Of a stretch of 42,568 bases of DNA, positions 1-42,568 are shown piece after piece. The notes beneath the pieces are model-generated. The model did no database searches and had not been told where the DNA came from. It worked only from the letters and a program-made list of their open reading frames with translations. The position numbers were made by a program, and so were the translations under genes. The DNA is from a virus. How positions within the stretch are numbered: the stretch's first letter is position 1; every line of letters begins with the position of its first letter. Location: positions 1 to 42,568 of the IMG/VR virus record IMGVR_UViG_3300034142_000043; one strand, 5' to 3'.

Positions 1-1345
1 GAAAGAAGTTCAGCATGACGAAATTGGCGTGCTGGATCTCATCGAAACCGGCTTTGAGCGCATCGGCCGCGATCATCCCTGCCGGAATATGGCCCGAGAC
101 GCGCAAGCCCCTCGCATGGGCTGCCTTGGCTGCTACCGGCACCAGCTCCGGCTTCAGCGAGCTGTACAATTTGATCTGCTCGTAGCCGAGGTCCGCATAA
201 TTGTTCACGTGCCGGACGACTTCTTCAGGCGTCCCGGCGAGCACCTTCGACGGCCCCGCCATTGGCCCCGAACCGTCGATGAAACCCGCCATGAAGACGC
301 GCGGTCCAACCAGCTCGCCGCTGTCGAAGCGCTTCCGCCTCGCCATCAATTCGTCGGTGTCGCCGGCAAGGTCGCGAACGCTGGTAACGCCGGCGCCGAG
401 ATAGACGAGGCCGGCCCAATCCTGCCCCACGTGGACGTGCATGTCCCAGAGGCCGGGAAGCAGGCTCTTGCCGCCCGCATCGATGATCTCGGCACCGGCG
501 GGGACGGTAATCGCGCCGTCCGGCCCCACCGCCTCGATGCGGTTGCCGCGGACAAGCACGCTTGTTCCGGCACGCATGGACTTCGTCGCTGCATCGAACA
601 GGTTTGCGTTGCGGATGAGCAGCGCCCCCGAGGGCCTGCGCCCTGCGGTTTTTGCCGCATCGGCCAGGGCCGCGCCAAGAAGTTTACCCTGCTCGCCGAG
701 GAGCGTCGCGGCGGCTTTTTCGAAACCTTTGCGGACCGTGCTCCCCCAACTGGCGCCGGTGAAGAACAACTCGCCTTTGGAGTCCAGCCAAACCGGGGTT
801 GCGCCCACGCTTACCCCCTCGATCGCGTACAGCGTCACCGTCTCCCTGGCGCCGCCGTCTCCGGATACCTTGAGGTTCCCATGCTTGCGCAGCCTGGCAC
901 GTCCCGTGGGCAGTAAGTCCAGCGATTGTCCGGGCGCGGCTCGCAGCGCCCGCGCGAGCGCTGCCCAATGCTCCGGAGTGCGCTGATGGGCAATGTAGAA
1001 AGCGCCCTTGGCAGGAACCGAGCCGGCATCGACACGGCTTGTCCAACTTGCCTTGCCTTCCTTGATCGCGAACGCTTCATCCACCGGCACCTTCAGATAG
1101 TCGACACCCGTGACGGAAGTAGATTCAAGAAGCCCGCTTGAGGAAATTCTGAAGATTTGCTTCAGCTCATGGCCGCGGCCGCGGTCGTTATAGCTATAGG
1201 CGACCAAGCGTTCCTGCCCCTGCTGCGTCACCTTCATCGTGCCCGACGCCCGGTCCGCAATCAGATAGGTATAGTCTTCGGCTGCCGCTGGGGAGCCAGC
1301 CAGGATGGCCAGTGCCGTAGTGGCCAAAAACGCTAGTTTCCTCAT
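1..1345 (-). CDS. Secreted amidohydrolase (imidazolonepropionase-like family), 3' end outside window
   Basis: Host gene reading leftward, 448 residues visible and cut at the window edge. Residues 1-22 form a Sec signal peptide ending in SPAAA, so the enzyme is exported. An unusual N-terminal region of about 235 residues precedes the amidohydrolase fold, which opens with a beta-sandwich segment (ALLIRNANLFD, 241-251). Metal ligands are visible: HVH at 303-305 in DMHVHV, the probable bridging lysine K392 in EQIKLYSS, H419 in SGHIP and H439 in IQHAN. The final metal aspartate would lie beyond the edge. This pattern is that of COG1228-type hydrolases acting on cyclic amides or dipeptides; the substrate cannot be read. 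The ATG at 1345 is preceded by GGAAGGAT at good spacing. Before phage entry the gene lay just downstream of tRNA-Gly on the same strand. Confidence 0.9.
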   Translation of the reverse strand, partial: MRKLAFLATTALAILAGSPAAAEDYTYLIADRASGTMKVTQQGQERLVAYSYNDRGRGHELKQIFRISSSGLLESTSVTGVDYLKVPVDEAFAIKEGKASWTSRVDAGSVPAKGAFYIAHQRTPEHWAALARALRAAPGQSLDLLPTGRARLRKHGNLKVSGDGGARETVTLYAIEGVSVGATPVWLDSKGELFFTGASWGSTVRKGFEKAAATLLGEQGKLLGAALADAAKTAGRRPSGALLIRNANLFDAATKSMRAGTSVLVRGNRIEAVGPDGAITVPAGAEIIDAGGKSLLPGLWDMHVHVGQDWAGLVYLGAGVTSVRDLAGDTDELMARRKRFDSGELVGPRVFMAGFIDGSGPMAGPSKVLAGTPEEVVRHVNNYADLGYEQIKLYSSLKPELVPVAAKAAHARGLRVSGHIPAGMIAADALKAGFDEIQHANFVMLNFF

Positions 1346-1597
1346 CAACCTGATCCTTCCTCAACCGTCTCTATTTTGCGCGATGAGGGGAATGCTGCCA
1401 CAGTGTGAGCCGCTTGCTAGGTGCCGAAGGTCACGTTTGGTCGCCTCCAAGTCGCGCGTGAAATCGCCCAGCACCAGGAAGAAGCCGGCCTATTTGCCGC
1501 CCGCGGTGGACCCGGTGTCATCGGCTATGGGATTGCTGTGGCTTCGGTCTCGCAATCGAAAGCTTGCACAGCAGCAAAGGTCACGGAGATCTGCGGT
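1346..1597. other. Host intergenic stretch between amidohydrolase and attL
   Basis: About 250 bases with no gene I can support. Short open frames exist on both strands, but none has a recognisable motif together with a ribosome binding site. The minus strand should hold the amidohydrolase promoter; I see no convincing -35/-10 pair. Before integration this sequence directly followed the 3' end of tRNA-Gly(TCC). Confidence 0.5.
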
Positions 1598-1630
1598 GGA
1601 GCGGGTAGAGCGAACCCGCCATTAACATAC
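1598..1630 (+). other. attL: attL: left attachment site
   Basis: The core GGAGCGGGTAG (1598-1608) is followed by AGCGAACCC and then the phage arm, with CCGCCATTAACATAC at 1616-1630. That arm is the exact reverse complement of the arm at 41284-41298. The host side (before 1598) reads TGCGGT, so on the minus strand the original tRNA end was ...TACCCGCTCCACCGCA, with an encoded CCA. The crossover dinucleotide predicted from symmetry is AG at 1607-1608. Confidence 0.88.
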
Positions 1631-1651
1631 TTCCTCCGCGCCAAAGCCTGA
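1609..1651 (+). other. Displaced 3' end of the serine integrase gene
   Basis: When the prophage ends are joined at the AG core, the integrase frame runs from 41307 directly into 1609. It continues as RANPPLTYFLRAKA and stops at TGA 1649-1651. In the lysogen this segment is cut off from its gene and replaced by tRNA-derived codons. This is read directly from the two junction sequences; use of the frame in the free phage is inference. Confidence 0.8.
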
Positions 1652-2108
1652 AGCTCCCCACACCCACCCCCTCTCCGGACGCGAAGCGTCGCAGCTCCAG
1701 CGCGGCTCGGCCGAGCAGCGAGACCAATGAACGCTGGCCGCTGCCCCCATTCCCTTCACAACTGGGGGCCATCGGGGAACGCCTAACACTCCTAACATCC
1801 GCAGAATTCCGCGCAAAATGACCTAATCTTTTGTCTAATCTCTGCCTAACCTGATTATGAGAAAGAAACCTAATATCTCTCACATTGAAAGGCTTGCGTT
1901 TTCAAGGACATAAGGAAACCCACCCGGGAGCATTAGGTGGTGGTTAGAGGAAAGTTGAATAATTTACCGCCGCCAGATCAACAGCTTGCGACCGCTGCGG
2001 GTCTGCAGGTTAGCAATATTAGCTTCTTCCCCCACCCCTCGCCTGCGAGGCTCTTTCATTAAGCCGCTGTTCCGAATACGTTCCCTAAGGTGGGCGGAGG
2101 GTGCATCG
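1652..2108. other. Non-coding left prophage end with CCTAAY repeat cluster
   Basis: No convincing gene. Between 1782 and 1948 there are six direct copies of CCTAAC/CCTAAT or a one-base variant (1782, 1791, 1822, 1834, 1845, 1869) and two inverted ones (1932 ATTAGG, 1943 GTTAGA). The stretch around 1800-1970 is distinctly more AT-rich than the rest of the window. A TTGAAA...TTTCAA inverted pair lies near 1886-1906 and could be part of a promoter or operator for the gene at 2109. A replication-origin or regulator-binding role is possible but unproven. Confidence 0.5.
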
Positions 2109-2465
2109 ATGTGGAAGCGGAGGATCTGGCCGGTCTCATTTCGGACCGTTGGAGCGATGATTGAGAAGGGCGTGGTCGTGCGCGTCGGCTGCGCTCGATG
2201 CCGGACGTTTTTCGACGTCGACCTGATTGGCATCGCTCGCGCGAGAGGTCCTGATTATTGCCTCATCGACCGCACGACCCAGTGCAAGGTGACCAGGTGC
2301 CGCGGTCGCGGCTACTTCATAGCTGCGAGCTCGATGGTCGAGCCAATCATCACTCTGACGAACGCGAGCATGGATCCCTTCGGCTTGAACGGCCTGCGGC
2401 CGATCGACCTGGAACCTTCTGACCCGCCTTCCGGCGAGCCGGTCGAGCAGCTTCAGATCGCATAG
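2109..2465 (+). CDS. Small cysteine-containing phage protein, function unknown
   Basis: A 118-residue protein. The ATG at 2109 is chosen because GGAGGG lies about 8 bases upstream; an in-frame start further up has no such site. The middle contains RVGCARCRTFFDVDL, followed by TQCKVTRCRGRGYF. This gives CxxC and CxxxxC pairs that look like a small zinc ribbon. Proteins with this layout occur in sphingomonad prophages and chromosomes without an assigned function (recollection, not a search). It is the first gene inside attL, transcribed rightward and separate from the late operons. Zinc binding is inferred from cysteine spacing only. Confidence 0.6.
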   Translation: MWKRRIWPVSFRTVGAMIEKGVVVRVGCARCRTFFDVDLIGIARARGPDYCLIDRTTQCKVTRCRGRGYFIAASSMVEPIITLTNASMDPFGLNGLRPIDLEPSDPPSGEPVEQLQIA

Positions 2466-2784
2466 GCGAAACCCGCTCCAGCTGCATCAATCCGCGTCAC
2501 CGCCCCCTCCCCGGCCCCCTTGGGAAGGGGCAGGGGCGGCCGACTGCATCAAAACCGACCCCAAAAGCCTGCGGGCGAGGCGCGGGGGCAAGCGCGGCGC
2601 GCGGGGTGGAGGCGGCGCCCCCTCCCCCTGCCCGGGCTGAGGTGGTGCGGGAGCCTCCCTGGTGGTGGCGGTGTCGGTCTCATCCGGCCTGCGCGGCGGC
2701 TGTTGCTGTAACCTAGCGGGTTACAGCAACGCGGGATTGACACTAATTCGGGTGCGGAGCGCGAGCTCGCACGTTGAGCCCGCA
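2466..2784. other. Intergenic stretch with GC-rich inverted repeats and an Ogr-type site
   Basis: The first part (2500-2660) is extremely GC-rich, with imperfect complementary tracts (GGCCCCCTTGGG facing GAAGGGGCAGGGGC) that could fold as a terminator-like stem for the upstream gene, though no T-run follows. The second part holds the perfect palindrome at 2702-2730, described separately. I find no gene here. Confidence 0.5.
2702..2730 (+). promoter_or_regulatory. Ogr-type activator site upstream of the 59-aa gene
   Basis: Perfect 12-base arms GTTGCTGTAACC / GGTTACAGCAAC around TAGCG. The inner 19 bases (2707-2725) read TGT-N13-ACA and share TGTAACC with the sites at 5974, 13449 and 19175. 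This is the most symmetric of the four. P2-family Ogr/Delta proteins bind a TGT-N12-ACA dyad upstream of late promoters; the one-base longer spacer here is uniform across all four sites. The next rightward start codon is at 2785. Confidence 0.7.
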
Positions 2785-2964
2785 ATGCGCGAGCGCTATC
2801 GCCTCGAGATATTCGGCCGACCGGCGGGCCCGTGGCGCTCCGATCGTCGAGCAGCGCTCGCCGACGCGGTGAAGTCCGGCGAGGCCGAATACGACACGGA
2901 GCGTCGCCAGCACTTCCTGATGGTCGGAGCGGAGGTCGCCTTTGAGCAGCTCGCCGACGAGTGA
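2785..2964 (+). CDS. 59-residue late-type protein, function unknown
   Basis: Short basic/acidic protein starting MRERYRLEIFG, rich in Arg and Glu, with no membrane segment. ATG 2785 lies 59 bases past the Ogr-type palindrome and has no clear Shine-Dalgarno site. The frame stays open upstream, but the residues there are low-complexity and include the operator, so I prefer this start. It faces the portal gene head-on (portal ends at 3013). Having its own late operator suggests expression with the virion genes; the role is unknown. Confidence 0.6.
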   Translation: MRERYRLEIFGRPAGPWRSDRRAALADAVKSGEAEYDTERRQHFLMVGAEVAFEQLADE

Positions 2965-3012
2965 GCGATCAGCCACGCTGCCCGCAGCGCAAGGTGGGGG
3001 CGGGTGCGCCGG

Positions 3013-4098
3013 CTAGGCCGCCGCGGCGATCGGGCCCCGGTAGGGATCGAAGGACACCGCCTCGGAGCCGAGCCAGTCGTTCAGCTCGAGGAACCTCATC
3101 TCCAGCGGCTCGATCTCGTTCGCGAAGAAGGTTTCGTTAGCCTTGCCGACATCGCCAAAGCCGCCGGAGTTGGTGGGCACCACGCCGAGCAGCTGCGGCG
3201 GCACCCGGTGAGCTGCGAGCATCTCGTCGCGCGAGATGAGCTTGATGCTCATGAACTCATCCTTTGCCGCCACCTCGCTGATCGGGATGATCTGGACGCC
3301 GTCCTTCTTGCCCTTCGGCGCGTGGATGAAGAGATTTTTGAAGTTGCCGACGCCGCGCGCGCCCTTCAGCTGCTCCTTGATCGCATCGGCGTCTTCGTTC
3401 GAGACCGACTCTTCCGAGCAGTAGAAAATGAAGCCAGCATGGCTGCCGTTCAGATAGTAGCGCCGCCGGAAGAGCGTCGCCGCCTCCCCCATCAGCCCCG
3501 CCTGCAGGGCGTGGAAAAACTCCGGCACGCCGTAGATCTCCTGGCTCGGATGCTCCTGCAGCATGTGGAAGACCCGGCCGGGCCCGAACTCGTGCTCCTG
3601 GCGCCACCCGGGGACGAAGAAGAATCGCCCGTCCTCCACGCCGCGGCGGGTGAAGCGCGCCAGGCTGTGCTTCAGGGCGAGCGGCCGCCCGGCGAGATTG
3701 TCGCGCCGTTCGAGGTAGGCGTTGCCGACGGCGAGGAAGTCGAGCGCGAGCTTGCGGAAATCCTCCCGGCCCAGCAACCGCGACGGCCGGAAATGCTTGA
3801 CGAGCAGATTGACCTTGAGCCGGATGCAGCTCGCATGCGGCCCCGGAATGTCGAAGGCCCGCGTCAGTCCGTGCATCGAGACCGGGGGCTCGTACCAGCG
3901 GCCATTATGCCAGGTCTCGCAAAATCCGAGGAGGTCGCGCTTGTCGTGAACCGCCTCGGGCTCGCCGAACGAGAAGGCCTGCACCTTGCCCGTTGCCGCG
4001 GCCGCGGCCACCTCGCCTGTCGAACTCGCGAGGATCTCGCCTTCGATCGTCCTCGCACCGTCGTCGGCGACGCCCGTCATCATGGGCAGCTGGTCCAT
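3013..4098 (-). CDS. Q: Portal protein, P2 gpQ/PBSX family
   Basis: A 361-residue protein (P2 gpQ has 344). It forms the dodecameric ring at the capsid vertex through which DNA enters and to which the tail joins. Seen: N-terminal segment around AFSFGEPEAVHDK; central fold with LALDFLAVGNAYLE; and the family-typical C-terminal block HRVPPQLLGVVP followed by GGFGDVGKA. It is the second gene of a leftward operon after terminase P. Its ATG at 4098 overlaps the last base of the terminase stop, so translation is probably coupled. Transcription should start at the Ogr-type site at 5971-5995. Confidence 0.95.
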   Translation of the reverse strand: MDQLPMMTGVADDGARTIEGEILASSTGEVAAAAATGKVQAFSFGEPEAVHDKRDLLGFCETWHNGRWYEPPVSMHGLTRAFDIPGPHASCIRLKVNLLVKHFRPSRLLGREDFRKLALDFLAVGNAYLERRDNLAGRPLALKHSLARFTRRGVEDGRFFFVPGWRQEHEFGPGRVFHMLQEHPSQEIYGVPEFFHALQAGLMGEAATLFRRRYYLNGSHAGFIFYCSEESVSNEDADAIKEQLKGARGVGNFKNLFIHAPKGKKDGVQIIPISEVAAKDEFMSIKLISRDEMLAAHRVPPQLLGVVPTNSGGFGDVGKANETFFANEIEPLEMRFLELNDWLGSEAVSFDPYRGPIAAAA

Positions 4099-5924
4099 CA
4101 GAATACCTCCACTTTAGCTTTGCGTTCGGTGAGCTCGCCGTCGAGCGGCTCGTTGAAGAGGACGTGCATGATCGCCCAGGCGACGTCCGCGTGGCCCGTC
4201 CCGTCGCTCCGGCTCGCGACATAGGTGACCTGGCGGCCGCTCTTGGTGATCTGGGGCCGGATCGAGACGAAGCTCGCCGTGATATCCTTGTCGCCGGAAT
4301 CATATTCGAGGCGACCGGCGCCGATGACGCTCTTCGCCTTATGGACCATCAGCGCCTTCAGCGGCGCCGAATAGTTGATCGCCCGGGCGAGCGGGAACCG
4401 CTTGACCACCAGCTGATAGACCGCGGCGCCGACGCCGGTCGTGTCGATGCCGATATCGACGACGAAATAGCGCCCCATTTGCTTGAAGATGGCGTGGGCT
4501 TGCTCCTCGAAGCCGCCCTTGAGGCGAAATTTCTCCAGCACCCGGAATTTGCCGCCCTTCACCTCGGGCAAGGCCATCACCACCAAAGCGGCGTCGTCGC
4601 CGTCGGTGCTCTCCTGCGGATCGTAACCGATCGCCACCGGCACCTGGCCGATCGGGCGGAGGCCGTAGGCATCGAAGTCGCGCCACTTGGCGAAACTGTC
4701 CACTCGGCAGCGCTTCATGAACTCGAGCGGGAAGGCCGACTGCGTGTCGTCGACGAACTCGCACATATAGAGGTTGTTGAAGACGTCCGGCGATTTGGAC
4801 CGCCGCAGCCGGTCGAGGTCGAACAGGTCCAGGCCGCCGGCGATCGCGTCGACGATCGTCACCACCTGACGCCAGATGCCGTCGCCGCCGAGGGACCCCT
4901 TCTTCAGCCCCTCAGCGTAAAGGTCGATCTTCGTCCAATCGGCCTTGTCGCGGCCTTCATTGTATTTCTCGCCGGTCCACTTCTTGTGCGCCTGATGGGC
5001 GACAGTCGAAGGCGTGGAGAAGTAAGTCTCCCGGTAGCGATCCTGCGACGCCATGCCGGCGGCGACATCGTCCGTCTTTTCGAAGTCCTGGGCCCAAAAG
5101 CACTCATCATAATAGAAATTGCCGTGCTCGCCTTGGGCAGTGCGAAAATTGGCGCCGAGGAAGAAGATTGTCGGGCGTTCGAGCGGCTTGCCATCCTCGC
5201 CGTCGCCGCGGTCGATGAGGAGGTGCTCGCCCTTCAGCTGCACGCCCGTCACCTGGAAGACGAACTCGATGATATAGCGGCGGAAGATCTCCGCCTGGCG
5301 CCGGGAGGCGGAGAGAAAGATCTGGTTGCGGCCCGTCTCGAGCGCGTCGATCAGCGCCTCGAGCGCGAAATAGTTGGTGGCACCGATCTGGCGGCTCTTC
5401 AGGATGAACCGGGTGCGCTGATTGATGTTCGCCCACCAGGCGCGCTGATAATCGAAGCACCATTCCAGGAAGGCCGCCTTGAGCTCCGCCGCCATCTCGG
5501 CGCTGATCAGGTTCGGCCGCGCCTTCTTCTTCTCGCCTTTGTTGCGGTTTTCGACCTTCGGATTGAGATCGGCCTCGTTGCCGCTGTTGCGGTAGCGCCG
5601 GCACCGCTCGAACCGCTCGAGCTGGCGGCCGAGCAGGTCGATCTCCTTGAAGTCGCCGCCGGTCTTGCTCTCCTTGGCGACGAGCATGTTGTAGCGCGCG
5701 ACGGTCGATTCCTCGGCCGCCCGGATCGAAGGCGCCTCCTGCCATTTCTCCCGTTGCTTCCAGCTCTCGATGGTCGATCGCTTCAGCGGCTTGCCATCGT
5801 TGGTGGCGCCGATGCGGTTCAGTTCGTCCGCGATCTGCGTGACGCCCCAGCCACGCCAATAGAGGCTGCGCGCCTCTCGGCGCACGTCCAGCATCTCGGG
5901 TCTTTCGATCGGGGCGAGTAACAT
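4098..5924 (-). CDS. P: Terminase large subunit (ATPase/nuclease), P2 gpP family
   Basis: A 608-residue protein (P2 gpP 590). It packages DNA into procapsids with the small subunit M. The N-terminus (about 15-70) holds an HTH-like segment with WGVTQIADELNRIG and STIESWKQREKW. The ATPase shows the P2-type Walker A variant LKSRQIGATN near residue 180 and Walker B FYYDECFW near 272. The C-terminal RNase-H-like nuclease shows acidic sites in IGYDPQES and GDDAALVV (about 428-440), then DTTGVG and GHADVAWAIMHVL. First gene of the leftward late operon. The ATG at 5924 lies 49 bases beyond the reverse-oriented Ogr-type site and has no evident ribosome binding site. Confidence 0.95.
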   Translation of the reverse strand: MLLAPIERPEMLDVRREARSLYWRGWGVTQIADELNRIGATNDGKPLKRSTIESWKQREKWQEAPSIRAAEESTVARYNMLVAKESKTGGDFKEIDLLGRQLERFERCRRYRNSGNEADLNPKVENRNKGEKKKARPNLISAEMAAELKAAFLEWCFDYQRAWWANINQRTRFILKSRQIGATNYFALEALIDALETGRNQIFLSASRRQAEIFRRYIIEFVFQVTGVQLKGEHLLIDRGDGEDGKPLERPTIFFLGANFRTAQGEHGNFYYDECFWAQDFEKTDDVAAGMASQDRYRETYFSTPSTVAHQAHKKWTGEKYNEGRDKADWTKIDLYAEGLKKGSLGGDGIWRQVVTIVDAIAGGLDLFDLDRLRRSKSPDVFNNLYMCEFVDDTQSAFPLEFMKRCRVDSFAKWRDFDAYGLRPIGQVPVAIGYDPQESTDGDDAALVVMALPEVKGGKFRVLEKFRLKGGFEEQAHAIFKQMGRYFVVDIGIDTTGVGAAVYQLVVKRFPLARAINYSAPLKALMVHKAKSVIGAGRLEYDSGDKDITASFVSIRPQITKSGRQVTYVASRSDGTGHADVAWAIMHVLFNEPLDGELTERKAKVEVF

Positions 5925-5970
5925 CGCCGGCGACGCTAACCGCGCCCGGCCCCGGCCTACGCCTCACCCT

Positions 5971-5995
5971 TGTTGTATCGGCCACGGTTACAACA
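5971..5995 (-). promoter_or_regulatory. Ogr-type activator site between P and O operons
   Basis: TGTTGT...ACAACA outer dyad; inner 19 bases 5974-5992 fit TGT-N13-ACA. Read on the minus strand it is TGTAACCGTGGCCGATACA, matching the sites at 13449 and 19175 in both half-sites. The orientation and the 49-base distance to the terminase start at 5924 mimic the J and V arrangement, so it most likely drives P-Q leftward. It may also serve O, whose ATG is at 6115. Confidence 0.75.
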
Positions 5996-6041
5996 GCCCC
6001 GAATTGCGCCGCGCCCCGGTTCCGGTCCCTCTTAGGGGCTC

Positions 6042-6084
6042 AGCGACGCGTCGGGACTAAGTCCCCCTGTTCCGGCGCGTCGCT
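6042..6084. promoter_or_regulatory. Nested inverted repeats upstream of gpO
   Basis: AGCGACGCG (6042-6050) is the exact reverse complement of CGCGTCGCT (6076-6084). Inside lies a second palindrome, GGGACT-A-AGTCCC (6053-6065). They sit 30 bases before the start of O, in its expected leader. The role (operator, RNA structure or promoter part) is unknown. Confidence 0.4.
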
Positions 6085-6114
6085 ACCGAATTCAGGACCG
6101 GAGCCGCCGATCTC

Positions 6115-6999
6115 ATGACGAAAATCTCGAAGTTTTTCCGCCTGGCGACCGAAGGCGCCACCTGCGACGGCCGCACGATCTCGCGCCAGGACATCGTCGA
6201 CATGGCGGAGACCTACGACCGCCAGACCTACGGCGCCCGCGTCAACATGGAGCATATTCGCGGCTTTTCCGCCGACCCGCCCTTTTGCGCCTACGGCGAC
6301 GTTGTCGCGGTGAAGACGGAGGAGGTTCAGCTCAACGTCGGCGGCAAGAATGAGAAGCGCCTGGCGCTGCTCGGCCAGGTCGAAGCGCTCGACCCGCTCG
6401 TGACGCTTAGCGCCAAGGGCCAGAAGGTCTACCCCTCGGTCGAGATCAACCCGAACTTCGCCGGCTCCGGCAAGGCATACCTGCAGGGGTTGGCCATCAC
6501 CGACAGCCCCGCCTCGCTCGGCACCGAGATCCTCGCCTTCGCCGCCGGTCTCGGCGACAAGAGCCCGTTCGCGGCCAAGAAGCAGGACAAAGGCAATTTC
6601 TTCAGCGCCACCACCGATGGCGTCATGATCGAGCTCGAGGAAAAGCCGGCGCCGGCGCAGCCGGAAAGCGCCGGGCTGTTCGCGGCCGCGACGGAATTTT
6701 TCAAGCAATTCTCCAGATCCGCCGAGCAACCCGGTGCCGTCCCGCCGGTCGTTCCGCCGGCTCCGGCGAACGACAATGCCGCCCTCGCGCAGCTGAGCGC
6801 CTCGATCGGCGACGGGTTCTCCAAGCTGAGCGCGGCGATGGCCGCCATGTCGACTGAGACCAAGGCCGACCTCGGCAAGCTCCGCGCCGATCACGACGCG
6901 CTGAAGGCGTCGATCGAGAACACGGACGCCGACAAGAGCAAGCGGCCGCCCGCCACCGGCGCCGCCGGCAACGGCAACTACGCCGTCACCGACTTCTAG
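6115..6999 (+). CDS. O: Capsid scaffolding protein with serine protease domain, gpO family
   Basis: A 294-residue protein (P2 gpO 284). It guides procapsid assembly and then matures itself, capsid and portal by proteolysis. The N-terminal domain keeps the P2-type triad in place: D18 in TCDGR, H47 in NMEHIRG and S108 in VYPSVEI. The C-terminal part (about 180-290) is rich in Ala, Pro and charged residues and helical, as expected for the scaffold portion. First gene of the rightward head operon. Its neighbours N and M follow in P2 order. No strong ribosome binding site precedes the ATG. Confidence 0.95.
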   Translation: MTKISKFFRLATEGATCDGRTISRQDIVDMAETYDRQTYGARVNMEHIRGFSADPPFCAYGDVVAVKTEEVQLNVGGKNEKRLALLGQVEALDPLVTLSAKGQKVYPSVEINPNFAGSGKAYLQGLAITDSPASLGTEILAFAAGLGDKSPFAAKKQDKGNFFSATTDGVMIELEEKPAPAQPESAGLFAAATEFFKQFSRSAEQPGAVPPVVPPAPANDNAALAQLSASIGDGFSKLSAAMAAMSTETKADLGKLRADHDALKASIENTDADKSKRPPATGAAGNGNYAVTDF

Positions 7000-7056
7000 G
7001 CGCCGCTTCACCGCACCGCCTGCCCGCCAGCTTCCATCCCGCCGAGGAACGAGAAC

Positions 7057-8088
7057 ATGCTCAACACCACCCGCGTCCACTTCAACTCGCTGCTGTCGCG
7101 CATCGCGGAGCTCAACGGGGTCGACGACGCCACCAAGTCGTTCAGCGTGGAGCCGAGCGTCGAGCAGAAGCTCGAGGCCCGGGTCCAGGAATCGAGCGCC
7201 TTCCTCTCCGAGGTCAATATCTACCCGGTGCCGGAGCTCAAGGGCGAGAAGCTCGGCATGGGCGTCACCTCCACCATCGCCGGCCGCACCGACACCAGCG
7301 GCGCCGGCCGCCGCCAGCCGCGCAGCCCGATGAGCCTCACCGGGCGCGGCTACGACCTGAAGCAAACCGACTTCGACACCTACATCACCTACGCGCAGCT
7401 CGATCTCTGGGCCAAGTTCCCGAACTTCCAGACGATGTTCGGCAACGTCATCGCCCAGGCGATAGCACTCGACCGCATCATGATCGGCTTCAACGGCACC
7501 AGCGCGGCCGCCACCAGCGACCGCGTCGCCAATCCGCTGCTCGAGGACGTCAACAAGGGCTGGCTGCAGTATATCCGCGAAGAGGCGCCCAACCACGTCT
7601 TCAGCGACGGCGCCCATGCCGTCGGCAAGATTCGCGTGGGCGCCGACCCGGCCACGACCGATTACCGGACGCTCGACGCGCTGGTCTATGATGCGGTCCA
7701 CAGCTTCATGCCGACCTGGTCGCGCCAGCGCATGGACCTCGTCGCGATCGTCGGCGGCGGCCTGCTTCACGACAAATACTTCGTCCTGATCAATGAGAAG
7801 CAGGATCCGACCGAGCAGGTCGCGCGCGACATCGTGATGTCGACCCGGCGCATGGGCGGCCGTCAGGCGGCCGAAGTGCCGTACGTGCCCGCCGACACCA
7901 TTCTGGTGACCCCGCTCAAGAACCTTTCCATTTACCATCAGGAGGGCAAGCGCCGCCGCTACATTCAGGAGGAGCCGAACGCCAATCGCATCGCCGACTA
8001 CCAGTCTTCGAACGAAGGCTACGTGGTCGAGGATGTCGATCCTGTCGTGCTGATCGAGAACATCGAACTCGTCGCCGGCGCCGGCTGA
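7057..8088 (+). CDS. N: Major capsid protein, P2 gpN family
   Basis: A 343-residue protein (P2 gpN 357) with the HK97-like fold expected for this family; it builds the icosahedral shell. The start MLNTTRVHFNSLLSRIAELNG and later blocks such as SLTGRGYDLKQTDFDTYI, and the run ending in GYVVEDVDPVVLIE, are typical of the P2 capsid family. The first 20-30 residues are probably removed by gpO during maturation (known for P2, not visible here). GAGGAACGAG precedes the ATG. The next gene, M, overlaps its stop codon. Confidence 0.96.
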   Translation: MLNTTRVHFNSLLSRIAELNGVDDATKSFSVEPSVEQKLEARVQESSAFLSEVNIYPVPELKGEKLGMGVTSTIAGRTDTSGAGRRQPRSPMSLTGRGYDLKQTDFDTYITYAQLDLWAKFPNFQTMFGNVIAQAIALDRIMIGFNGTSAAATSDRVANPLLEDVNKGWLQYIREEAPNHVFSDGAHAVGKIRVGADPATTDYRTLDALVYDAVHSFMPTWSRQRMDLVAIVGGGLLHDKYFVLINEKQDPTEQVARDIVMSTRRMGGRQAAEVPYVPADTILVTPLKNLSIYHQEGKRRRYIQEEPNANRIADYQSSNEGYVVEDVDPVVLIENIELVAGAG

Positions 8089-8846
8089 TGTCGCCCGCCC
8101 AACGCGCCTTCGCCCGGAAGACGGCCGCCCTGGCGGCGGCATCCACGGCGGCGAGCTCCGCGCTCTCCCGGCCGGCTTCCGGCGCCGAGGCGACCGAATA
8201 CGAGCAGCAGCGAGCGCGGCTCGGCGAAGATCTCCGCCGCCTTCGCGAGATTCAATCGATCGAAGCGAAGATCGAGCTGAAGCGGGAACTGCTGCCCGCC
8301 TACGATCCCTGGGTGGGGGGCGTTCTGGACGCCGCGGCCGTCGACGGCGCCCGCGGCGTCCAAGATGATATCCTCGTCCAGATCATGATCTGGCGCATCG
8401 ATGTCGGCGACTTCGCGGGCGCGCTCCCGCTGGTCGAATACGTCCTGCGCTGGAACCTCGCCCTGCCCGAGCGCTTCAACCGCACCGCCGCGACCATGAT
8501 CGCCGAGGAGATTGCGGAAGCAGCGTTGAAGGCGCTCGCGCAGGGCGAGCCTTTCGATCTGCAGCTGCTCACCCGCATCGAAGAGCTCACCGCCGGCCAC
8601 GACATGCACGACCAAGTCAAGGCCAAGCTGATGAAGGCGATGGGGCTTGAATTGGCGCGCCACGCCGCCTCGCTGACCGCCGACGCGGACGGGCCCGCCG
8701 GCGCCAAGCGCGCGGCCGTGGAAGGCGCGATCGTGAAGTTCAGGCGCGCTCTTCAGCTCAATCCGAAGGCGGGCGTCAAAAAGGATCTCGAACGCCTGGA
8801 GCGCGAGCAAGTGAAGCTCGCCGCCGGGCCCGCCGAGGAAAGCTGA
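8088..8846 (+). CDS. M: Terminase small subunit (endonuclease), P2 gpM family
   Basis: A 252-residue protein (P2 gpM 247). It partners terminase P in recognising and cutting cos ends. Seen: an N-terminal helical region with a long charged segment (LGEDLRRLREIQSIEAKIELKR split around residues 45-65), then a conserved middle with LPAYDPWVGGVLDA and DILVQIMIWRIDVGDF. The C-terminus is helical. The ATG at 8088 overlaps the TGA of the capsid gene, indicating coupled translation. Position after O and N is exactly as in P2. Confidence 0.92.
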   Translation: MSPAQRAFARKTAALAAASTAASSALSRPASGAEATEYEQQRARLGEDLRRLREIQSIEAKIELKRELLPAYDPWVGGVLDAAAVDGARGVQDDILVQIMIWRIDVGDFAGALPLVEYVLRWNLALPERFNRTAATMIAEEIAEAALKALAQGEPFDLQLLTRIEELTAGHDMHDQVKAKLMKAMGLELARHAASLTADADGPAGAKRAAVEGAIVKFRRALQLNPKAGVKKDLERLEREQVKLAAGPAEES

Positions 8847-8857
8847 AAGGAAGCGCC

Positions 8858-9235
8858 ATGATCAACCTCTCCCGACTCTGCCTCATCTCCGCCCTCGCCT
8901 GCGCAGCCCTCGTTTCGGCCTGCGCCGGCGCCACTCGCCCGGAGGCCGGCGGATCTCCGCCCGTCGAAGCCGCCAGCTCGGCCGAGCGCGTGATCGGCAC
9001 GGCCGAGGCGGCGATCGCCACCGCGGACCTCGCCTTGCTCGCCGCCGAAGCCGTTGGCGCGATCAGTCCCGGCCGGGCGATCGTGTTCCGCGCGATCCTC
9101 GATCGCGCCGGCGGCTTCGTCGGCAAGGCGCGAGCCGCCTTTACCTCCGGCGATCGCCTCCGCGCAGCCAAGCTGCTCCGTCAGGCATCCGACTTGGTTG
9201 CGCAGGTCAGGGCGGGCGCGATCGCCCCCGGCTGA
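8858..9235 (+). CDS. Small predicted lipoprotein between M and L, function unknown
   Basis: A 125-residue protein preceded by AAAGGAAG. The N-terminus is a signal peptide with a lipobox (ALVSAC), so cysteine 22 should be lipidated and the protein anchored in the inner or outer membrane facing the periplasm. The rest is Ala-rich and predicted helical (TAEAAIATADLALLAAEAVG). P2 has no gene here, so it is an insertion in the head operon. It could act in lysis as an outer-membrane spanin-like part, or in surface modification or exclusion. It lacks the proline-rich stretch of classical Rz1 and lies far from the lysis genes, so no function is assigned. Confidence 0.75.
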   Translation: MINLSRLCLISALACAALVSACAGATRPEAGGSPPVEAASSAERVIGTAEAAIATADLALLAAEAVGAISPGRAIVFRAILDRAGGFVGKARAAFTSGDRLRAAKLLRQASDLVAQVRAGAIAPG

Positions 9236-9241
9236 AGAATT

Positions 9242-9260
9242 CCCGCCGGCATCCGGCGGG
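9242..9260 (+). terminator. Hairpin after the lipoprotein gene
   Basis: Perfect 8-bp stem CCCGCCGG/CCGGCGGG with loop CAT, seven bases past the lipoprotein stop. No T-run follows, so it is a weak terminator or an mRNA-end stabiliser rather than a classic intrinsic terminator. The bases up to 9410 contain no gene. Confidence 0.4.
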
Positions 9261-9410
9261 CCATAGCTCGCCCCGCGGCGCTCGGGGGGCGGGAGTCGAT
9301 CGAGGACCGGGCTAGTTTTCTGTTCCCGCGCCCGAAGGTCGCTCCCCCACCCCCCGTTAAATCAACGGAATCGACCCCGCTTCGGTCCGCAAGAAGGAAG
9401 GAGGCCGCTC

Positions 9411-9620
9411 ATGCCCGACGACATCGATGTCCGCCGCCTCCGCCTGCAGCCGGGAGACGTCGTCGTCGTCTCCTTCGCCGAGGCCGTCGATTATGACGAC
9501 GCCCGGGGCACGCTCGAACGCCTTAGGGCCCACATTGCCGAGCACGGCCCGGCGAGAACGATGGTGCTCTTCGTGAACGGCGGCTCCGTCTCGGTCGTTC
9601 CCGGCGCCGAGGCGGCTTGA
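9411..9620 (+). CDS. 69-residue acidic late protein, function unknown
   Basis: A short protein beginning MPDDIDVRRLRLQPGD, with alternating hydrophobic segments (DVVVVSF, TMVLFVNGG) that suggest a compact alpha/beta fold. It is preceded by a very good ribosome binding site (GGAAGGAGG). It ends one base before the ATG of gpL, so it belongs to the head operon. No transmembrane segment or known motif. Short proteins in this place are common in sphingomonad P2-like prophages (recollection). Role not assignable. Confidence 0.7.
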   Translation: MPDDIDVRRLRLQPGDVVVVSFAEAVDYDDARGTLERLRAHIAEHGPARTMVLFVNGGSVSVVPGAEAA

Positions 9621-9621
9621 G

Positions 9622-10113
9622 ATGGCGGGCTTCGTCTCTTGCCCCTCCACCGCGCCCGCCGACCCTGAGGCGCCGGAGGCCGACACCGTCGCCGGCGACG
9701 CCTTCTATCCCGGCGTCAGCCTTACCGAGGCTCGCTCCTCGCTCCGCATCCCAACGGCCGTTTCGGACATCCGCCTGCGCGATGCGCTGCGCGGGGGGAT
9801 GATCAGCACCAGGCGCGAGCTGCGCAAGTGGAAGGCCGGCCACGTCGCCGCCGGCAGAGTGCGCCTCGCCGATGTCGATGACGAGGAGGTGGACGGCCAG
9901 AGCGCCGCGGAGCTGCTCTACCGCCGCGCCGTGTTCGCCTATGCCGGCGCCGAGCTATCCGAGACACACCACGACATCAGCGCCTCGGGTGACGGCAAGG
10001 GCAAGGACCGCACGGAGGAGGGAATTCTCTCGGCCGACGAGTTTCGGCGCAACGCCACCCACGCGATCCGCGACATCCTCGGCACCACCCGAACCACGGT
10101 AGAACTCATCTGA
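9622..10113 (+). CDS. L: Head completion/stabilisation protein, P2 gpL family
   Basis: A 163-residue protein (P2 gpL 169). It joins the filled head and completes the connector for tail attachment. Family-like features: an N-terminal segment after a loop (GDAFYPGVSLTEARSSLRIP), then DIRLRDALRGGM and RRELRKWKAG, and a C-terminal helical ending RRNATHAIRDILG. It starts just after the 69-aa gene, and its stop overlaps the ATG of gene X, matching the P2 order M-L-X. Confidence 0.9.
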   Translation: MAGFVSCPSTAPADPEAPEADTVAGDAFYPGVSLTEARSSLRIPTAVSDIRLRDALRGGMISTRRELRKWKAGHVAAGRVRLADVDDEEVDGQSAAELLYRRAVFAYAGAELSETHHDISASGDGKGKDRTEEGILSADEFRRNATHAIRDILGTTRTTVELI

Positions 10114-10334
10114 TGGCCGGTTTCACCGCTCACGCGAGGGCCAATGAGCCCTTGGATGGCCTGGTTTGGCGCGTCACCGGCCAGGGCGCGGCGGCGATCG
10201 AGCAGGTGCTCGAGGCGAACCGCGGACTGGCCGCGCTCGGCGCTCACCTTCCCGAAGGTCACCCGGTCCTCATCCCCGAACTCGCCGCAGCGCCTGCCTT
10301 CGCTACCGCCGAGCTCATCCAGCTTTGGGATTGA
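10113..10334 (+). CDS. X: Tail protein X (LysM-like), P2 gpX family
   Basis: A 73-residue protein (P2 gpX 67). The family is a small LysM-like tail protein of contractile tails. Seen: hydrophobic start with DGLVWRVTGQG, a helical middle with VLEANRGLAALGAHLP, then the block GHPVLIPEL and a tail with IQLWD, matching the family profile. The ATG overlaps the stop of L. It sits before the lysis genes as in P2. Confidence 0.92.
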   Translation: MAGFTAHARANEPLDGLVWRVTGQGAAAIEQVLEANRGLAALGAHLPEGHPVLIPELAAAPAFATAELIQLWD

Positions 10335-10338
10335 TTTC

Positions 10339-10692
10339 ATGAATTACGAGCAGATTTTCCACGATGCCTCGGAAGCGCTGAAGGCCGCGGCCGCGGCGCT
10401 CGCGCCCGCGGCGTTCGGCTCCACCGTGGCCGTGCTGGTGAAGCGCGGCCTCACCTGGACCGAGCGCTTCCTCCAGATCGCCATCGGCATCGTCGTCTCG
10501 TGGCACGCTCAGCTTGCCGCCATCGCCATCTTTGCGCCGGATCCTTTCCTCAGCCAGGCGATCGGCTTCACCGCCGGTTTGCTCGCCTATGACGCGCTCC
10601 CGCGGTTTCGGGAGCGGGCGATCGCGCTCGTGGTCGAGATCCCGGACCTGATCCGGGAGCGCCTCGCCGCCCGCAAGGAAGGCGACAAGTGA
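10339..10692 (+). CDS. Holin-like membrane protein
   Basis: A 117-residue protein in the place of P2 holin Y. After a short N-terminal helix come predicted membrane segments: AAAAALAPAAFGSTVAVLV (about 14-33), FLQIAIGIVVSW (about 43-58) and AIFAPDPFLSQAIGFTAGLLA (about 63-85). The C-terminus is charged (RERLAARKEGDK), as usual for holins. Its TGA overlaps the GTG start of the endolysin gene. Role: timed permeabilisation of the inner membrane, letting endolysin reach the wall. Assigned by topology and position, not by a diagnostic motif. Confidence 0.75.
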   Translation: MNYEQIFHDASEALKAAAAALAPAAFGSTVAVLVKRGLTWTERFLQIAIGIVVSWHAQLAAIAIFAPDPFLSQAIGFTAGLLAYDALPRFRERAIALVVEIPDLIRERLAARKEGDK

Positions 10693-11543
10693 CCGCCCCG
10701 CGCCGCGCGATCGTCGACCTGTTCCGCCCCTGGCTCGATGACGAGGGCTACACGCCGCCGCGCCTGGTCGCGTTCGACGGCCTTTGCGAGCGGCTCGGGA
10801 TCCCGGCCAACGACACGGCGCCGCCGGCCCGAACCGAACCCCAGCCTTCGCCGCCGAGGCGGCCGACCGAGCTCGCGGAGCCCGGCGCGTTCTTCGCCCA
10901 CCTTCGAAGCTCCGGCCTGTTCCCGAAGGTTCGGGGCATTCAGCTCTCCGGCTCCCAAGTCGAAGGGATCAACGCGAAGCTCACCGCCTTCGGCAAAGCC
11001 TGCTGGCCCATCGCTTTCGCCGCCTGCGGCTTCGCCACCTCCTATTGGGAAACGGGCCGCGCCATGGCGCCGGTGCGCGAGAAGGGCAGCGGCGACGGCG
11101 CCGATGCAGATCCCTGGGACGATTACCTCGAGCGCTACGATACGGGCCGGCTCGCCGCCCGCCTCGGCAACACCCCTGAAGCCGACGGCGACGGGGTTCG
11201 CCTCGCCGGCGCCGGCGACGTCCAGCTCACCGGCGCCGACAATTACCGCCGCGCCACCCGCGAGCTGCGCGCGCGCGGCATCATCGGCCCCGACGTCGAC
11301 CTCCACGCCAATCCTGAGCTGGTGCTGCGCCCCGATATCTCGGCCGCGATCATGGTGCTCGGCATGGAGGGAGGCTGGTTCACGGGCCGCAAGCTTTCGG
11401 ACGCGCTCCCCGCCGTCGGCCCCGCGAGGCTCGACCAGTTCATCAGATCGCGGCCGATCATCAACGGCACCGACAAGGCAACCGATATCGCCCGCATCGC
11501 CGTCACCTTCCAGACCGGGCTGCAGGCGGGGCGCTGGTCGTGA
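10689..11543 (+). CDS. Endolysin, glycoside hydrolase family 19-like
   Basis: A 284-residue protein with a GTG start overlapping the holin stop. Residues 1-60 form a separate N-terminal region with a proline-rich linker. The catalytic part (about 65-284) matches GH19-type phage lysozymes: FATSYWETGRAMAPVREKG with probable acid E121, RLAGAGDVQLTGADNYRRA, then PELVLRPDISAAIMVLGMEGG and the block WFTGRKLSDAL. It cleaves the glycan strands of peptidoglycan at the end of infection. No signal peptide is seen, so release depends on the holin. It replaces the P2 lysozyme K. Confidence 0.88.
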   Translation: MTAPRRAIVDLFRPWLDDEGYTPPRLVAFDGLCERLGIPANDTAPPARTEPQPSPPRRPTELAEPGAFFAHLRSSGLFPKVRGIQLSGSQVEGINAKLTAFGKACWPIAFAACGFATSYWETGRAMAPVREKGSGDGADADPWDDYLERYDTGRLAARLGNTPEADGDGVRLAGAGDVQLTGADNYRRATRELRARGIIGPDVDLHANPELVLRPDISAAIMVLGMEGGWFTGRKLSDALPAVGPARLDQFIRSRPIINGTDKATDIARIAVTFQTGLQAGRWS

Positions 11544-11785
11544 AGCGGCTCGACGAGCGCCTCCGCGATCGGCGCACCTGGTTAACGCTGCTGGCGATCG
11601 CCGCCTCGGCCGCCTTGCTGTTCGCGCCGACCCGAGGCTCCGAACAGGAGCGCGCGCTTTACAAGATCGCGGGCGAGCTCGCCTGCCGCGTCGCCGGCGG
11701 CGAATTGGCCGGCGCGCGCCAAGGCAGGCCCGCCATCTGCCGCTTGCCGCCCGCGGAGCCGGTGCCTGATGCTGAAGCCCGATAG
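11540..11785 (+). CDS. Small membrane protein in the lysis cassette, possibly spanin-like
   Basis: An 81-residue protein. GTG 11540 overlaps the endolysin stop and its end overlaps the start of R by 17 bases. The N-terminus is basic (MKRLDERLRDRR), then one membrane helix (TWLTLLAIAASAALLFA, about 13-30) and a periplasmic tail with two cysteines (ELACRVAGG, AICRLPP). The position matches the P2 lysB/lysC genes. It is too short for a typical Rz, and I find no convincing Rz1 lipoprotein frame inside it. Spanin function is only a positional guess. Confidence 0.6.
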   Translation: MKRLDERLRDRRTWLTLLAIAASAALLFAPTRGSEQERALYKIAGELACRVAGGELAGARQGRPAICRLPPAEPVPDAEAR

Positions 11786-12263
11786 CCTACGAGCGGCGAT
11801 AACCGCCGCCTGCCCCGATCTCCGGCGCGACCCCGAGAAGCTCGCATTGTTCGTCGACAAGGGCAGGATTGCGACCAGGCACGGGGCCCCGCTCGCTTTC
11901 GAGTACCGCTACCAGCTGCTCGCCATTCTCACCGACTTCCCTGCCGATCAGCCGAACGCGCTGATGCTGGCCGTCATCCTATGGCTCCGGGTCCATCAGC
12001 CGGAGCTAATCCTCAACCACGGCACCGGAAACGAGGCGTTCACCTTCGACTGCGTGGTGATCGACGACAAGACGGTGGATCTGGAAATTCGGCTGGCGGA
12101 GCTCAGCGAGGCAGTCAAGGTGACGCCTCGGGCGGGCGGCGGCCACGACTTCGAGTTCGTGCCGGAGCCGAGCCTTGACGAGGCTTTCCCCGGCGTCCCC
12201 GAGGATGCTTTGCTTCAGGAGATCCTGTCCGGGGGCGAGCCGCTCTTTCCCCCGAGCGGATGA
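11769..12263 (+). CDS. R: Tail completion protein R, P2 gpR family
   Basis: A 164-residue protein (P2 gpR 155). It finishes the head-proximal end of the tail. Seen: start MLKPDSLRAAITAACPDL; hallmark FEYRYQLLAILTDFPADQP; then LMLAVILWLRVHQPELI and the beta-rich stretch FTFDCVVIDDKTVDLEI, all characteristic of the family. It overlaps the preceding small gene and its stop overlaps the start of S (ATGA), so the block is translationally coupled. Confidence 0.93.
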   Translation: MLKPDSLRAAITAACPDLRRDPEKLALFVDKGRIATRHGAPLAFEYRYQLLAILTDFPADQPNALMLAVILWLRVHQPELILNHGTGNEAFTFDCVVIDDKTVDLEIRLAELSEAVKVTPRAGGGHDFEFVPEPSLDEAFPGVPEDALLQEILSGGEPLFPPSG

Positions 12264-12757
12264 TGTCGGCCGAGGTCCAGGGACTCGAGGAGCTCGACAC
12301 CTTTCTAGGTGAATTTGTAAGCCGGCTTGAACCGGGTGAGCGCAAGAAGCTCGCCGATCGCGTCGGCACCTTCGTTCGCCAGGCCAACGCTCGCCGCCTG
12401 AAGGGGAACGTCGATCCTGATGGGGAGCCGTTCGAGCCGCGCAAGAAGCAGCGCAGCCACCGCCTCCGCGAGAAGGCCACGCGGCTAAAGCGGCGCGTCA
12501 AGACGAAGAAGATGTTCCTCCGCGCCGGCGGCGCCGGCTATCTTCGGCGGGTCGCAACCGCGGAGATGGCGACGGTTGGCTATACCGGCGCCATGGCGCG
12601 CATCATGAACGTCCACCACCGCGGCCTCCGCGACAACGTCACCCGCGACCCGGCGTCGCCCACGGCGGAATATCCCGTGCGGCGGGTGCTCGGCTTGCCG
12701 GACGAGGACCGGGCGCACGTGCTGGAGCTGCTCGTCGATCATCTGGAGACCACTTGA
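12260..12757 (+). CDS. S: Tail completion/virion morphogenesis protein S, P2 gpS family
   Basis: A 165-residue protein (P2 gpS 150). The family completes the tail terminator so that heads and tails can join. Seen: ARRLKGNVDPDGEPFEPRKK, a typical block for phage virion morphogenesis proteins, then basic KRRVKTKKMF. The C-terminus has FGLP-like text as VLGLPDEDRAHVLELL. It overlaps the R stop; either of two adjacent ATG codons could be used. In P2 the next gene is V; here a cargo gene and the J block come first. Confidence 0.93.
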   Translation: MMSAEVQGLEELDTFLGEFVSRLEPGERKKLADRVGTFVRQANARRLKGNVDPDGEPFEPRKKQRSHRLREKATRLKRRVKTKKMFLRAGGAGYLRRVATAEMATVGYTGAMARIMNVHHRGLRDNVTRDPASPTAEYPVRRVLGLPDEDRAHVLELLVDHLETT

Positions 12758-12773
12758 TTCCCGCCTGAGCCTA

Positions 12774-13424
12774 GTGTTCGCGTGGGGAATGCCTGAAGCC
12801 GTAGATATGCCACTGGCCGACTTTCCGATTGATCATCCTCGCATGGGGGATGTTCTGGCAATGCTCGGTTGCAGCCCGGCGCTGCCGGTGCCGCGGACTT
12901 CAGCCGCGCCGGCGCTCACCTGCTACTGGAACGCGCGCGACTACGCTCAAGCCCGAGGCGGTACGCTCGAACTCGGCTGGATGCTAGAATGGCTCCCCAA
13001 CGCCTACGTTCAGGCGATGCACCATGGCGTCGCCGCCCTGCCGGACGGCAGCCGTATCGATGTCACAGCTCCTCAAAGTGGGCCCGCGATTCCGGGGACC
13101 ACGACTTTCGTTCCTGACGCGAGAATACCCTTTGACCCTCGCTGGCCGATGAACATCGACAATCGATACCTGCGCCTCGTTGAAGATGAAGATGTCAAAG
13201 GCGCGATCCGGGCCTATCTGGTCAATAACCGCCTAGAGCGAGAGTTCTGGCGCAAGGTGCGTCGGCAACCGGGAGCGAGCTGGACACCCCAAGGAGGCCC
13301 TCGCAACGCGGAAAATCCGTATATCCCGAACAAGGATCGCAAGCTGTTGGCGTCCAGCTTCGAGAAGCTTTGCCTGCACCGTAGGCGGCTCCTAGAGCGC
13401 TACTGCTCCCCCTCCGGCAAATAA
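12774..13424 (+). CDS. Uncharacterised cargo gene between S and J
   Basis: 216 residues from GTG 12774, or 211 from ATG 12789; neither has a clear ribosome binding site. No signal peptide or membrane helix. The middle reads LTCYWNARDYAQARGG then LELGWMLEWLPNAYVQAMHHG and PDGSRIDVT. This W-E-x-P...H-H/A-V...DG-x-x-x-D-x-T pattern recalls a family of small uncharacterised bacterial proteins (recollection, unverified). The C-terminal half is basic (LEREFWRKVRRQ). P2 has no counterpart, the codon use looks slightly less GC-biased than its neighbours, and it sits between two late modules, the usual place for acquired genes. No function assigned. Confidence 0.65.
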   Translation: MFAWGMPEAVDMPLADFPIDHPRMGDVLAMLGCSPALPVPRTSAAPALTCYWNARDYAQARGGTLELGWMLEWLPNAYVQAMHHGVAALPDGSRIDVTAPQSGPAIPGTTTFVPDARIPFDPRWPMNIDNRYLRLVEDEDVKGAIRAYLVNNRLEREFWRKVRRQPGASWTPQGGPRNAENPYIPNKDRKLLASSFEKLCLHRRRLLERYCSPSGK

Positions 13425-13445
13425 TCCCGCCGCGCGGGGCTGCTT

Positions 13446-13470
13446 TGTTGTAACCGCCGCCGATACAACA
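13446..13470 (+). promoter_or_regulatory. Ogr-type activator site upstream of J
   Basis: Outer dyad TGTTGT...ACAACA; inner 13449-13467 is TGTAACCGCCGCCGATACA, fitting TGT-N13-ACA. It differs from the V site by one base (G for T after AACC). The J start codon is 38 bases downstream (13506), or 47 if ATG 13515 is used. It presumably drives the J-I-H-fibre block. Confidence 0.78.
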
Positions 13471-13505
13471 GCGCCCGGTGGCGGGGCGACCCCGCCGCCG
13501 CCGAC

Positions 13506-14417
13506 ATGACGGCGATGCCCGATTTCTCCGCCAGCTCCACCGCAATCGACCTGTCGCGCCTGCCGGCGCCGGCGGTCGTGCAGATCCTGACTTTCGAGCA
13601 GATCTTCGACGGCATGGCCGCGGATATGGTGGCGCGCCAGCCCGGCTTCGATCCGACCATCCAATCGGACCCGGCGGTGAAGGTCCTGCAGGTCTCCGCC
13701 TATCGCGAGATGCTGCTCCGCCAAGACTTCAACGACCGCGCCCGCGGCCTCATGCTCGCTTATGCAACGGGCACCGATCTCGACCACCTCGCCGCCAACT
13801 TCCTCGTCGTGCGCCTGGTGCTCGATGCCGGCGATCCGGACAACGGCATAGCGCCGACGCTCGAATCGGACGACGAGCTGCGCGCCCGCGTCGTGCTGGC
13901 GCCCGAGGCCTTCTCCGTCGCCGGCCCCGAGCTCGCCTATATCTCGAAGGCTCGTGCCGCCTCGGCCGACGTCCGCGACGCCAGCGTTTCCAGCCCCGCC
14001 CCGGGCGAGGTCGTGATCACCATTCTCTCGCGCAACGGTAACGGCGCGGCGCCCCTGGAGCTGCGCCAGGCGGTCTCGCGCGTCGTCGGCGATCGCGCGG
14101 TGCGGCCGCTCGGCTCTTTCGTCCAGGTCCAGTCGGCCGAGATCGTCGAATATCAGGTGACGGCCGCGCTGACCCTGTTCGAAGGACCGGATTCCGATCT
14201 CATCCTGGAAGCGGCCCGGGCAAGCGTCGCCGCCTATGTCGCCCGCGCCTGGCGGCTCAGCCGCGACATCACGCTGGTGGCGCTCAGCGCCGCCCTGTGC
14301 GTCGAGGGCGTTCAGGACGTGATGCTAACCTCGCCCGCGGCCAACCTTCCGATCGGCAGCACTCAGGCGCCGTTCTGCACCGCCATCAACGTGACCTTCG
14401 CCGGCTATGCCAGCTAG
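13506..14417 (+). CDS. J: Baseplate assembly protein J, P2 gpJ family
   Basis: A 303-residue protein (P2 gpJ 302). It forms baseplate wedges with W and I. Seen: YREMLLRQDFNDRARGLMLAY split by the family block ATGTDLDHLAANF, then LAPEAFSVAGPELAYI, and in the C-terminal half DITLVALSAALCVEGVQDV. The second in-frame ATG at 13515 would make the distance from the Ogr-type site equal to that of P and V, so it may be the true start. The stop overlaps I by 11 bases. Confidence 0.95.
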   Translation: MTAMPDFSASSTAIDLSRLPAPAVVQILTFEQIFDGMAADMVARQPGFDPTIQSDPAVKVLQVSAYREMLLRQDFNDRARGLMLAYATGTDLDHLAANFLVVRLVLDAGDPDNGIAPTLESDDELRARVVLAPEAFSVAGPELAYISKARAASADVRDASVSSPAPGEVVITILSRNGNGAAPLELRQAVSRVVGDRAVRPLGSFVQVQSAEIVEYQVTAALTLFEGPDSDLILEAARASVAAYVARAWRLSRDITLVALSAALCVEGVQDVMLTSPAANLPIGSTQAPFCTAINVTFAGYAS

Positions 14418-15054
14418 CCGCAAAAGCCTTCTGCCGCCCAACGCGAAGACGCTCGAGCGCGCGCTCGAGGCGACGGCCGCGCGCATCGAGGATGTGCCCG
14501 TTCCGGTCGACCGGCTCTGGAACCCGGACACTTGCCCGGTGCCTCTGCTCCCATGGCTGGCCTGGGCCTGGTCGATCGACCGATGGAAAGCCCGCTGGTC
14601 GATCGCCGAGAAGCGGGCGGCCGTTAAAACCGCCCTCGAGCTGCAGTGGATGAAGGGCACCCCCGCCTCGGTCGAGGCGGTCCTCGCGTCGTTCGACGAG
14701 CTGCTCCGGGTGGTCGAGTGGTTCGAAACGACCCCCCGCGGCGCGCCCCACACTTTCGAGATCGTGCTTCCGCTCGGCGCCGCCGGCGGCGATCGAGCCA
14801 CCGCGGCCTTCGCCGAGGAGATCGTCCGCGACGTTACCCGGTTCAAGCCCGCCCACGTTCACTTCACCCTGGTCCAGTCGCTCCGCTGCGCCGGCGATCT
14901 CCGCGTCGCGGGCGCCGCCCATGCCGTCGGCTTCAGCCGCATCGATGCGGCCGCGGCGCACGACCCATCCCCAACCTGGGCGACCTACCTCCAAACTGAG
15001 GATGGCGAGCCCTTCGAGACCGAGGACGGTCAGTTCCTCGAGGAGGACGCATGA
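14407..15054 (+). CDS. I: Tail protein I, P2 gpI family
   Basis: A 215-residue protein (P2 gpI 176). A baseplate component. Seen: start MPASRKSLLPPNAKTLERAL; the hallmark region CPVPLLPWLAWAWSIDRW; then KGTPASVEAVLASF and FKPAHVHFTL, all typical of the family. The extra length is at the C-terminus, an acidic stretch (TEDGEPFETEDGQFLEEDA). It overlaps J and its stop overlaps the H start. Confidence 0.94.
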   Translation: MPASRKSLLPPNAKTLERALEATAARIEDVPVPVDRLWNPDTCPVPLLPWLAWAWSIDRWKARWSIAEKRAAVKTALELQWMKGTPASVEAVLASFDELLRVVEWFETTPRGAPHTFEIVLPLGAAGGDRATAAFAEEIVRDVTRFKPAHVHFTLVQSLRCAGDLRVAGAAHAVGFSRIDAAAAHDPSPTWATYLQTEDGEPFETEDGQFLEEDA

Positions 15055-16364
15055 GCGAGCCGCTCATTCTGACTATCACCGACGCGGGGCGCGCCGCCTT
15101 GCTCGACGCCGAGGCCGGCGGCACCGCGGCCGTCGTCATTGCCGAGGTCGGCCTGGCCGCCAACGACTTCGTCGACGCGCCGACGCTCACCGCCGTTCCC
15201 GGCGAGTTCAAGCGCATCGGCTCGGTCGCCGGCCTGCCCATCAACGACACCACGATCCACCTCATGGCGCGCGATACCAGCGCGGACGTCTACAGCGTCC
15301 GCGGCTTCGGCCTCTATCTCGACACGGGCGCCCTGTTCGCCGTCTATTCGCAGCCGGCCCTGATCTTCCAGAAGGCCGGGGCGACCATGTTTCTGCTGGC
15401 GCTCGACGTCGTGCTTCAGGCCGGCCAGGCCGAGCTCATCGAATTCGGCGACGTCCAGCTGACCTTTCCGCCCGCGACGGAAACGGTGCAGGGCGTCGCC
15501 CGCATCGCCCCGCAAGCCAAGGTCGACGCCGGCACCGATGACGCGGACTTCGTCACGCCGCTGAAGCTCGCTGCGCGCCTCGCCAACCTCCTCGCCCTCT
15601 ACATTCCGCTCGCGCAGCGCGCGGCCGCAAACGGCGTCGCCACCCTCGGCGCCGACGGCAAGATCCCGACGGCGCAGCTGCCCGCGCTGGCGATCACCGA
15701 AACCTTCGTCATCGGCAGCCAGGCCGCGCAGCTCGCGCTGGCGGCCCAGCTCGGCGATGTCGCCGTGCGGACCGATCTCAGCAAGAGCTTCATCCTCGGC
15801 GCGGAGCCGGCGAACGTCCTCGCCAACTGGATCGAGATCCTCAACCCCGGCGCGCCGGTGCAAAGCGTCAACGCCCAGGTCGGCAACGTCAACCTCACGG
15901 CCGCCCAGGTCGGCGCCGCGGCTGCGGTGCGCCAGATCCTCTCCGCCGGCCTTGCCTCCGGCGGCGGCGACTTGTCGGCCGACCGCACGATCAACGTCCC
16001 CAAGGCGAGCGTGGCCGACGCTCATGCCGGCACCAGCGACGTCGCCGCGCTCACGCCCCTGGGGCTTTGGAGCTTTCCGGGCTCGAACGGCGCGAATGGC
16101 TATGCTCAGATCCCGGGGACGTCGCTTATCCTGCAATGGGGCTCGGTCAACGTGCCGGCTGACAATCTCGCCACCGTCACCTTCCCGCTCGCCTTCCCGA
16201 GCACCTGCTATCAGGTCCTCATCAGCCCCAACGGCGACACCGACGACGGCGATTCCTCGGAAGAGCGGGCCTGGGTCGGCTCCCGGAACACCGCGCAATT
16301 CCTCCTGATGACGGGCGGCAGTCACCTCGCCGTCAATTACTCCTGGTGGGCGATCGGCCGATGA
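15051..16364 (+). CDS. H: Tail fibre protein, P2 gpH-like
   Basis: A 437-residue protein (P2 gpH 669). The N-terminal ~180 residues are the baseplate-attachment domain of P2-like fibres: LILTITDAGRAALLDAE, then LTAVPGEFKRIGSVAGL and VYSVRGFGLYLDTGALF. A short shaft follows (PLAQRAAANGVATLGADGKIP is the start of it, near 190-210). The C-terminus ends in a beta-rich tip: LILQWGSVNV, ATVTFPLAFPSTC and AVNYSWWAIGR, like the tip domains of gp53-type fibres. It probably determines host binding together with the SGNH-bearing protein downstream. ATGA overlaps join it to I and to the next gene. Confidence 0.92.
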   Translation: MSEPLILTITDAGRAALLDAEAGGTAAVVIAEVGLAANDFVDAPTLTAVPGEFKRIGSVAGLPINDTTIHLMARDTSADVYSVRGFGLYLDTGALFAVYSQPALIFQKAGATMFLLALDVVLQAGQAELIEFGDVQLTFPPATETVQGVARIAPQAKVDAGTDDADFVTPLKLAARLANLLALYIPLAQRAAANGVATLGADGKIPTAQLPALAITETFVIGSQAAQLALAAQLGDVAVRTDLSKSFILGAEPANVLANWIEILNPGAPVQSVNAQVGNVNLTAAQVGAAAAVRQILSAGLASGGGDLSADRTINVPKASVADAHAGTSDVAALTPLGLWSFPGSNGANGYAQIPGTSLILQWGSVNVPADNLATVTFPLAFPSTCYQVLISPNGDTDDGDSSEERAWVGSRNTAQFLLMTGGSHLAVNYSWWAIGR

Positions 16365-16846
16365 AGATGATCCTTTGGAGCGCCGCCACCGGCGGCTTCT
16401 ACCGGCGCGACCTTCACCGGGCCGATACCATCCCCGCCGATGCGGTCGAGATAACGGCCGCTCGCCACCGCGAGCTGCTCGAGGCGCAGTCCGCCGGCGC
16501 GCCGATCGTCCCCGGCGCCGACGGCCGCCCCACGACTCGGCGGCCGCGGTCGCGCGTTGCCGAACTCCGCGACCGCGCCGTTCGAGCCGCGAAGCGAGAG
16601 GCGGGCCGTCGCATCCTCGCCATCGCGCCGCTCTGGCGCCAGGCCAACGACAACGCGGCGATCGCCCTCGCGGCGCTTCAGCTCACCGCCGGCGGCGCTA
16701 CCGTGGACTTCCTCCCGGCCGTGGAGCGCCGGCGCGCCGTCGACCGGGTCCGCGCCGCCTCCAACGCGCTCGAGATGGCGATCGGCGCCATGACTCGCGC
16801 CGAGCTCGCCGTCTTCAACCCCGCCGCCGAAGTGCATTGGAGCTGA
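16361..16846 (+). CDS. Tail fibre assembly-like protein
   Basis: 161 residues from ATG 16361, which overlaps the H stop; an in-frame ATG 15 bases earlier lies inside H. The N-terminus (MILWSAATGGFYRRDLH, then AVEITAARHRELLEAQ and GADGRP) matches the start of many tail fibre assembly proteins, whose first domain contacts the fibre. The C-terminal half is basic and helical and differs from P2 gpG. Role: chaperone for fibre folding or trimerisation, inferred from the N-terminus and the position behind H. Confidence 0.75.
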   Translation: MKMILWSAATGGFYRRDLHRADTIPADAVEITAARHRELLEAQSAGAPIVPGADGRPTTRRPRSRVAELRDRAVRAAKREAGRRILAIAPLWRQANDNAAIALAALQLTAGGATVDFLPAVERRRAVDRVRAASNALEMAIGAMTRAELAVFNPAAEVHWS

Positions 16847-16849
16847 TCG

Positions 16850-18781
16850 ATGGCCAAAACCTCCAACCTCAATCCCGCAGGGGCGGTCACCGGCGATGAG
16901 GACCTCGCCGTTAATCAAAACGGTTCGAAGCGGATGAAGCTGTCGGCCGTGCTCGCGGCCGCGCGCGCGCCGATCGACCCGCAGCTGGCCGCTCACCGCG
17001 CCGAGCTCGACGGCATCGCCGACGCGGCCCTTCACACCTTCTACATCACCCGGACCTTGCCCTACGCGCTCGCGATCAGCGCCAGCCTCATCGTCGCAGG
17101 CGGCGTCGCGGTGCTGCCGCCGGCGCCGCCAACCAATATCCCGGCGCCAATGGTCGGCGTCGCCGGCAACCGCGCCATCTTCGATCGCGACGAGGCCGCG
17201 GGCCTCCGCTGGTTCCTCGACCGCCAATATCCGAGCGAGGCCGCGTTCCTGAAGGCGACGGGCGGCGTGAAGACGGGCGAGGCGATCGTCTACGGCCCGT
17301 TCGAAGAGCCCGCCCAGGTCAACGCCGTCACCAACAACGCGCTGGCCGACACAATAGGCTGGAACGGCCTCAATGGATCGGTCCTCGCGCCTGGCGCCGG
17401 TGCCGAGGCCGGCTCGCTGAAGATCACCGCTCCCGGCAACGCCGCCGCCGGCGCCTATTTCACGATCACGGCCTCGCAATTCGAATGTTACCGCTTCTCG
17501 GTCGACGTGAAGCGCGGCACCGGTGCCGTGGCGATCCGCGCCGCCGCCGGCATCACCACGACGCTCGCCTACGAATCGAGCTCCAACGCCACGGCCGCCT
17601 ACCAGGAAAAGACGGTCTACGCCGCGGCCGTTCATAACCCGCTGCTCGTCGGGGTCGAGATCCCCGGCACGCCGGCGGGCGATTATTACCTGCGCAACCC
17701 GAGGGCGTTCAAAATCCGCCCGCTCAAGGGGTGGGTCCAGAACGACTATACCTCGATCCACCGGATGCCGCCCGCCGGCGCTCACGCGGGCGAGAAGGTG
17801 CTCTGGCAGGCCGACGCGGACACCGACCGCGATCGGCACCGCATCGTCCGCGACGGCGCCACCGGCAAGGTCTTCATCGTCAGCACCGGCGACGGACTCG
17901 AATATGCCCGCATCGATCTCGGCGTCGCCGCTGACAATGAGATCATCGCCGTCGCCGTGCGCTGGAAAACGCAGGGCATCACCGGGAGCCTGAACGGCGG
18001 CCCGTGGAAGACGCAGGCGGGCTCGCGCCGCGTCGCCGGCGTCTTCAAGATGCGGGAGGGCATTGGCCTCACCGTCGGCAACGCCTACGGCGCGCTCCCG
18101 GGGCGCACCGCCATCATCACCCCGGGCGAGCCCGACGACGCCCTGCAGCTGCGCTCCGCCGAGATCCGCGGCCAGCTCCCCTGGCACGGCATCGGCGATT
18201 CCGGTCTCGCCGGCGCGCCGGTCGGCGCCGGCTATGTCGCCGGCGTTTCCAACGGCGCCGTCGTCAGCCTCGCTGCCGACCTCCGCATCGCCACGGGGCG
18301 GCCTTTGATCAGCAACGCCGTCGGCGGCTCGATCCGCGCCGACCAGCGCGCCGTCCTGTTCGCGCGGCCGCATCTTCGGCACCTTCCCACGCTCTTCGCC
18401 AATTACGGCCCGGGCGGGGAGGCCGGCTTTGACGAGCAGATGGCGCTCATCGACGAGCAGATCGCCTGGCTCGGCCATAATCACTGGCTCTGGGCGCGCG
18501 GCATCGCAGTCGACAACGCGCCGGCGGACCTGGTCGCGCTCCAGGTGCAGCTCATGAACGCCGTTATCGCCAAATATGGGGCGGTTCACGTCTGGGATTG
18601 GCTCCCGATCATGGTCGCCCGATCGAGCGGCAGCCCGGCCGACGAGGCGGCGATCGCCGCCGGCAAGCCGCCGTCCTCGATCCTGCCCGACACGACCCAC
18701 TTTGAGCAGGGCACGTCCACCGCCCTCGCGGTCGACGGCGCGCCTCGCATGAGCGCCGTTCTGGCGCTGCCCTACCAGTGA
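16850..18781 (+). CDS. Large tail protein with C-terminal SGNH-hydrolase-like domain
   Basis: A 643-residue protein. The start MAKTSNLNPAGAVTGDEDLAVNQNG resembles short N-terminal baseplate-binding segments of tail spikes. The middle (about 180-430) is beta-rich and repetitive in Gly/Ala/Thr, with jelly-roll-like carbohydrate-binding features. From about 440 a hydrolase fold is suggested: GIGDSG (S451 as nucleophile), a Gly block near 480-490, NYGPG (N518), and DTTHF with D614 and H617. This is the order of SGNH/GDSL esterases, which remove acetyl groups from surface polysaccharides. It probably acts at the virion tip on the host capsule or LPS. Block III (GxND) is degenerate, so activity is not certain. 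No counterpart in P2. Confidence 0.78.
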   Translation: MAKTSNLNPAGAVTGDEDLAVNQNGSKRMKLSAVLAAARAPIDPQLAAHRAELDGIADAALHTFYITRTLPYALAISASLIVAGGVAVLPPAPPTNIPAPMVGVAGNRAIFDRDEAAGLRWFLDRQYPSEAAFLKATGGVKTGEAIVYGPFEEPAQVNAVTNNALADTIGWNGLNGSVLAPGAGAEAGSLKITAPGNAAAGAYFTITASQFECYRFSVDVKRGTGAVAIRAAAGITTTLAYESSSNATAAYQEKTVYAAAVHNPLLVGVEIPGTPAGDYYLRNPRAFKIRPLKGWVQNDYTSIHRMPPAGAHAGEKVLWQADADTDRDRHRIVRDGATGKVFIVSTGDGLEYARIDLGVAADNEIIAVAVRWKTQGITGSLNGGPWKTQAGSRRVAGVFKMREGIGLTVGNAYGALPGRTAIITPGEPDDALQLRSAEIRGQLPWHGIGDSGLAGAPVGAGYVAGVSNGAVVSLAADLRIATGRPLISNAVGGSIRADQRAVLFARPHLRHLPTLFANYGPGGEAGFDEQMALIDEQIAWLGHNHWLWARGIAVDNAPADLVALQVQLMNAVIAKYGAVHVWDWLPIMVARSSGSPADEAAIAAGKPPSSILPDTTHFEQGTSTALAVDGAPRMSAVLALPYQ

Positions 18782-18818
18782 AGGTTGGGCTCAGGAGCCT
18801 CCTAAGGTGGTAATGTCG

Positions 18819-19055
18819 CTAAGGCTGCTGATCTTCAGGGTTTGCAGCATCAAGCAGATCGCGATCGGTGGGCGTACCCCCACCCAATTTCATAGCCACA
18901 GTTTTGGGATCCAGCGTTGATAACAGCGCATCGCCCGCGGTGAGCGTAATCTCGGCATGCGTTGCCCGGCCGGGGACCTTCACTCCTACGACGCTCACGA
19001 CATGAATGGGATTGACCCACGCTGAGCCACCGGACGTCTTAATTTCGATGAGCAT
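18819..19055 (-). CDS. Small antisense-oriented protein in the tail region, function unknown
   Basis: 78 residues from ATG 19055, chosen because GGAG lies six bases upstream; another ATG 18 bases earlier lacks this. The sequence begins MLIEIKTSGGSAWVNPIHVV and continues with VVGVKVPG and AEITLTAGD, a compact beta-rich protein. It stands alone against the direction of the surrounding late genes. That is typical of independently transcribed cargo genes expressed from the lysogen. No recognised domain beyond a vague similarity to small 'WVNPxHV' proteins. Its promoter should lie in 19056-19170; I cannot identify it. Confidence 0.65.
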   Translation of the reverse strand: MLIEIKTSGGSAWVNPIHVVSVVGVKVPGRATHAEITLTAGDALLSTLDPKTVAMKLGGGTPTDRDLLDAANPEDQQP

Positions 19056-19171
19056 GTAAATCTCCGCAGCCATGCGCCACCGGGGCGCGAACCGGCGGAT
19101 GCGCCACCGACTCCGGCGGCGTCCAGCGGCCCCACCCGATGTGTGAACATTTCACGTGGCCCTCCCCGCGC

Positions 19172-19196
19172 TGTTGTAACCTCCGCCGATACAACA
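19172..19196 (+). promoter_or_regulatory. Ogr-type activator site upstream of V
   Basis: Outer dyad TGTTGT...ACAACA; inner 19175-19193 is TGTAACCTCCGCCGATACA, fitting TGT-N13-ACA. The V start at 19242 is 48 bases downstream, close to the 49 bases seen at P. It probably drives V-W and the whole tail block through D, since I find no other such site up to 26225. Confidence 0.78.
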
Positions 19197-19241
19197 TCGG
19201 CGGGGGGACGGCTCGCGCTGGATTGCCGCACGGTGCGGGCG

Positions 19242-19826
19242 ATGCGCACTTCCGACGATCTTCCCAACGAGCTGGCTGAACTGGTTCGCTTCGGCACCAT
19301 TGCCGAGGTCGACCTCGCTGCGGGCCGCGTCGTTGTCGACACCGGCGACGTGAGAACGTCCGCCATCCGTTGGGCGGGCGGCCGCGCCGGCGCCACTCGC
19401 ACCTGGTCGCCGCCCAGTGTCGGCGAGCAGGTGCTTCTGCTCTGTCCCGGCGGCGAGATAGCCGCGGCGGTGGCGATCGGCGGCATCGCCCAGGACGCAT
19501 TCCCCCCAGCCGGCAATTCCCTCCGCGAACTCGTCCAGTTCCAGGATGGGGCGATCATCGCCTACGACCCCGAAGCGCATGCGCTCGAGGCGCAGCTGCC
19601 CGCTGGCGCAATCGTCACCATAGTGGCCAGCGGCGGCATCACTCTCGACGCCTCCGATGGCGGCCTCACCATCAAAGGCGATGTCATCATTGACGGCGAG
19701 CTCATCGCCACGGGGGACGTGATCGGCGACGGCATCAGCCTCATCACGCATCGCCACGCCGGCGTGGCCGCCGGCGCCGCCGAAAGCGGCGAGCCCGTCG
19801 CGGCCGCCGCGGAGTCGGAGGCGTGA
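19242..19826 (+). CDS. V: Baseplate spike protein V, P2 gpV family
   Basis: 194 residues from ATG 19242 (P2 gpV 211). The frame is open further up, but that would run through the Ogr-type site. It has an OB-fold start (VRFGTIAEVDLAAGRVVVDTGD, broken here as FGTIAEVDL and RVVVDTGD), then RTWSPPSVGEQVLLLCPGG. A C-terminal beta-helix spike follows (VTIVASGGITLDASDGGL, IKGDVIIDGELIATGDVI) with the family's SLITHRHAGV metal-binding tip motif. It punctures the outer membrane. First gene of the third rightward late block. Confidence 0.94.
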   Translation: MRTSDDLPNELAELVRFGTIAEVDLAAGRVVVDTGDVRTSAIRWAGGRAGATRTWSPPSVGEQVLLLCPGGEIAAAVAIGGIAQDAFPPAGNSLRELVQFQDGAIIAYDPEAHALEAQLPAGAIVTIVASGGITLDASDGGLTIKGDVIIDGELIATGDVIGDGISLITHRHAGVAAGAAESGEPVAAAAESEA

Positions 19827-19831
19827 GGGGC

Positions 19832-20188
19832 ATGAACGCCGAGACCGGCGCGCCCATCGAGGGCGCGGAGCATCTGGCCCAGTCCATCGGCGACATTCTG
19901 TCGACCCCGATCGGCAGCCGCGTCATGCTCCGCGATTACGGCTCGCTCATCCCCGAGCTGCTCGATCAGCCTCGCAACGCGGCAACAAAGCTGCAGCTGC
20001 TCGCCGCGGGCGCCGTTGCCATCGCGCGTTGGGAGCCTCGCTACCGCCTCGCCCGCATCCAGATCGCCGAGGGCGAGGGCGGCGGCGCGGTTGCCGAGCT
20101 CGAGGGCGAATTTCTCGAACGCCCCGGCGCCAACGCCTTCCTCCGTCTCACCCTCCCGCTGCGGGCCGCCGCGGCAGGCCAAGCCTAA
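19832..20188 (+). CDS. W: Baseplate wedge protein W, gp25-like
   Basis: 118 residues from ATG 19832 (P2 gpW 115); a GTG nine bases earlier overlaps the V stop and is also possible. The gp25/W fold is visible: EHLAQSIGDILSTPIGSRVM, LRDYGSLIPELLDQP, then RWEPRYRLARIQIAEG. It triggers sheath contraction from the baseplate. Directly follows V as in P2, but J and I do not follow it here. Confidence 0.95.
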   Translation: MNAETGAPIEGAEHLAQSIGDILSTPIGSRVMLRDYGSLIPELLDQPRNAATKLQLLAAGAVAIARWEPRYRLARIQIAEGEGGGAVAELEGEFLERPGANAFLRLTLPLRAAAAGQA

Positions 20189-20202
20189 CCAAGGAGTCCG
20201 AC

Positions 20203-21372
20203 ATGCCCTTCCGCCATGGCATCTTCGTCAGCGAGCCCGCCACGGGCGCCCGCCCGATCCTCCCTGCCTCGCTCGCCGTCATCGGGCTCGTCGCCACCGC
20301 ACCGGACGCCGACGCCGCCTATTTCCCGCTCAACGGCCCCGCCCTGGTCACCAACCCGCGCGCGGCGCTGGCGAAGGCCGGCACCCAGGGAACGCTCGCC
20401 AAGGCGCTGGCGGCCATCTGCGACCAGACCACGCCCGTCATCGTGGTCGTTCGCGTCGCGCCGGGCGTCGCCGCCGGCGAAACCTCGGTCGAGGAAGCGA
20501 CCGACATCAACGTCATCGGCGGCGTCAACGGCAATGGCCGCTATACCGGCCTGCAGGCCTTGCTGGCCGCCAAGGCCAAGTTCGGAGTCCAGCCCCGCAT
20601 CATCGGCTGCCCCGGCCTCGACACCCAGCCGGTGACCGCCGCCATGGTGGCCGTCGCGAAAAAGCTGCGCGGCTTCTGCTATGCCCGTTGCAACGGTGCC
20701 GAACCGGTCGCGCCGAGCGAGGCGATTGCCTACCGCGATGAGTTCGCCGACCGCGAGCTGATGCTGATCTATCCGGATTTCTCCGGGTGGGAGGGCCAGG
20801 CCATCGCCGTCGCGCTCGGCACCCGGGCTCGAATCGACGAGGAGACGGGTTGGCACAAGACCCTGTCGAACGTCCCGGTCCTCGGCGTCACCGGCATGTC
20901 GCGCGACATCTATTTTGACCTCTCGGATCCGTCGACGCCGGCGGCCGAGCTCAACGCCGCCCCGGTGACGACTTTGGTCCACCAGAACGGCTATCGCTTC
21001 TGGGGCAACCGCACCTGTTCGGACGATGAGCGCTACGCCTTCGAAACCTCGGTCCGCACGCTCCATGCCCTTCAGGACGAGCTGATCAAGGGTCTCGCCT
21101 GGGCCGTCGACAAGGCCGTCACGCCGCGCCTCGTCAGGGACATTCTCGATTCCGCCAACGCGCGCTTCCGCACTTTGAAGGCGCAGGGCCGCATCATCGG
21201 GGCGGAAGCCTACATGGACCCGGCTTTGAACCAGGCCGATCAGCTCGCGCTTGGCAAGGCGCAGATCGACATCGACTTCACGCCCTGCCCGCCGCTCGAG
21301 GATCTCGGGCTCAACATGCAGATCACCGATCGCTTCCTGCTCAACTTCACCGAGCAGGTGGCGGCCGTCTGA
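20203..21372 (+). CDS. FI: Contractile tail sheath protein FI
   Basis: A 389-residue protein (P2 FI 396). ATG 20203 follows AAGGAG. Family signatures: MPFRHGIFVSEPATGARP at the N-terminus, a central insertion domain, VKAKFGV-like text as AAKAKFGVQPRIIG, and the C-terminal YRFWGNRTCSDDERYAFE and ARFRTLKAQGRIIGAEAY blocks that form the conserved sheath core. It builds the outer cylinder of the contractile tail. It lies 14 bases after W and is followed by the tube gene. Confidence 0.96.
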   Translation: MPFRHGIFVSEPATGARPILPASLAVIGLVATAPDADAAYFPLNGPALVTNPRAALAKAGTQGTLAKALAAICDQTTPVIVVVRVAPGVAAGETSVEEATDINVIGGVNGNGRYTGLQALLAAKAKFGVQPRIIGCPGLDTQPVTAAMVAVAKKLRGFCYARCNGAEPVAPSEAIAYRDEFADRELMLIYPDFSGWEGQAIAVALGTRARIDEETGWHKTLSNVPVLGVTGMSRDIYFDLSDPSTPAAELNAAPVTTLVHQNGYRFWGNRTCSDDERYAFETSVRTLHALQDELIKGLAWAVDKAVTPRLVRDILDSANARFRTLKAQGRIIGAEAYMDPALNQADQLALGKAQIDIDFTPCPPLEDLGLNMQITDRFLLNFTEQVAAV

Positions 21373-21420
21373 GGCGCGCAATCGCCTTTCCAGATCGAAG
21401 CCTAGACCAGGAGACCGCCC

Positions 21421-21927
21421 ATGCTTCCCGCCAAGCTCAAGAACTTCGCCGTCTTCAACGACGGCCAATCCTACATGGGCACGTGCGCCGAGGCCGCGCT
21501 GCCCAAGCTCGCCAGCCTGGTCGAAGCCTATCGCGGCGCCGGCATGCTCGCCGAGGTCGATTACGATCTCGGCCTCGAGAAGCTGGAAATGGAGGAGACC
21601 TATGGCGGCCTCGTGGTGGGCGTCCTCCGCCAGTTCGGCCAGGTCGACGTCGCCGGCGCCATGACGCGCTACATCGGCGCCTATCAGAGCGCCGACGGCA
21701 GCCGGCCCGTCGCGGCCGAGCTCCTCGTCCGCGGCAAGCTCGTCGAGATCGACCCGGGAACGGCCAAGGCCGGCGAGGACACCCAGTGGAAGGGCAAGCG
21801 CACGCTCGCCTACCTCCGCTGGACGATCAACGGCGTGGTCGAGGTCGAGATCGACGTCATCAACGGCGTCTTCATGATCGGCGGCGTCGATCGAATGGCG
21901 GAGATCATGGCCATCCTCAACGGCTAG
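21421..21927 (+). CDS. FII: Tail tube protein FII
   Basis: A 168-residue protein (P2 FII 172). It stacks as hexamers to form the inner tube through which DNA passes. Typical start MLPAKLKNFAVFNDGQSYMG, then EVDYDLGLEKLEMEETYGG, LRQFGQVDVAGAMTRYIGAY and a C-terminal beta region ending in GVDRMAEIMAILNG. Preceded by AGGAG. The position between the sheath and E is as in P2. Confidence 0.96.
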   Translation: MLPAKLKNFAVFNDGQSYMGTCAEAALPKLASLVEAYRGAGMLAEVDYDLGLEKLEMEETYGGLVVGVLRQFGQVDVAGAMTRYIGAYQSADGSRPVAAELLVRGKLVEIDPGTAKAGEDTQWKGKRTLAYLRWTINGVVEVEIDVINGVFMIGGVDRMAEIMAILNG

Positions 21928-21969
21928 GCCGCCGCTGCCGAAAATTAACCTGCATCGAGGGGAATAGGA

Positions 21970-22299
21970 ATGGCCGACCAAGTTGCCGACAGCGGCGCCG
22001 GCAAGAAGAGCGTCATCGAGCCCGTCGATCTCGAGGAGCCGATTGTGCGAGGCGAATTGACGATTTCCCGTGTCGATGTCCGGCGCCCTGGCACCGGCGA
22101 GATGCGCGGCCTCAGCATGCTCGACATGCGCAATCTGGAGGTCAGCGCCATGCTCGAGCTCCTCCCACGCGTCACCGTCCCGCCCCTGCTCCCCCACGAG
22201 CTCGAGGAGATGAACCCGCGCGACTTCTTCGTCTTGGCCGTGCTGGTGGCGGGTTTTTTGTTGCCGAAGGCGGTGAGGCCGGCCTCACCGCAACAGTAG
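21970..22299 (+). CDS. E: Tail assembly chaperone E (unshifted product)
   Basis: A 109-residue product ending in LLPKAVRPASPQQ. The family acts with tape measure T while the tail tube forms and is absent from the virion. Seen: ITISRVD-like text as LTISRVDVRRPGTGEMRGL and LLPHELEEMNPRDFFVLAV. GAGGGGAATAGGA precedes the ATG. Codon 97 is TTG within the slippery heptamer T TTT TTG, where part of the ribosomes should shift to produce E+E'. Confidence 0.92.
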   Translation: MADQVADSGAGKKSVIEPVDLEEPIVRGELTISRVDVRRPGTGEMRGLSMLDMRNLEVSAMLELLPRVTVPPLLPHELEEMNPRDFFVLAVLVAGFLLPKAVRPASPQQ

Positions 22300-22433
22300 A
22301 AGAGGCAATGGCGGACATCGCCACCGTCTTCCACTGGCCGCCTTCGGCGATGGACGCGATGAGCCTCGGCGAGCTCATGCGCTGGCGCGCTGCCGCGATC
22401 GAGCGGCTTCCCATCCTGCTCGCGAGGGCCTGA
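21970..22433 (+). CDS. E': E+E' tail assembly chaperone made by -1 ribosomal frameshift
   Basis: Joined frame 21970-22260 and 22260-22433, 154 residues. At 22254-22260 the heptamer T TTT TTG is in phase with E. After a one-base backward slip, translation continues VAEGGEAGLTATVEEAMADI and then FHWPPSAMDAMSLGELMRWR before TGA 22431-22433. The shifted part has the family's HWPP and ELMRWR features. P2 uses the same heptamer at this gene, and contractile and siphophage tails generally need a fixed ratio of the two products. The tape measure gene starts five bases after the stop. Confidence 0.9.
22254..22291 (+). promoter_or_regulatory. Frameshift signal: slippery T TTT TTG plus RNA hairpin
   Basis: The slippery heptamer at 22254-22260 is followed after nine bases by a perfect 11-base palindrome, GCGGTGAGGCC/GGCCTCACCGC (22270-22291). 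The predicted hairpin (loop opened from the palindrome centre) or an equivalent structure would pause the ribosome at the heptamer. Both elements and their spacing match known -1 frameshift sites of tail chaperone genes. Confidence 0.9.
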
Positions 22434-22437
22434 AGCC

Positions 22438-24774
22438 GTGGGCGCCGATCGCGATCTTCGCATTCAGGTCATCCTCGACGCCATGGACAAGGCGTCGGGC
22501 CCGATGCGCAAGATCAAGGGCGAGGCGACCCAGATGGGCCGCTCCATCCGCGAGACCTCCGAAAGCCTCCGCGCTCTCAAGAAAAGCCAGTCGGACCTGC
22601 AGGGCTTCCGCGACCTGAAGCGCGGCCTCGCCGGCACCAAGAAGGATCTCGGGGAGGCGGAGGAGAAGGCGAAACGCCTCGGCAAGGCGATCGCCCAGGT
22701 CGAGAAGCCCACCGCCAAGATGACGCGCGAGTTCAAGGCGGCCTCGCGCGAGGCCGGCGATCTCCGCCGCAAGCTCGAGGCGCAGCATCGCGACCTCGGC
22801 ACCCTGCGCGAGCGGCTGTTGGGCGCGGGCGTCAACACCCGCAACCTCGCCCAGGAAGAGAGGAAGCTTCGCACCGAGGTCGAGGCCACCAACACCAAGC
22901 TTAAGCAGCAACGCGACCGCCTGAAGGAGCTGAGCGCCGCCGCGCCGCGCCGGCTCTCCGAGATGCGCGCCGGGCTGCAGGCCGATCGTGACATCGAAAC
23001 CGAGCGCGGGCGCCGGCATGAACGGCTCGCCGGCAAGGCCGGCCTCTTCAACTATGCCGTCGCCGCCGGCGCTGCGGTGACCGGCGTGTCGGCCGCCAAG
23101 GAAGCGGCGGCCGTCGAGAGCATCATGACCGATATCGCGCTCAAGGCGAACATCGGCCGTGACCAGGCTGAGCGCATTGGCAGGATCGTGGAGGGCTTGG
23201 CGCCGCAGGTGAACCAGATGCCGCTGGACATGGCCTCCACGCTCGACAGCCTCGCGGGAAAAGGCCTCGATCCGACCCGCGCCGGCCTCGCCATGCTGCA
23301 GCCGATCGGCAAAGCCGCCACCGCCTACAAAGCAGATATGCTCGAGCTCGGCGACGCCACCTTTGCGGTCGTCGACAACCTCAAGGTTCCGGCCGAGCGT
23401 ACCGCCAGAATCCTCGACATCATGGCCCAGGCGGGCAAGCGCGGCAGCTTCGAGGTGCGCGATATGGCGCAATATTTCCCGGCGCTGACCGCCTCCATGC
23501 AGGCGCTGGGCTATACTGGGGAGAAGGCCGCTGGGGATCTCGCGGCCGCTCTGCAGATAACCCGCACCGCCACCGGCGACGCGTCGAGCGCCGCGAACAA
23601 CCTTCAGAACCTGCTCGACAAGATCAACACCGAAAACACAATCAAGAACTTCAAGGAATTTGGGATCGATCTACCGGCTGCGATGAAGAAGGCATACCGG
23701 GATGGCAAGTCGCCGATCGAGGCCATCATCGACCTAATCAACAAGGCAACGAAGGGCGACACTTCAAAAATCGCTTTCCTGTTCGGCGACGCCGAGGTGC
23801 AGAAGGCCGTCCGCCCCCTCGCCCAGAAGATGAAGTTCTACACCGATATCCGCGCCGACGCTCTCAGAGCCAATGGCGTGGTGGATAACGACTTCGCCCG
23901 CCGGCAGCTCGACACCGCCGCCAAGTGGCAGGAAGCGACGTCGCGCTGGGCGGCCGTCAAGGCGGCCTGGGGAAAGAAGATCACTCCGGCGGCGAACCCG
24001 GTGCTCGACTTCGTTAACGAGACCCTCCGCCGTGCGCAGCTCAAGGCCAGCGCCGAAGGCCGCGCGCAGCTGCAACGGGAAGGCAGCGGGTGGGGCCGCT
24101 TCTTCGAAGGCGGCAAGCGCGTGCGCCGCGACCAGATCGGCGCTCGTCCTAGAATCCGCCGCGACGGCGACAAAGCTATACAACACGAGGAGGAAGCAGC
24201 AGCCCGGCGCACAGCCGCCCGCGTTGCCCTTCTTCATGCCCAGATACGCGCGCAGAACAAGCTTCTCGAACAGGAGATGCGCCGCGTCGGCGTGAACGCG
24301 ATGCTGGGCCTCACCGCTGGCATGGATTCCCAGGCGTCGGCAGTGAAGGCGAAGGCGCTGGCGATCGCCAGTTCGACCTTTGCCATCATGAACTCCTTCT
24401 TCAAGATCCGCTCTCCGTCCCGCCTCATGATGGAGACTGGGAGCCACATCACTGCAGGGCTCGCCCTCGGCATCGATCGCGGCGGCCGCCAGCCAGTCGA
24501 CCGCATGCGCGGCATCGCCGCCGGCATCACGGCCGCGCTGGCGGTCGGCTCCGCAAAGTCGCCGCCTGCCGGCACAGGCGGCGCCGGTGTGGTGGCGGCG
24601 ACCGGGGGCCGGGGTGCGGGCGCACCGGCCGTTCAGATCAGCGCGACTTTCCACATTACAGGCGTCGCCGCCCAGGACGGGCCCCAGATTGAGGCAGCCG
24701 TAGAGCGGGCGCTTGAGAGATCGCGCCTCCGGGCCGAAGCGGCGGCACGTTCCAGCTACGATGATGGGGATTGA
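22438..24774 (+). CDS. T: Tail tape measure protein, P2 gpT family
   Basis: 778 residues from GTG 22438 (P2 gpT 815). It sets tail length and is ejected during infection. N-terminal ~190 residues are long coiled coil (QMGRSIRETSESLRALKKSQ, then KEAEEKAKRLGK-like text and KLKQQRDRLKEL). A central conserved domain has AVESIMTDIALKANIGRDQ, then AYKADMLELGDATFAVVDNL and MQALGYTGEKAAGDLAAALQ, as in TP901-type tape measures. The C-terminus holds hydrophobic helices and the RSPSRLMMETGSHI block common to these proteins. A length close to P2 suggests a tail of similar length (inference). Confidence 0.95.
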   Translation: MGADRDLRIQVILDAMDKASGPMRKIKGEATQMGRSIRETSESLRALKKSQSDLQGFRDLKRGLAGTKKDLGEAEEKAKRLGKAIAQVEKPTAKMTREFKAASREAGDLRRKLEAQHRDLGTLRERLLGAGVNTRNLAQEERKLRTEVEATNTKLKQQRDRLKELSAAAPRRLSEMRAGLQADRDIETERGRRHERLAGKAGLFNYAVAAGAAVTGVSAAKEAAAVESIMTDIALKANIGRDQAERIGRIVEGLAPQVNQMPLDMASTLDSLAGKGLDPTRAGLAMLQPIGKAATAYKADMLELGDATFAVVDNLKVPAERTARILDIMAQAGKRGSFEVRDMAQYFPALTASMQALGYTGEKAAGDLAAALQITRTATGDASSAANNLQNLLDKINTENTIKNFKEFGIDLPAAMKKAYRDGKSPIEAIIDLINKATKGDTSKIAFLFGDAEVQKAVRPLAQKMKFYTDIRADALRANGVVDNDFARRQLDTAAKWQEATSRWAAVKAAWGKKITPAANPVLDFVNETLRRAQLKASAEGRAQLQREGSGWGRFFEGGKRVRRDQIGARPRIRRDGDKAIQHEEEAAARRTAARVALLHAQIRAQNKLLEQEMRRVGVNAMLGLTAGMDSQASAVKAKALAIASSTFAIMNSFFKIRSPSRLMMETGSHITAGLALGIDRGGRQPVDRMRGIAAGITAALAVGSAKSPPAGTGGAGVVAATGGRGAGAPAVQISATFHITGVAAQDGPQIEAAVERALERSRLRAEAAARSSYDDGD

Positions 24775-24777
24775 GCC

Positions 24778-25155
24778 ATGCCTCTGATGTCCCTCGGCAT
24801 GTTCGCGTTTGAGATCGGCACCCTGCCCTTCCAGGAGCTCGCCCGCACCACCGATTGGCGGCACGGTTCGAGCCCGCGCTTCGGCGCCCGTCCCGCCAGC
24901 CAGTATCTCGGCCCCGGCGAGGACCGGGTAAACCTGGTCGGCGCCCTCCTCCCCGGCCTCGCCGGCACCTATTCCTCTCTCCGCACCCTCCGCGAAATGG
25001 CGGACCAGGGCGACGCCTGGCCCCTGGTTGAAGGCGGCGGCCGCGTCCTCGGCAACTTCCGCATAGATCGCATCGACGAACGCCAGAATCATTTCACGGT
25101 CGACGGAGTGCCTCGGCGCGCCGACTTCACCGTAGATCTCGCGAGGGTCGATTGA
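24778..25155 (+). CDS. U: Tail protein U, P2 gpU family
   Basis: A 125-residue protein (P2 gpU 159). The family caps or completes the tail tube. Seen: MPLMSLGMFAFEIGTLPFQEL, then RHGSSPRFGARPASQYLGPG and a final region with FRIDRIDERQNHFTVDG, all characteristic. GGGGATTGAGCC precedes the ATG. The stop overlaps the D start. Confidence 0.94.
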   Translation: MPLMSLGMFAFEIGTLPFQELARTTDWRHGSSPRFGARPASQYLGPGEDRVNLVGALLPGLAGTYSSLRTLREMADQGDAWPLVEGGGRVLGNFRIDRIDERQNHFTVDGVPRRADFTVDLARVD

Positions 25156-26225
25156 TGAGCGGCATCCAGAACCTTGCCGACTTCAGGGTCACTCTCGACG
25201 GGCAGGATCTCGGGCTGTCGCGGCCAAACTCTTCCACCGCCGTCTCCCTCACCGGCAAGATCGCGCCGCGCCTCCTCTCTCTGACGCTGACCGAGCGCAG
25301 GGGCGGCGAGGCCGACCAGCTCGACATCGTCATCCACGATCATGATGGCAAAATGGCGATACCGAAGAAGGGCGCCGTGCTCCGCGTTTCGCTCGGGTGG
25401 AAGGGCGGCGCCGGCGTCCGCGCCGGCCTGGTCGACAAGGGCAGCTTCAAGGTCGACGAGCGCGAATGGGGCGGCCCGCCCGATACGATCACCATCCGCG
25501 CCCGCTCCGCCGATTTCACAGCCGGCTACCGCATCCGCAAGGAAAGGAGCCACCGCGATACCACGTTGGGGAAGGTGATCGGCGAGATCGCGTCCGCCAA
25601 CGGCCTCACCGCGCGGGTCGCTCCCGAACTGGCCTCGATCGAGGTTCCGGTGCTCGGCCAGGACGAGCGCAGCGACATGGCCTTGGTCCGCGCCCTCGGC
25701 CGCAAGCACGACGCCGTCGCCACCGTGAAGGGCGGCAAGCTGATCTTCGCGCCGATCGGTAAGGGCGAGACCGCGACGGGCAAGCCGATCCCGTCGATCG
25801 AGATCGTCCGCGGGCACGGCGACCAGTGGCTCTGGCGCGAGGTCGAGCGCGAGCAATATGACGGCGCCGAGGCGCGCTGGCACGACCAGGACGCTGCCAA
25901 GCGGAAGACGGAACGGGCTGGCGCCGTAGCCGGCGCCAGCGCAGGCGGCGTCGAGAAGAAGCCCAAGCGCCTCCGCAAAGTCTTCGCCAGCCAGGCGGAC
26001 GCGAAAGCGGCGGCGGAGGCCGAGGCGAAGCGCATCGCCCGCGGCTCGGCCGAGCTCGATTATACCTTCGCCCTCGGTCGCCCCGACATCTACCCGGACC
26101 GCCCTGCGACCGTGCGCGGCTTCAAGCCGGAGGTCGATCGCCAGAAATGGCTGGTCGCCGAGGCGACGCATACGCTCGACGCCAACGGGCTCGGGACCAA
26201 GGTAAAGCTTGAGGCAGCGGGTTGA
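25155..26225 (+). CDS. D: Tail/late control protein D, P2 gpD family
   Basis: 356 residues from ATG 25155 (P2 gpD 387), overlapping the U stop; a TTG one codon earlier is not needed. gpD forms the baseplate hub between the spike V and the tube. Seen: ISLTEKRGGEADQLDI-like text as LTLTERRGGEADQLDIVIHD, then KGAVLRVSLGW, PPDTITIRARSADF and a C-terminal RATVRGFKPEVDRQKW-like ending with HTLDANGLGTKVKLE. Last gene of the late region; it meets the GvpU-like gene tail to tail with 19 bases between. Confidence 0.95.
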   Translation: MSGIQNLADFRVTLDGQDLGLSRPNSSTAVSLTGKIAPRLLSLTLTERRGGEADQLDIVIHDHDGKMAIPKKGAVLRVSLGWKGGAGVRAGLVDKGSFKVDEREWGGPPDTITIRARSADFTAGYRIRKERSHRDTTLGKVIGEIASANGLTARVAPELASIEVPVLGQDERSDMALVRALGRKHDAVATVKGGKLIFAPIGKGETATGKPIPSIEIVRGHGDQWLWREVEREQYDGAEARWHDQDAAKRKTERAGAVAGASAGGVEKKPKRLRKVFASQADAKAAAEAEAKRIARGSAELDYTFALGRPDIYPDRPATVRGFKPEVDRQKWLVAEATHTLDANGLGTKVKLEAAG

Positions 26226-26244
26226 GCGATCCGAGAAAGCCGGC

Positions 26245-26718
26245 TTACTCTACACTGTGACCAAGCCGGCCGAGATGAAAGCCGTCGATTGCTGACAATC
26301 TCCCCCGCCACAAGACCCCTCCTGAGGAAGGAATAGGAAGAGCGGAGGTCTGATACAGACGTGCGTTCCTAAGGTGGATGAACCCGGGCGGCGACATGCG
26401 GGAACGCGCCTCCGCCGCCTCCGCGCCTTCCTCCAGGTCTACGGCGAAGTTTGAAGCATGAATCCTGACCCACTCGTCCATCACGTTGGGGTCTTCCTGG
26501 TCCCTGCCATCGCGGAACGCCTCGCGCAGCTCCTCGAAATATTTGACGCGGCTGATCGCCTCGCCGCTGATCATGGCGCCGCCGACGGTGAGGGTGATGT
26601 AGACGATCAACCCCCGGTTGACGACGGCGACCAGGTTCTGCAGCAACCAGTCCACGTCCGGATCGTAAGCAAGCTCCGCGCTGCCCTGACCTCCGTCCTT
26701 GCCTTCTTCCTCGGCCAT
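26245..26718 (-). CDS. GvpU-like (gas vesicle accessory) family protein
   Basis: 157 residues from the second of two adjacent ATG codons (26718), set by AAAGGAGG six bases upstream. After an acidic start (MAEEEGKDGG) comes the family-like core DWLLQNLVAVVNRGLIVYIT, LTVGGAMISGEAIS, KYFEELREAF, then FIHLRNARLYQTS and the ending LWRGRLSAIDGFHLGRL. This pattern is that of GvpU-type proteins, found both in gas vesicle clusters and, without gvp genes, in other bacteria. No structural gvpA is present, so a flotation role is unlikely. It is the last gene of the leftward operon headed by the repressor and so is probably expressed in the lysogen. Family assignment rests on recollection of the motif. 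Confidence 0.72.
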   Translation of the reverse strand: MAEEEGKDGGQGSAELAYDPDVDWLLQNLVAVVNRGLIVYITLTVGGAMISGEAISRVKYFEELREAFRDGRDQEDPNVMDEWVRIHASNFAVDLEEGAEAAEARSRMSPPGFIHLRNARLYQTSALPIPSSGGVLWRGRLSAIDGFHLGRLGHSVE

Positions 26719-26749
26719 CATTCGCCTCCTTTGCGAAACGATCTCGACG

Positions 26750-26965
26750 CTAGCTTTCTGCCGGCGTGTCGTCACCCGGCTTCAGCGCGGTTGCCTGCAG
26801 GACCGCCGCCACCAGCAGCCGCATTTCGAAGCTGCCATCCACCTGTACGAAGCGGCCGTTGCTGTCGGTCGTGCAACCGGAGGTTTCCGCCTGGCGCCGG
26901 AGCTCGGCGATCCCGGCCTCTACGCCGTGGGAGATCATCGCTTCGGTAGGCGCTGCTCGCATCAT
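26750..26965 (-). CDS. 71-residue protein in the repressor operon, function unknown
   Basis: Begins MMRAAPTEAMISHGVEAGIA and contains DSNGRFVQVDGSFEMRLLVA. It has one cysteine, no signal peptide and mixed helix/strand content. The ATG at 26965 overlaps the stop of the zinc-ribbon membrane protein (ATGA), so the two are probably coupled, with GAGGA just upstream. It lies 31 bases before the GvpU-like gene. No family recognised; small proteins with GRFV-x-VDG occur in related prophages (recollection). Confidence 0.7.
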   Translation of the reverse strand: MMRAAPTEAMISHGVEAGIAELRRQAETSGCTTDSNGRFVQVDGSFEMRLLVAAVLQATALKPGDDTPAES

Positions 26966-27546
26966 GGTTCGTCCTCGGGAAATACAAGAGGAGCCGAGTC
27001 GGAATAGCCCGGAACCGCTTCAGTAATCAGCTCAGCGTCACAAGTAGAGTGGCTCAAGGTGCCCATCGCGGTGTCCACGTTCAGGCCCCCAAAGCCGTTT
27101 CTAGCTCGGTATCGCATGATGATGCTATGCTCGCCCTTCTCTACGGGCGTGACCTTCGTTTCCACGTGCTCGAATGATTCCGGGTCGCGGAGCTTGGATT
27201 TCACCTTTTCGACAAGGCTAGCGCTGGTCCCGTCCCATCCACTCAGGCAATGAAAGCCCTTCATCTTGTCGGCTGCGGCTTCTGCTCGCTGCTTCGCCTG
27301 CTCTTCCGGTGAAGGCGTCGTTGCATTGTACGCGCAAAAGCCGATCGAAAGAAGCAAGGCTAGACAACCGACGCCTCCCGCTACCTGTCCCCAACCCGGC
27401 TGATTTTCTCCCCGGGCAGTGGCCTGGCCTGACGCGAAGTCCCTCTGGTCGTGAGCAACGAACTCATGGCCGCAATACCGACATACCTTGGCCTCAGCTT
27501 TAACCGCTTCCGCGCACCTTGGGCATTTCTTTTGGTCCGCTTCCAT
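26962..27546 (-). CDS. Zinc-ribbon membrane protein in the repressor operon
   Basis: 194 residues from ATG 27546 (a GTG two codons earlier is possible). Domains in order: an N-terminal zinc ribbon with KKCPRCAEAVK and KVCRYCGHEF (four cysteines, about 7-28); a hydrophilic linker; one membrane helix (VAGGVGCLALLLSIGFCAY, about 55-75); a charged helix; and a C-terminal domain with HCLSGWDGTSASLVEKVKS, LRDPESFEHVETKVTP and IIMRYRARNGFGG. The helix predicts a cytoplasmic ribbon and a periplasmic sensor-like domain. It starts 15 bases after the repressor gene, so it is transcribed from the maintenance promoter. Superinfection exclusion or envelope modification are reasonable hypotheses; no function is known to me. 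Confidence 0.75.
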   Translation of the reverse strand: MEADQKKCPRCAEAVKAEAKVCRYCGHEFVAHDQRDFASGQATARGENQPGWGQVAGGVGCLALLLSIGFCAYNATTPSPEEQAKQRAEAAADKMKGFHCLSGWDGTSASLVEKVKSKLRDPESFEHVETKVTPVEKGEHSIIMRYRARNGFGGLNVDTAMGTLSHSTCDAELITEAVPGYSDSAPLVFPEDEP

Positions 27547-27561
27547 AACCACCGCCCGCAG

Positions 27562-28251
27562 CTACATTCGTCTTCCGACCCAAATCACGCGACCGACGAT
27601 GAACAACTCGTCTTCGGTCGCCTTGATCGGCGTCACTGTGGGGTTGTCGCTGTTGAGCTGGAACATGCCGCTCGCCAGCCTTCGCACCCGCTTGATCTGC
27701 GCCAGTTCGCCATAACCGAGCGCCCAGATCTTGTCCTGATGCCGGATCGAGCGGTCGGCGCGGTTCACCAGCACATCGTCCCCGTCCAGGATCGTCGGCA
27801 TCATCGAATCGCCCTCGCCGCGCGTGAGGAAGACGTCCGCCGGCCCTCCCCGCGTCAGCCGCGACAGCCAGTCCCGACGGAACGGGACCATCGTCGTAGG
27901 TGGAGCCTCCTCGATGATGGAGCCGCCCCCCATCGAATAGGCAATATCCACCTCGGGAATCATGGTCAGGCCGAGGCGCATGACCATGCGATCATCGGAA
28001 GTCCCCGCGCTCGCCTCCGTCTCCGGAAGGCCCCCGTCCTGCTCGATCGCTTGCCGAACGTACCGAAGCCAGCGGGGGACGCTCTTCGCGTGATCGTTTT
28101 CGAAGTGAGAGATGGATTGCTGGGTAAGCTTGAGAGGGTCACCTCGCCTCTCAGCAATCTCCCTCGCGCGTCGCGCGACCTCACTCGTGGACCAGCCCAA
28201 GCGTTCACGCTCGGACTTAAGCCAGACCGCCGCTGCGCGCACATCGCCCAT
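27562..28251 (-). CDS. Phage repressor: HTH plus S24 LexA-like domain
   Basis: A 229-residue protein. The N-terminus (about 8-60) is an XRE-type HTH (LGWSTSEVARRAREIAERRG, LTQQSISHFEN). The C-terminal half is an S24 peptidase fold with nucleophile S149 in GEGDSMMPT and general-base K187 in AQIKRV, then the ending DELFIVGRVIWVGRRM. Such repressors keep the lytic genes off and cleave themselves after RecA activation; no clear Ala-Gly cleavage pair is seen, so the exact site is uncertain. Divergent from the Cro-like gene across an 81-base operator region with CTACAA half-sites. It heads the leftward lysogeny operon. Confidence 0.92.
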   Translation of the reverse strand: MGDVRAAAVWLKSERERLGWSTSEVARRAREIAERRGDPLKLTQQSISHFENDHAKSVPRWLRYVRQAIEQDGGLPETEASAGTSDDRMVMRLGLTMIPEVDIAYSMGGGSIIEEAPPTTMVPFRRDWLSRLTRGGPADVFLTRGEGDSMMPTILDGDDVLVNRADRSIRHQDKIWALGYGELAQIKRVRRLASGMFQLNSDNPTVTPIKATEDELFIVGRVIWVGRRM

Positions 28252-28332
28252 CCGCGAGTGCTACAAAACTTTTTTAGGTTGAGAGGCTACAAATCGCTTG
28301 TAGTTATTTGTTGTGCTTTGTATCGAAGCCGA
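28252..28332. promoter_or_regulatory. Immunity switch: operators and divergent promoters
   Basis: The palindrome CTACAA-ATCGC-TTGTAG lies at 28287-28303, with another CTACAA half-site at 28261-28266 next to the repressor start and a related TTTGTA near 28317. Rightward, TTGTAG (28298-28303) and TATCGA (28321-28326) are separated by 17 bases and fit a -35/-10 pair. This would start the transcript at about the Cro ATG (28333), giving a leaderless mRNA. The repressor should bind the palindrome and block that promoter. The leftward promoter cannot be fixed from sequence. Confidence 0.65.
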
Positions 28333-28647
28333 ATGACGGACGAAGAGCGGGCAAGTGCCCGCCAAGCCTTTGTACGAACTGTCGCCGCCGCGGGTAGCCA
28401 GTCGGCGTTTGAGCGGTGCGTCGGCGCAAAGCAACAGAAGGTCTCCTACTGGCTGCGCCGAGGCATGGTCCTGCCGGGAGAATACGTGCTCCAGGCGGAA
28501 CGGGTGTTCGGTGTTTCTCGCCATGAGCTTCGCCCCGATCTCTACCCTCTGGAGGTGAGCGTCTACGACCGGACCGTAGAGCACGGCTTGCCGATCGCCT
28601 CGTGCGATCGGAGCGGCATTTTGCATGCGGAGAAACACCATGCTTGA
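28333..28647 (+). CDS. Cro-like regulator, YdaS-type HTH
   Basis: 104 residues from ATG 28333. HTH region about 18-58: AAGSQSAFERCVGAKQQKVS, then YWLRRGMVLPGEYVLQAERV and the ending FGVSRHELRPDLYP, which is the form of YdaS/Cro proteins that face the repressor in lambdoid immunity regions. The C-terminal 40 residues (from EVSVYDRTVEHG) are an addition of unknown role. No ribosome binding site is seen, in line with a leaderless start. First gene of the rightward early operon; it overlaps the next gene by eight bases. Confidence 0.82.
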   Translation: MTDEERASARQAFVRTVAAAGSQSAFERCVGAKQQKVSYWLRRGMVLPGEYVLQAERVFGVSRHELRPDLYPLEVSVYDRTVEHGLPIASCDRSGILHAEKHHA

Positions 28648-29080
28648 AGCATCGCTTCGCAAGCTCGTTCGCGAGGAAGCGGCGACCGCCGCCGTCGAGG
28701 CGCTCACCGTCGTCAGGACCGAAATCACCAGCACGATCCGCACGGCGGCGGCGGAGCAGTTCCAGAAGGCCCGCACCGCTTTCGACACCTATCAGCGCTG
28801 CAATCAGCGAGTCCACCCCGGCGAGAAATGGACCATGCCGGCCCAGCCGGGCCCCGGGGCCGAGCGGCTTCTGACCGACTGCCGGATCAAGGCGCTCGAA
28901 CTGGCCATCGCGCGGCAGCACATGTCCGAGGGCGACAATCAGGCCGTGCTCGACACCGCAGCAGCTTACGCGCGGTTCATTGTCGACGGCCTTTCCCGCC
29001 CCGCCGAAACTGGCGGAGGTTCAGAGCCATCCGCCGACGACGGCGGTAGCCCCATTTTGGACGGGGAGCAGCCGGCGTGA
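28640..29080 (+). CDS. Early-operon helical protein, function unknown
   Basis: 146 residues from ATG 28640, preceded by GGAG at seven bases; another ATG 15 bases earlier is less well placed. The protein is largely helical (LEASLRKLVREEAATAAVEA and LTDCRIKALELAIARQHMSE), with an acidic Gly/Ser-rich tail. No membrane segment or metal motif. It overlaps the Cro-like gene upstream and the next gene downstream, so the early genes form one transcript. No family recognised. Confidence 0.65.
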   Translation: MLEASLRKLVREEAATAAVEALTVVRTEITSTIRTAAAEQFQKARTAFDTYQRCNQRVHPGEKWTMPAQPGPGAERLLTDCRIKALELAIARQHMSEGDNQAVLDTAAAYARFIVDGLSRPAETGGGSEPSADDGGSPILDGEQPA

Positions 29081-29382
29081 GGCGCTTGCGAGCCATCGGC
29101 AAGGGACGCTTCACCACCACGCGCGGCCTGTCCCAGCATTTCGTCGAACGTGACGGCAGTCACCTCATGACGGTCAACACCGCTGAAGCCGCGGAGAAGC
29201 TGGCTGCCATCCTCAACTCGGTCGACGAGCTGTCACTCGACGTCACCGGCATGGCCTCCGACGGCAGGCCGGAAACCGCCCGCGTGCGCATAGCCCATGC
29301 GGTAGCGCGGGCCTGTTGCGTCAGCCTCGACTTCGACAGCCTCCCGCGGCGCGGGCAAGCGCTGCTGGAGGAGCGGAAGTGA
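29077..29382 (+). CDS. Early-operon protein of 101 residues, function unknown
   Basis: Begins MRRLRAIGKGRFTTTRGLSQ, with a basic N-terminus that could bind nucleic acid, then HLMTVNTAEAAEKLAAILNS and SLDVTGMASDGR. The GTGAGG overlap with the upstream stop and the GTGA overlap with the downstream gene show tight coupling on both sides. No known motif. Confidence 0.62.
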   Translation: MRRLRAIGKGRFTTTRGLSQHFVERDGSHLMTVNTAEAAEKLAAILNSVDELSLDVTGMASDGRPETARVRIAHAVARACCVSLDFDSLPRRGQALLEERK

Positions 29383-29860
29383 CGAAACTCCGCGCCCCCT
29401 TACCTTCCCGCTCGCCATCACCCGTATCGCCGGCCTCATTGGCTGGGATGGCGCGGCGAACGCCGTCGATCAGCGAGAGCGCACCGTCCGCAACTGGAGC
29501 GATCCCGACACGAGCGCCGTCATCCCGCTCGAAGCGGCCCTGCAGCTCGACATCGCCTACCGCGCCGCCGGCGGCGAGGGCGCGCCGATGTACGAATGCT
29601 ACTCGCTTCGCCTCGAGGCGGAATCGGCCGCAGCGTCGTCGGACGCGGCGGTGCTGGCCACGAAAACCGCGCATGTCGCCAAAGAAGCGGGCGAGGCCGT
29701 CGCGGCGCTCGTCATGGCATCGAGACCGGGCGCCGCCCCCGCTGATCGGATCCTCGCGCAGCGCGAGACCGAGGAAGCGATCGCCGCCCTCACCAGCACC
29801 CTGCCAAATCTCGGCGCGGGGCCGGGAAGCAGTGTGTCAGTCCCCGGGGGGGAAGAGTGA
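29379..29860 (+). CDS. CII-like early regulator interrupted by a one-base frameshift
   Basis: GTG 29379 overlaps the upstream stop and has GGAG before it. The first frame reads VTKLRAPL, then drifts into nonsense. From 29399 the frame one base back reads LTFPLAITRIAGLIGWDGAA, then RTVRNWSDPDTSAVIPLEAA and on to TGA 29860. The switch falls at a run of five C (29395-29399); six would keep one frame of 160 residues. The N-terminal part has the look of an HTH regulator of the CII type (IAGLIGW...ERTVRNWSDPD). The C-terminus is Ala-rich helix. Possible causes: sequencing error, a real mutation, or a -1 slip on C CCC T. The downstream ogr start is two bases on. Alternatively translation begins at ATG 29588 (90 residues). 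Confidence 0.6.
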
Positions 29861-29861
29861 T

Positions 29862-30200
29862 ATGACTACTGCATTTCGACATTCATTAGACTGCCCGCAC
29901 TGCCGCAAGGGCGCGCGGGTGCGGAGTTCAAGGGTACTCACGCCCACCTATAAGCAGCTTTACCTGCAGTGCATGAACATCGAGTGCGGCGCCACCTTCG
30001 GCGCGGCTTTCGAGCTCCTCTACATGATCACGCCCAGCGCGGTCCCCAACCCCGACATCCACCTCCCGGTGGCGCCGGCGCGCAGCCGCGCGCTTCCGGT
30101 GCCGGCGAACGATGTTGAACCTGGCGGCTCGGAGGTGCCGCTACCCATGATGGCCAACGACAACGATCCGATTGGCGAAGCCGTCGCGACAGGGGGCTGA
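29862..30200 (+). CDS. ogr: Late transcription activator, Ogr/Delta family
   Basis: 112 residues from ATG 29862, with GGGGGGAAGAG upstream. The zinc finger has C11, C14, C37 and C42, i.e. C-x2-C-x22-C-x4-C, the exact spacing of P2 Ogr and P4 Delta. Surrounding text also fits (LDCPHCRKGARVRSSRVLTP, LYLQCMNIECGATFGAAFEL). P2 Ogr activates the late promoters by binding a TGT-N12-ACA dyad near -55 and contacting RNA polymerase alpha. The C-terminal 45 residues are Pro-rich and specific to this protein. In P2, ogr lies after D; here it sits in the early operon behind the CII-like gene, so late activation follows directly from early transcription. Confidence 0.93.
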   Translation: MTTAFRHSLDCPHCRKGARVRSSRVLTPTYKQLYLQCMNIECGATFGAAFELLYMITPSAVPNPDIHLPVAPARSRALPVPANDVEPGGSEVPLPMMANDNDPIGEAVATGG

Positions 30201-30225
30201 TCGGGGCCGCTGAGCCGGCCCGATC
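30199..30225 (+). terminator. Stem-loop after ogr
   Basis: GATCGGGGCC (30199-30208) pairs with GGCCCGATC (30217-30225), with one bulged G and loop GCTGAGCC. It overlaps the ogr stop codon. No T-run follows, so it may reduce readthrough or protect the ogr mRNA end rather than fully terminate. The primase gene starts 61 bases further on. Confidence 0.4.
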
Positions 30226-30286
30226 TCCCGAAGACCAAGACTGAACCACCGCCACCCCTGCGACCCCCTCCGCAGGGAAGGCCTTT

Positions 30287-33013
30287 GTGCTGCTTGAAGA
30301 AAGTGACCCGTCCCCGATGCCGATGCGCCCCGACATCCAACGCGACGTTCTGAAAGCTCTGGAGGCGAACTTCACCTTCCGGCGCAGCGGCGAGTGGCTG
30401 CGCGGCGGCAAGTGCCCGCAATGCGGCAAGAAGGAAGTCTACACCCACGCGGAGAGCCCTCGGGTGCTGAAGTGCAGCCGGCTCGGCCGCTGCGGTTGGG
30501 AAGCGCACGTCAAGGAGCTGTACCCAGAGATCTTCGACAATTGGTCGGACCGGTACCGGACGACGGAATCGGACCCGAACGCCGCAGCCGATGCCTATCT
30601 CAGCCACGCCCGCGGCCTCGACCTTCAGGGCCTCCGCGGCGCCTACAGCCAGGAATGGTACCGCGACCCCGAGCGCGGCATCGGCACGGCGACGGTTCGC
30701 TTCCAGCTCCCCGGGGGCAGCTGGTGGGAGCGGCTGATCGACCAGCCGGGCCGGTTCGAGAAGAAGGCGCGGTTCGCCTACGCCAAGTCGTGGCGCGGTC
30801 ATTGGTGGCGGCATCCCGAGGTCAGCCTCGCCGACCTCGCCGCGGCCGACACCATCTGGATCAACGAAGGCATCTTCGACGCCCTGTCGCTGGAGCAGGC
30901 AGGCCAGCGGGCGGTCTCGATCATGGCCTGCAACGTCTACCCCGAGATCGCTCTCGACGAGCTGCGGAAGGCGATCGCCAACGGGCCCAACCCCACGCAT
31001 CAGCCGCGCCTCATCTGGGCGCTCGACGTCGGCAAGGCGGGCACCGAGTGGACCCGCAAGCACGTCGCCCGCGCCCGCAAGGAGGGCTGGGAATGCGGAG
31101 CCGCCCAGGTTCGCGACGATACCGACCCCGGTCGCAAGCTCGACTGGAACGACCTCCTCCTCCGCAAGAAGCTGAGGCCGGAGCACCGGGAGGACTATCT
31201 CTGGCACGGCGACGTCCTGATCGCGCCGACGGCCAGCGAGAAGGCCTTCCTCATCTGGCAGCGCCGCCAATGGTCCAGCTTCCACTTCGTGTTCGAGACC
31301 CGCACTTGGTGGGCGGAGTTCAGCCAGGCGAAGATCGCGGAGACCATCCAAGGCTACGCTGAGAAGAGCGAAGTCTCGGCCCTGTCCTACGAGCAGAAGC
31401 GCGACCTCGCCGCGCGCGAGGCCGGCCTCGTCCGCGAGATCGCGAACTGCGCCTTCCGCGTGCTCTATCGGCAGCGGGACGAGGCCACCGACGAGACCGC
31501 CTACTTCTTCAACATCGACTTCCCGAGCGATCGGCCGTCGACCAAAGGCGGCTTTGCGGCCAACGCGATCTCCGCCTCGGCCGAGTTCAAGAAGCGGCTG
31601 CTTGCGGTCGGCACCGGCGCCATCTGGACCGGAAGCCAGAACCAGCTCGATCGCATCATGCAGCGGCAGATGCCGGCGATCCCCGACATCGAGACGATCG
31701 GCTTCACCGGCTACAGCCGCGATCACGGCGCCTACATCTTCCCCGACATCGCCGTGATGAACGGGCGCGTCTTCCGCCCCAACGACGACGACTTCTTCGA
31801 TCTGGCCAAGGACGTCCAGGTCAAGCTCGGCACCAGCGAGCGCCTGCTCGAGATCGAGTACAACCCGGATGCCTTCGATACGGACTGGGTTGCCGACCTG
31901 TGGACCGCCTTCGGAGCCAAGGGGATCGTCACCCTCGGCTTCTTCTTCGCCACCCTCTTCGCCGAGCAGATCCGCCGCGACAGGAAGAGCTTTCCCTTCC
32001 TGGAAATGTGGGGCGATCCCGGCTCCGGCAAGACCACCCTGGTCGAGTTCCTCTGGAAGCTGTTCGGCCGCGAGAATTACGAGGGCTTCGATCCGGCCAA
32101 GGCCACCCAGGCGGCGCTGGCGCGCAACCTCGGCAAGGTCGGCAACCTCCCCGTCGTGCTCATCGAGGGTGATCGCAACGAGGAAGCGAGCCACGCCCGC
32201 CGGTTTGAGTGGGAGGAGCTGAAGACGGCCTATAACGGCCGCTCTGTCCGCTCCCGGGGCGTCCGCAACAGCGGCAACGAGACCTACGAACCCCCCTTCC
32301 GCGGCGGGATCGTCATCGAGCAGAACGACCCGGTCAACGCCTCGCGCGCCATCCTCGAGCGCATCATGAGCGTCGGCTTCGACCAGACGGGGTGGAGCCC
32401 GGCGACGAAGAAGGCAGCCGAGCGCCTCGAGCAATGGCCGATCGAGAAGCTTTCGGGCTTCATCATCCACGCGGCGCGGCGCGAGGCCGAGATCCTCAAG
32501 ATCTTCCGCGAGCGCTTCGATCGCCACGAAGCCGATCTCCTCGCCCTTCCGGAGATCCGCACCAGGCGGCTCGCCAAGAACCATGGCCAGTTCCTCGCCA
32601 TGCTCGACGCTCTGCGCCTGGTGCTCCCGTTGCGGGACGAGCAGCATGATGCCGCCGCGACCTTGGTGCGCCGCATGACGGTCGAGCGCCAGCTCGCGAT
32701 CAATTCCGATCATCCGGTCGTGGAGCTCTTCTGGGATCGCTTCGATTGGATCGAGGCGAACCAGGGCGACAACCCCTCGCACCCGATCGACCACCATCGC
32801 CAGCCGGACCTGATCGCGATCAGCCTCCCCGAATTCGAGGAGCGGTGCGCCAGCCGGCGGCTCGAAATCCCGTCTCACGCCGAGCTCAAGAAGCACCTCA
32901 AGACTTCGAAGAGCCGGCGCTTCGTCGAGGCGAAGAACGTCAACTCCGTCACCGGGAAGATTTTGCACTGCTGGGTCTTCCAGCGGCCCGGTGCCCCCCC
33001 TGCAAGCCGCTGA
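30287..33013 (+). CDS. Primase-helicase fusion (zinc finger, Toprim, P-loop ATPase)
   Basis: 908 residues from GTG 30287, with AGGGAAGG upstream; ATG 30317 is the alternative. Domains in order: zinc finger C43, C46, C63, C69 (GGKCPQCGKKE...LKCSRLGRCG); a Toprim-like primase part with E194 in INEGIFDAL and D247 in IWALDVGKAG; a middle region of unknown fold; and a P-loop helicase with Walker A GDPGSGKT at 576-583, followed by PVVLIEGDRNEE as probable Walker B. The C-terminus (about 800-908) is basic. The protein should prime and unwind phage DNA. No P2-type rolling-circle nuclease A is present, so replication is not by the P2 mode (inference). Confidence 0.85.
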   Translation: MLLEESDPSPMPMRPDIQRDVLKALEANFTFRRSGEWLRGGKCPQCGKKEVYTHAESPRVLKCSRLGRCGWEAHVKELYPEIFDNWSDRYRTTESDPNAAADAYLSHARGLDLQGLRGAYSQEWYRDPERGIGTATVRFQLPGGSWWERLIDQPGRFEKKARFAYAKSWRGHWWRHPEVSLADLAAADTIWINEGIFDALSLEQAGQRAVSIMACNVYPEIALDELRKAIANGPNPTHQPRLIWALDVGKAGTEWTRKHVARARKEGWECGAAQVRDDTDPGRKLDWNDLLLRKKLRPEHREDYLWHGDVLIAPTASEKAFLIWQRRQWSSFHFVFETRTWWAEFSQAKIAETIQGYAEKSEVSALSYEQKRDLAAREAGLVREIANCAFRVLYRQRDEATDETAYFFNIDFPSDRPSTKGGFAANAISASAEFKKRLLAVGTGAIWTGSQNQLDRIMQRQMPAIPDIETIGFTGYSRDHGAYIFPDIAVMNGRVFRPNDDDFFDLAKDVQVKLGTSERLLEIEYNPDAFDTDWVADLWTAFGAKGIVTLGFFFATLFAEQIRRDRKSFPFLEMWGDPGSGKTTLVEFLWKLFGRENYEGFDPAKATQAALARNLGKVGNLPVVLIEGDRNEEASHARRFEWEELKTAYNGRSVRSRGVRNSGNETYEPPFRGGIVIEQNDPVNASRAILERIMSVGFDQTGWSPATKKAAERLEQWPIEKLSGFIIHAARREAEILKIFRERFDRHEADLLALPEIRTRRLAKNHGQFLAMLDALRLVLPLRDEQHDAAATLVRRMTVERQLAINSDHPVVELFWDRFDWIEANQGDNPSHPIDHHRQPDLIAISLPEFEERCASRRLEIPSHAELKKHLKTSKSRRFVEAKNVNSVTGKILHCWVFQRPGAPPASR

Positions 33014-33024
33014 AAGGAGAGACC

Positions 33025-33237
33025 ATGAAGCATGCCGTCATCCGGGGCCCGATCCACGCCCAGAACTGCCAATGCCCTCGCTGCCGTCACGTCCGCGGAC
33101 CGGCGCTGCTCCAGCGCTTCGAGCCGCAGCTCACCTGGGCGGCCATCGCCGTCGCCATTGTCGCCTTCTGGGCCGTCCCCGGTCGCTGGGCCCTCACCCT
33201 CGCCTGGCGCGCCATCAACCCCTTTCTCCCCTTCTGA
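33025..33237 (+). CDS. 70-residue CxCPRC membrane protein, function unknown
   Basis: Preceded by AAAGGAGA. The N-terminal third contains HAQNCQCPRCRHVRGPA, a single CxCxxC group that could bind zinc. The rest is hydrophobic: LTWAAIAVAIVAFWAVPG (about 35-53) and LTLAWRAINPFLPF, so one or two membrane segments. It sits between primase and the next zinc-ribbon gene in the early operon. Role unknown. Confidence 0.65.
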   Translation: MKHAVIRGPIHAQNCQCPRCRHVRGPALLQRFEPQLTWAAIAVAIVAFWAVPGRWALTLAWRAINPFLPF

Positions 33238-33250
33238 AGGAAAGCCTCCG

Positions 33251-33766
33251 ATGAACCATGCAATTGTCTATGAGGACCGCAGCGCGGCCCTCGCCGCCGA
33301 GCCGGTCGAGTTCATCTGCGCCGATTGCGAGCGCGTGGAGCGGAGCCTCGATCGCAAGCTCCCTCAGGGGTGGGATAGGGTCGAGGCAGGCGGTCACACC
33401 GTCGTCCGCTGTCCCGATTGCAACGAGGCGATCGAGCGCGAGGACCGCCGCGCGCGGCTCGGCTGCTCGGCCGTCGCGGTCGATCAGCCGCTCCCCCTCG
33501 TCCTCGATTCGCTGGGATGGACGGTGATCCGCGACGAAGCCCGCGGCCGCAACTTCGCCTGGTACCTCTATAACGGCTGCCGCATCGGCCATTGGCTGGT
33601 GCCCGAGACCGGCTCCGTCGCGCTCCAGATCAGCGGCGGCGCGACCGAGGGCGAAGCGAACGCGATCGACGACGCCGTTCTCTTTTCCCTGTGTCGGACT
33701 GGGCTTCGCGAGTTCATCGAGCATCTCGAGGCGCTCGAGCGGCAGCTCGCGCCGGAGCTGCGCTGA
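33251..33766 (+). CDS. Zinc-ribbon early protein, function unknown
   Basis: 171 residues from ATG 33251, with GAAGGAAAG upstream. The N-terminal half has two CxxC pairs: FICADCERVE and VVRCPDCNEA (about 22-60), a probable zinc ribbon. The C-terminal half has mixed beta structure (LDSLGWTVIRDEARGRNFAW, then WYLYNGCRIGHWL) and ends with a helical stretch EFIEHLEALERQLAPEL. The stop overlaps the next start. Unknown role, perhaps nucleic acid binding. Confidence 0.68.
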   Translation: MNHAIVYEDRSAALAAEPVEFICADCERVERSLDRKLPQGWDRVEAGGHTVVRCPDCNEAIEREDRRARLGCSAVAVDQPLPLVLDSLGWTVIRDEARGRNFAWYLYNGCRIGHWLVPETGSVALQISGGATEGEANAIDDAVLFSLCRTGLREFIEHLEALERQLAPELR

Positions 33767-34278
33767 TGAGCCGCCCCGCCGCAGTCGTCCCGAACGGCAC
33801 CTTCGCCCTCACCATTTGGCAGCCCTGGGCCTCGCTGATCATGGCCAGCGCCAAGCCGTTCGAGTTCCGCGGGCACCCCGCGCCGTTCCGCTTCCAGCAC
33901 GAGCGCATCGTCATCCACGCCGGCAAGCGCGCGATGCGAGAGGCGGAGCTAATCGACCTGATCAATCGCGCCGAAGACGTCGACCAGCGCTGGACGACGG
34001 GCCTCAACGTGACGATCGCGCTCCCGATCTTGATCGAGGCGCTATCCTCGCCCGCGATGTTCCCGCTGGGCGCAGGCCTCGGGACCGCCATTCTCGGCCA
34101 GCCGCGGCGAGCCGCCGAGGTAGTTCCCGACGTCGCGGACTCGGATCGCGTCGATCATAGCAAATGGGCTTGGCCGCTTACGGCCATCGAGGCCTTCGAG
34201 GCTCCGATCGAGTGCTCAGGCGCCCAGGGCTTCTGGCGCTGGCCCGACGCGGCCGACATGGCGCGGAGGGCGGCATGA
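33766..34278 (+). CDS. ASCH/PUA-like domain protein
   Basis: 170 residues from ATG 33766, overlapping the upstream stop. The N-terminal part fits an ASCH fold: FALTIWQPWASLIMASAKPF, then EFRGHPAPFRF and the strand RIVIHAGKRAMRE. The C-terminal part has WAWPLTAIEAFEAPIECSG and ends in WRWPDAAD, also typical (an aromatic strand near the end). ASCH domains bind RNA or modified nucleotides; in phages such genes often accompany DNA modification genes. Here two methyltransferases follow. Substrate unknown. Confidence 0.78.
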   Translation: MSRPAAVVPNGTFALTIWQPWASLIMASAKPFEFRGHPAPFRFQHERIVIHAGKRAMREAELIDLINRAEDVDQRWTTGLNVTIALPILIEALSSPAMFPLGAGLGTAILGQPRRAAEVVPDVADSDRVDHSKWAWPLTAIEAFEAPIECSGAQGFWRWPDAADMARRAA

Positions 34279-34688
34279 AGGCCGGGCGCTACCTGCGCAA
34301 GCGGCGCGAGGCTGCCGGCCTCACCATTGCCGACGTCGCCGCACGGCTCGTGCCCCTGGAGCTCGACCGCCGCCTGTGGCGGACAGAGGAAGCGAATTGC
34401 GTAGGCATGAGCCGGCGCGACATCTCGCTTCTCCGTGGCGTCTTCCCGTTCGACCCGGCCATCCTCCGCCGGCTGATCGAGGGCGACGAGAGCGACCAGA
34501 TCTGCCGCCGATGCGGCTGCAGCGAGCAGGACGCCTGCTCCGATCAGCACCCCGGCGCCGGCATCTTCTTTGTAGAGCCGGTCGGCTGCCACTGGGTCGC
34601 GCACGATCTCTGCAGCGCCTGCGCCGCCGTCGGAGGATCCCGGCCCACCCCTCATCACCTCCACTTGAACCCGGAGCGCCGCCAGTGA
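34275..34688 (+). CDS. HTH protein with cysteine-rich C-terminus
   Basis: 137 residues from ATG 34275, overlapping the ASCH stop. N-terminus: an XRE-like start MKAGRYLRKRREAAGLTIAD and VAARLVPLELDRRLW. C-terminus (about 75-115): ICRRCGCSEQDACSD and HDLCSACAAV, a cluster of at least six cysteines likely binding zinc. The stop overlaps the GTG of the methyltransferase, so it is co-translated with it and could regulate it, as controller proteins of modification genes do. That last point is inference. Confidence 0.7.
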   Translation: MKAGRYLRKRREAAGLTIADVAARLVPLELDRRLWRTEEANCVGMSRRDISLLRGVFPFDPAILRRLIEGDESDQICRRCGCSEQDACSDQHPGAGIFFVEPVGCHWVAHDLCSACAAVGGSRPTPHHLHLNPERRQ

Positions 34689-36826
34689 AGCACCCGAACT
34701 TGCTTGAGGAGCATGGTCTCCTGCCCCCGCCAACTCCGCGGTTCGAGCGCCGCGCCCATATCGGCGGCAAGGTCGGCGTCGGTTTCGCCGGCGGCGGTGG
34801 TTCCAGCCTCGGCCTTAAGTGGGCGGGGCTCTCCATCGACTTCGCGATGAACCACGATGCCGCGGCGATCGCGATGCACTCGGCGAACTGCCCCGAGGCC
34901 CACCATTATTGTCAGGACATCTGGCAGGTGCGCCCCGAGGACCCCTGCCCGGGCGAGCCGATCCGCTTCATGTGGTTCAGCCCGGACTGCAAGCACTTCT
35001 CGAAAGCCAAGGGCGGTCAGCCGGTCGAGAAGAAGATTCGCGACCTCGCCTGGGTCATCGTGCTCTGGGCCCGCATCCGCCGCCCCGACGTCATCTGCAT
35101 GGAGAATGTCGAGGAGTTCAAGACTTGGGGCCCGCTCATGGCGGACCCGAAGCGCCCAGGCCGGATGATCCCGGATCCTGCGCGTAAAGGCGAATATTTC
35201 GCCGCCTTCGTCGCCGAGTTCCAGCGCCTCGGTTACGATTGCGGCTTCATCGAGGAACGCGCCTGGCGCTTCGGCGCGCCGACCATTCGCAAGCGCATGT
35301 TCGGCCAATTCCGCTGCGACGGCCAGCCGATCACTTGGCCGGAGCCTACGCATGGCGCGCCCGACGATCCCGCCGTGATCGCGGGGAGGCTGCTGCCCTG
35401 GCGCACCATCGCCGAGTGCATCGACTTCGACCGGCCCTGTCCCTCCATCTTTCTCACCCGCCAGGAGGCGCGGCGCGTCCGCGCCAATCGCCCGCTCGCC
35501 GACGCGACCATGGCCCGCATCACCCTCGGCCTTCAGCGCTACGTGCTCGAGGCCGACCGGCCGTACCTTATCCGCGTGGATAACACGTCGGAGGGCCGCC
35601 CGCGGCTGGTCGTCCCGCACGTCAGCACGATGCGCAATGCTCAGAAGCCGTTCAACGGCGTCGATGAGCCCGGCGTGACGGATACAGCCGGCGGCGCCAA
35701 CCGGGCTCTGATCGCCGCGCACCTCGCCAAGTTCCAAGGCGACAGCGACGGCGCCCCGCTTGATCGCCCTGGACCGACGATCACGGCCAACAGCTTCGAA
35801 AAGCGGCCTGGTTGCGCGGCGCCGGTCGGCGTCGCCGCCGCCTATCTGGCAAACACCGCCCACGGGGAGGCGACACCGAACGGTAGCAGGCGCTGGGGAA
35901 AGGGGCATCACGACGTTGGCCAACCCGCGCCAGCATTTACCGGCTCCAGGGATCATGCCGTCGTCGCGGCGACCATGGTGCAAACCGGCTATGGGGAGCG
36001 GCCCGGGCAGGAGCCGCGCGCTCTGGACGTCCAGGCGCCGGTCGGCACCCAGGTCAGCGCCGGCGCCAAGCATGCTCCCGTCGCCGTCTACATGGCGCAG
36101 CACAATGGCGGCGTCGTTGGCCACCGCGCCGACAAGCCGATGTCGACGTTGCTGACCGCCGGCTGCCACCAGCACGTCGTCGCTTCGAACCTCCTGCATC
36201 TGCGCGGTTCCGGTGAGCGGTTCGGCAACCGGATCGACGAGCCGGCCCGCACCGACACCGCCGGCGGCAATCACCAGGGCATCTCCTCGGCCTTCCTCGT
36301 GAAGTATTACGGCGCGGCTCAGCACGGCCAGCGCCCCGACGAGCCCGCCCATACCGACACCCCAAAGCCGCGCTTCGCGCTCGTCATGGTCGACCTCGCC
36401 GTCGTCGGCCTCACCGAGGAGCAACGCTATACCGCCTGGTGGGTGGCGAGGATGATCGACGTCTGGGGCCACCCGGACGGGCTTCCGCCTCGCGGCCGCC
36501 GGAAGCGGAGGGGCGTCGGCAGCCTCCGCCTATCCGGTCTGCAGGAGCGGATCGACAACGCCCTGACGCCTCGGCCTTCCGCCGTCGGCACCCGCGGCGG
36601 CTACATCGTCTGGGATATCGGCATGCGGATGCTGACCGTGCGCGAGCGCTTCCGCGCGCAGGGAGTGCCCGACGACTTCATCATCGACGTCGAAGTGGAC
36701 GGGAAGCCGATTACCGAAACGAAGCAGGGCGAGATGTGCGGCAACATGGTCTGCCCCGACCACGCCGAAGCCATCGCCGGCGCCGCACTTCCCGAGCTCC
36801 AAACCCTGCAGGAGGCAGCCGAATGA
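34685..36826 (+). CDS. C5-cytosine DNA methyltransferase with repeat-rich insertion
   Basis: 713 residues from GTG 34685. Motif I FAGGGGSSLGL (34-44) binds SAM. Motif IV is FSPDCKHFSKAKGG with catalytic C102 (SPDC in place of PPC). Motif VI is ENVEEF (140-145), motif VIII IRKRMFG (201-207). Motifs IX-X lie at the C-terminus (LTVRERFRAQGVPDDFI, then MCGNMVC). Between VIII and IX, residues about 321-565 contain some seven degenerate repeats of 30-38 residues, with the pattern DEPxxTDTAGGxHxxVxAxxL. They stand where the target recognition domain belongs. Probably protects phage DNA or alters its expression. No matching restriction enzyme lies nearby except the HNH protein at 38523. Confidence 0.9.
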   Translation: MKHPNLLEEHGLLPPPTPRFERRAHIGGKVGVGFAGGGGSSLGLKWAGLSIDFAMNHDAAAIAMHSANCPEAHHYCQDIWQVRPEDPCPGEPIRFMWFSPDCKHFSKAKGGQPVEKKIRDLAWVIVLWARIRRPDVICMENVEEFKTWGPLMADPKRPGRMIPDPARKGEYFAAFVAEFQRLGYDCGFIEERAWRFGAPTIRKRMFGQFRCDGQPITWPEPTHGAPDDPAVIAGRLLPWRTIAECIDFDRPCPSIFLTRQEARRVRANRPLADATMARITLGLQRYVLEADRPYLIRVDNTSEGRPRLVVPHVSTMRNAQKPFNGVDEPGVTDTAGGANRALIAAHLAKFQGDSDGAPLDRPGPTITANSFEKRPGCAAPVGVAAAYLANTAHGEATPNGSRRWGKGHHDVGQPAPAFTGSRDHAVVAATMVQTGYGERPGQEPRALDVQAPVGTQVSAGAKHAPVAVYMAQHNGGVVGHRADKPMSTLLTAGCHQHVVASNLLHLRGSGERFGNRIDEPARTDTAGGNHQGISSAFLVKYYGAAQHGQRPDEPAHTDTPKPRFALVMVDLAVVGLTEEQRYTAWWVARMIDVWGHPDGLPPRGRRKRRGVGSLRLSGLQERIDNALTPRPSAVGTRGGYIVWDIGMRMLTVRERFRAQGVPDDFIIDVEVDGKPITETKQGEMCGNMVCPDHAEAIAGAALPELQTLQEAAE

Positions 36827-38523
36827 GCGCGATCCTCGACACCCATCACGCGGTCGTCGGCTCCAGCGGGGCCGGCAAGACGGTTACAGCCAAAGGCGAG
36901 GCCGAGCAGCTCCTCCGCGAGCGTCGGCACCTGGCCATCATCGACCCGACAGATGCCTGGTACGGCATGCGCTCGAACGTCGCGGGAGACGGCCCCGGCT
37001 TCGACATCCCCATTTTTGGGGGGCGGCACGGCGATGTCGCCATAGGCCCCCATGATGGCGACGCAATCGCTCGCATCGTCATCGAGCAACAGGTCTCCGC
37101 GATCGTCAGCCTCGCCCACATTCACGAGGCCCAGCTGCAGCGCGTCTTCATGGCCGCTTTCGTGAAGCGGCTGCGCGCCAAGCCTCGCGGCAACTTCCAC
37201 CTGATAGCGGACGAGGCGGACGAGCTCTGCCCGCAGACGGCCCGCGACGACGTCGGCTTCGCGCTCACCGAGGACATGATCTGGATAGCCAAGCGGGGGC
37301 GGCTCGCCGGCTTCGTCCTCACCGTCATCACCCAGCGGCCCGCCGACATCTCCAAGGCAGTCCTGTCGCAGATGCAGACGATCGTCGCTCACCAGCTCGT
37401 GGATCCCCGCGACCAGAAGGCGATCGACGATTATCTGCGGGCGAAGGGAGACAGGGCTATTCGTGCCGAGGTGATGGCCTCGCTCCCGTCCCTCGCCCAG
37501 GGCGAGCGCTGGATCTACAGCCCAAAGCTCGGCATCCTCGAGCGCGGCGTCTCCCCGCCGCTGACGACGTTCGACAGCTCCCGGACCCCCGCGCCCGGCG
37601 AGGTCCACGTAGAGCCGAAGATGCTGAGCTCCATCAACGTCGGCGCGATCGCCAAGGCGCTCGAGCAGCCGCGGGCCGAGACCGCCGCGGCGGCCTACCA
37701 TGCCGGCGCCGAGGCTGGTCAGCTGCTTATGGAGCGAGATCGGCGCATCGCCGAGCTTGAGAACGAGATCGCCGCGCTGAAGCAATCGGCATCGGCCGAC
37801 AAGCGGCGCGCCGACCACCACGCGCGGGCCCTCGCCGCGCTCCGGGACGACGCCAACCGTTCGCTGGCAGCATTCCCCGCCGATGCGGATCTGCACCGAA
37901 GCTCGGCCGAGCAACCCGCAGCGTCCGCGACGAAGCGCTCCCCGGCTCCTCGCGCGCAAGCCCCCGAGCAGGAGGCTGCGCCGGCGCGTCCCTCTGCCGC
38001 CGCCGCCCCTTCCGAACGCTTGCCGAAGCCGCCTGCGGGGCCCGACTTGCCGCCGCGGCGGCAACGTATTTTGGATGCGCTTGCCTGGGTCTCCGTCTTC
38101 CTGGGCAAAGAGAGCGTGCCCCGCGCTGTCGTCGCCTACATCGCGGAGACGACCCCAAACTCATCGACTTTCGAGAAAGACTTGGGCGCGATGAGAACGA
38201 TGGCGCTCATAGACTATCCCGAGCAGGGGCATGTTCGCTTCACCGCCGTAGGCAAGCCACTCGCTCGGGCATGGAATGCGCCAGCGACCCGCGACGAGCT
38301 CTTCAGCGCTGTCTCCGCGAAGATGCCCCCCCGGCGCTCGCGAATCCTGCAGCAAGTCTGGGCGGGCGCGCCCCTAAGTCGCGAGGAACTCGCGACCGCA
38401 TGCGAGACCACCCCGACATCGTCGACCTTCGAAAAGGACCTCGGCGCCATGCGCACGTTGGGCCTGATCGACTACCCGTCGAAGGGGGAGGTGCAGCTGG
38501 CGGCTGTCCTCAGGGGCTCCTGA
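36823..38523 (+). CDS. HerA/VirB4-type ATPase with duplicated C-terminal winged-helix unit
   Basis: 566 residues from ATG 36823, overlapping the methyltransferase stop. Walker A GSSGAGKT at 13-20; Walker B FHLIADEADE with D130 and E131; then LTVITQRPADISKAVLSQM, a sensor-like block typical of HerA/DUF87 ATPases. Coiled coil about 295-330 (RDRRIAELENEIAALKQSAS), a Pro/Ala-rich linker, then two copies of a DNA-binding-like unit starting PPRRQRIL (410) and PPRRSRIL (502). Each contains ETTPxSSTFEKDLGAMRT and LIDYP. Hexameric DNA translocation is expected of the family. It might process replication intermediates or serve in defence with the following HNH protein. Confidence 0.82.
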   Translation: MSAILDTHHAVVGSSGAGKTVTAKGEAEQLLRERRHLAIIDPTDAWYGMRSNVAGDGPGFDIPIFGGRHGDVAIGPHDGDAIARIVIEQQVSAIVSLAHIHEAQLQRVFMAAFVKRLRAKPRGNFHLIADEADELCPQTARDDVGFALTEDMIWIAKRGRLAGFVLTVITQRPADISKAVLSQMQTIVAHQLVDPRDQKAIDDYLRAKGDRAIRAEVMASLPSLAQGERWIYSPKLGILERGVSPPLTTFDSSRTPAPGEVHVEPKMLSSINVGAIAKALEQPRAETAAAAYHAGAEAGQLLMERDRRIAELENEIAALKQSASADKRRADHHARALAALRDDANRSLAAFPADADLHRSSAEQPAASATKRSPAPRAQAPEQEAAPARPSAAAAPSERLPKPPAGPDLPPRRQRILDALAWVSVFLGKESVPRAVVAYIAETTPNSSTFEKDLGAMRTMALIDYPEQGHVRFTAVGKPLARAWNAPATRDELFSAVSAKMPPRRSRILQQVWAGAPLSREELATACETTPTSSTFEKDLGAMRTLGLIDYPSKGEVQLAAVLRGS

Positions 38524-38948
38524 TGCCTATCCGCCCCGAGAACCGCAGCCGTTATCCCGCCGACTGGCAGGCGATCAGCGCGCGCATCCGTAAGGAGCGC
38601 GCGGGCGATCGCTGCGAATGCGCGGGCGAATGCGGGCACGAGCACGGCGGCCGCTGCCCCGAGCTGAACGGGCAGGCGAATACGGTCACCGGCTCCCCTG
38701 TCGTCCTCACGGTCGCTCACCTGGACGACGTCCCGGAGCACTGCGACGACGAGAACCTCAAGGCCATGTGCCAGCGCTGCCACCTCGCCTACGACCGCCA
38801 TATCCACGCGGCGAACCTTCGCGAGACCATGTCGCGGCGGCGCCTCGAGCGGTCGAACAATCACGAGCTGTTCGCCGGCGCCGACCTCGGCGGCGAAGCG
38901 CGCCTCGCCCTGCTGAGGCAGCGGCCATGCGGGGAGGATCGCAGGTGA
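38523..38948 (+). CDS. HNH-type endonuclease-like protein
   Basis: 141 residues from ATG 38523, overlapping the ATPase stop. Start RSRYPADWQAISARIRKERA, then cysteine pairs CECAGECGHEHGGRC. The HNH core is VLTVAHLDDVPEHCDDENLK with H as general base in AHLDD, followed by AMCQRCHLAYDR (CxxC plus H). Such small proteins are zinc-bound HNH nucleases; in phages they can nick DNA, act at packaging or come from homing elements. The terminase here is far away and already has M, so packaging help is possible but unproven. Confidence 0.8.
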   Translation: MPIRPENRSRYPADWQAISARIRKERAGDRCECAGECGHEHGGRCPELNGQANTVTGSPVVLTVAHLDDVPEHCDDENLKAMCQRCHLAYDRHIHAANLRETMSRRRLERSNNHELFAGADLGGEARLALLRQRPCGEDRR

Positions 38949-38983
38949 GCTGCGCAACGCCGCCGCAACCGGAGGAAGGCCGC

Positions 38984-39568
38984 ATGAACGCCTACGCCGC
39001 CGGCAATCGAAGCGGCCACGCCGATCGCGAGCCCGACGACTTCTACCCGACGCCGCCCTGCGCCACGGAGGCGCTTCTCGCCGTCGAGCGGTTCGAAGGC
39101 GCCATCTGGGAGCCGGCCTGCGGTACCGGCGACATGAGCCGGGTGCTGGCGGCCGCGGGTTATGAGGTTATCTCCACGGACCTGATCGATCGAGGCTTCG
39201 GCCAGGGCGGACGTGACTTCCTTTGCGAGTGGACCCCGCTCGCACCCAACATCGTCACTAATCCGCCCTTCAAATGGGCGATCCAGTTCGTTGAGCGCTC
39301 GCTCCAGCTGACCACCGGGAAGGTCGCGCTCTTCCTCCGCCTGGCGTTCCTCGAGGGGCAGGAGCGCGGACGCTGGTTCCCAACGACGCCGCTGGCTCGG
39401 GTGTGGATTATGTCGCGGCGAGTTCCGGTGATGAAGGGACGGCTGCTCGAGGCCGGCGAGAAGGGAGGCGTCCTCGCTTTCGCTTGGTTCGTCTGGGAGC
39501 ACGGCCACGTGGGCAGCCCCGAGCTCCGCTTCCTCGACTGGAAGCACCCGGAGCGGGCGCTCGGCTGA
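38984..39568 (+). CDS. NPPF-type DNA methyltransferase (adenine N6 likely)
   Basis: 194 residues from ATG 38984, preceded by GGAGGAAGG; a GTG at 38945 overlapping the HNH stop would add 13 residues but lacks such a site. Start region YPTPPCATEALLAVERFEG; SAM motif IWEPACGTGDMSRVL; acidic loop VISTDLIDRGFGQGGRDF; catalytic motif NIVTNPPFKWA; then VALFLRLAFLEGQERGR. This is the compact phage class of amino-methyltransferases (DNA-Dam-like). Together with the C5 enzyme upstream it gives the phage two modification activities. Sequence specificity cannot be read. Confidence 0.87.
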   Translation: MNAYAAGNRSGHADREPDDFYPTPPCATEALLAVERFEGAIWEPACGTGDMSRVLAAAGYEVISTDLIDRGFGQGGRDFLCEWTPLAPNIVTNPPFKWAIQFVERSLQLTTGKVALFLRLAFLEGQERGRWFPTTPLARVWIMSRRVPVMKGRLLEAGEKGGVLAFAWFVWEHGHVGSPELRFLDWKHPERALG

Positions 39569-39753
39569 TGGGGGACGGCCGCCCGCCTCCGGCCCCTGAG
39601 CTCGTCGAGCTGGCGAAGGCGCTCGCGCGCGCGGCCGTGGCGCGCGACTTCGACAGTCGCTATCCCAAGGGCGTCAGGGCCGATCCCGCCCCGCGTGGAG
39701 CCTCACATGAAAACCGTCATCTACGCCCGCTTCAGCTCCGCGCTCCAGAATAG
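39568..39753 (+). CDS. 61-residue protein overlapping the recombinase start
   Basis: ATG 39568 overlaps the upstream stop. It reads MGDGRPPPAPELVELAKALA then RAAVARDFDSRYPKG, a short amphipathic helix with a basic, Arg/His-rich end. The final 46 bases overlap the recombinase gene in another frame. Short 'ELVELAKALA' proteins sit in front of recombinase genes in related prophages (recollection). Because recombination directionality factors of serine integrases are small and often adjacent, it is one candidate, with no direct evidence. Confidence 0.55.
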   Translation: MGDGRPPPAPELVELAKALARAAVARDFDSRYPKGVRADPAPRGASHENRHLRPLQLRAPE

Positions 39754-41344
39754 CCGCTCGGCCGACGATCAGATCGCCTTGTGCGCGGCCCGCTGCGAAC
39801 GCGAAGGCTGGGAGGTGGTCGCCGTCTACAAAGACGAGGCGATCAGCGGCGCCGCCGGCATCGGCGAGGTAGCACGGCCCGGCCTTAACGCCGCCCTCGA
39901 CCGCATTGAATCGGGCGGGGTCGATCAGTTGCTGGCCGAATCCACCGACCGAATCGCCCGTCACCAGGGGGATGCTTTCGCGGTTCGGGAACGTCTCGAA
40001 TATGCGGGCGTCCGCCTCTTTACCCTTCTGGATGGCGTCGTCGACGACATCACCGGCACCATCAAAGGGCTCTTCGACGCCCGTTTCCGAAAGGATCTTG
40101 GCGCTCGCATCCGCCGCGGGCAGCGCGGCACCGTCGAGCAGGGCCGGATCCCCGCCGGGCTCGCCTACGGCTACCGCAAGGCGCCGCGGCTCGACGAGCG
40201 CGGCGAGCTGGTTCGGGGCGAGCGCTCGATCGATCCTGACCAGGCTGAGGTCGTGCGCCGCATATTCGAGGAATATGCCGCCGGCGACAGCCCGCGCGCG
40301 ATCGCCAAGCGGCTGAACGATGAAGGGGTGCCGGCCCCGCGCGGTGCGACCTGGCGCGCCAGCACGATCAATGGCGATCGCAAGCGGCGCAACGGCATCC
40401 TGCAGAACCGGCTCTATGCCGGCGAAATCGTCCACGCGCGGACGAGCAAGGTGACGGAGCCGACCAGTCGGCGCACCCGCATCCGGCCCAACGCCGAGGC
40501 AGAATGGATATCGCAGTCCGCGCCGGAGCTGGCGATCGTCGATAGAAGCCTCTGGGAGAAGGTGCAGGCGCTGCGCACGCGCTTCGCGGGTCCCCGCATC
40601 GATCAGGCGCGCCGGCCCAAGCTCATGCTCTCCGGCTTGGCCTTTTGCGGCCTGTGCGGCGGAGGCTGGACGGTAATCGGCCGATCGCGATGGGGTTGTG
40701 GCCGCGCTCGTGACGGTGGCGGCTGCTCGAACAATCGGACCATCAATAACCGCCTGTTCGAGGAGCGCGTCCTGGACGGCCTCACCGAGCGGATGCTGGA
40801 CCCGGTGTTGGTGGCCACCTACGTCCGCGAATATCACGAGCAGCATGCCCGGCGAGCGACCCAGCTAGCGCGGCAGCGCGCGAGACTGGAGCGGCAGCTG
40901 GCGGAGATCGCGGCGAGGATCGAGCGCTTGGTGGCGGCCATCGCGTCCGGCGCCGACATGGACGAGGTACGGGCTTCCCTGGAGTGCCAGCGCGCCGAGC
41001 GCGAAGCCGTCGTCGGCGAGCTGCGCGAGGTGGAGTCGCTCCCCGTGGTTGCGCTCCACCCGCATCTCGCCCGAGATTACCAAAATCGGATGACGCGGCT
41101 CGGCGCGGCCGCCCTGTCCGAAGATCCCGCCGATCGCCGTGAAGCGATGCCGATCGTGCGCAGCCTGGTCAGCCGGATCGACGTCGTTCCCGCCACCGAC
41201 AAGCGCGGCACCGAGATCGAAGTCACCGGCCGACTTGCGAGCATCCTCGCCCTGGCCACGGGCACCCCGCCCCCGAGCGAGATGTATGTTAATGGCGGAG
41301 CGGGTAGCGGGAATCGAACCCGCGTCACAAGCTTGGAAGGCTAG
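39707..41344 (+). CDS. int: Large serine recombinase (phage integrase)
   Basis: 545 residues from ATG 39707 (GGAG seven bases upstream). The N-terminal resolvase domain has YARFSS with nucleophile S10, SADDQIALCAARCEREGW and LLAESTDRIARHQGD. The recombinase domain follows (RIPAGLAYGYRKAP, SPRAIAKRLNDEGVPAPRG). The zinc domain has GLAFCGLCGGGWTVIG, RWGCGR and a later Cys, then a long coiled coil (ARQRARLERQLAEIAARIER). The last codons lie inside tRNA-Gly: SGNRTRVTSLEG is host-derived. In the excised phage the tail would be RANPPLTYFLRAKA (547 residues). P2 itself uses a tyrosine integrase, so the integration module was exchanged. Confidence 0.95.
   Translation: MKTVIYARFSSALQNSRSADDQIALCAARCEREGWEVVAVYKDEAISGAAGIGEVARPGLNAALDRIESGGVDQLLAESTDRIARHQGDAFAVRERLEYAGVRLFTLLDGVVDDITGTIKGLFDARFRKDLGARIRRGQRGTVEQGRIPAGLAYGYRKAPRLDERGELVRGERSIDPDQAEVVRRIFEEYAAGDSPRAIAKRLNDEGVPAPRGATWRASTINGDRKRRNGILQNRLYAGEIVHARTSKVTEPTSRRTRIRPNAEAEWISQSAPELAIVDRSLWEKVQALRTRFAGPRIDQARRPKLMLSGLAFCGLCGGGWTVIGRSRWGCGRARDGGGCSNNRTINNRLFEERVLDGLTERMLDPVLVATYVREYHEQHARRATQLARQRARLERQLAEIAARIERLVAAIASGADMDEVRASLECQRAEREAVVGELREVESLPVVALHPHLARDYQNRMTRLGAAALSEDPADRREAMPIVRSLVSRIDVVPATDKRGTEIEVTGRLASILALATGTPPPSEMYVNGGAGSGNRTRVTSLEG
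41284..41307 (+). other. attR: attR: right attachment site
   Basis: The phage arm GTATGTTAATGGCGG (41284-41298) overlaps the core GGAGCGGGTAG (41297-41307), after which the host tRNA continues. The arm is the reverse complement of the arm at 1616-1630. The expected crossover AG is at 41306-41307, between the T-stem and the 3' acceptor strand of the tRNA. Confidence 0.88.
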
Positions 41345-41369
41345 TGCTCTACCATTGAGCTATACCCGC
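41299..41369 (-). tRNA. tRNA-Gly (anticodon TCC)
   Basis: Read on the minus strand, the cloverleaf is complete: acceptor GCGGGTA/TACCCGC, D-stem GCTC/GAGC, anticodon loop CTTCCAA with TCC at 41337-41335, T-stem GCGGG/CCCGC with loop TTCGATT, and discriminator T. After the discriminator the sequence is CCG, not CCA. The host side of attL shows that the gene ended TCCA before integration. The 3' acceptor strand is thus rebuilt by phage DNA with one base changed. Confidence 0.97.
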
Positions 41370-41439
41370 GCGCCATGGCGGCCGCCGATGCCACGGCCGA
41401 TGCCACGGCCGCCCCCGGCTCGTCAACGCCGCCGACGCC
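41370..41439. other. Host spacer between RTX gene and tRNA-Gly
   Basis: Seventy bases with a short tandem repeat, GCCGATGCCACG twice in a row (about 41384-41407). No terminator with a T-run is visible for the RTX gene. Confidence 0.4.
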
Positions 41440-42568
41440 TCAGCCGATGATATCGCCCGAGGTCAGCACCGTCACCCCTTCGACGCGGATGAAGAAATCG
41501 GCGATGCCGTTGCCGTCCGTGTCGCCCTGCAGCAGCGCGTCGCCGCCGACCACCTGGTAGCGCAGCTCGCCGACCCTCCCCGAAAAGGCGCCGGTGCCGA
41601 TGAAGCTGAACTTGTCGTCGGCCACCGTATTTTCGTTGGCGTCGATCTGGCGGAGGTGGATGACGTCGTGCTGGGCGGCCGAGAAGTCGGTGATCCGGTC
41701 CGCCTGGGCCAGGAGCGCGCTGCTGTCGCCGTCGGCGAAGGCGAACGTGTCGCGGCCGGTGCCGCCGGTCAGCACATCGCGCTGGCCGCCGCCGAACAAT
41801 ATGTCGTTGCCGACGCCGGCCAGCAACGTGTCGTTGGCGTCGCCCCCGTAGAGCCGGTCGTCGCCGGTGCCGGCATCGAGCGTGTCGCCGCCATTATTGC
41901 CCGACAGGCGGTCGTTGCCGCCGCTTGCGAACAAGGCGTCGGCCCCGGCCCCGCCGAACAGCGAATCGTTGCCGGCATTGCCCTGCAGATTGTCGGCGCC
42001 GCCTTCGCCGGCCAGGATGTCGTGGCCGTCGCCGCCGCGCAGCTTGTTGTCGCCGCCATTGCCGATGACGAGATTGTCGTGCGCATTGCCGACGCCGAGC
42101 ACGGCCGTGCCGAGCAGGAGCAAGCCTTCGACATTCTCGGCGAGAACATGGTCGACCGACGCCCTCACCGCGTCGAAGCCCTCGTCGGCAAGCTCCACGA
42201 TCGTGTCGCCGGTGCCGACCACCACATAGGTGTCGTCGCCTTCGCCGCCGGCGAGCAGGTTGAGGCCGATGCCGCCGTTGAGCACGTCGTTGCCGGCGCC
42301 GCCGATGAGGAAGTCGTTGCAGCCGCCGCCGATCAGCCGGAAGGCGCCGTCGGTCTCGGCCGAGCCGTCGAACCACAATTCCTCGAGCGGGCTGAGCGCG
42401 GCGCCCGATACCACCAGGGTCCGGCCCGCCGCGACATTGTCGTCATGGGTGGTGAGATCGTAGCTGTTGCCGCCGGCCAGCAGGATCAGCTCGACCCGCC
42501 GCAGCGTGTCGGAGCCGAGCACCAGCGGCACGGTGTAATAGTCGCCGCTGAGCTTCAGCATGTCGTAG
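41440..42568 (-). CDS. RTX calcium-binding protein, C-terminal part (5' end outside window)
   Basis: About 376 residues visible; the frame is open to the window edge, so the first ATG at 42561 is probably internal. Seen: many nonapeptide repeats of the form GGxGxDxLx (GGAGNDVLNGG, GGEGDDTYVV, GGDGHDILAG, GGAGADALFA, GGQRDVLTGG), which bind calcium as a beta-roll after export. The end is a serralysin-type C-terminal domain (RDTFAFADGDSS, DRITDFSAAQHDVIHLRQID and GNGIADFFIRVEGV), which carries the type I secretion signal. The enzymatic or adhesive N-terminus is not in the window. The shallow repeats are coding, not a CRISPR array. Confidence 0.92.
   Translation of the reverse strand, partial: YDMLKLSGDYYTVPLVLGSDTLRRVELILLAGGNSYDLTTHDDNVAAGRTLVVSGAALSPLEELWFDGSAETDGAFRLIGGGCNDFLIGGAGNDVLNGGIGLNLLAGGEGDDTYVVVGTGDTIVELADEGFDAVRASVDHVLAENVEGLLLLGTAVLGVGNAHDNLVIGNGGDNKLRGGDGHDILAGEGGADNLQGNAGNDSLFGGAGADALFASGGNDRLSGNNGGDTLDAGTGDDRLYGGDANDTLLAGVGNDILFGGGQRDVLTGGTGRDTFAFADGDSSALLAQADRITDFSAAQHDVIHLRQIDANENTVADDKFSFIGTGAFSGRVGELRYQVVGGDALLQGDTDGNGIADFFIRVEGVTVLTSGDIIG

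Follow-up and report, generated by a model that had tools for sequence, protein, structure and literature searches.

Twin winged-helix units with matched recognition helices in a HerA/FtsK-type ATPase family

The window analysed here, the whole 42,568-nucleotide stretch of viral DNA, encodes a HerA/FtsK-type ATPase that ends in two winged-helix (WH) units, and in nearly all family members examined the recognition helices of the two units match each other within a protein and differ between proteins. At seven helix columns, chosen in a first set of 51 proteins and then tested on 125 further dereplicated proteins, the two helices of the test proteins agree at 6.29 of 7 positions within a protein vs 1.83 of 7 between proteins.

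The ATPase and its winged-helix units

The ATPase gene comprises the following features:

36823–38523, plus strand: HerA/FtsK-type ATPase with twin WH units, 566 aa plus stop (open reading frame)
36823–37632, plus strand: RecA-like motor core, aa 1–270, lacking the domain that precedes the motor in canonical HerA (VIA-align)
37672–37869, plus strand: long helix, probable coiled coil, aa 284–349 (structure model mbb66e1ab2977)
38053–38241, plus strand: WH unit 1, aa 411–473, with its recognition helix at aa 448–459 (38164–38199) (model, fold comparison)
38146–38220, plus strand: 25-codon core of unit 1, ETTPNSSTFEKDLGAMRTMALIDYP, at aa 442
38290–38514, plus strand: WH unit 2, aa 490–564, with its recognition helix at aa 534–545 (38422–38457) (model, fold comparison)
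38404–38478, plus strand: 25-codon core of unit 2, ETTPTSSTFEKDLGAMRTLGLIDYP, at aa 528

The product of the open reading frame 36823–38523 has a Walker A motif, and its predicted core is HerA-like. In fold alignments with VIA-align, the motor core matches 8xau (Z 26.8, rmsd 2.8 over 236 residues) and 4d2i (Z 24.6), which supports the HerA-type identity proposed in the initial annotation. Across 51 aligned sequences, including that of the window, G18, K19, E131, Q171 and R172 are invariant and R160 is near-invariant, and the structure model places a strand (164–170) just before Q171. According to one published description, the HerA/FtsK superfamily is marked by Walker A and B motifs, a glutamine sensor ending strand 4 and an arginine finger just ahead of it (PMC10853773); these marks are found in the window family (51 sequences and the model). 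Fifty of the 51 family members match DUF87 at E ≤ 0.01, and defence HerA models match the window protein at 4.7e-17. Thus, by its sequence marks and motor fold, the window ATPase belongs to the HerA/FtsK superfamily. Canonical HerA carries an N-terminal HAS barrel, for which the fold alignment reveals no counterpart: HerA chains align to the window motor from their residue 122–171 onward, and the window motor begins at residue 1. With about even confidence, we regard the family as short HerA/FtsK-type motors of mobile elements, the window protein being phage-borne. When chromosomes were searched in 385 genomes of the class to which G001 (Sphingosinicella) belongs, only G001 itself matched (E ≤ 1e-60).

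The structure model and fold comparison bear out the earlier description of an ATPase ending in two winged-helix units. As had also been reported, the cores of the two units share 22 of 25 residues and differ in DNA mainly at third codon positions (20 base differences, distributed 3/2/15 over codon positions 1/2/3). This distribution, together with codon choice and the comparison of the rest of the domain described below, supports the proposal of an old duplication under protein-level selection. In the fold list for the WH pair, the best match is the WH domain of the kinase Rio2 (Z 11.3), with the DtxR, MntR and MarR repressors close behind (about 10), while a Foldseek search with the WH pair returned no convincing match (best E 4e-3); a related family outside these fold lists may nonetheless exist.

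Matching of the recognition helices across the family

Two WH units are present in 178 of 187 further full-length homologues (ORFs > 480 aa; some loci repeat a contig), and the duplication in the window is therefore not a chance event. The first set comprised 72 loci, of which 12 without exactly two WH hits were dropped, leaving 60 that were reduced to 51 by dereplication at 70%; in the second set, 9 of 187 full-length proteins were dropped on the same grounds and 179 were reduced to 125 at the same level. The seven columns are predicted from helix periodicity to be exposed.

In the test set, a protein's own partner helix was the best or tied match in 117 of the 125 proteins, and the summed matches reached 786 vs a maximum of 290 in 20,000 shuffles. 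Taking all 176 dereplicated proteins, the seven positions are 92.5% identical within a protein and 27% between proteins, whereas the remainder of the WH units shows little excess (32.8% within a protein vs 26–32%). Likewise, little within-protein excess is seen at helix position 40 or in most of the columns beyond the helix; for column 33, which we take to be buried, the excess amounts to 44 points among the test proteins and 13 in the first set. In four plasmid relatives, drawn from 78 records, the twin helices match by eye at 7, 7, 7 and 6 of the 7 positions. Overall, 239 proteins carry 145 codes. The matching of both helices, which runs through the whole family, had gone unremarked in the initial annotation.

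Such matching could in principle also arise without any functional cause, by recurrent gene conversion between homologous stretches in cis or by recent duplication. Identical codons were used at 538 of 1092 matched sites (0.49); the corresponding value between proteins is 0.45, and 0.43 would be expected. Because this agreement lies near expectation, selection is favoured over gene conversion. Away from the helix, moreover, units 1 and 2 of a given protein resemble each other scarcely more than a unit resembles its counterpart in other proteins. Conversion is thus largely contradicted and would be a most improbable cause of the matching; old conversions followed by silent-site drift may still have taken place.

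The code varies independently of the motor. Motor similarity and code match are uncorrelated (r = 0.04), and 502 of 607 pairs with motors at least 60% identical match at no more than three of the seven positions. For example, the window protein and its homologue L001 are 79% identical in the motor and only 22% in the C-terminus. At the sequence level, the WH pair is exchanged between motors independently of the motor. A literature search, with most subscription papers outside its reach, yielded no description of matched twin readers in HerA-type proteins, and the available portions of PMC7824862, PMC5512222 and PMC11242194 do not describe them.

Gene neighbourhood and candidate DNA targets

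Three further genes flank the ATPase in the window:

34685–36826, plus strand: C5 cytosine methyltransferase (phrog_116, PF00145), upstream; start codon inferred
38523–38948, plus strand: HNH endonuclease (phrog_1571), a neighbour, not a regular partner
38984–39568, plus strand: DNA methyltransferase (phrog_799), a neighbour, not a regular partner

The initial annotation had joined the ATPase, the HNH protein and the following methyltransferase into a possible defence or DNA-processing machine. The gene order it described is correct: the ATPase stop (TGA, 38521–38523) and the HNH start codon (ATG at 38523) share one base, and the phrog_799 methyltransferase follows at 38984. An overlap it did not note joins the stop of the upstream C5 methyltransferase to the ATPase start (ATGA, 36823–36826). 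Adjacency and overlap in the window speak for a defence trio, as do the match to defence HerA models and a match of ZorE models to the HNH protein (1.3e-6). However, in the neighbourhood check that had been suggested for a fixed ATPase–HNH pair, HNH relatives lie near only 3 of 175 dereplicated homologous loci and the downstream methyltransferase family near 1, counts that are lower bounds because flanks extend at most 4–6 kb; neither gene is a regular effector beside the HerA-type gene. The HNH gene also occurs in many mycobacteriophages: an HNH-containing query of 2778 bases matched 105 phage records, the ten matches listed aligning only over the HNH part, whereas tblastn with the ATPase found two phage records, neither from a Mycobacterium phage, and hence no HerA homologue there. 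The refuting test named in the initial annotation was homologues regularly lacking the HNH partner and having a known replication role; the HNH partner is indeed usually absent, and the trio is not supported, whereas a replication role would be hypothetical. We consider a defence trio largely contradicted and highly unlikely; the other half of the proposal, a DNA-processing machine, remains likely. In a clustering of neighbours at 72 loci, ParB-like (15) and DUF5131 (14) genes were the most frequent after the gene itself and shadow frames; they lie near 26 and 31 of the 175 loci, respectively, and are minority associations.

In phages, neither a paired 6-mer scan of the window and 17 phage records nor k-mer enrichment by reader class and gapped 5-mer pairs gave a signal that follows the reader code, as judged by eye. 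The inverted repeat GTTGTA-N11-TACAAC occurs three times in the window and also in the phage of L006, which has the same code. It was rejected as a reader target, since the phage of L003, with a different code, contains three similar TTGTAG...CTACAA repeats; variants of the latter occur in the phages of L037 (reader not read) and L038 (similar code). Given their presence in a different-code phage, we read these repeats as late-promoter activator boxes, presumably of the P2 Ogr type.

A k-mer scan of Mycolicibacterium plasmid-type contigs with the GGG-RNA-S version revealed a dispersed 25-bp motif, GGGGACGTGnCATCnnCGCTGGTCA. The motif matrix was built on seven one-code contigs, L030 (titled plasmid) and six draft contigs sharing its backbone, so that their counts of 12–47 each arise by construction. 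When up to 3 mismatches were allowed in four whole Mycolicibacterium-type genomes, 76 of 80 motif matches fell on the gene-bearing contig and the remaining 4 on one other contig (G004:C49); a reversed-pattern control gave 0 matches, and none of the matches lay on the main contig of G426 (6.09 Mb). In 100 kb of that contig, 0 sites scored above 14 bits and 4 above 10. Elsewhere, the sequences of 18 phages (742 kb) yielded 1 site, and loci L062, L109 and L254 had one each; three other-code plasmids had 1, 2 and 0 sites in 320, 240 and 160 kb, and 80 kb of a phage had 1. The other-code plasmids contain no clear equivalent motif, only weaker candidates. The backbones of the motif contigs are related (5–86% covered at 76–94% identity), which confounds the motif, and a second dispersed motif is present on the same contigs. 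We treat the 25-bp motif as a lead to the GGG-RNA-S target.

A possible element-specific translocase

By analogy with FtsK-gamma and KOPS, the ATPase may be a DNA translocase specific to its element, in which each of the twin heads reads one of two copies of a single sub-site; we give this reading an even chance. It presumes that the family translocates, forms rings and binds DNA, as we infer. Since both heads carry nearly the same outward residues, the putative binding site would be a repeat, each head binding one of two copies of a short sub-site. Binding would load or orient the ring-shaped motor on DNA marked with an address specific to the element, in the way that FtsK-gamma acts at KOPS, and the motor would then move that DNA, whether to segregate or maintain it or to process phage or plasmid DNA as it replicates. 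The target is probably the motor's own element, for which the ParB-like and DUF5131 neighbours and the position of the 25-bp motif on gene-bearing contigs speak, and specificities may diversify such that co-resident elements avoid cross-reaction. A more tentative extension, possible though in our view improbable, is a swappable private-address code common to phages and plasmids. Twin identical-face readers would act in it as cassettes on HerA-type motors, every pair corresponding to a repeat scattered over its own replicon, and the GGG-RNA-S version would have the plasmid motif as its address.

FtsK/SpoIIIE gamma with KOPS/SRS shares with the window family a HerA/FtsK-clade motor and a C-terminal winged helix, present in the window as two units. 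In the available text of two sources, this winged helix of FtsK/SpoIIIE reads short DNA sites and loads and orients the motor (PMC8190038, PMC2680272). The window family differs by two WH units per chain, matched variable recognition helices and its location on mobile elements; compared with the strand-polar sites of FtsK/SpoIIIE, the plasmid motif is balanced by matrix and uneven by strict pattern in two of four genomes (12:4, 14:5). Streptomyces TraB, which acts with clt repeats, is similarly a plasmid-borne translocase and carries a winged helix. Its DNA recognition is plasmid-specific for pJV1, pSVH1 and pIJ101 (PMC9513070), but TraB is a conjugation protein of the FtsK branch, and twin matched readers are not described for it in the text consulted. 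Archaeal and bacterial HerA (HerA–NurA, HerA–DUF4297, HerA–Sir2) resemble the family in motor core fold, whereas the family lacks a domain before the motor and a regular HNH partner and has added readers. Finally, capture systems such as DndH and its relatives, at loci of mobile or defence type, combine HerA/FtsK with wHTH domains, as far as the available text goes (PMC10853773), while the window readers are matched and form a tandem fusion. A scan of five window proteins revealed no REase, Orc/Cdc6 or inactive helicase, and none occurs among those recurrent neighbour families that could be identified.

The twin heads might instead recognise the DNA of rival phages or plasmids, which the motor would exclude or capture in a conflict between elements of the kind proposed for HerA/FtsK capture systems. 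Reader turnover independent of the motor would fit such a role, and some of the plasmid regions inspected encode conflict-type genes within 8 kb: an AbiEii-type toxin in one, an HNH family protein in another and toxin–antitoxin genes in a third. HerA/FtsK ATPases with fast-evolving wHTH domains do occur in anti-invader systems, but those described in the available parts of the sources carry an endonuclease (PMC10853773, PMC12839542); there is none among the recurrent neighbour families that were identified, a set covering only part of those on the mycobacterial contigs, and HNH genes are as rare as noted above. We consider this reading unlikely, if the most serious competitor to an own-element target. 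Less probable again is a role in protein contacts, with the outward faces of the helices binding either one another or a partner protein that is itself repeated. The same positions would face a protein too, the DNA target is so far putative, and a kinase supplies the WH domain that tops the fold list; against this, repressors come close behind it in that list, and it is with these outward helix positions that winged helices usually read DNA. A genome-packaging motor, suggested by the match of phrog_2666 ('terminase large subunit') to the core (1.1e-16), is very improbable and was rejected: genes for a separate terminase large subunit (4098–5924, minus strand), a terminase small subunit, a portal and a major head protein are present in the phage, and no nuclease family above the cut-off was found in the ATPase (XPG_I_2 only at E 0.14).

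Few sequence-reading DNA motors are known (FtsK, TraB), and the present proteins form a large mobile-element family. Should the private-address reading be true, the number of codes in the family means that its recognition code could be deciphered. With matched, motor-independent heads in over a hundred versions, the link between helix and site is directly testable, and so is the question of how elements that share a cell avoid confusing each other's DNA. Genes annotated merely as DUF87 or HerA-like would thereby gain meaning.

Architecture of the ATPase and its phage

The ATPase (566 residues) is encoded by an open reading frame at 36823-38523. The stop codon of an upstream C5 methyltransferase gene overlaps its start and, as the initial annotation stated, its own stop overlaps the HNH gene, with one base common to stop and start. 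A full-length AlphaFold model (51 sequences, mean pLDDT 87.8, pTM 0.57) contains the following parts, with a low-confidence linker between the long helix and the winged-helix (WH) units.

Modelled parts of the ATPase (residues)
1-270, RecA-type core
284-349, long helix
411-473, WH unit 1, recognition helix 448-459
490-564, WH unit 2, recognition helix 534-545

The core fits HerA structures (8xau, Z 26.8, 2.8 Å over 236 residues; 4d2i, Z 24.6), which bears out its assignment as HerA-like; unlike these structures, the ATPase lacks the part preceding the motor. The C-terminal units, modelled as an isolated pair (pLDDT 92.9, pTM 0.81), were likewise closest to winged helices: the top match is that of Rio2 kinase (Z 11.3), followed, at Z about 10 and over 70-80 residues, by the repressors DtxR, MntR, and MarR. 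A Z-alpha domain also matches unit 2 (9j8g, Z 9.3, 1.0 Å over 57 residues). The duplicated core described initially starts at residues 442 and 528 and coincides in the model with the two recognition helices; its copies share 22 of 25 residues, and their 20 base differences fall mainly at third codon positions (3, 2, and 15 at positions 1, 2, and 3).

The IMG/VR virus record (42,568 bases) presumably represents a P2-like temperate myophage, as classed by its gene set, which was assigned by PHROGs scans (the serine recombinase by Pfam) and also includes baseplate and tail genes.

Features of the phage
3013-4098, minus, portal
4098-5924, minus, terminase large subunit
6115-8843, scaffold, major head protein, and small terminase
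27562-28248, minus, CI-like repressor
30317-33013, primase
39695-41344, serine recombinase
41297-41369, tRNA-Gly gene

The end of the recombinase gene overlaps the tRNA-Gly gene on the opposite strand (39695-41369), a junction that is perhaps the right attachment site; beyond it lies a glycine-rich repeat gene (41440-42561, minus), which we assume to resemble a host RTX-type protein. A four-cysteine small protein encoded at 29862-30200 (plus) presumably resembles the P2 late activator Ogr/Delta. The inverted repeat GTTGTA-N11-TACAAC occurs in three copies among the structural genes (5972-5994, 13447-13469, and 19173-19195), which we suppose may be P2 Ogr-type late promoter boxes; related repeats are present in the phages of the homologous loci L003, L006, L037, and L038. 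As the homologous gene in the L037 record (42,814 bases) is divided between both contig ends, that phage record is probably circular.

Matched recognition helices on exchangeable C-terminal units

Relatives, gathered by viral and genomic scans plus one annotated phage record, come from many phages and from alphaproteobacterial and mycobacterial contigs. Exactly two WH units were found in 60 of the 72 proteins of a first set (51 left after dereplication), one further member of which, L057, gave three WH hits. The same holds for 178 of 187 further open reading frames longer than 480 residues (one unit in three, none in six; median spacing 87 residues), a count including loci that repeat a contig, removed by later dereplication.

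In the first set (n = 51), columns 30, 31, 32, 34, 35, 36, and 38 are 76-94% identical between units of the same protein, compared with 11-42% between proteins; columns 3, 17, 26, 27, 29, and 39 show an excess of 23-40 points, and most others little. Judging from helix periodicity, we take these seven columns to form the outward face of the predicted helix. Chosen on the first set, they were then tested on 179 proteins from new loci, of which 125 remained once the set had been dereplicated at 70% with the first set included as comparison. Here, 6.29 of 7 positions matched within a protein versus 1.83 between proteins, the own partner unit was best or tied in 117 of the 125, and the match sum was 786 against a maximum of 290 in 20,000 shuffles. 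The excess was 52-80 points at the seven columns, smaller (26-46 points) at columns 3, 17, 21, 26-29, 33, 39, and 42, and absent at column 40. Column 33, which is aromatic (44 points here, 13 in the first set), we take to be buried and hence an exception to the outward-face pattern.

Across all 176 proteins, the seven positions are 92.5% identical within a protein, versus 27.3% (unit 1-unit 1), 27.7% (unit 2-unit 2), and 27.5% (unit 1-unit 2) between proteins; for the rest of the WH fold, the corresponding values are 32.8% versus 31.9, 31.1, and 25.8%. Because the seven positions are matched and the remainder hardly, the duplication is an old one, as first proposed, with mainly the reading face kept alike. 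Four plasmid relatives, from 78 matching records (none with 80% query coverage in one place), match by eye at 7, 7, 7, and 6 of the seven positions. Gene conversion was considered as a cause of the matched helices and rejected: at same-residue sites among the seven positions, the two units use an identical codon 538 times out of 1092 (0.49). The corresponding share is 0.45 when that residue is compared at the same column with other proteins of similar GC, and nearby codon use predicts 0.43. These figures are better explained by protein-level selection, in line with the strong selection suggested by the initial annotation.

The residues at the seven columns, here called the code, are unpredicted by motor identity (unit 2, r = 0.04). 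Of the 607 pairs whose motors share at least 60% identity, 502 match at three or fewer positions (L097 and L100: motors 89% identical, code 0 of 7), and 12 pairs have identical codes despite motors at most 35% identical. The window protein has motor and C-terminus identities of 79 and 22% with L001, 29 and 51% with L004, 25 and 44% with L006, and 77 and 62% with L038. This disagreement indicates that the C-terminal part is exchanged as a cassette. Unit 2 of 239 non-dereplicated proteins comprises 145 different codes.

Neighbouring genes and candidate DNA sites

The proposed trio of ATPase, HNH protein, and downstream methyltransferase is not a fixed arrangement. Near 175 dereplicated loci, where flanks of at most 4-6 kb and early contig ends make all counts lower bounds, HNH relatives were found at no fewer than 3 and the downstream methyltransferase family at no fewer than 1; C5 methyltransferases occur near at least 21, ParB-like proteins near at least 26, and, by Pfam name, DUF5131 near at least 31 and GapR near at least 8. 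The window's HNH region matches 105 phage-collection records, 96 of them Mycobacterium phages, and among the matches listed (ten of 105) only the HNH part of the query is covered. A tblastn search of phage records with the ATPase gave two matches, none in Mycobacterium phages, and phage Kevin1 has the HNH gene and no HerA in the 8 kb examined. In four plasmid regions, the genes adjoining the ATPase homologue vary: two have an FtsK/SpoIIIE-domain gene upstream, one an HNH family protein at 2.5 kb, one an AbiEii-type toxin gene at 5 kb, and one toxin-antitoxin genes. Among the neighbours, no effector gene was seen as a constant partner.

The DNA site of the WH pair, or reader, was sought in the phages and none was found. 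Seven Mycolicibacterium-type contigs, one titled plasmid, have in common the code GGG-RNA-S and carry a dispersed motif, GGGGACGTGnCATCnnCGCTGGTCA, at 12-47 sites each (with a matrix built on these contigs). In four whole genomes, 76 of 80 matches with at most three mismatches lie on the gene-bearing contig and the other four on a different contig in a single draft genome; the 6.09-Mb contig of one whole genome (G426) has none at this threshold, and the reversed pattern, as a control, gave none in the four genomes. Few sites of the motif occur on three plasmids whose codes differ. Since the contigs share backbones and a second dispersed motif exists, GGGGACGTGnCATCnnCGCTGGTCA is a lead, not proof, as the candidate site for GGG-RNA-S readers.

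The second motif, AGTAC-N17-TCCGT, has 4-14 sites on each of the seven contigs (L318-L367, L374-L392) and none in a 100-kb stretch of the main contig of G426 or on the three other-code plasmids; a related GTACC-N14-TTTCC occurs twice on plasmid W04. Both W03 (NZ_CP126902.1) and W04 (NZ_CP084587.1), which have other reader codes, bear dispersed repeats: of these two plasmids, that of M. vanbaalenii has TGTCA-N5-CTGAC at about 7 places and that of M. intracellulare has CCCTCATACTT 10 times. Tandem arrays begin at about 11978 in the phage of L013 (G015; 27-bp period, about 15 repeated pairs) and at about 41232 in that of L010 (G012; 12-bp period, over 30 repeated pairs).

Proposed mechanism of twin readers on a ring motor

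One chain with two heads and the same reading face implies that the site consists of a single sub-site present twice, and the twin heads would bind such paired sub-sites on DNA. On the simplest reading, the pair would serve a HerA-type ring motor as a loading or orienting device, a role that we liken to the reading of KOPS by FtsK-gamma. With translocation, oligomerisation, and DNA binding presumed, we consider it an even call that the motor acts on the DNA of its own element. Action against rival DNA seems unlikely. HerA/FtsK proteins with fast-evolving wHTH domains are described in defence in PMC10853773 and PMC12839542. Precedents exist for HerA motors, fused winged helices, and sequence-directed translocases; the element that we did not find described in the literature searched is matched twin readers throughout a large phage and plasmid family. 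Readers turn over while their motors stay nearly constant, which suggests a private address for each element.
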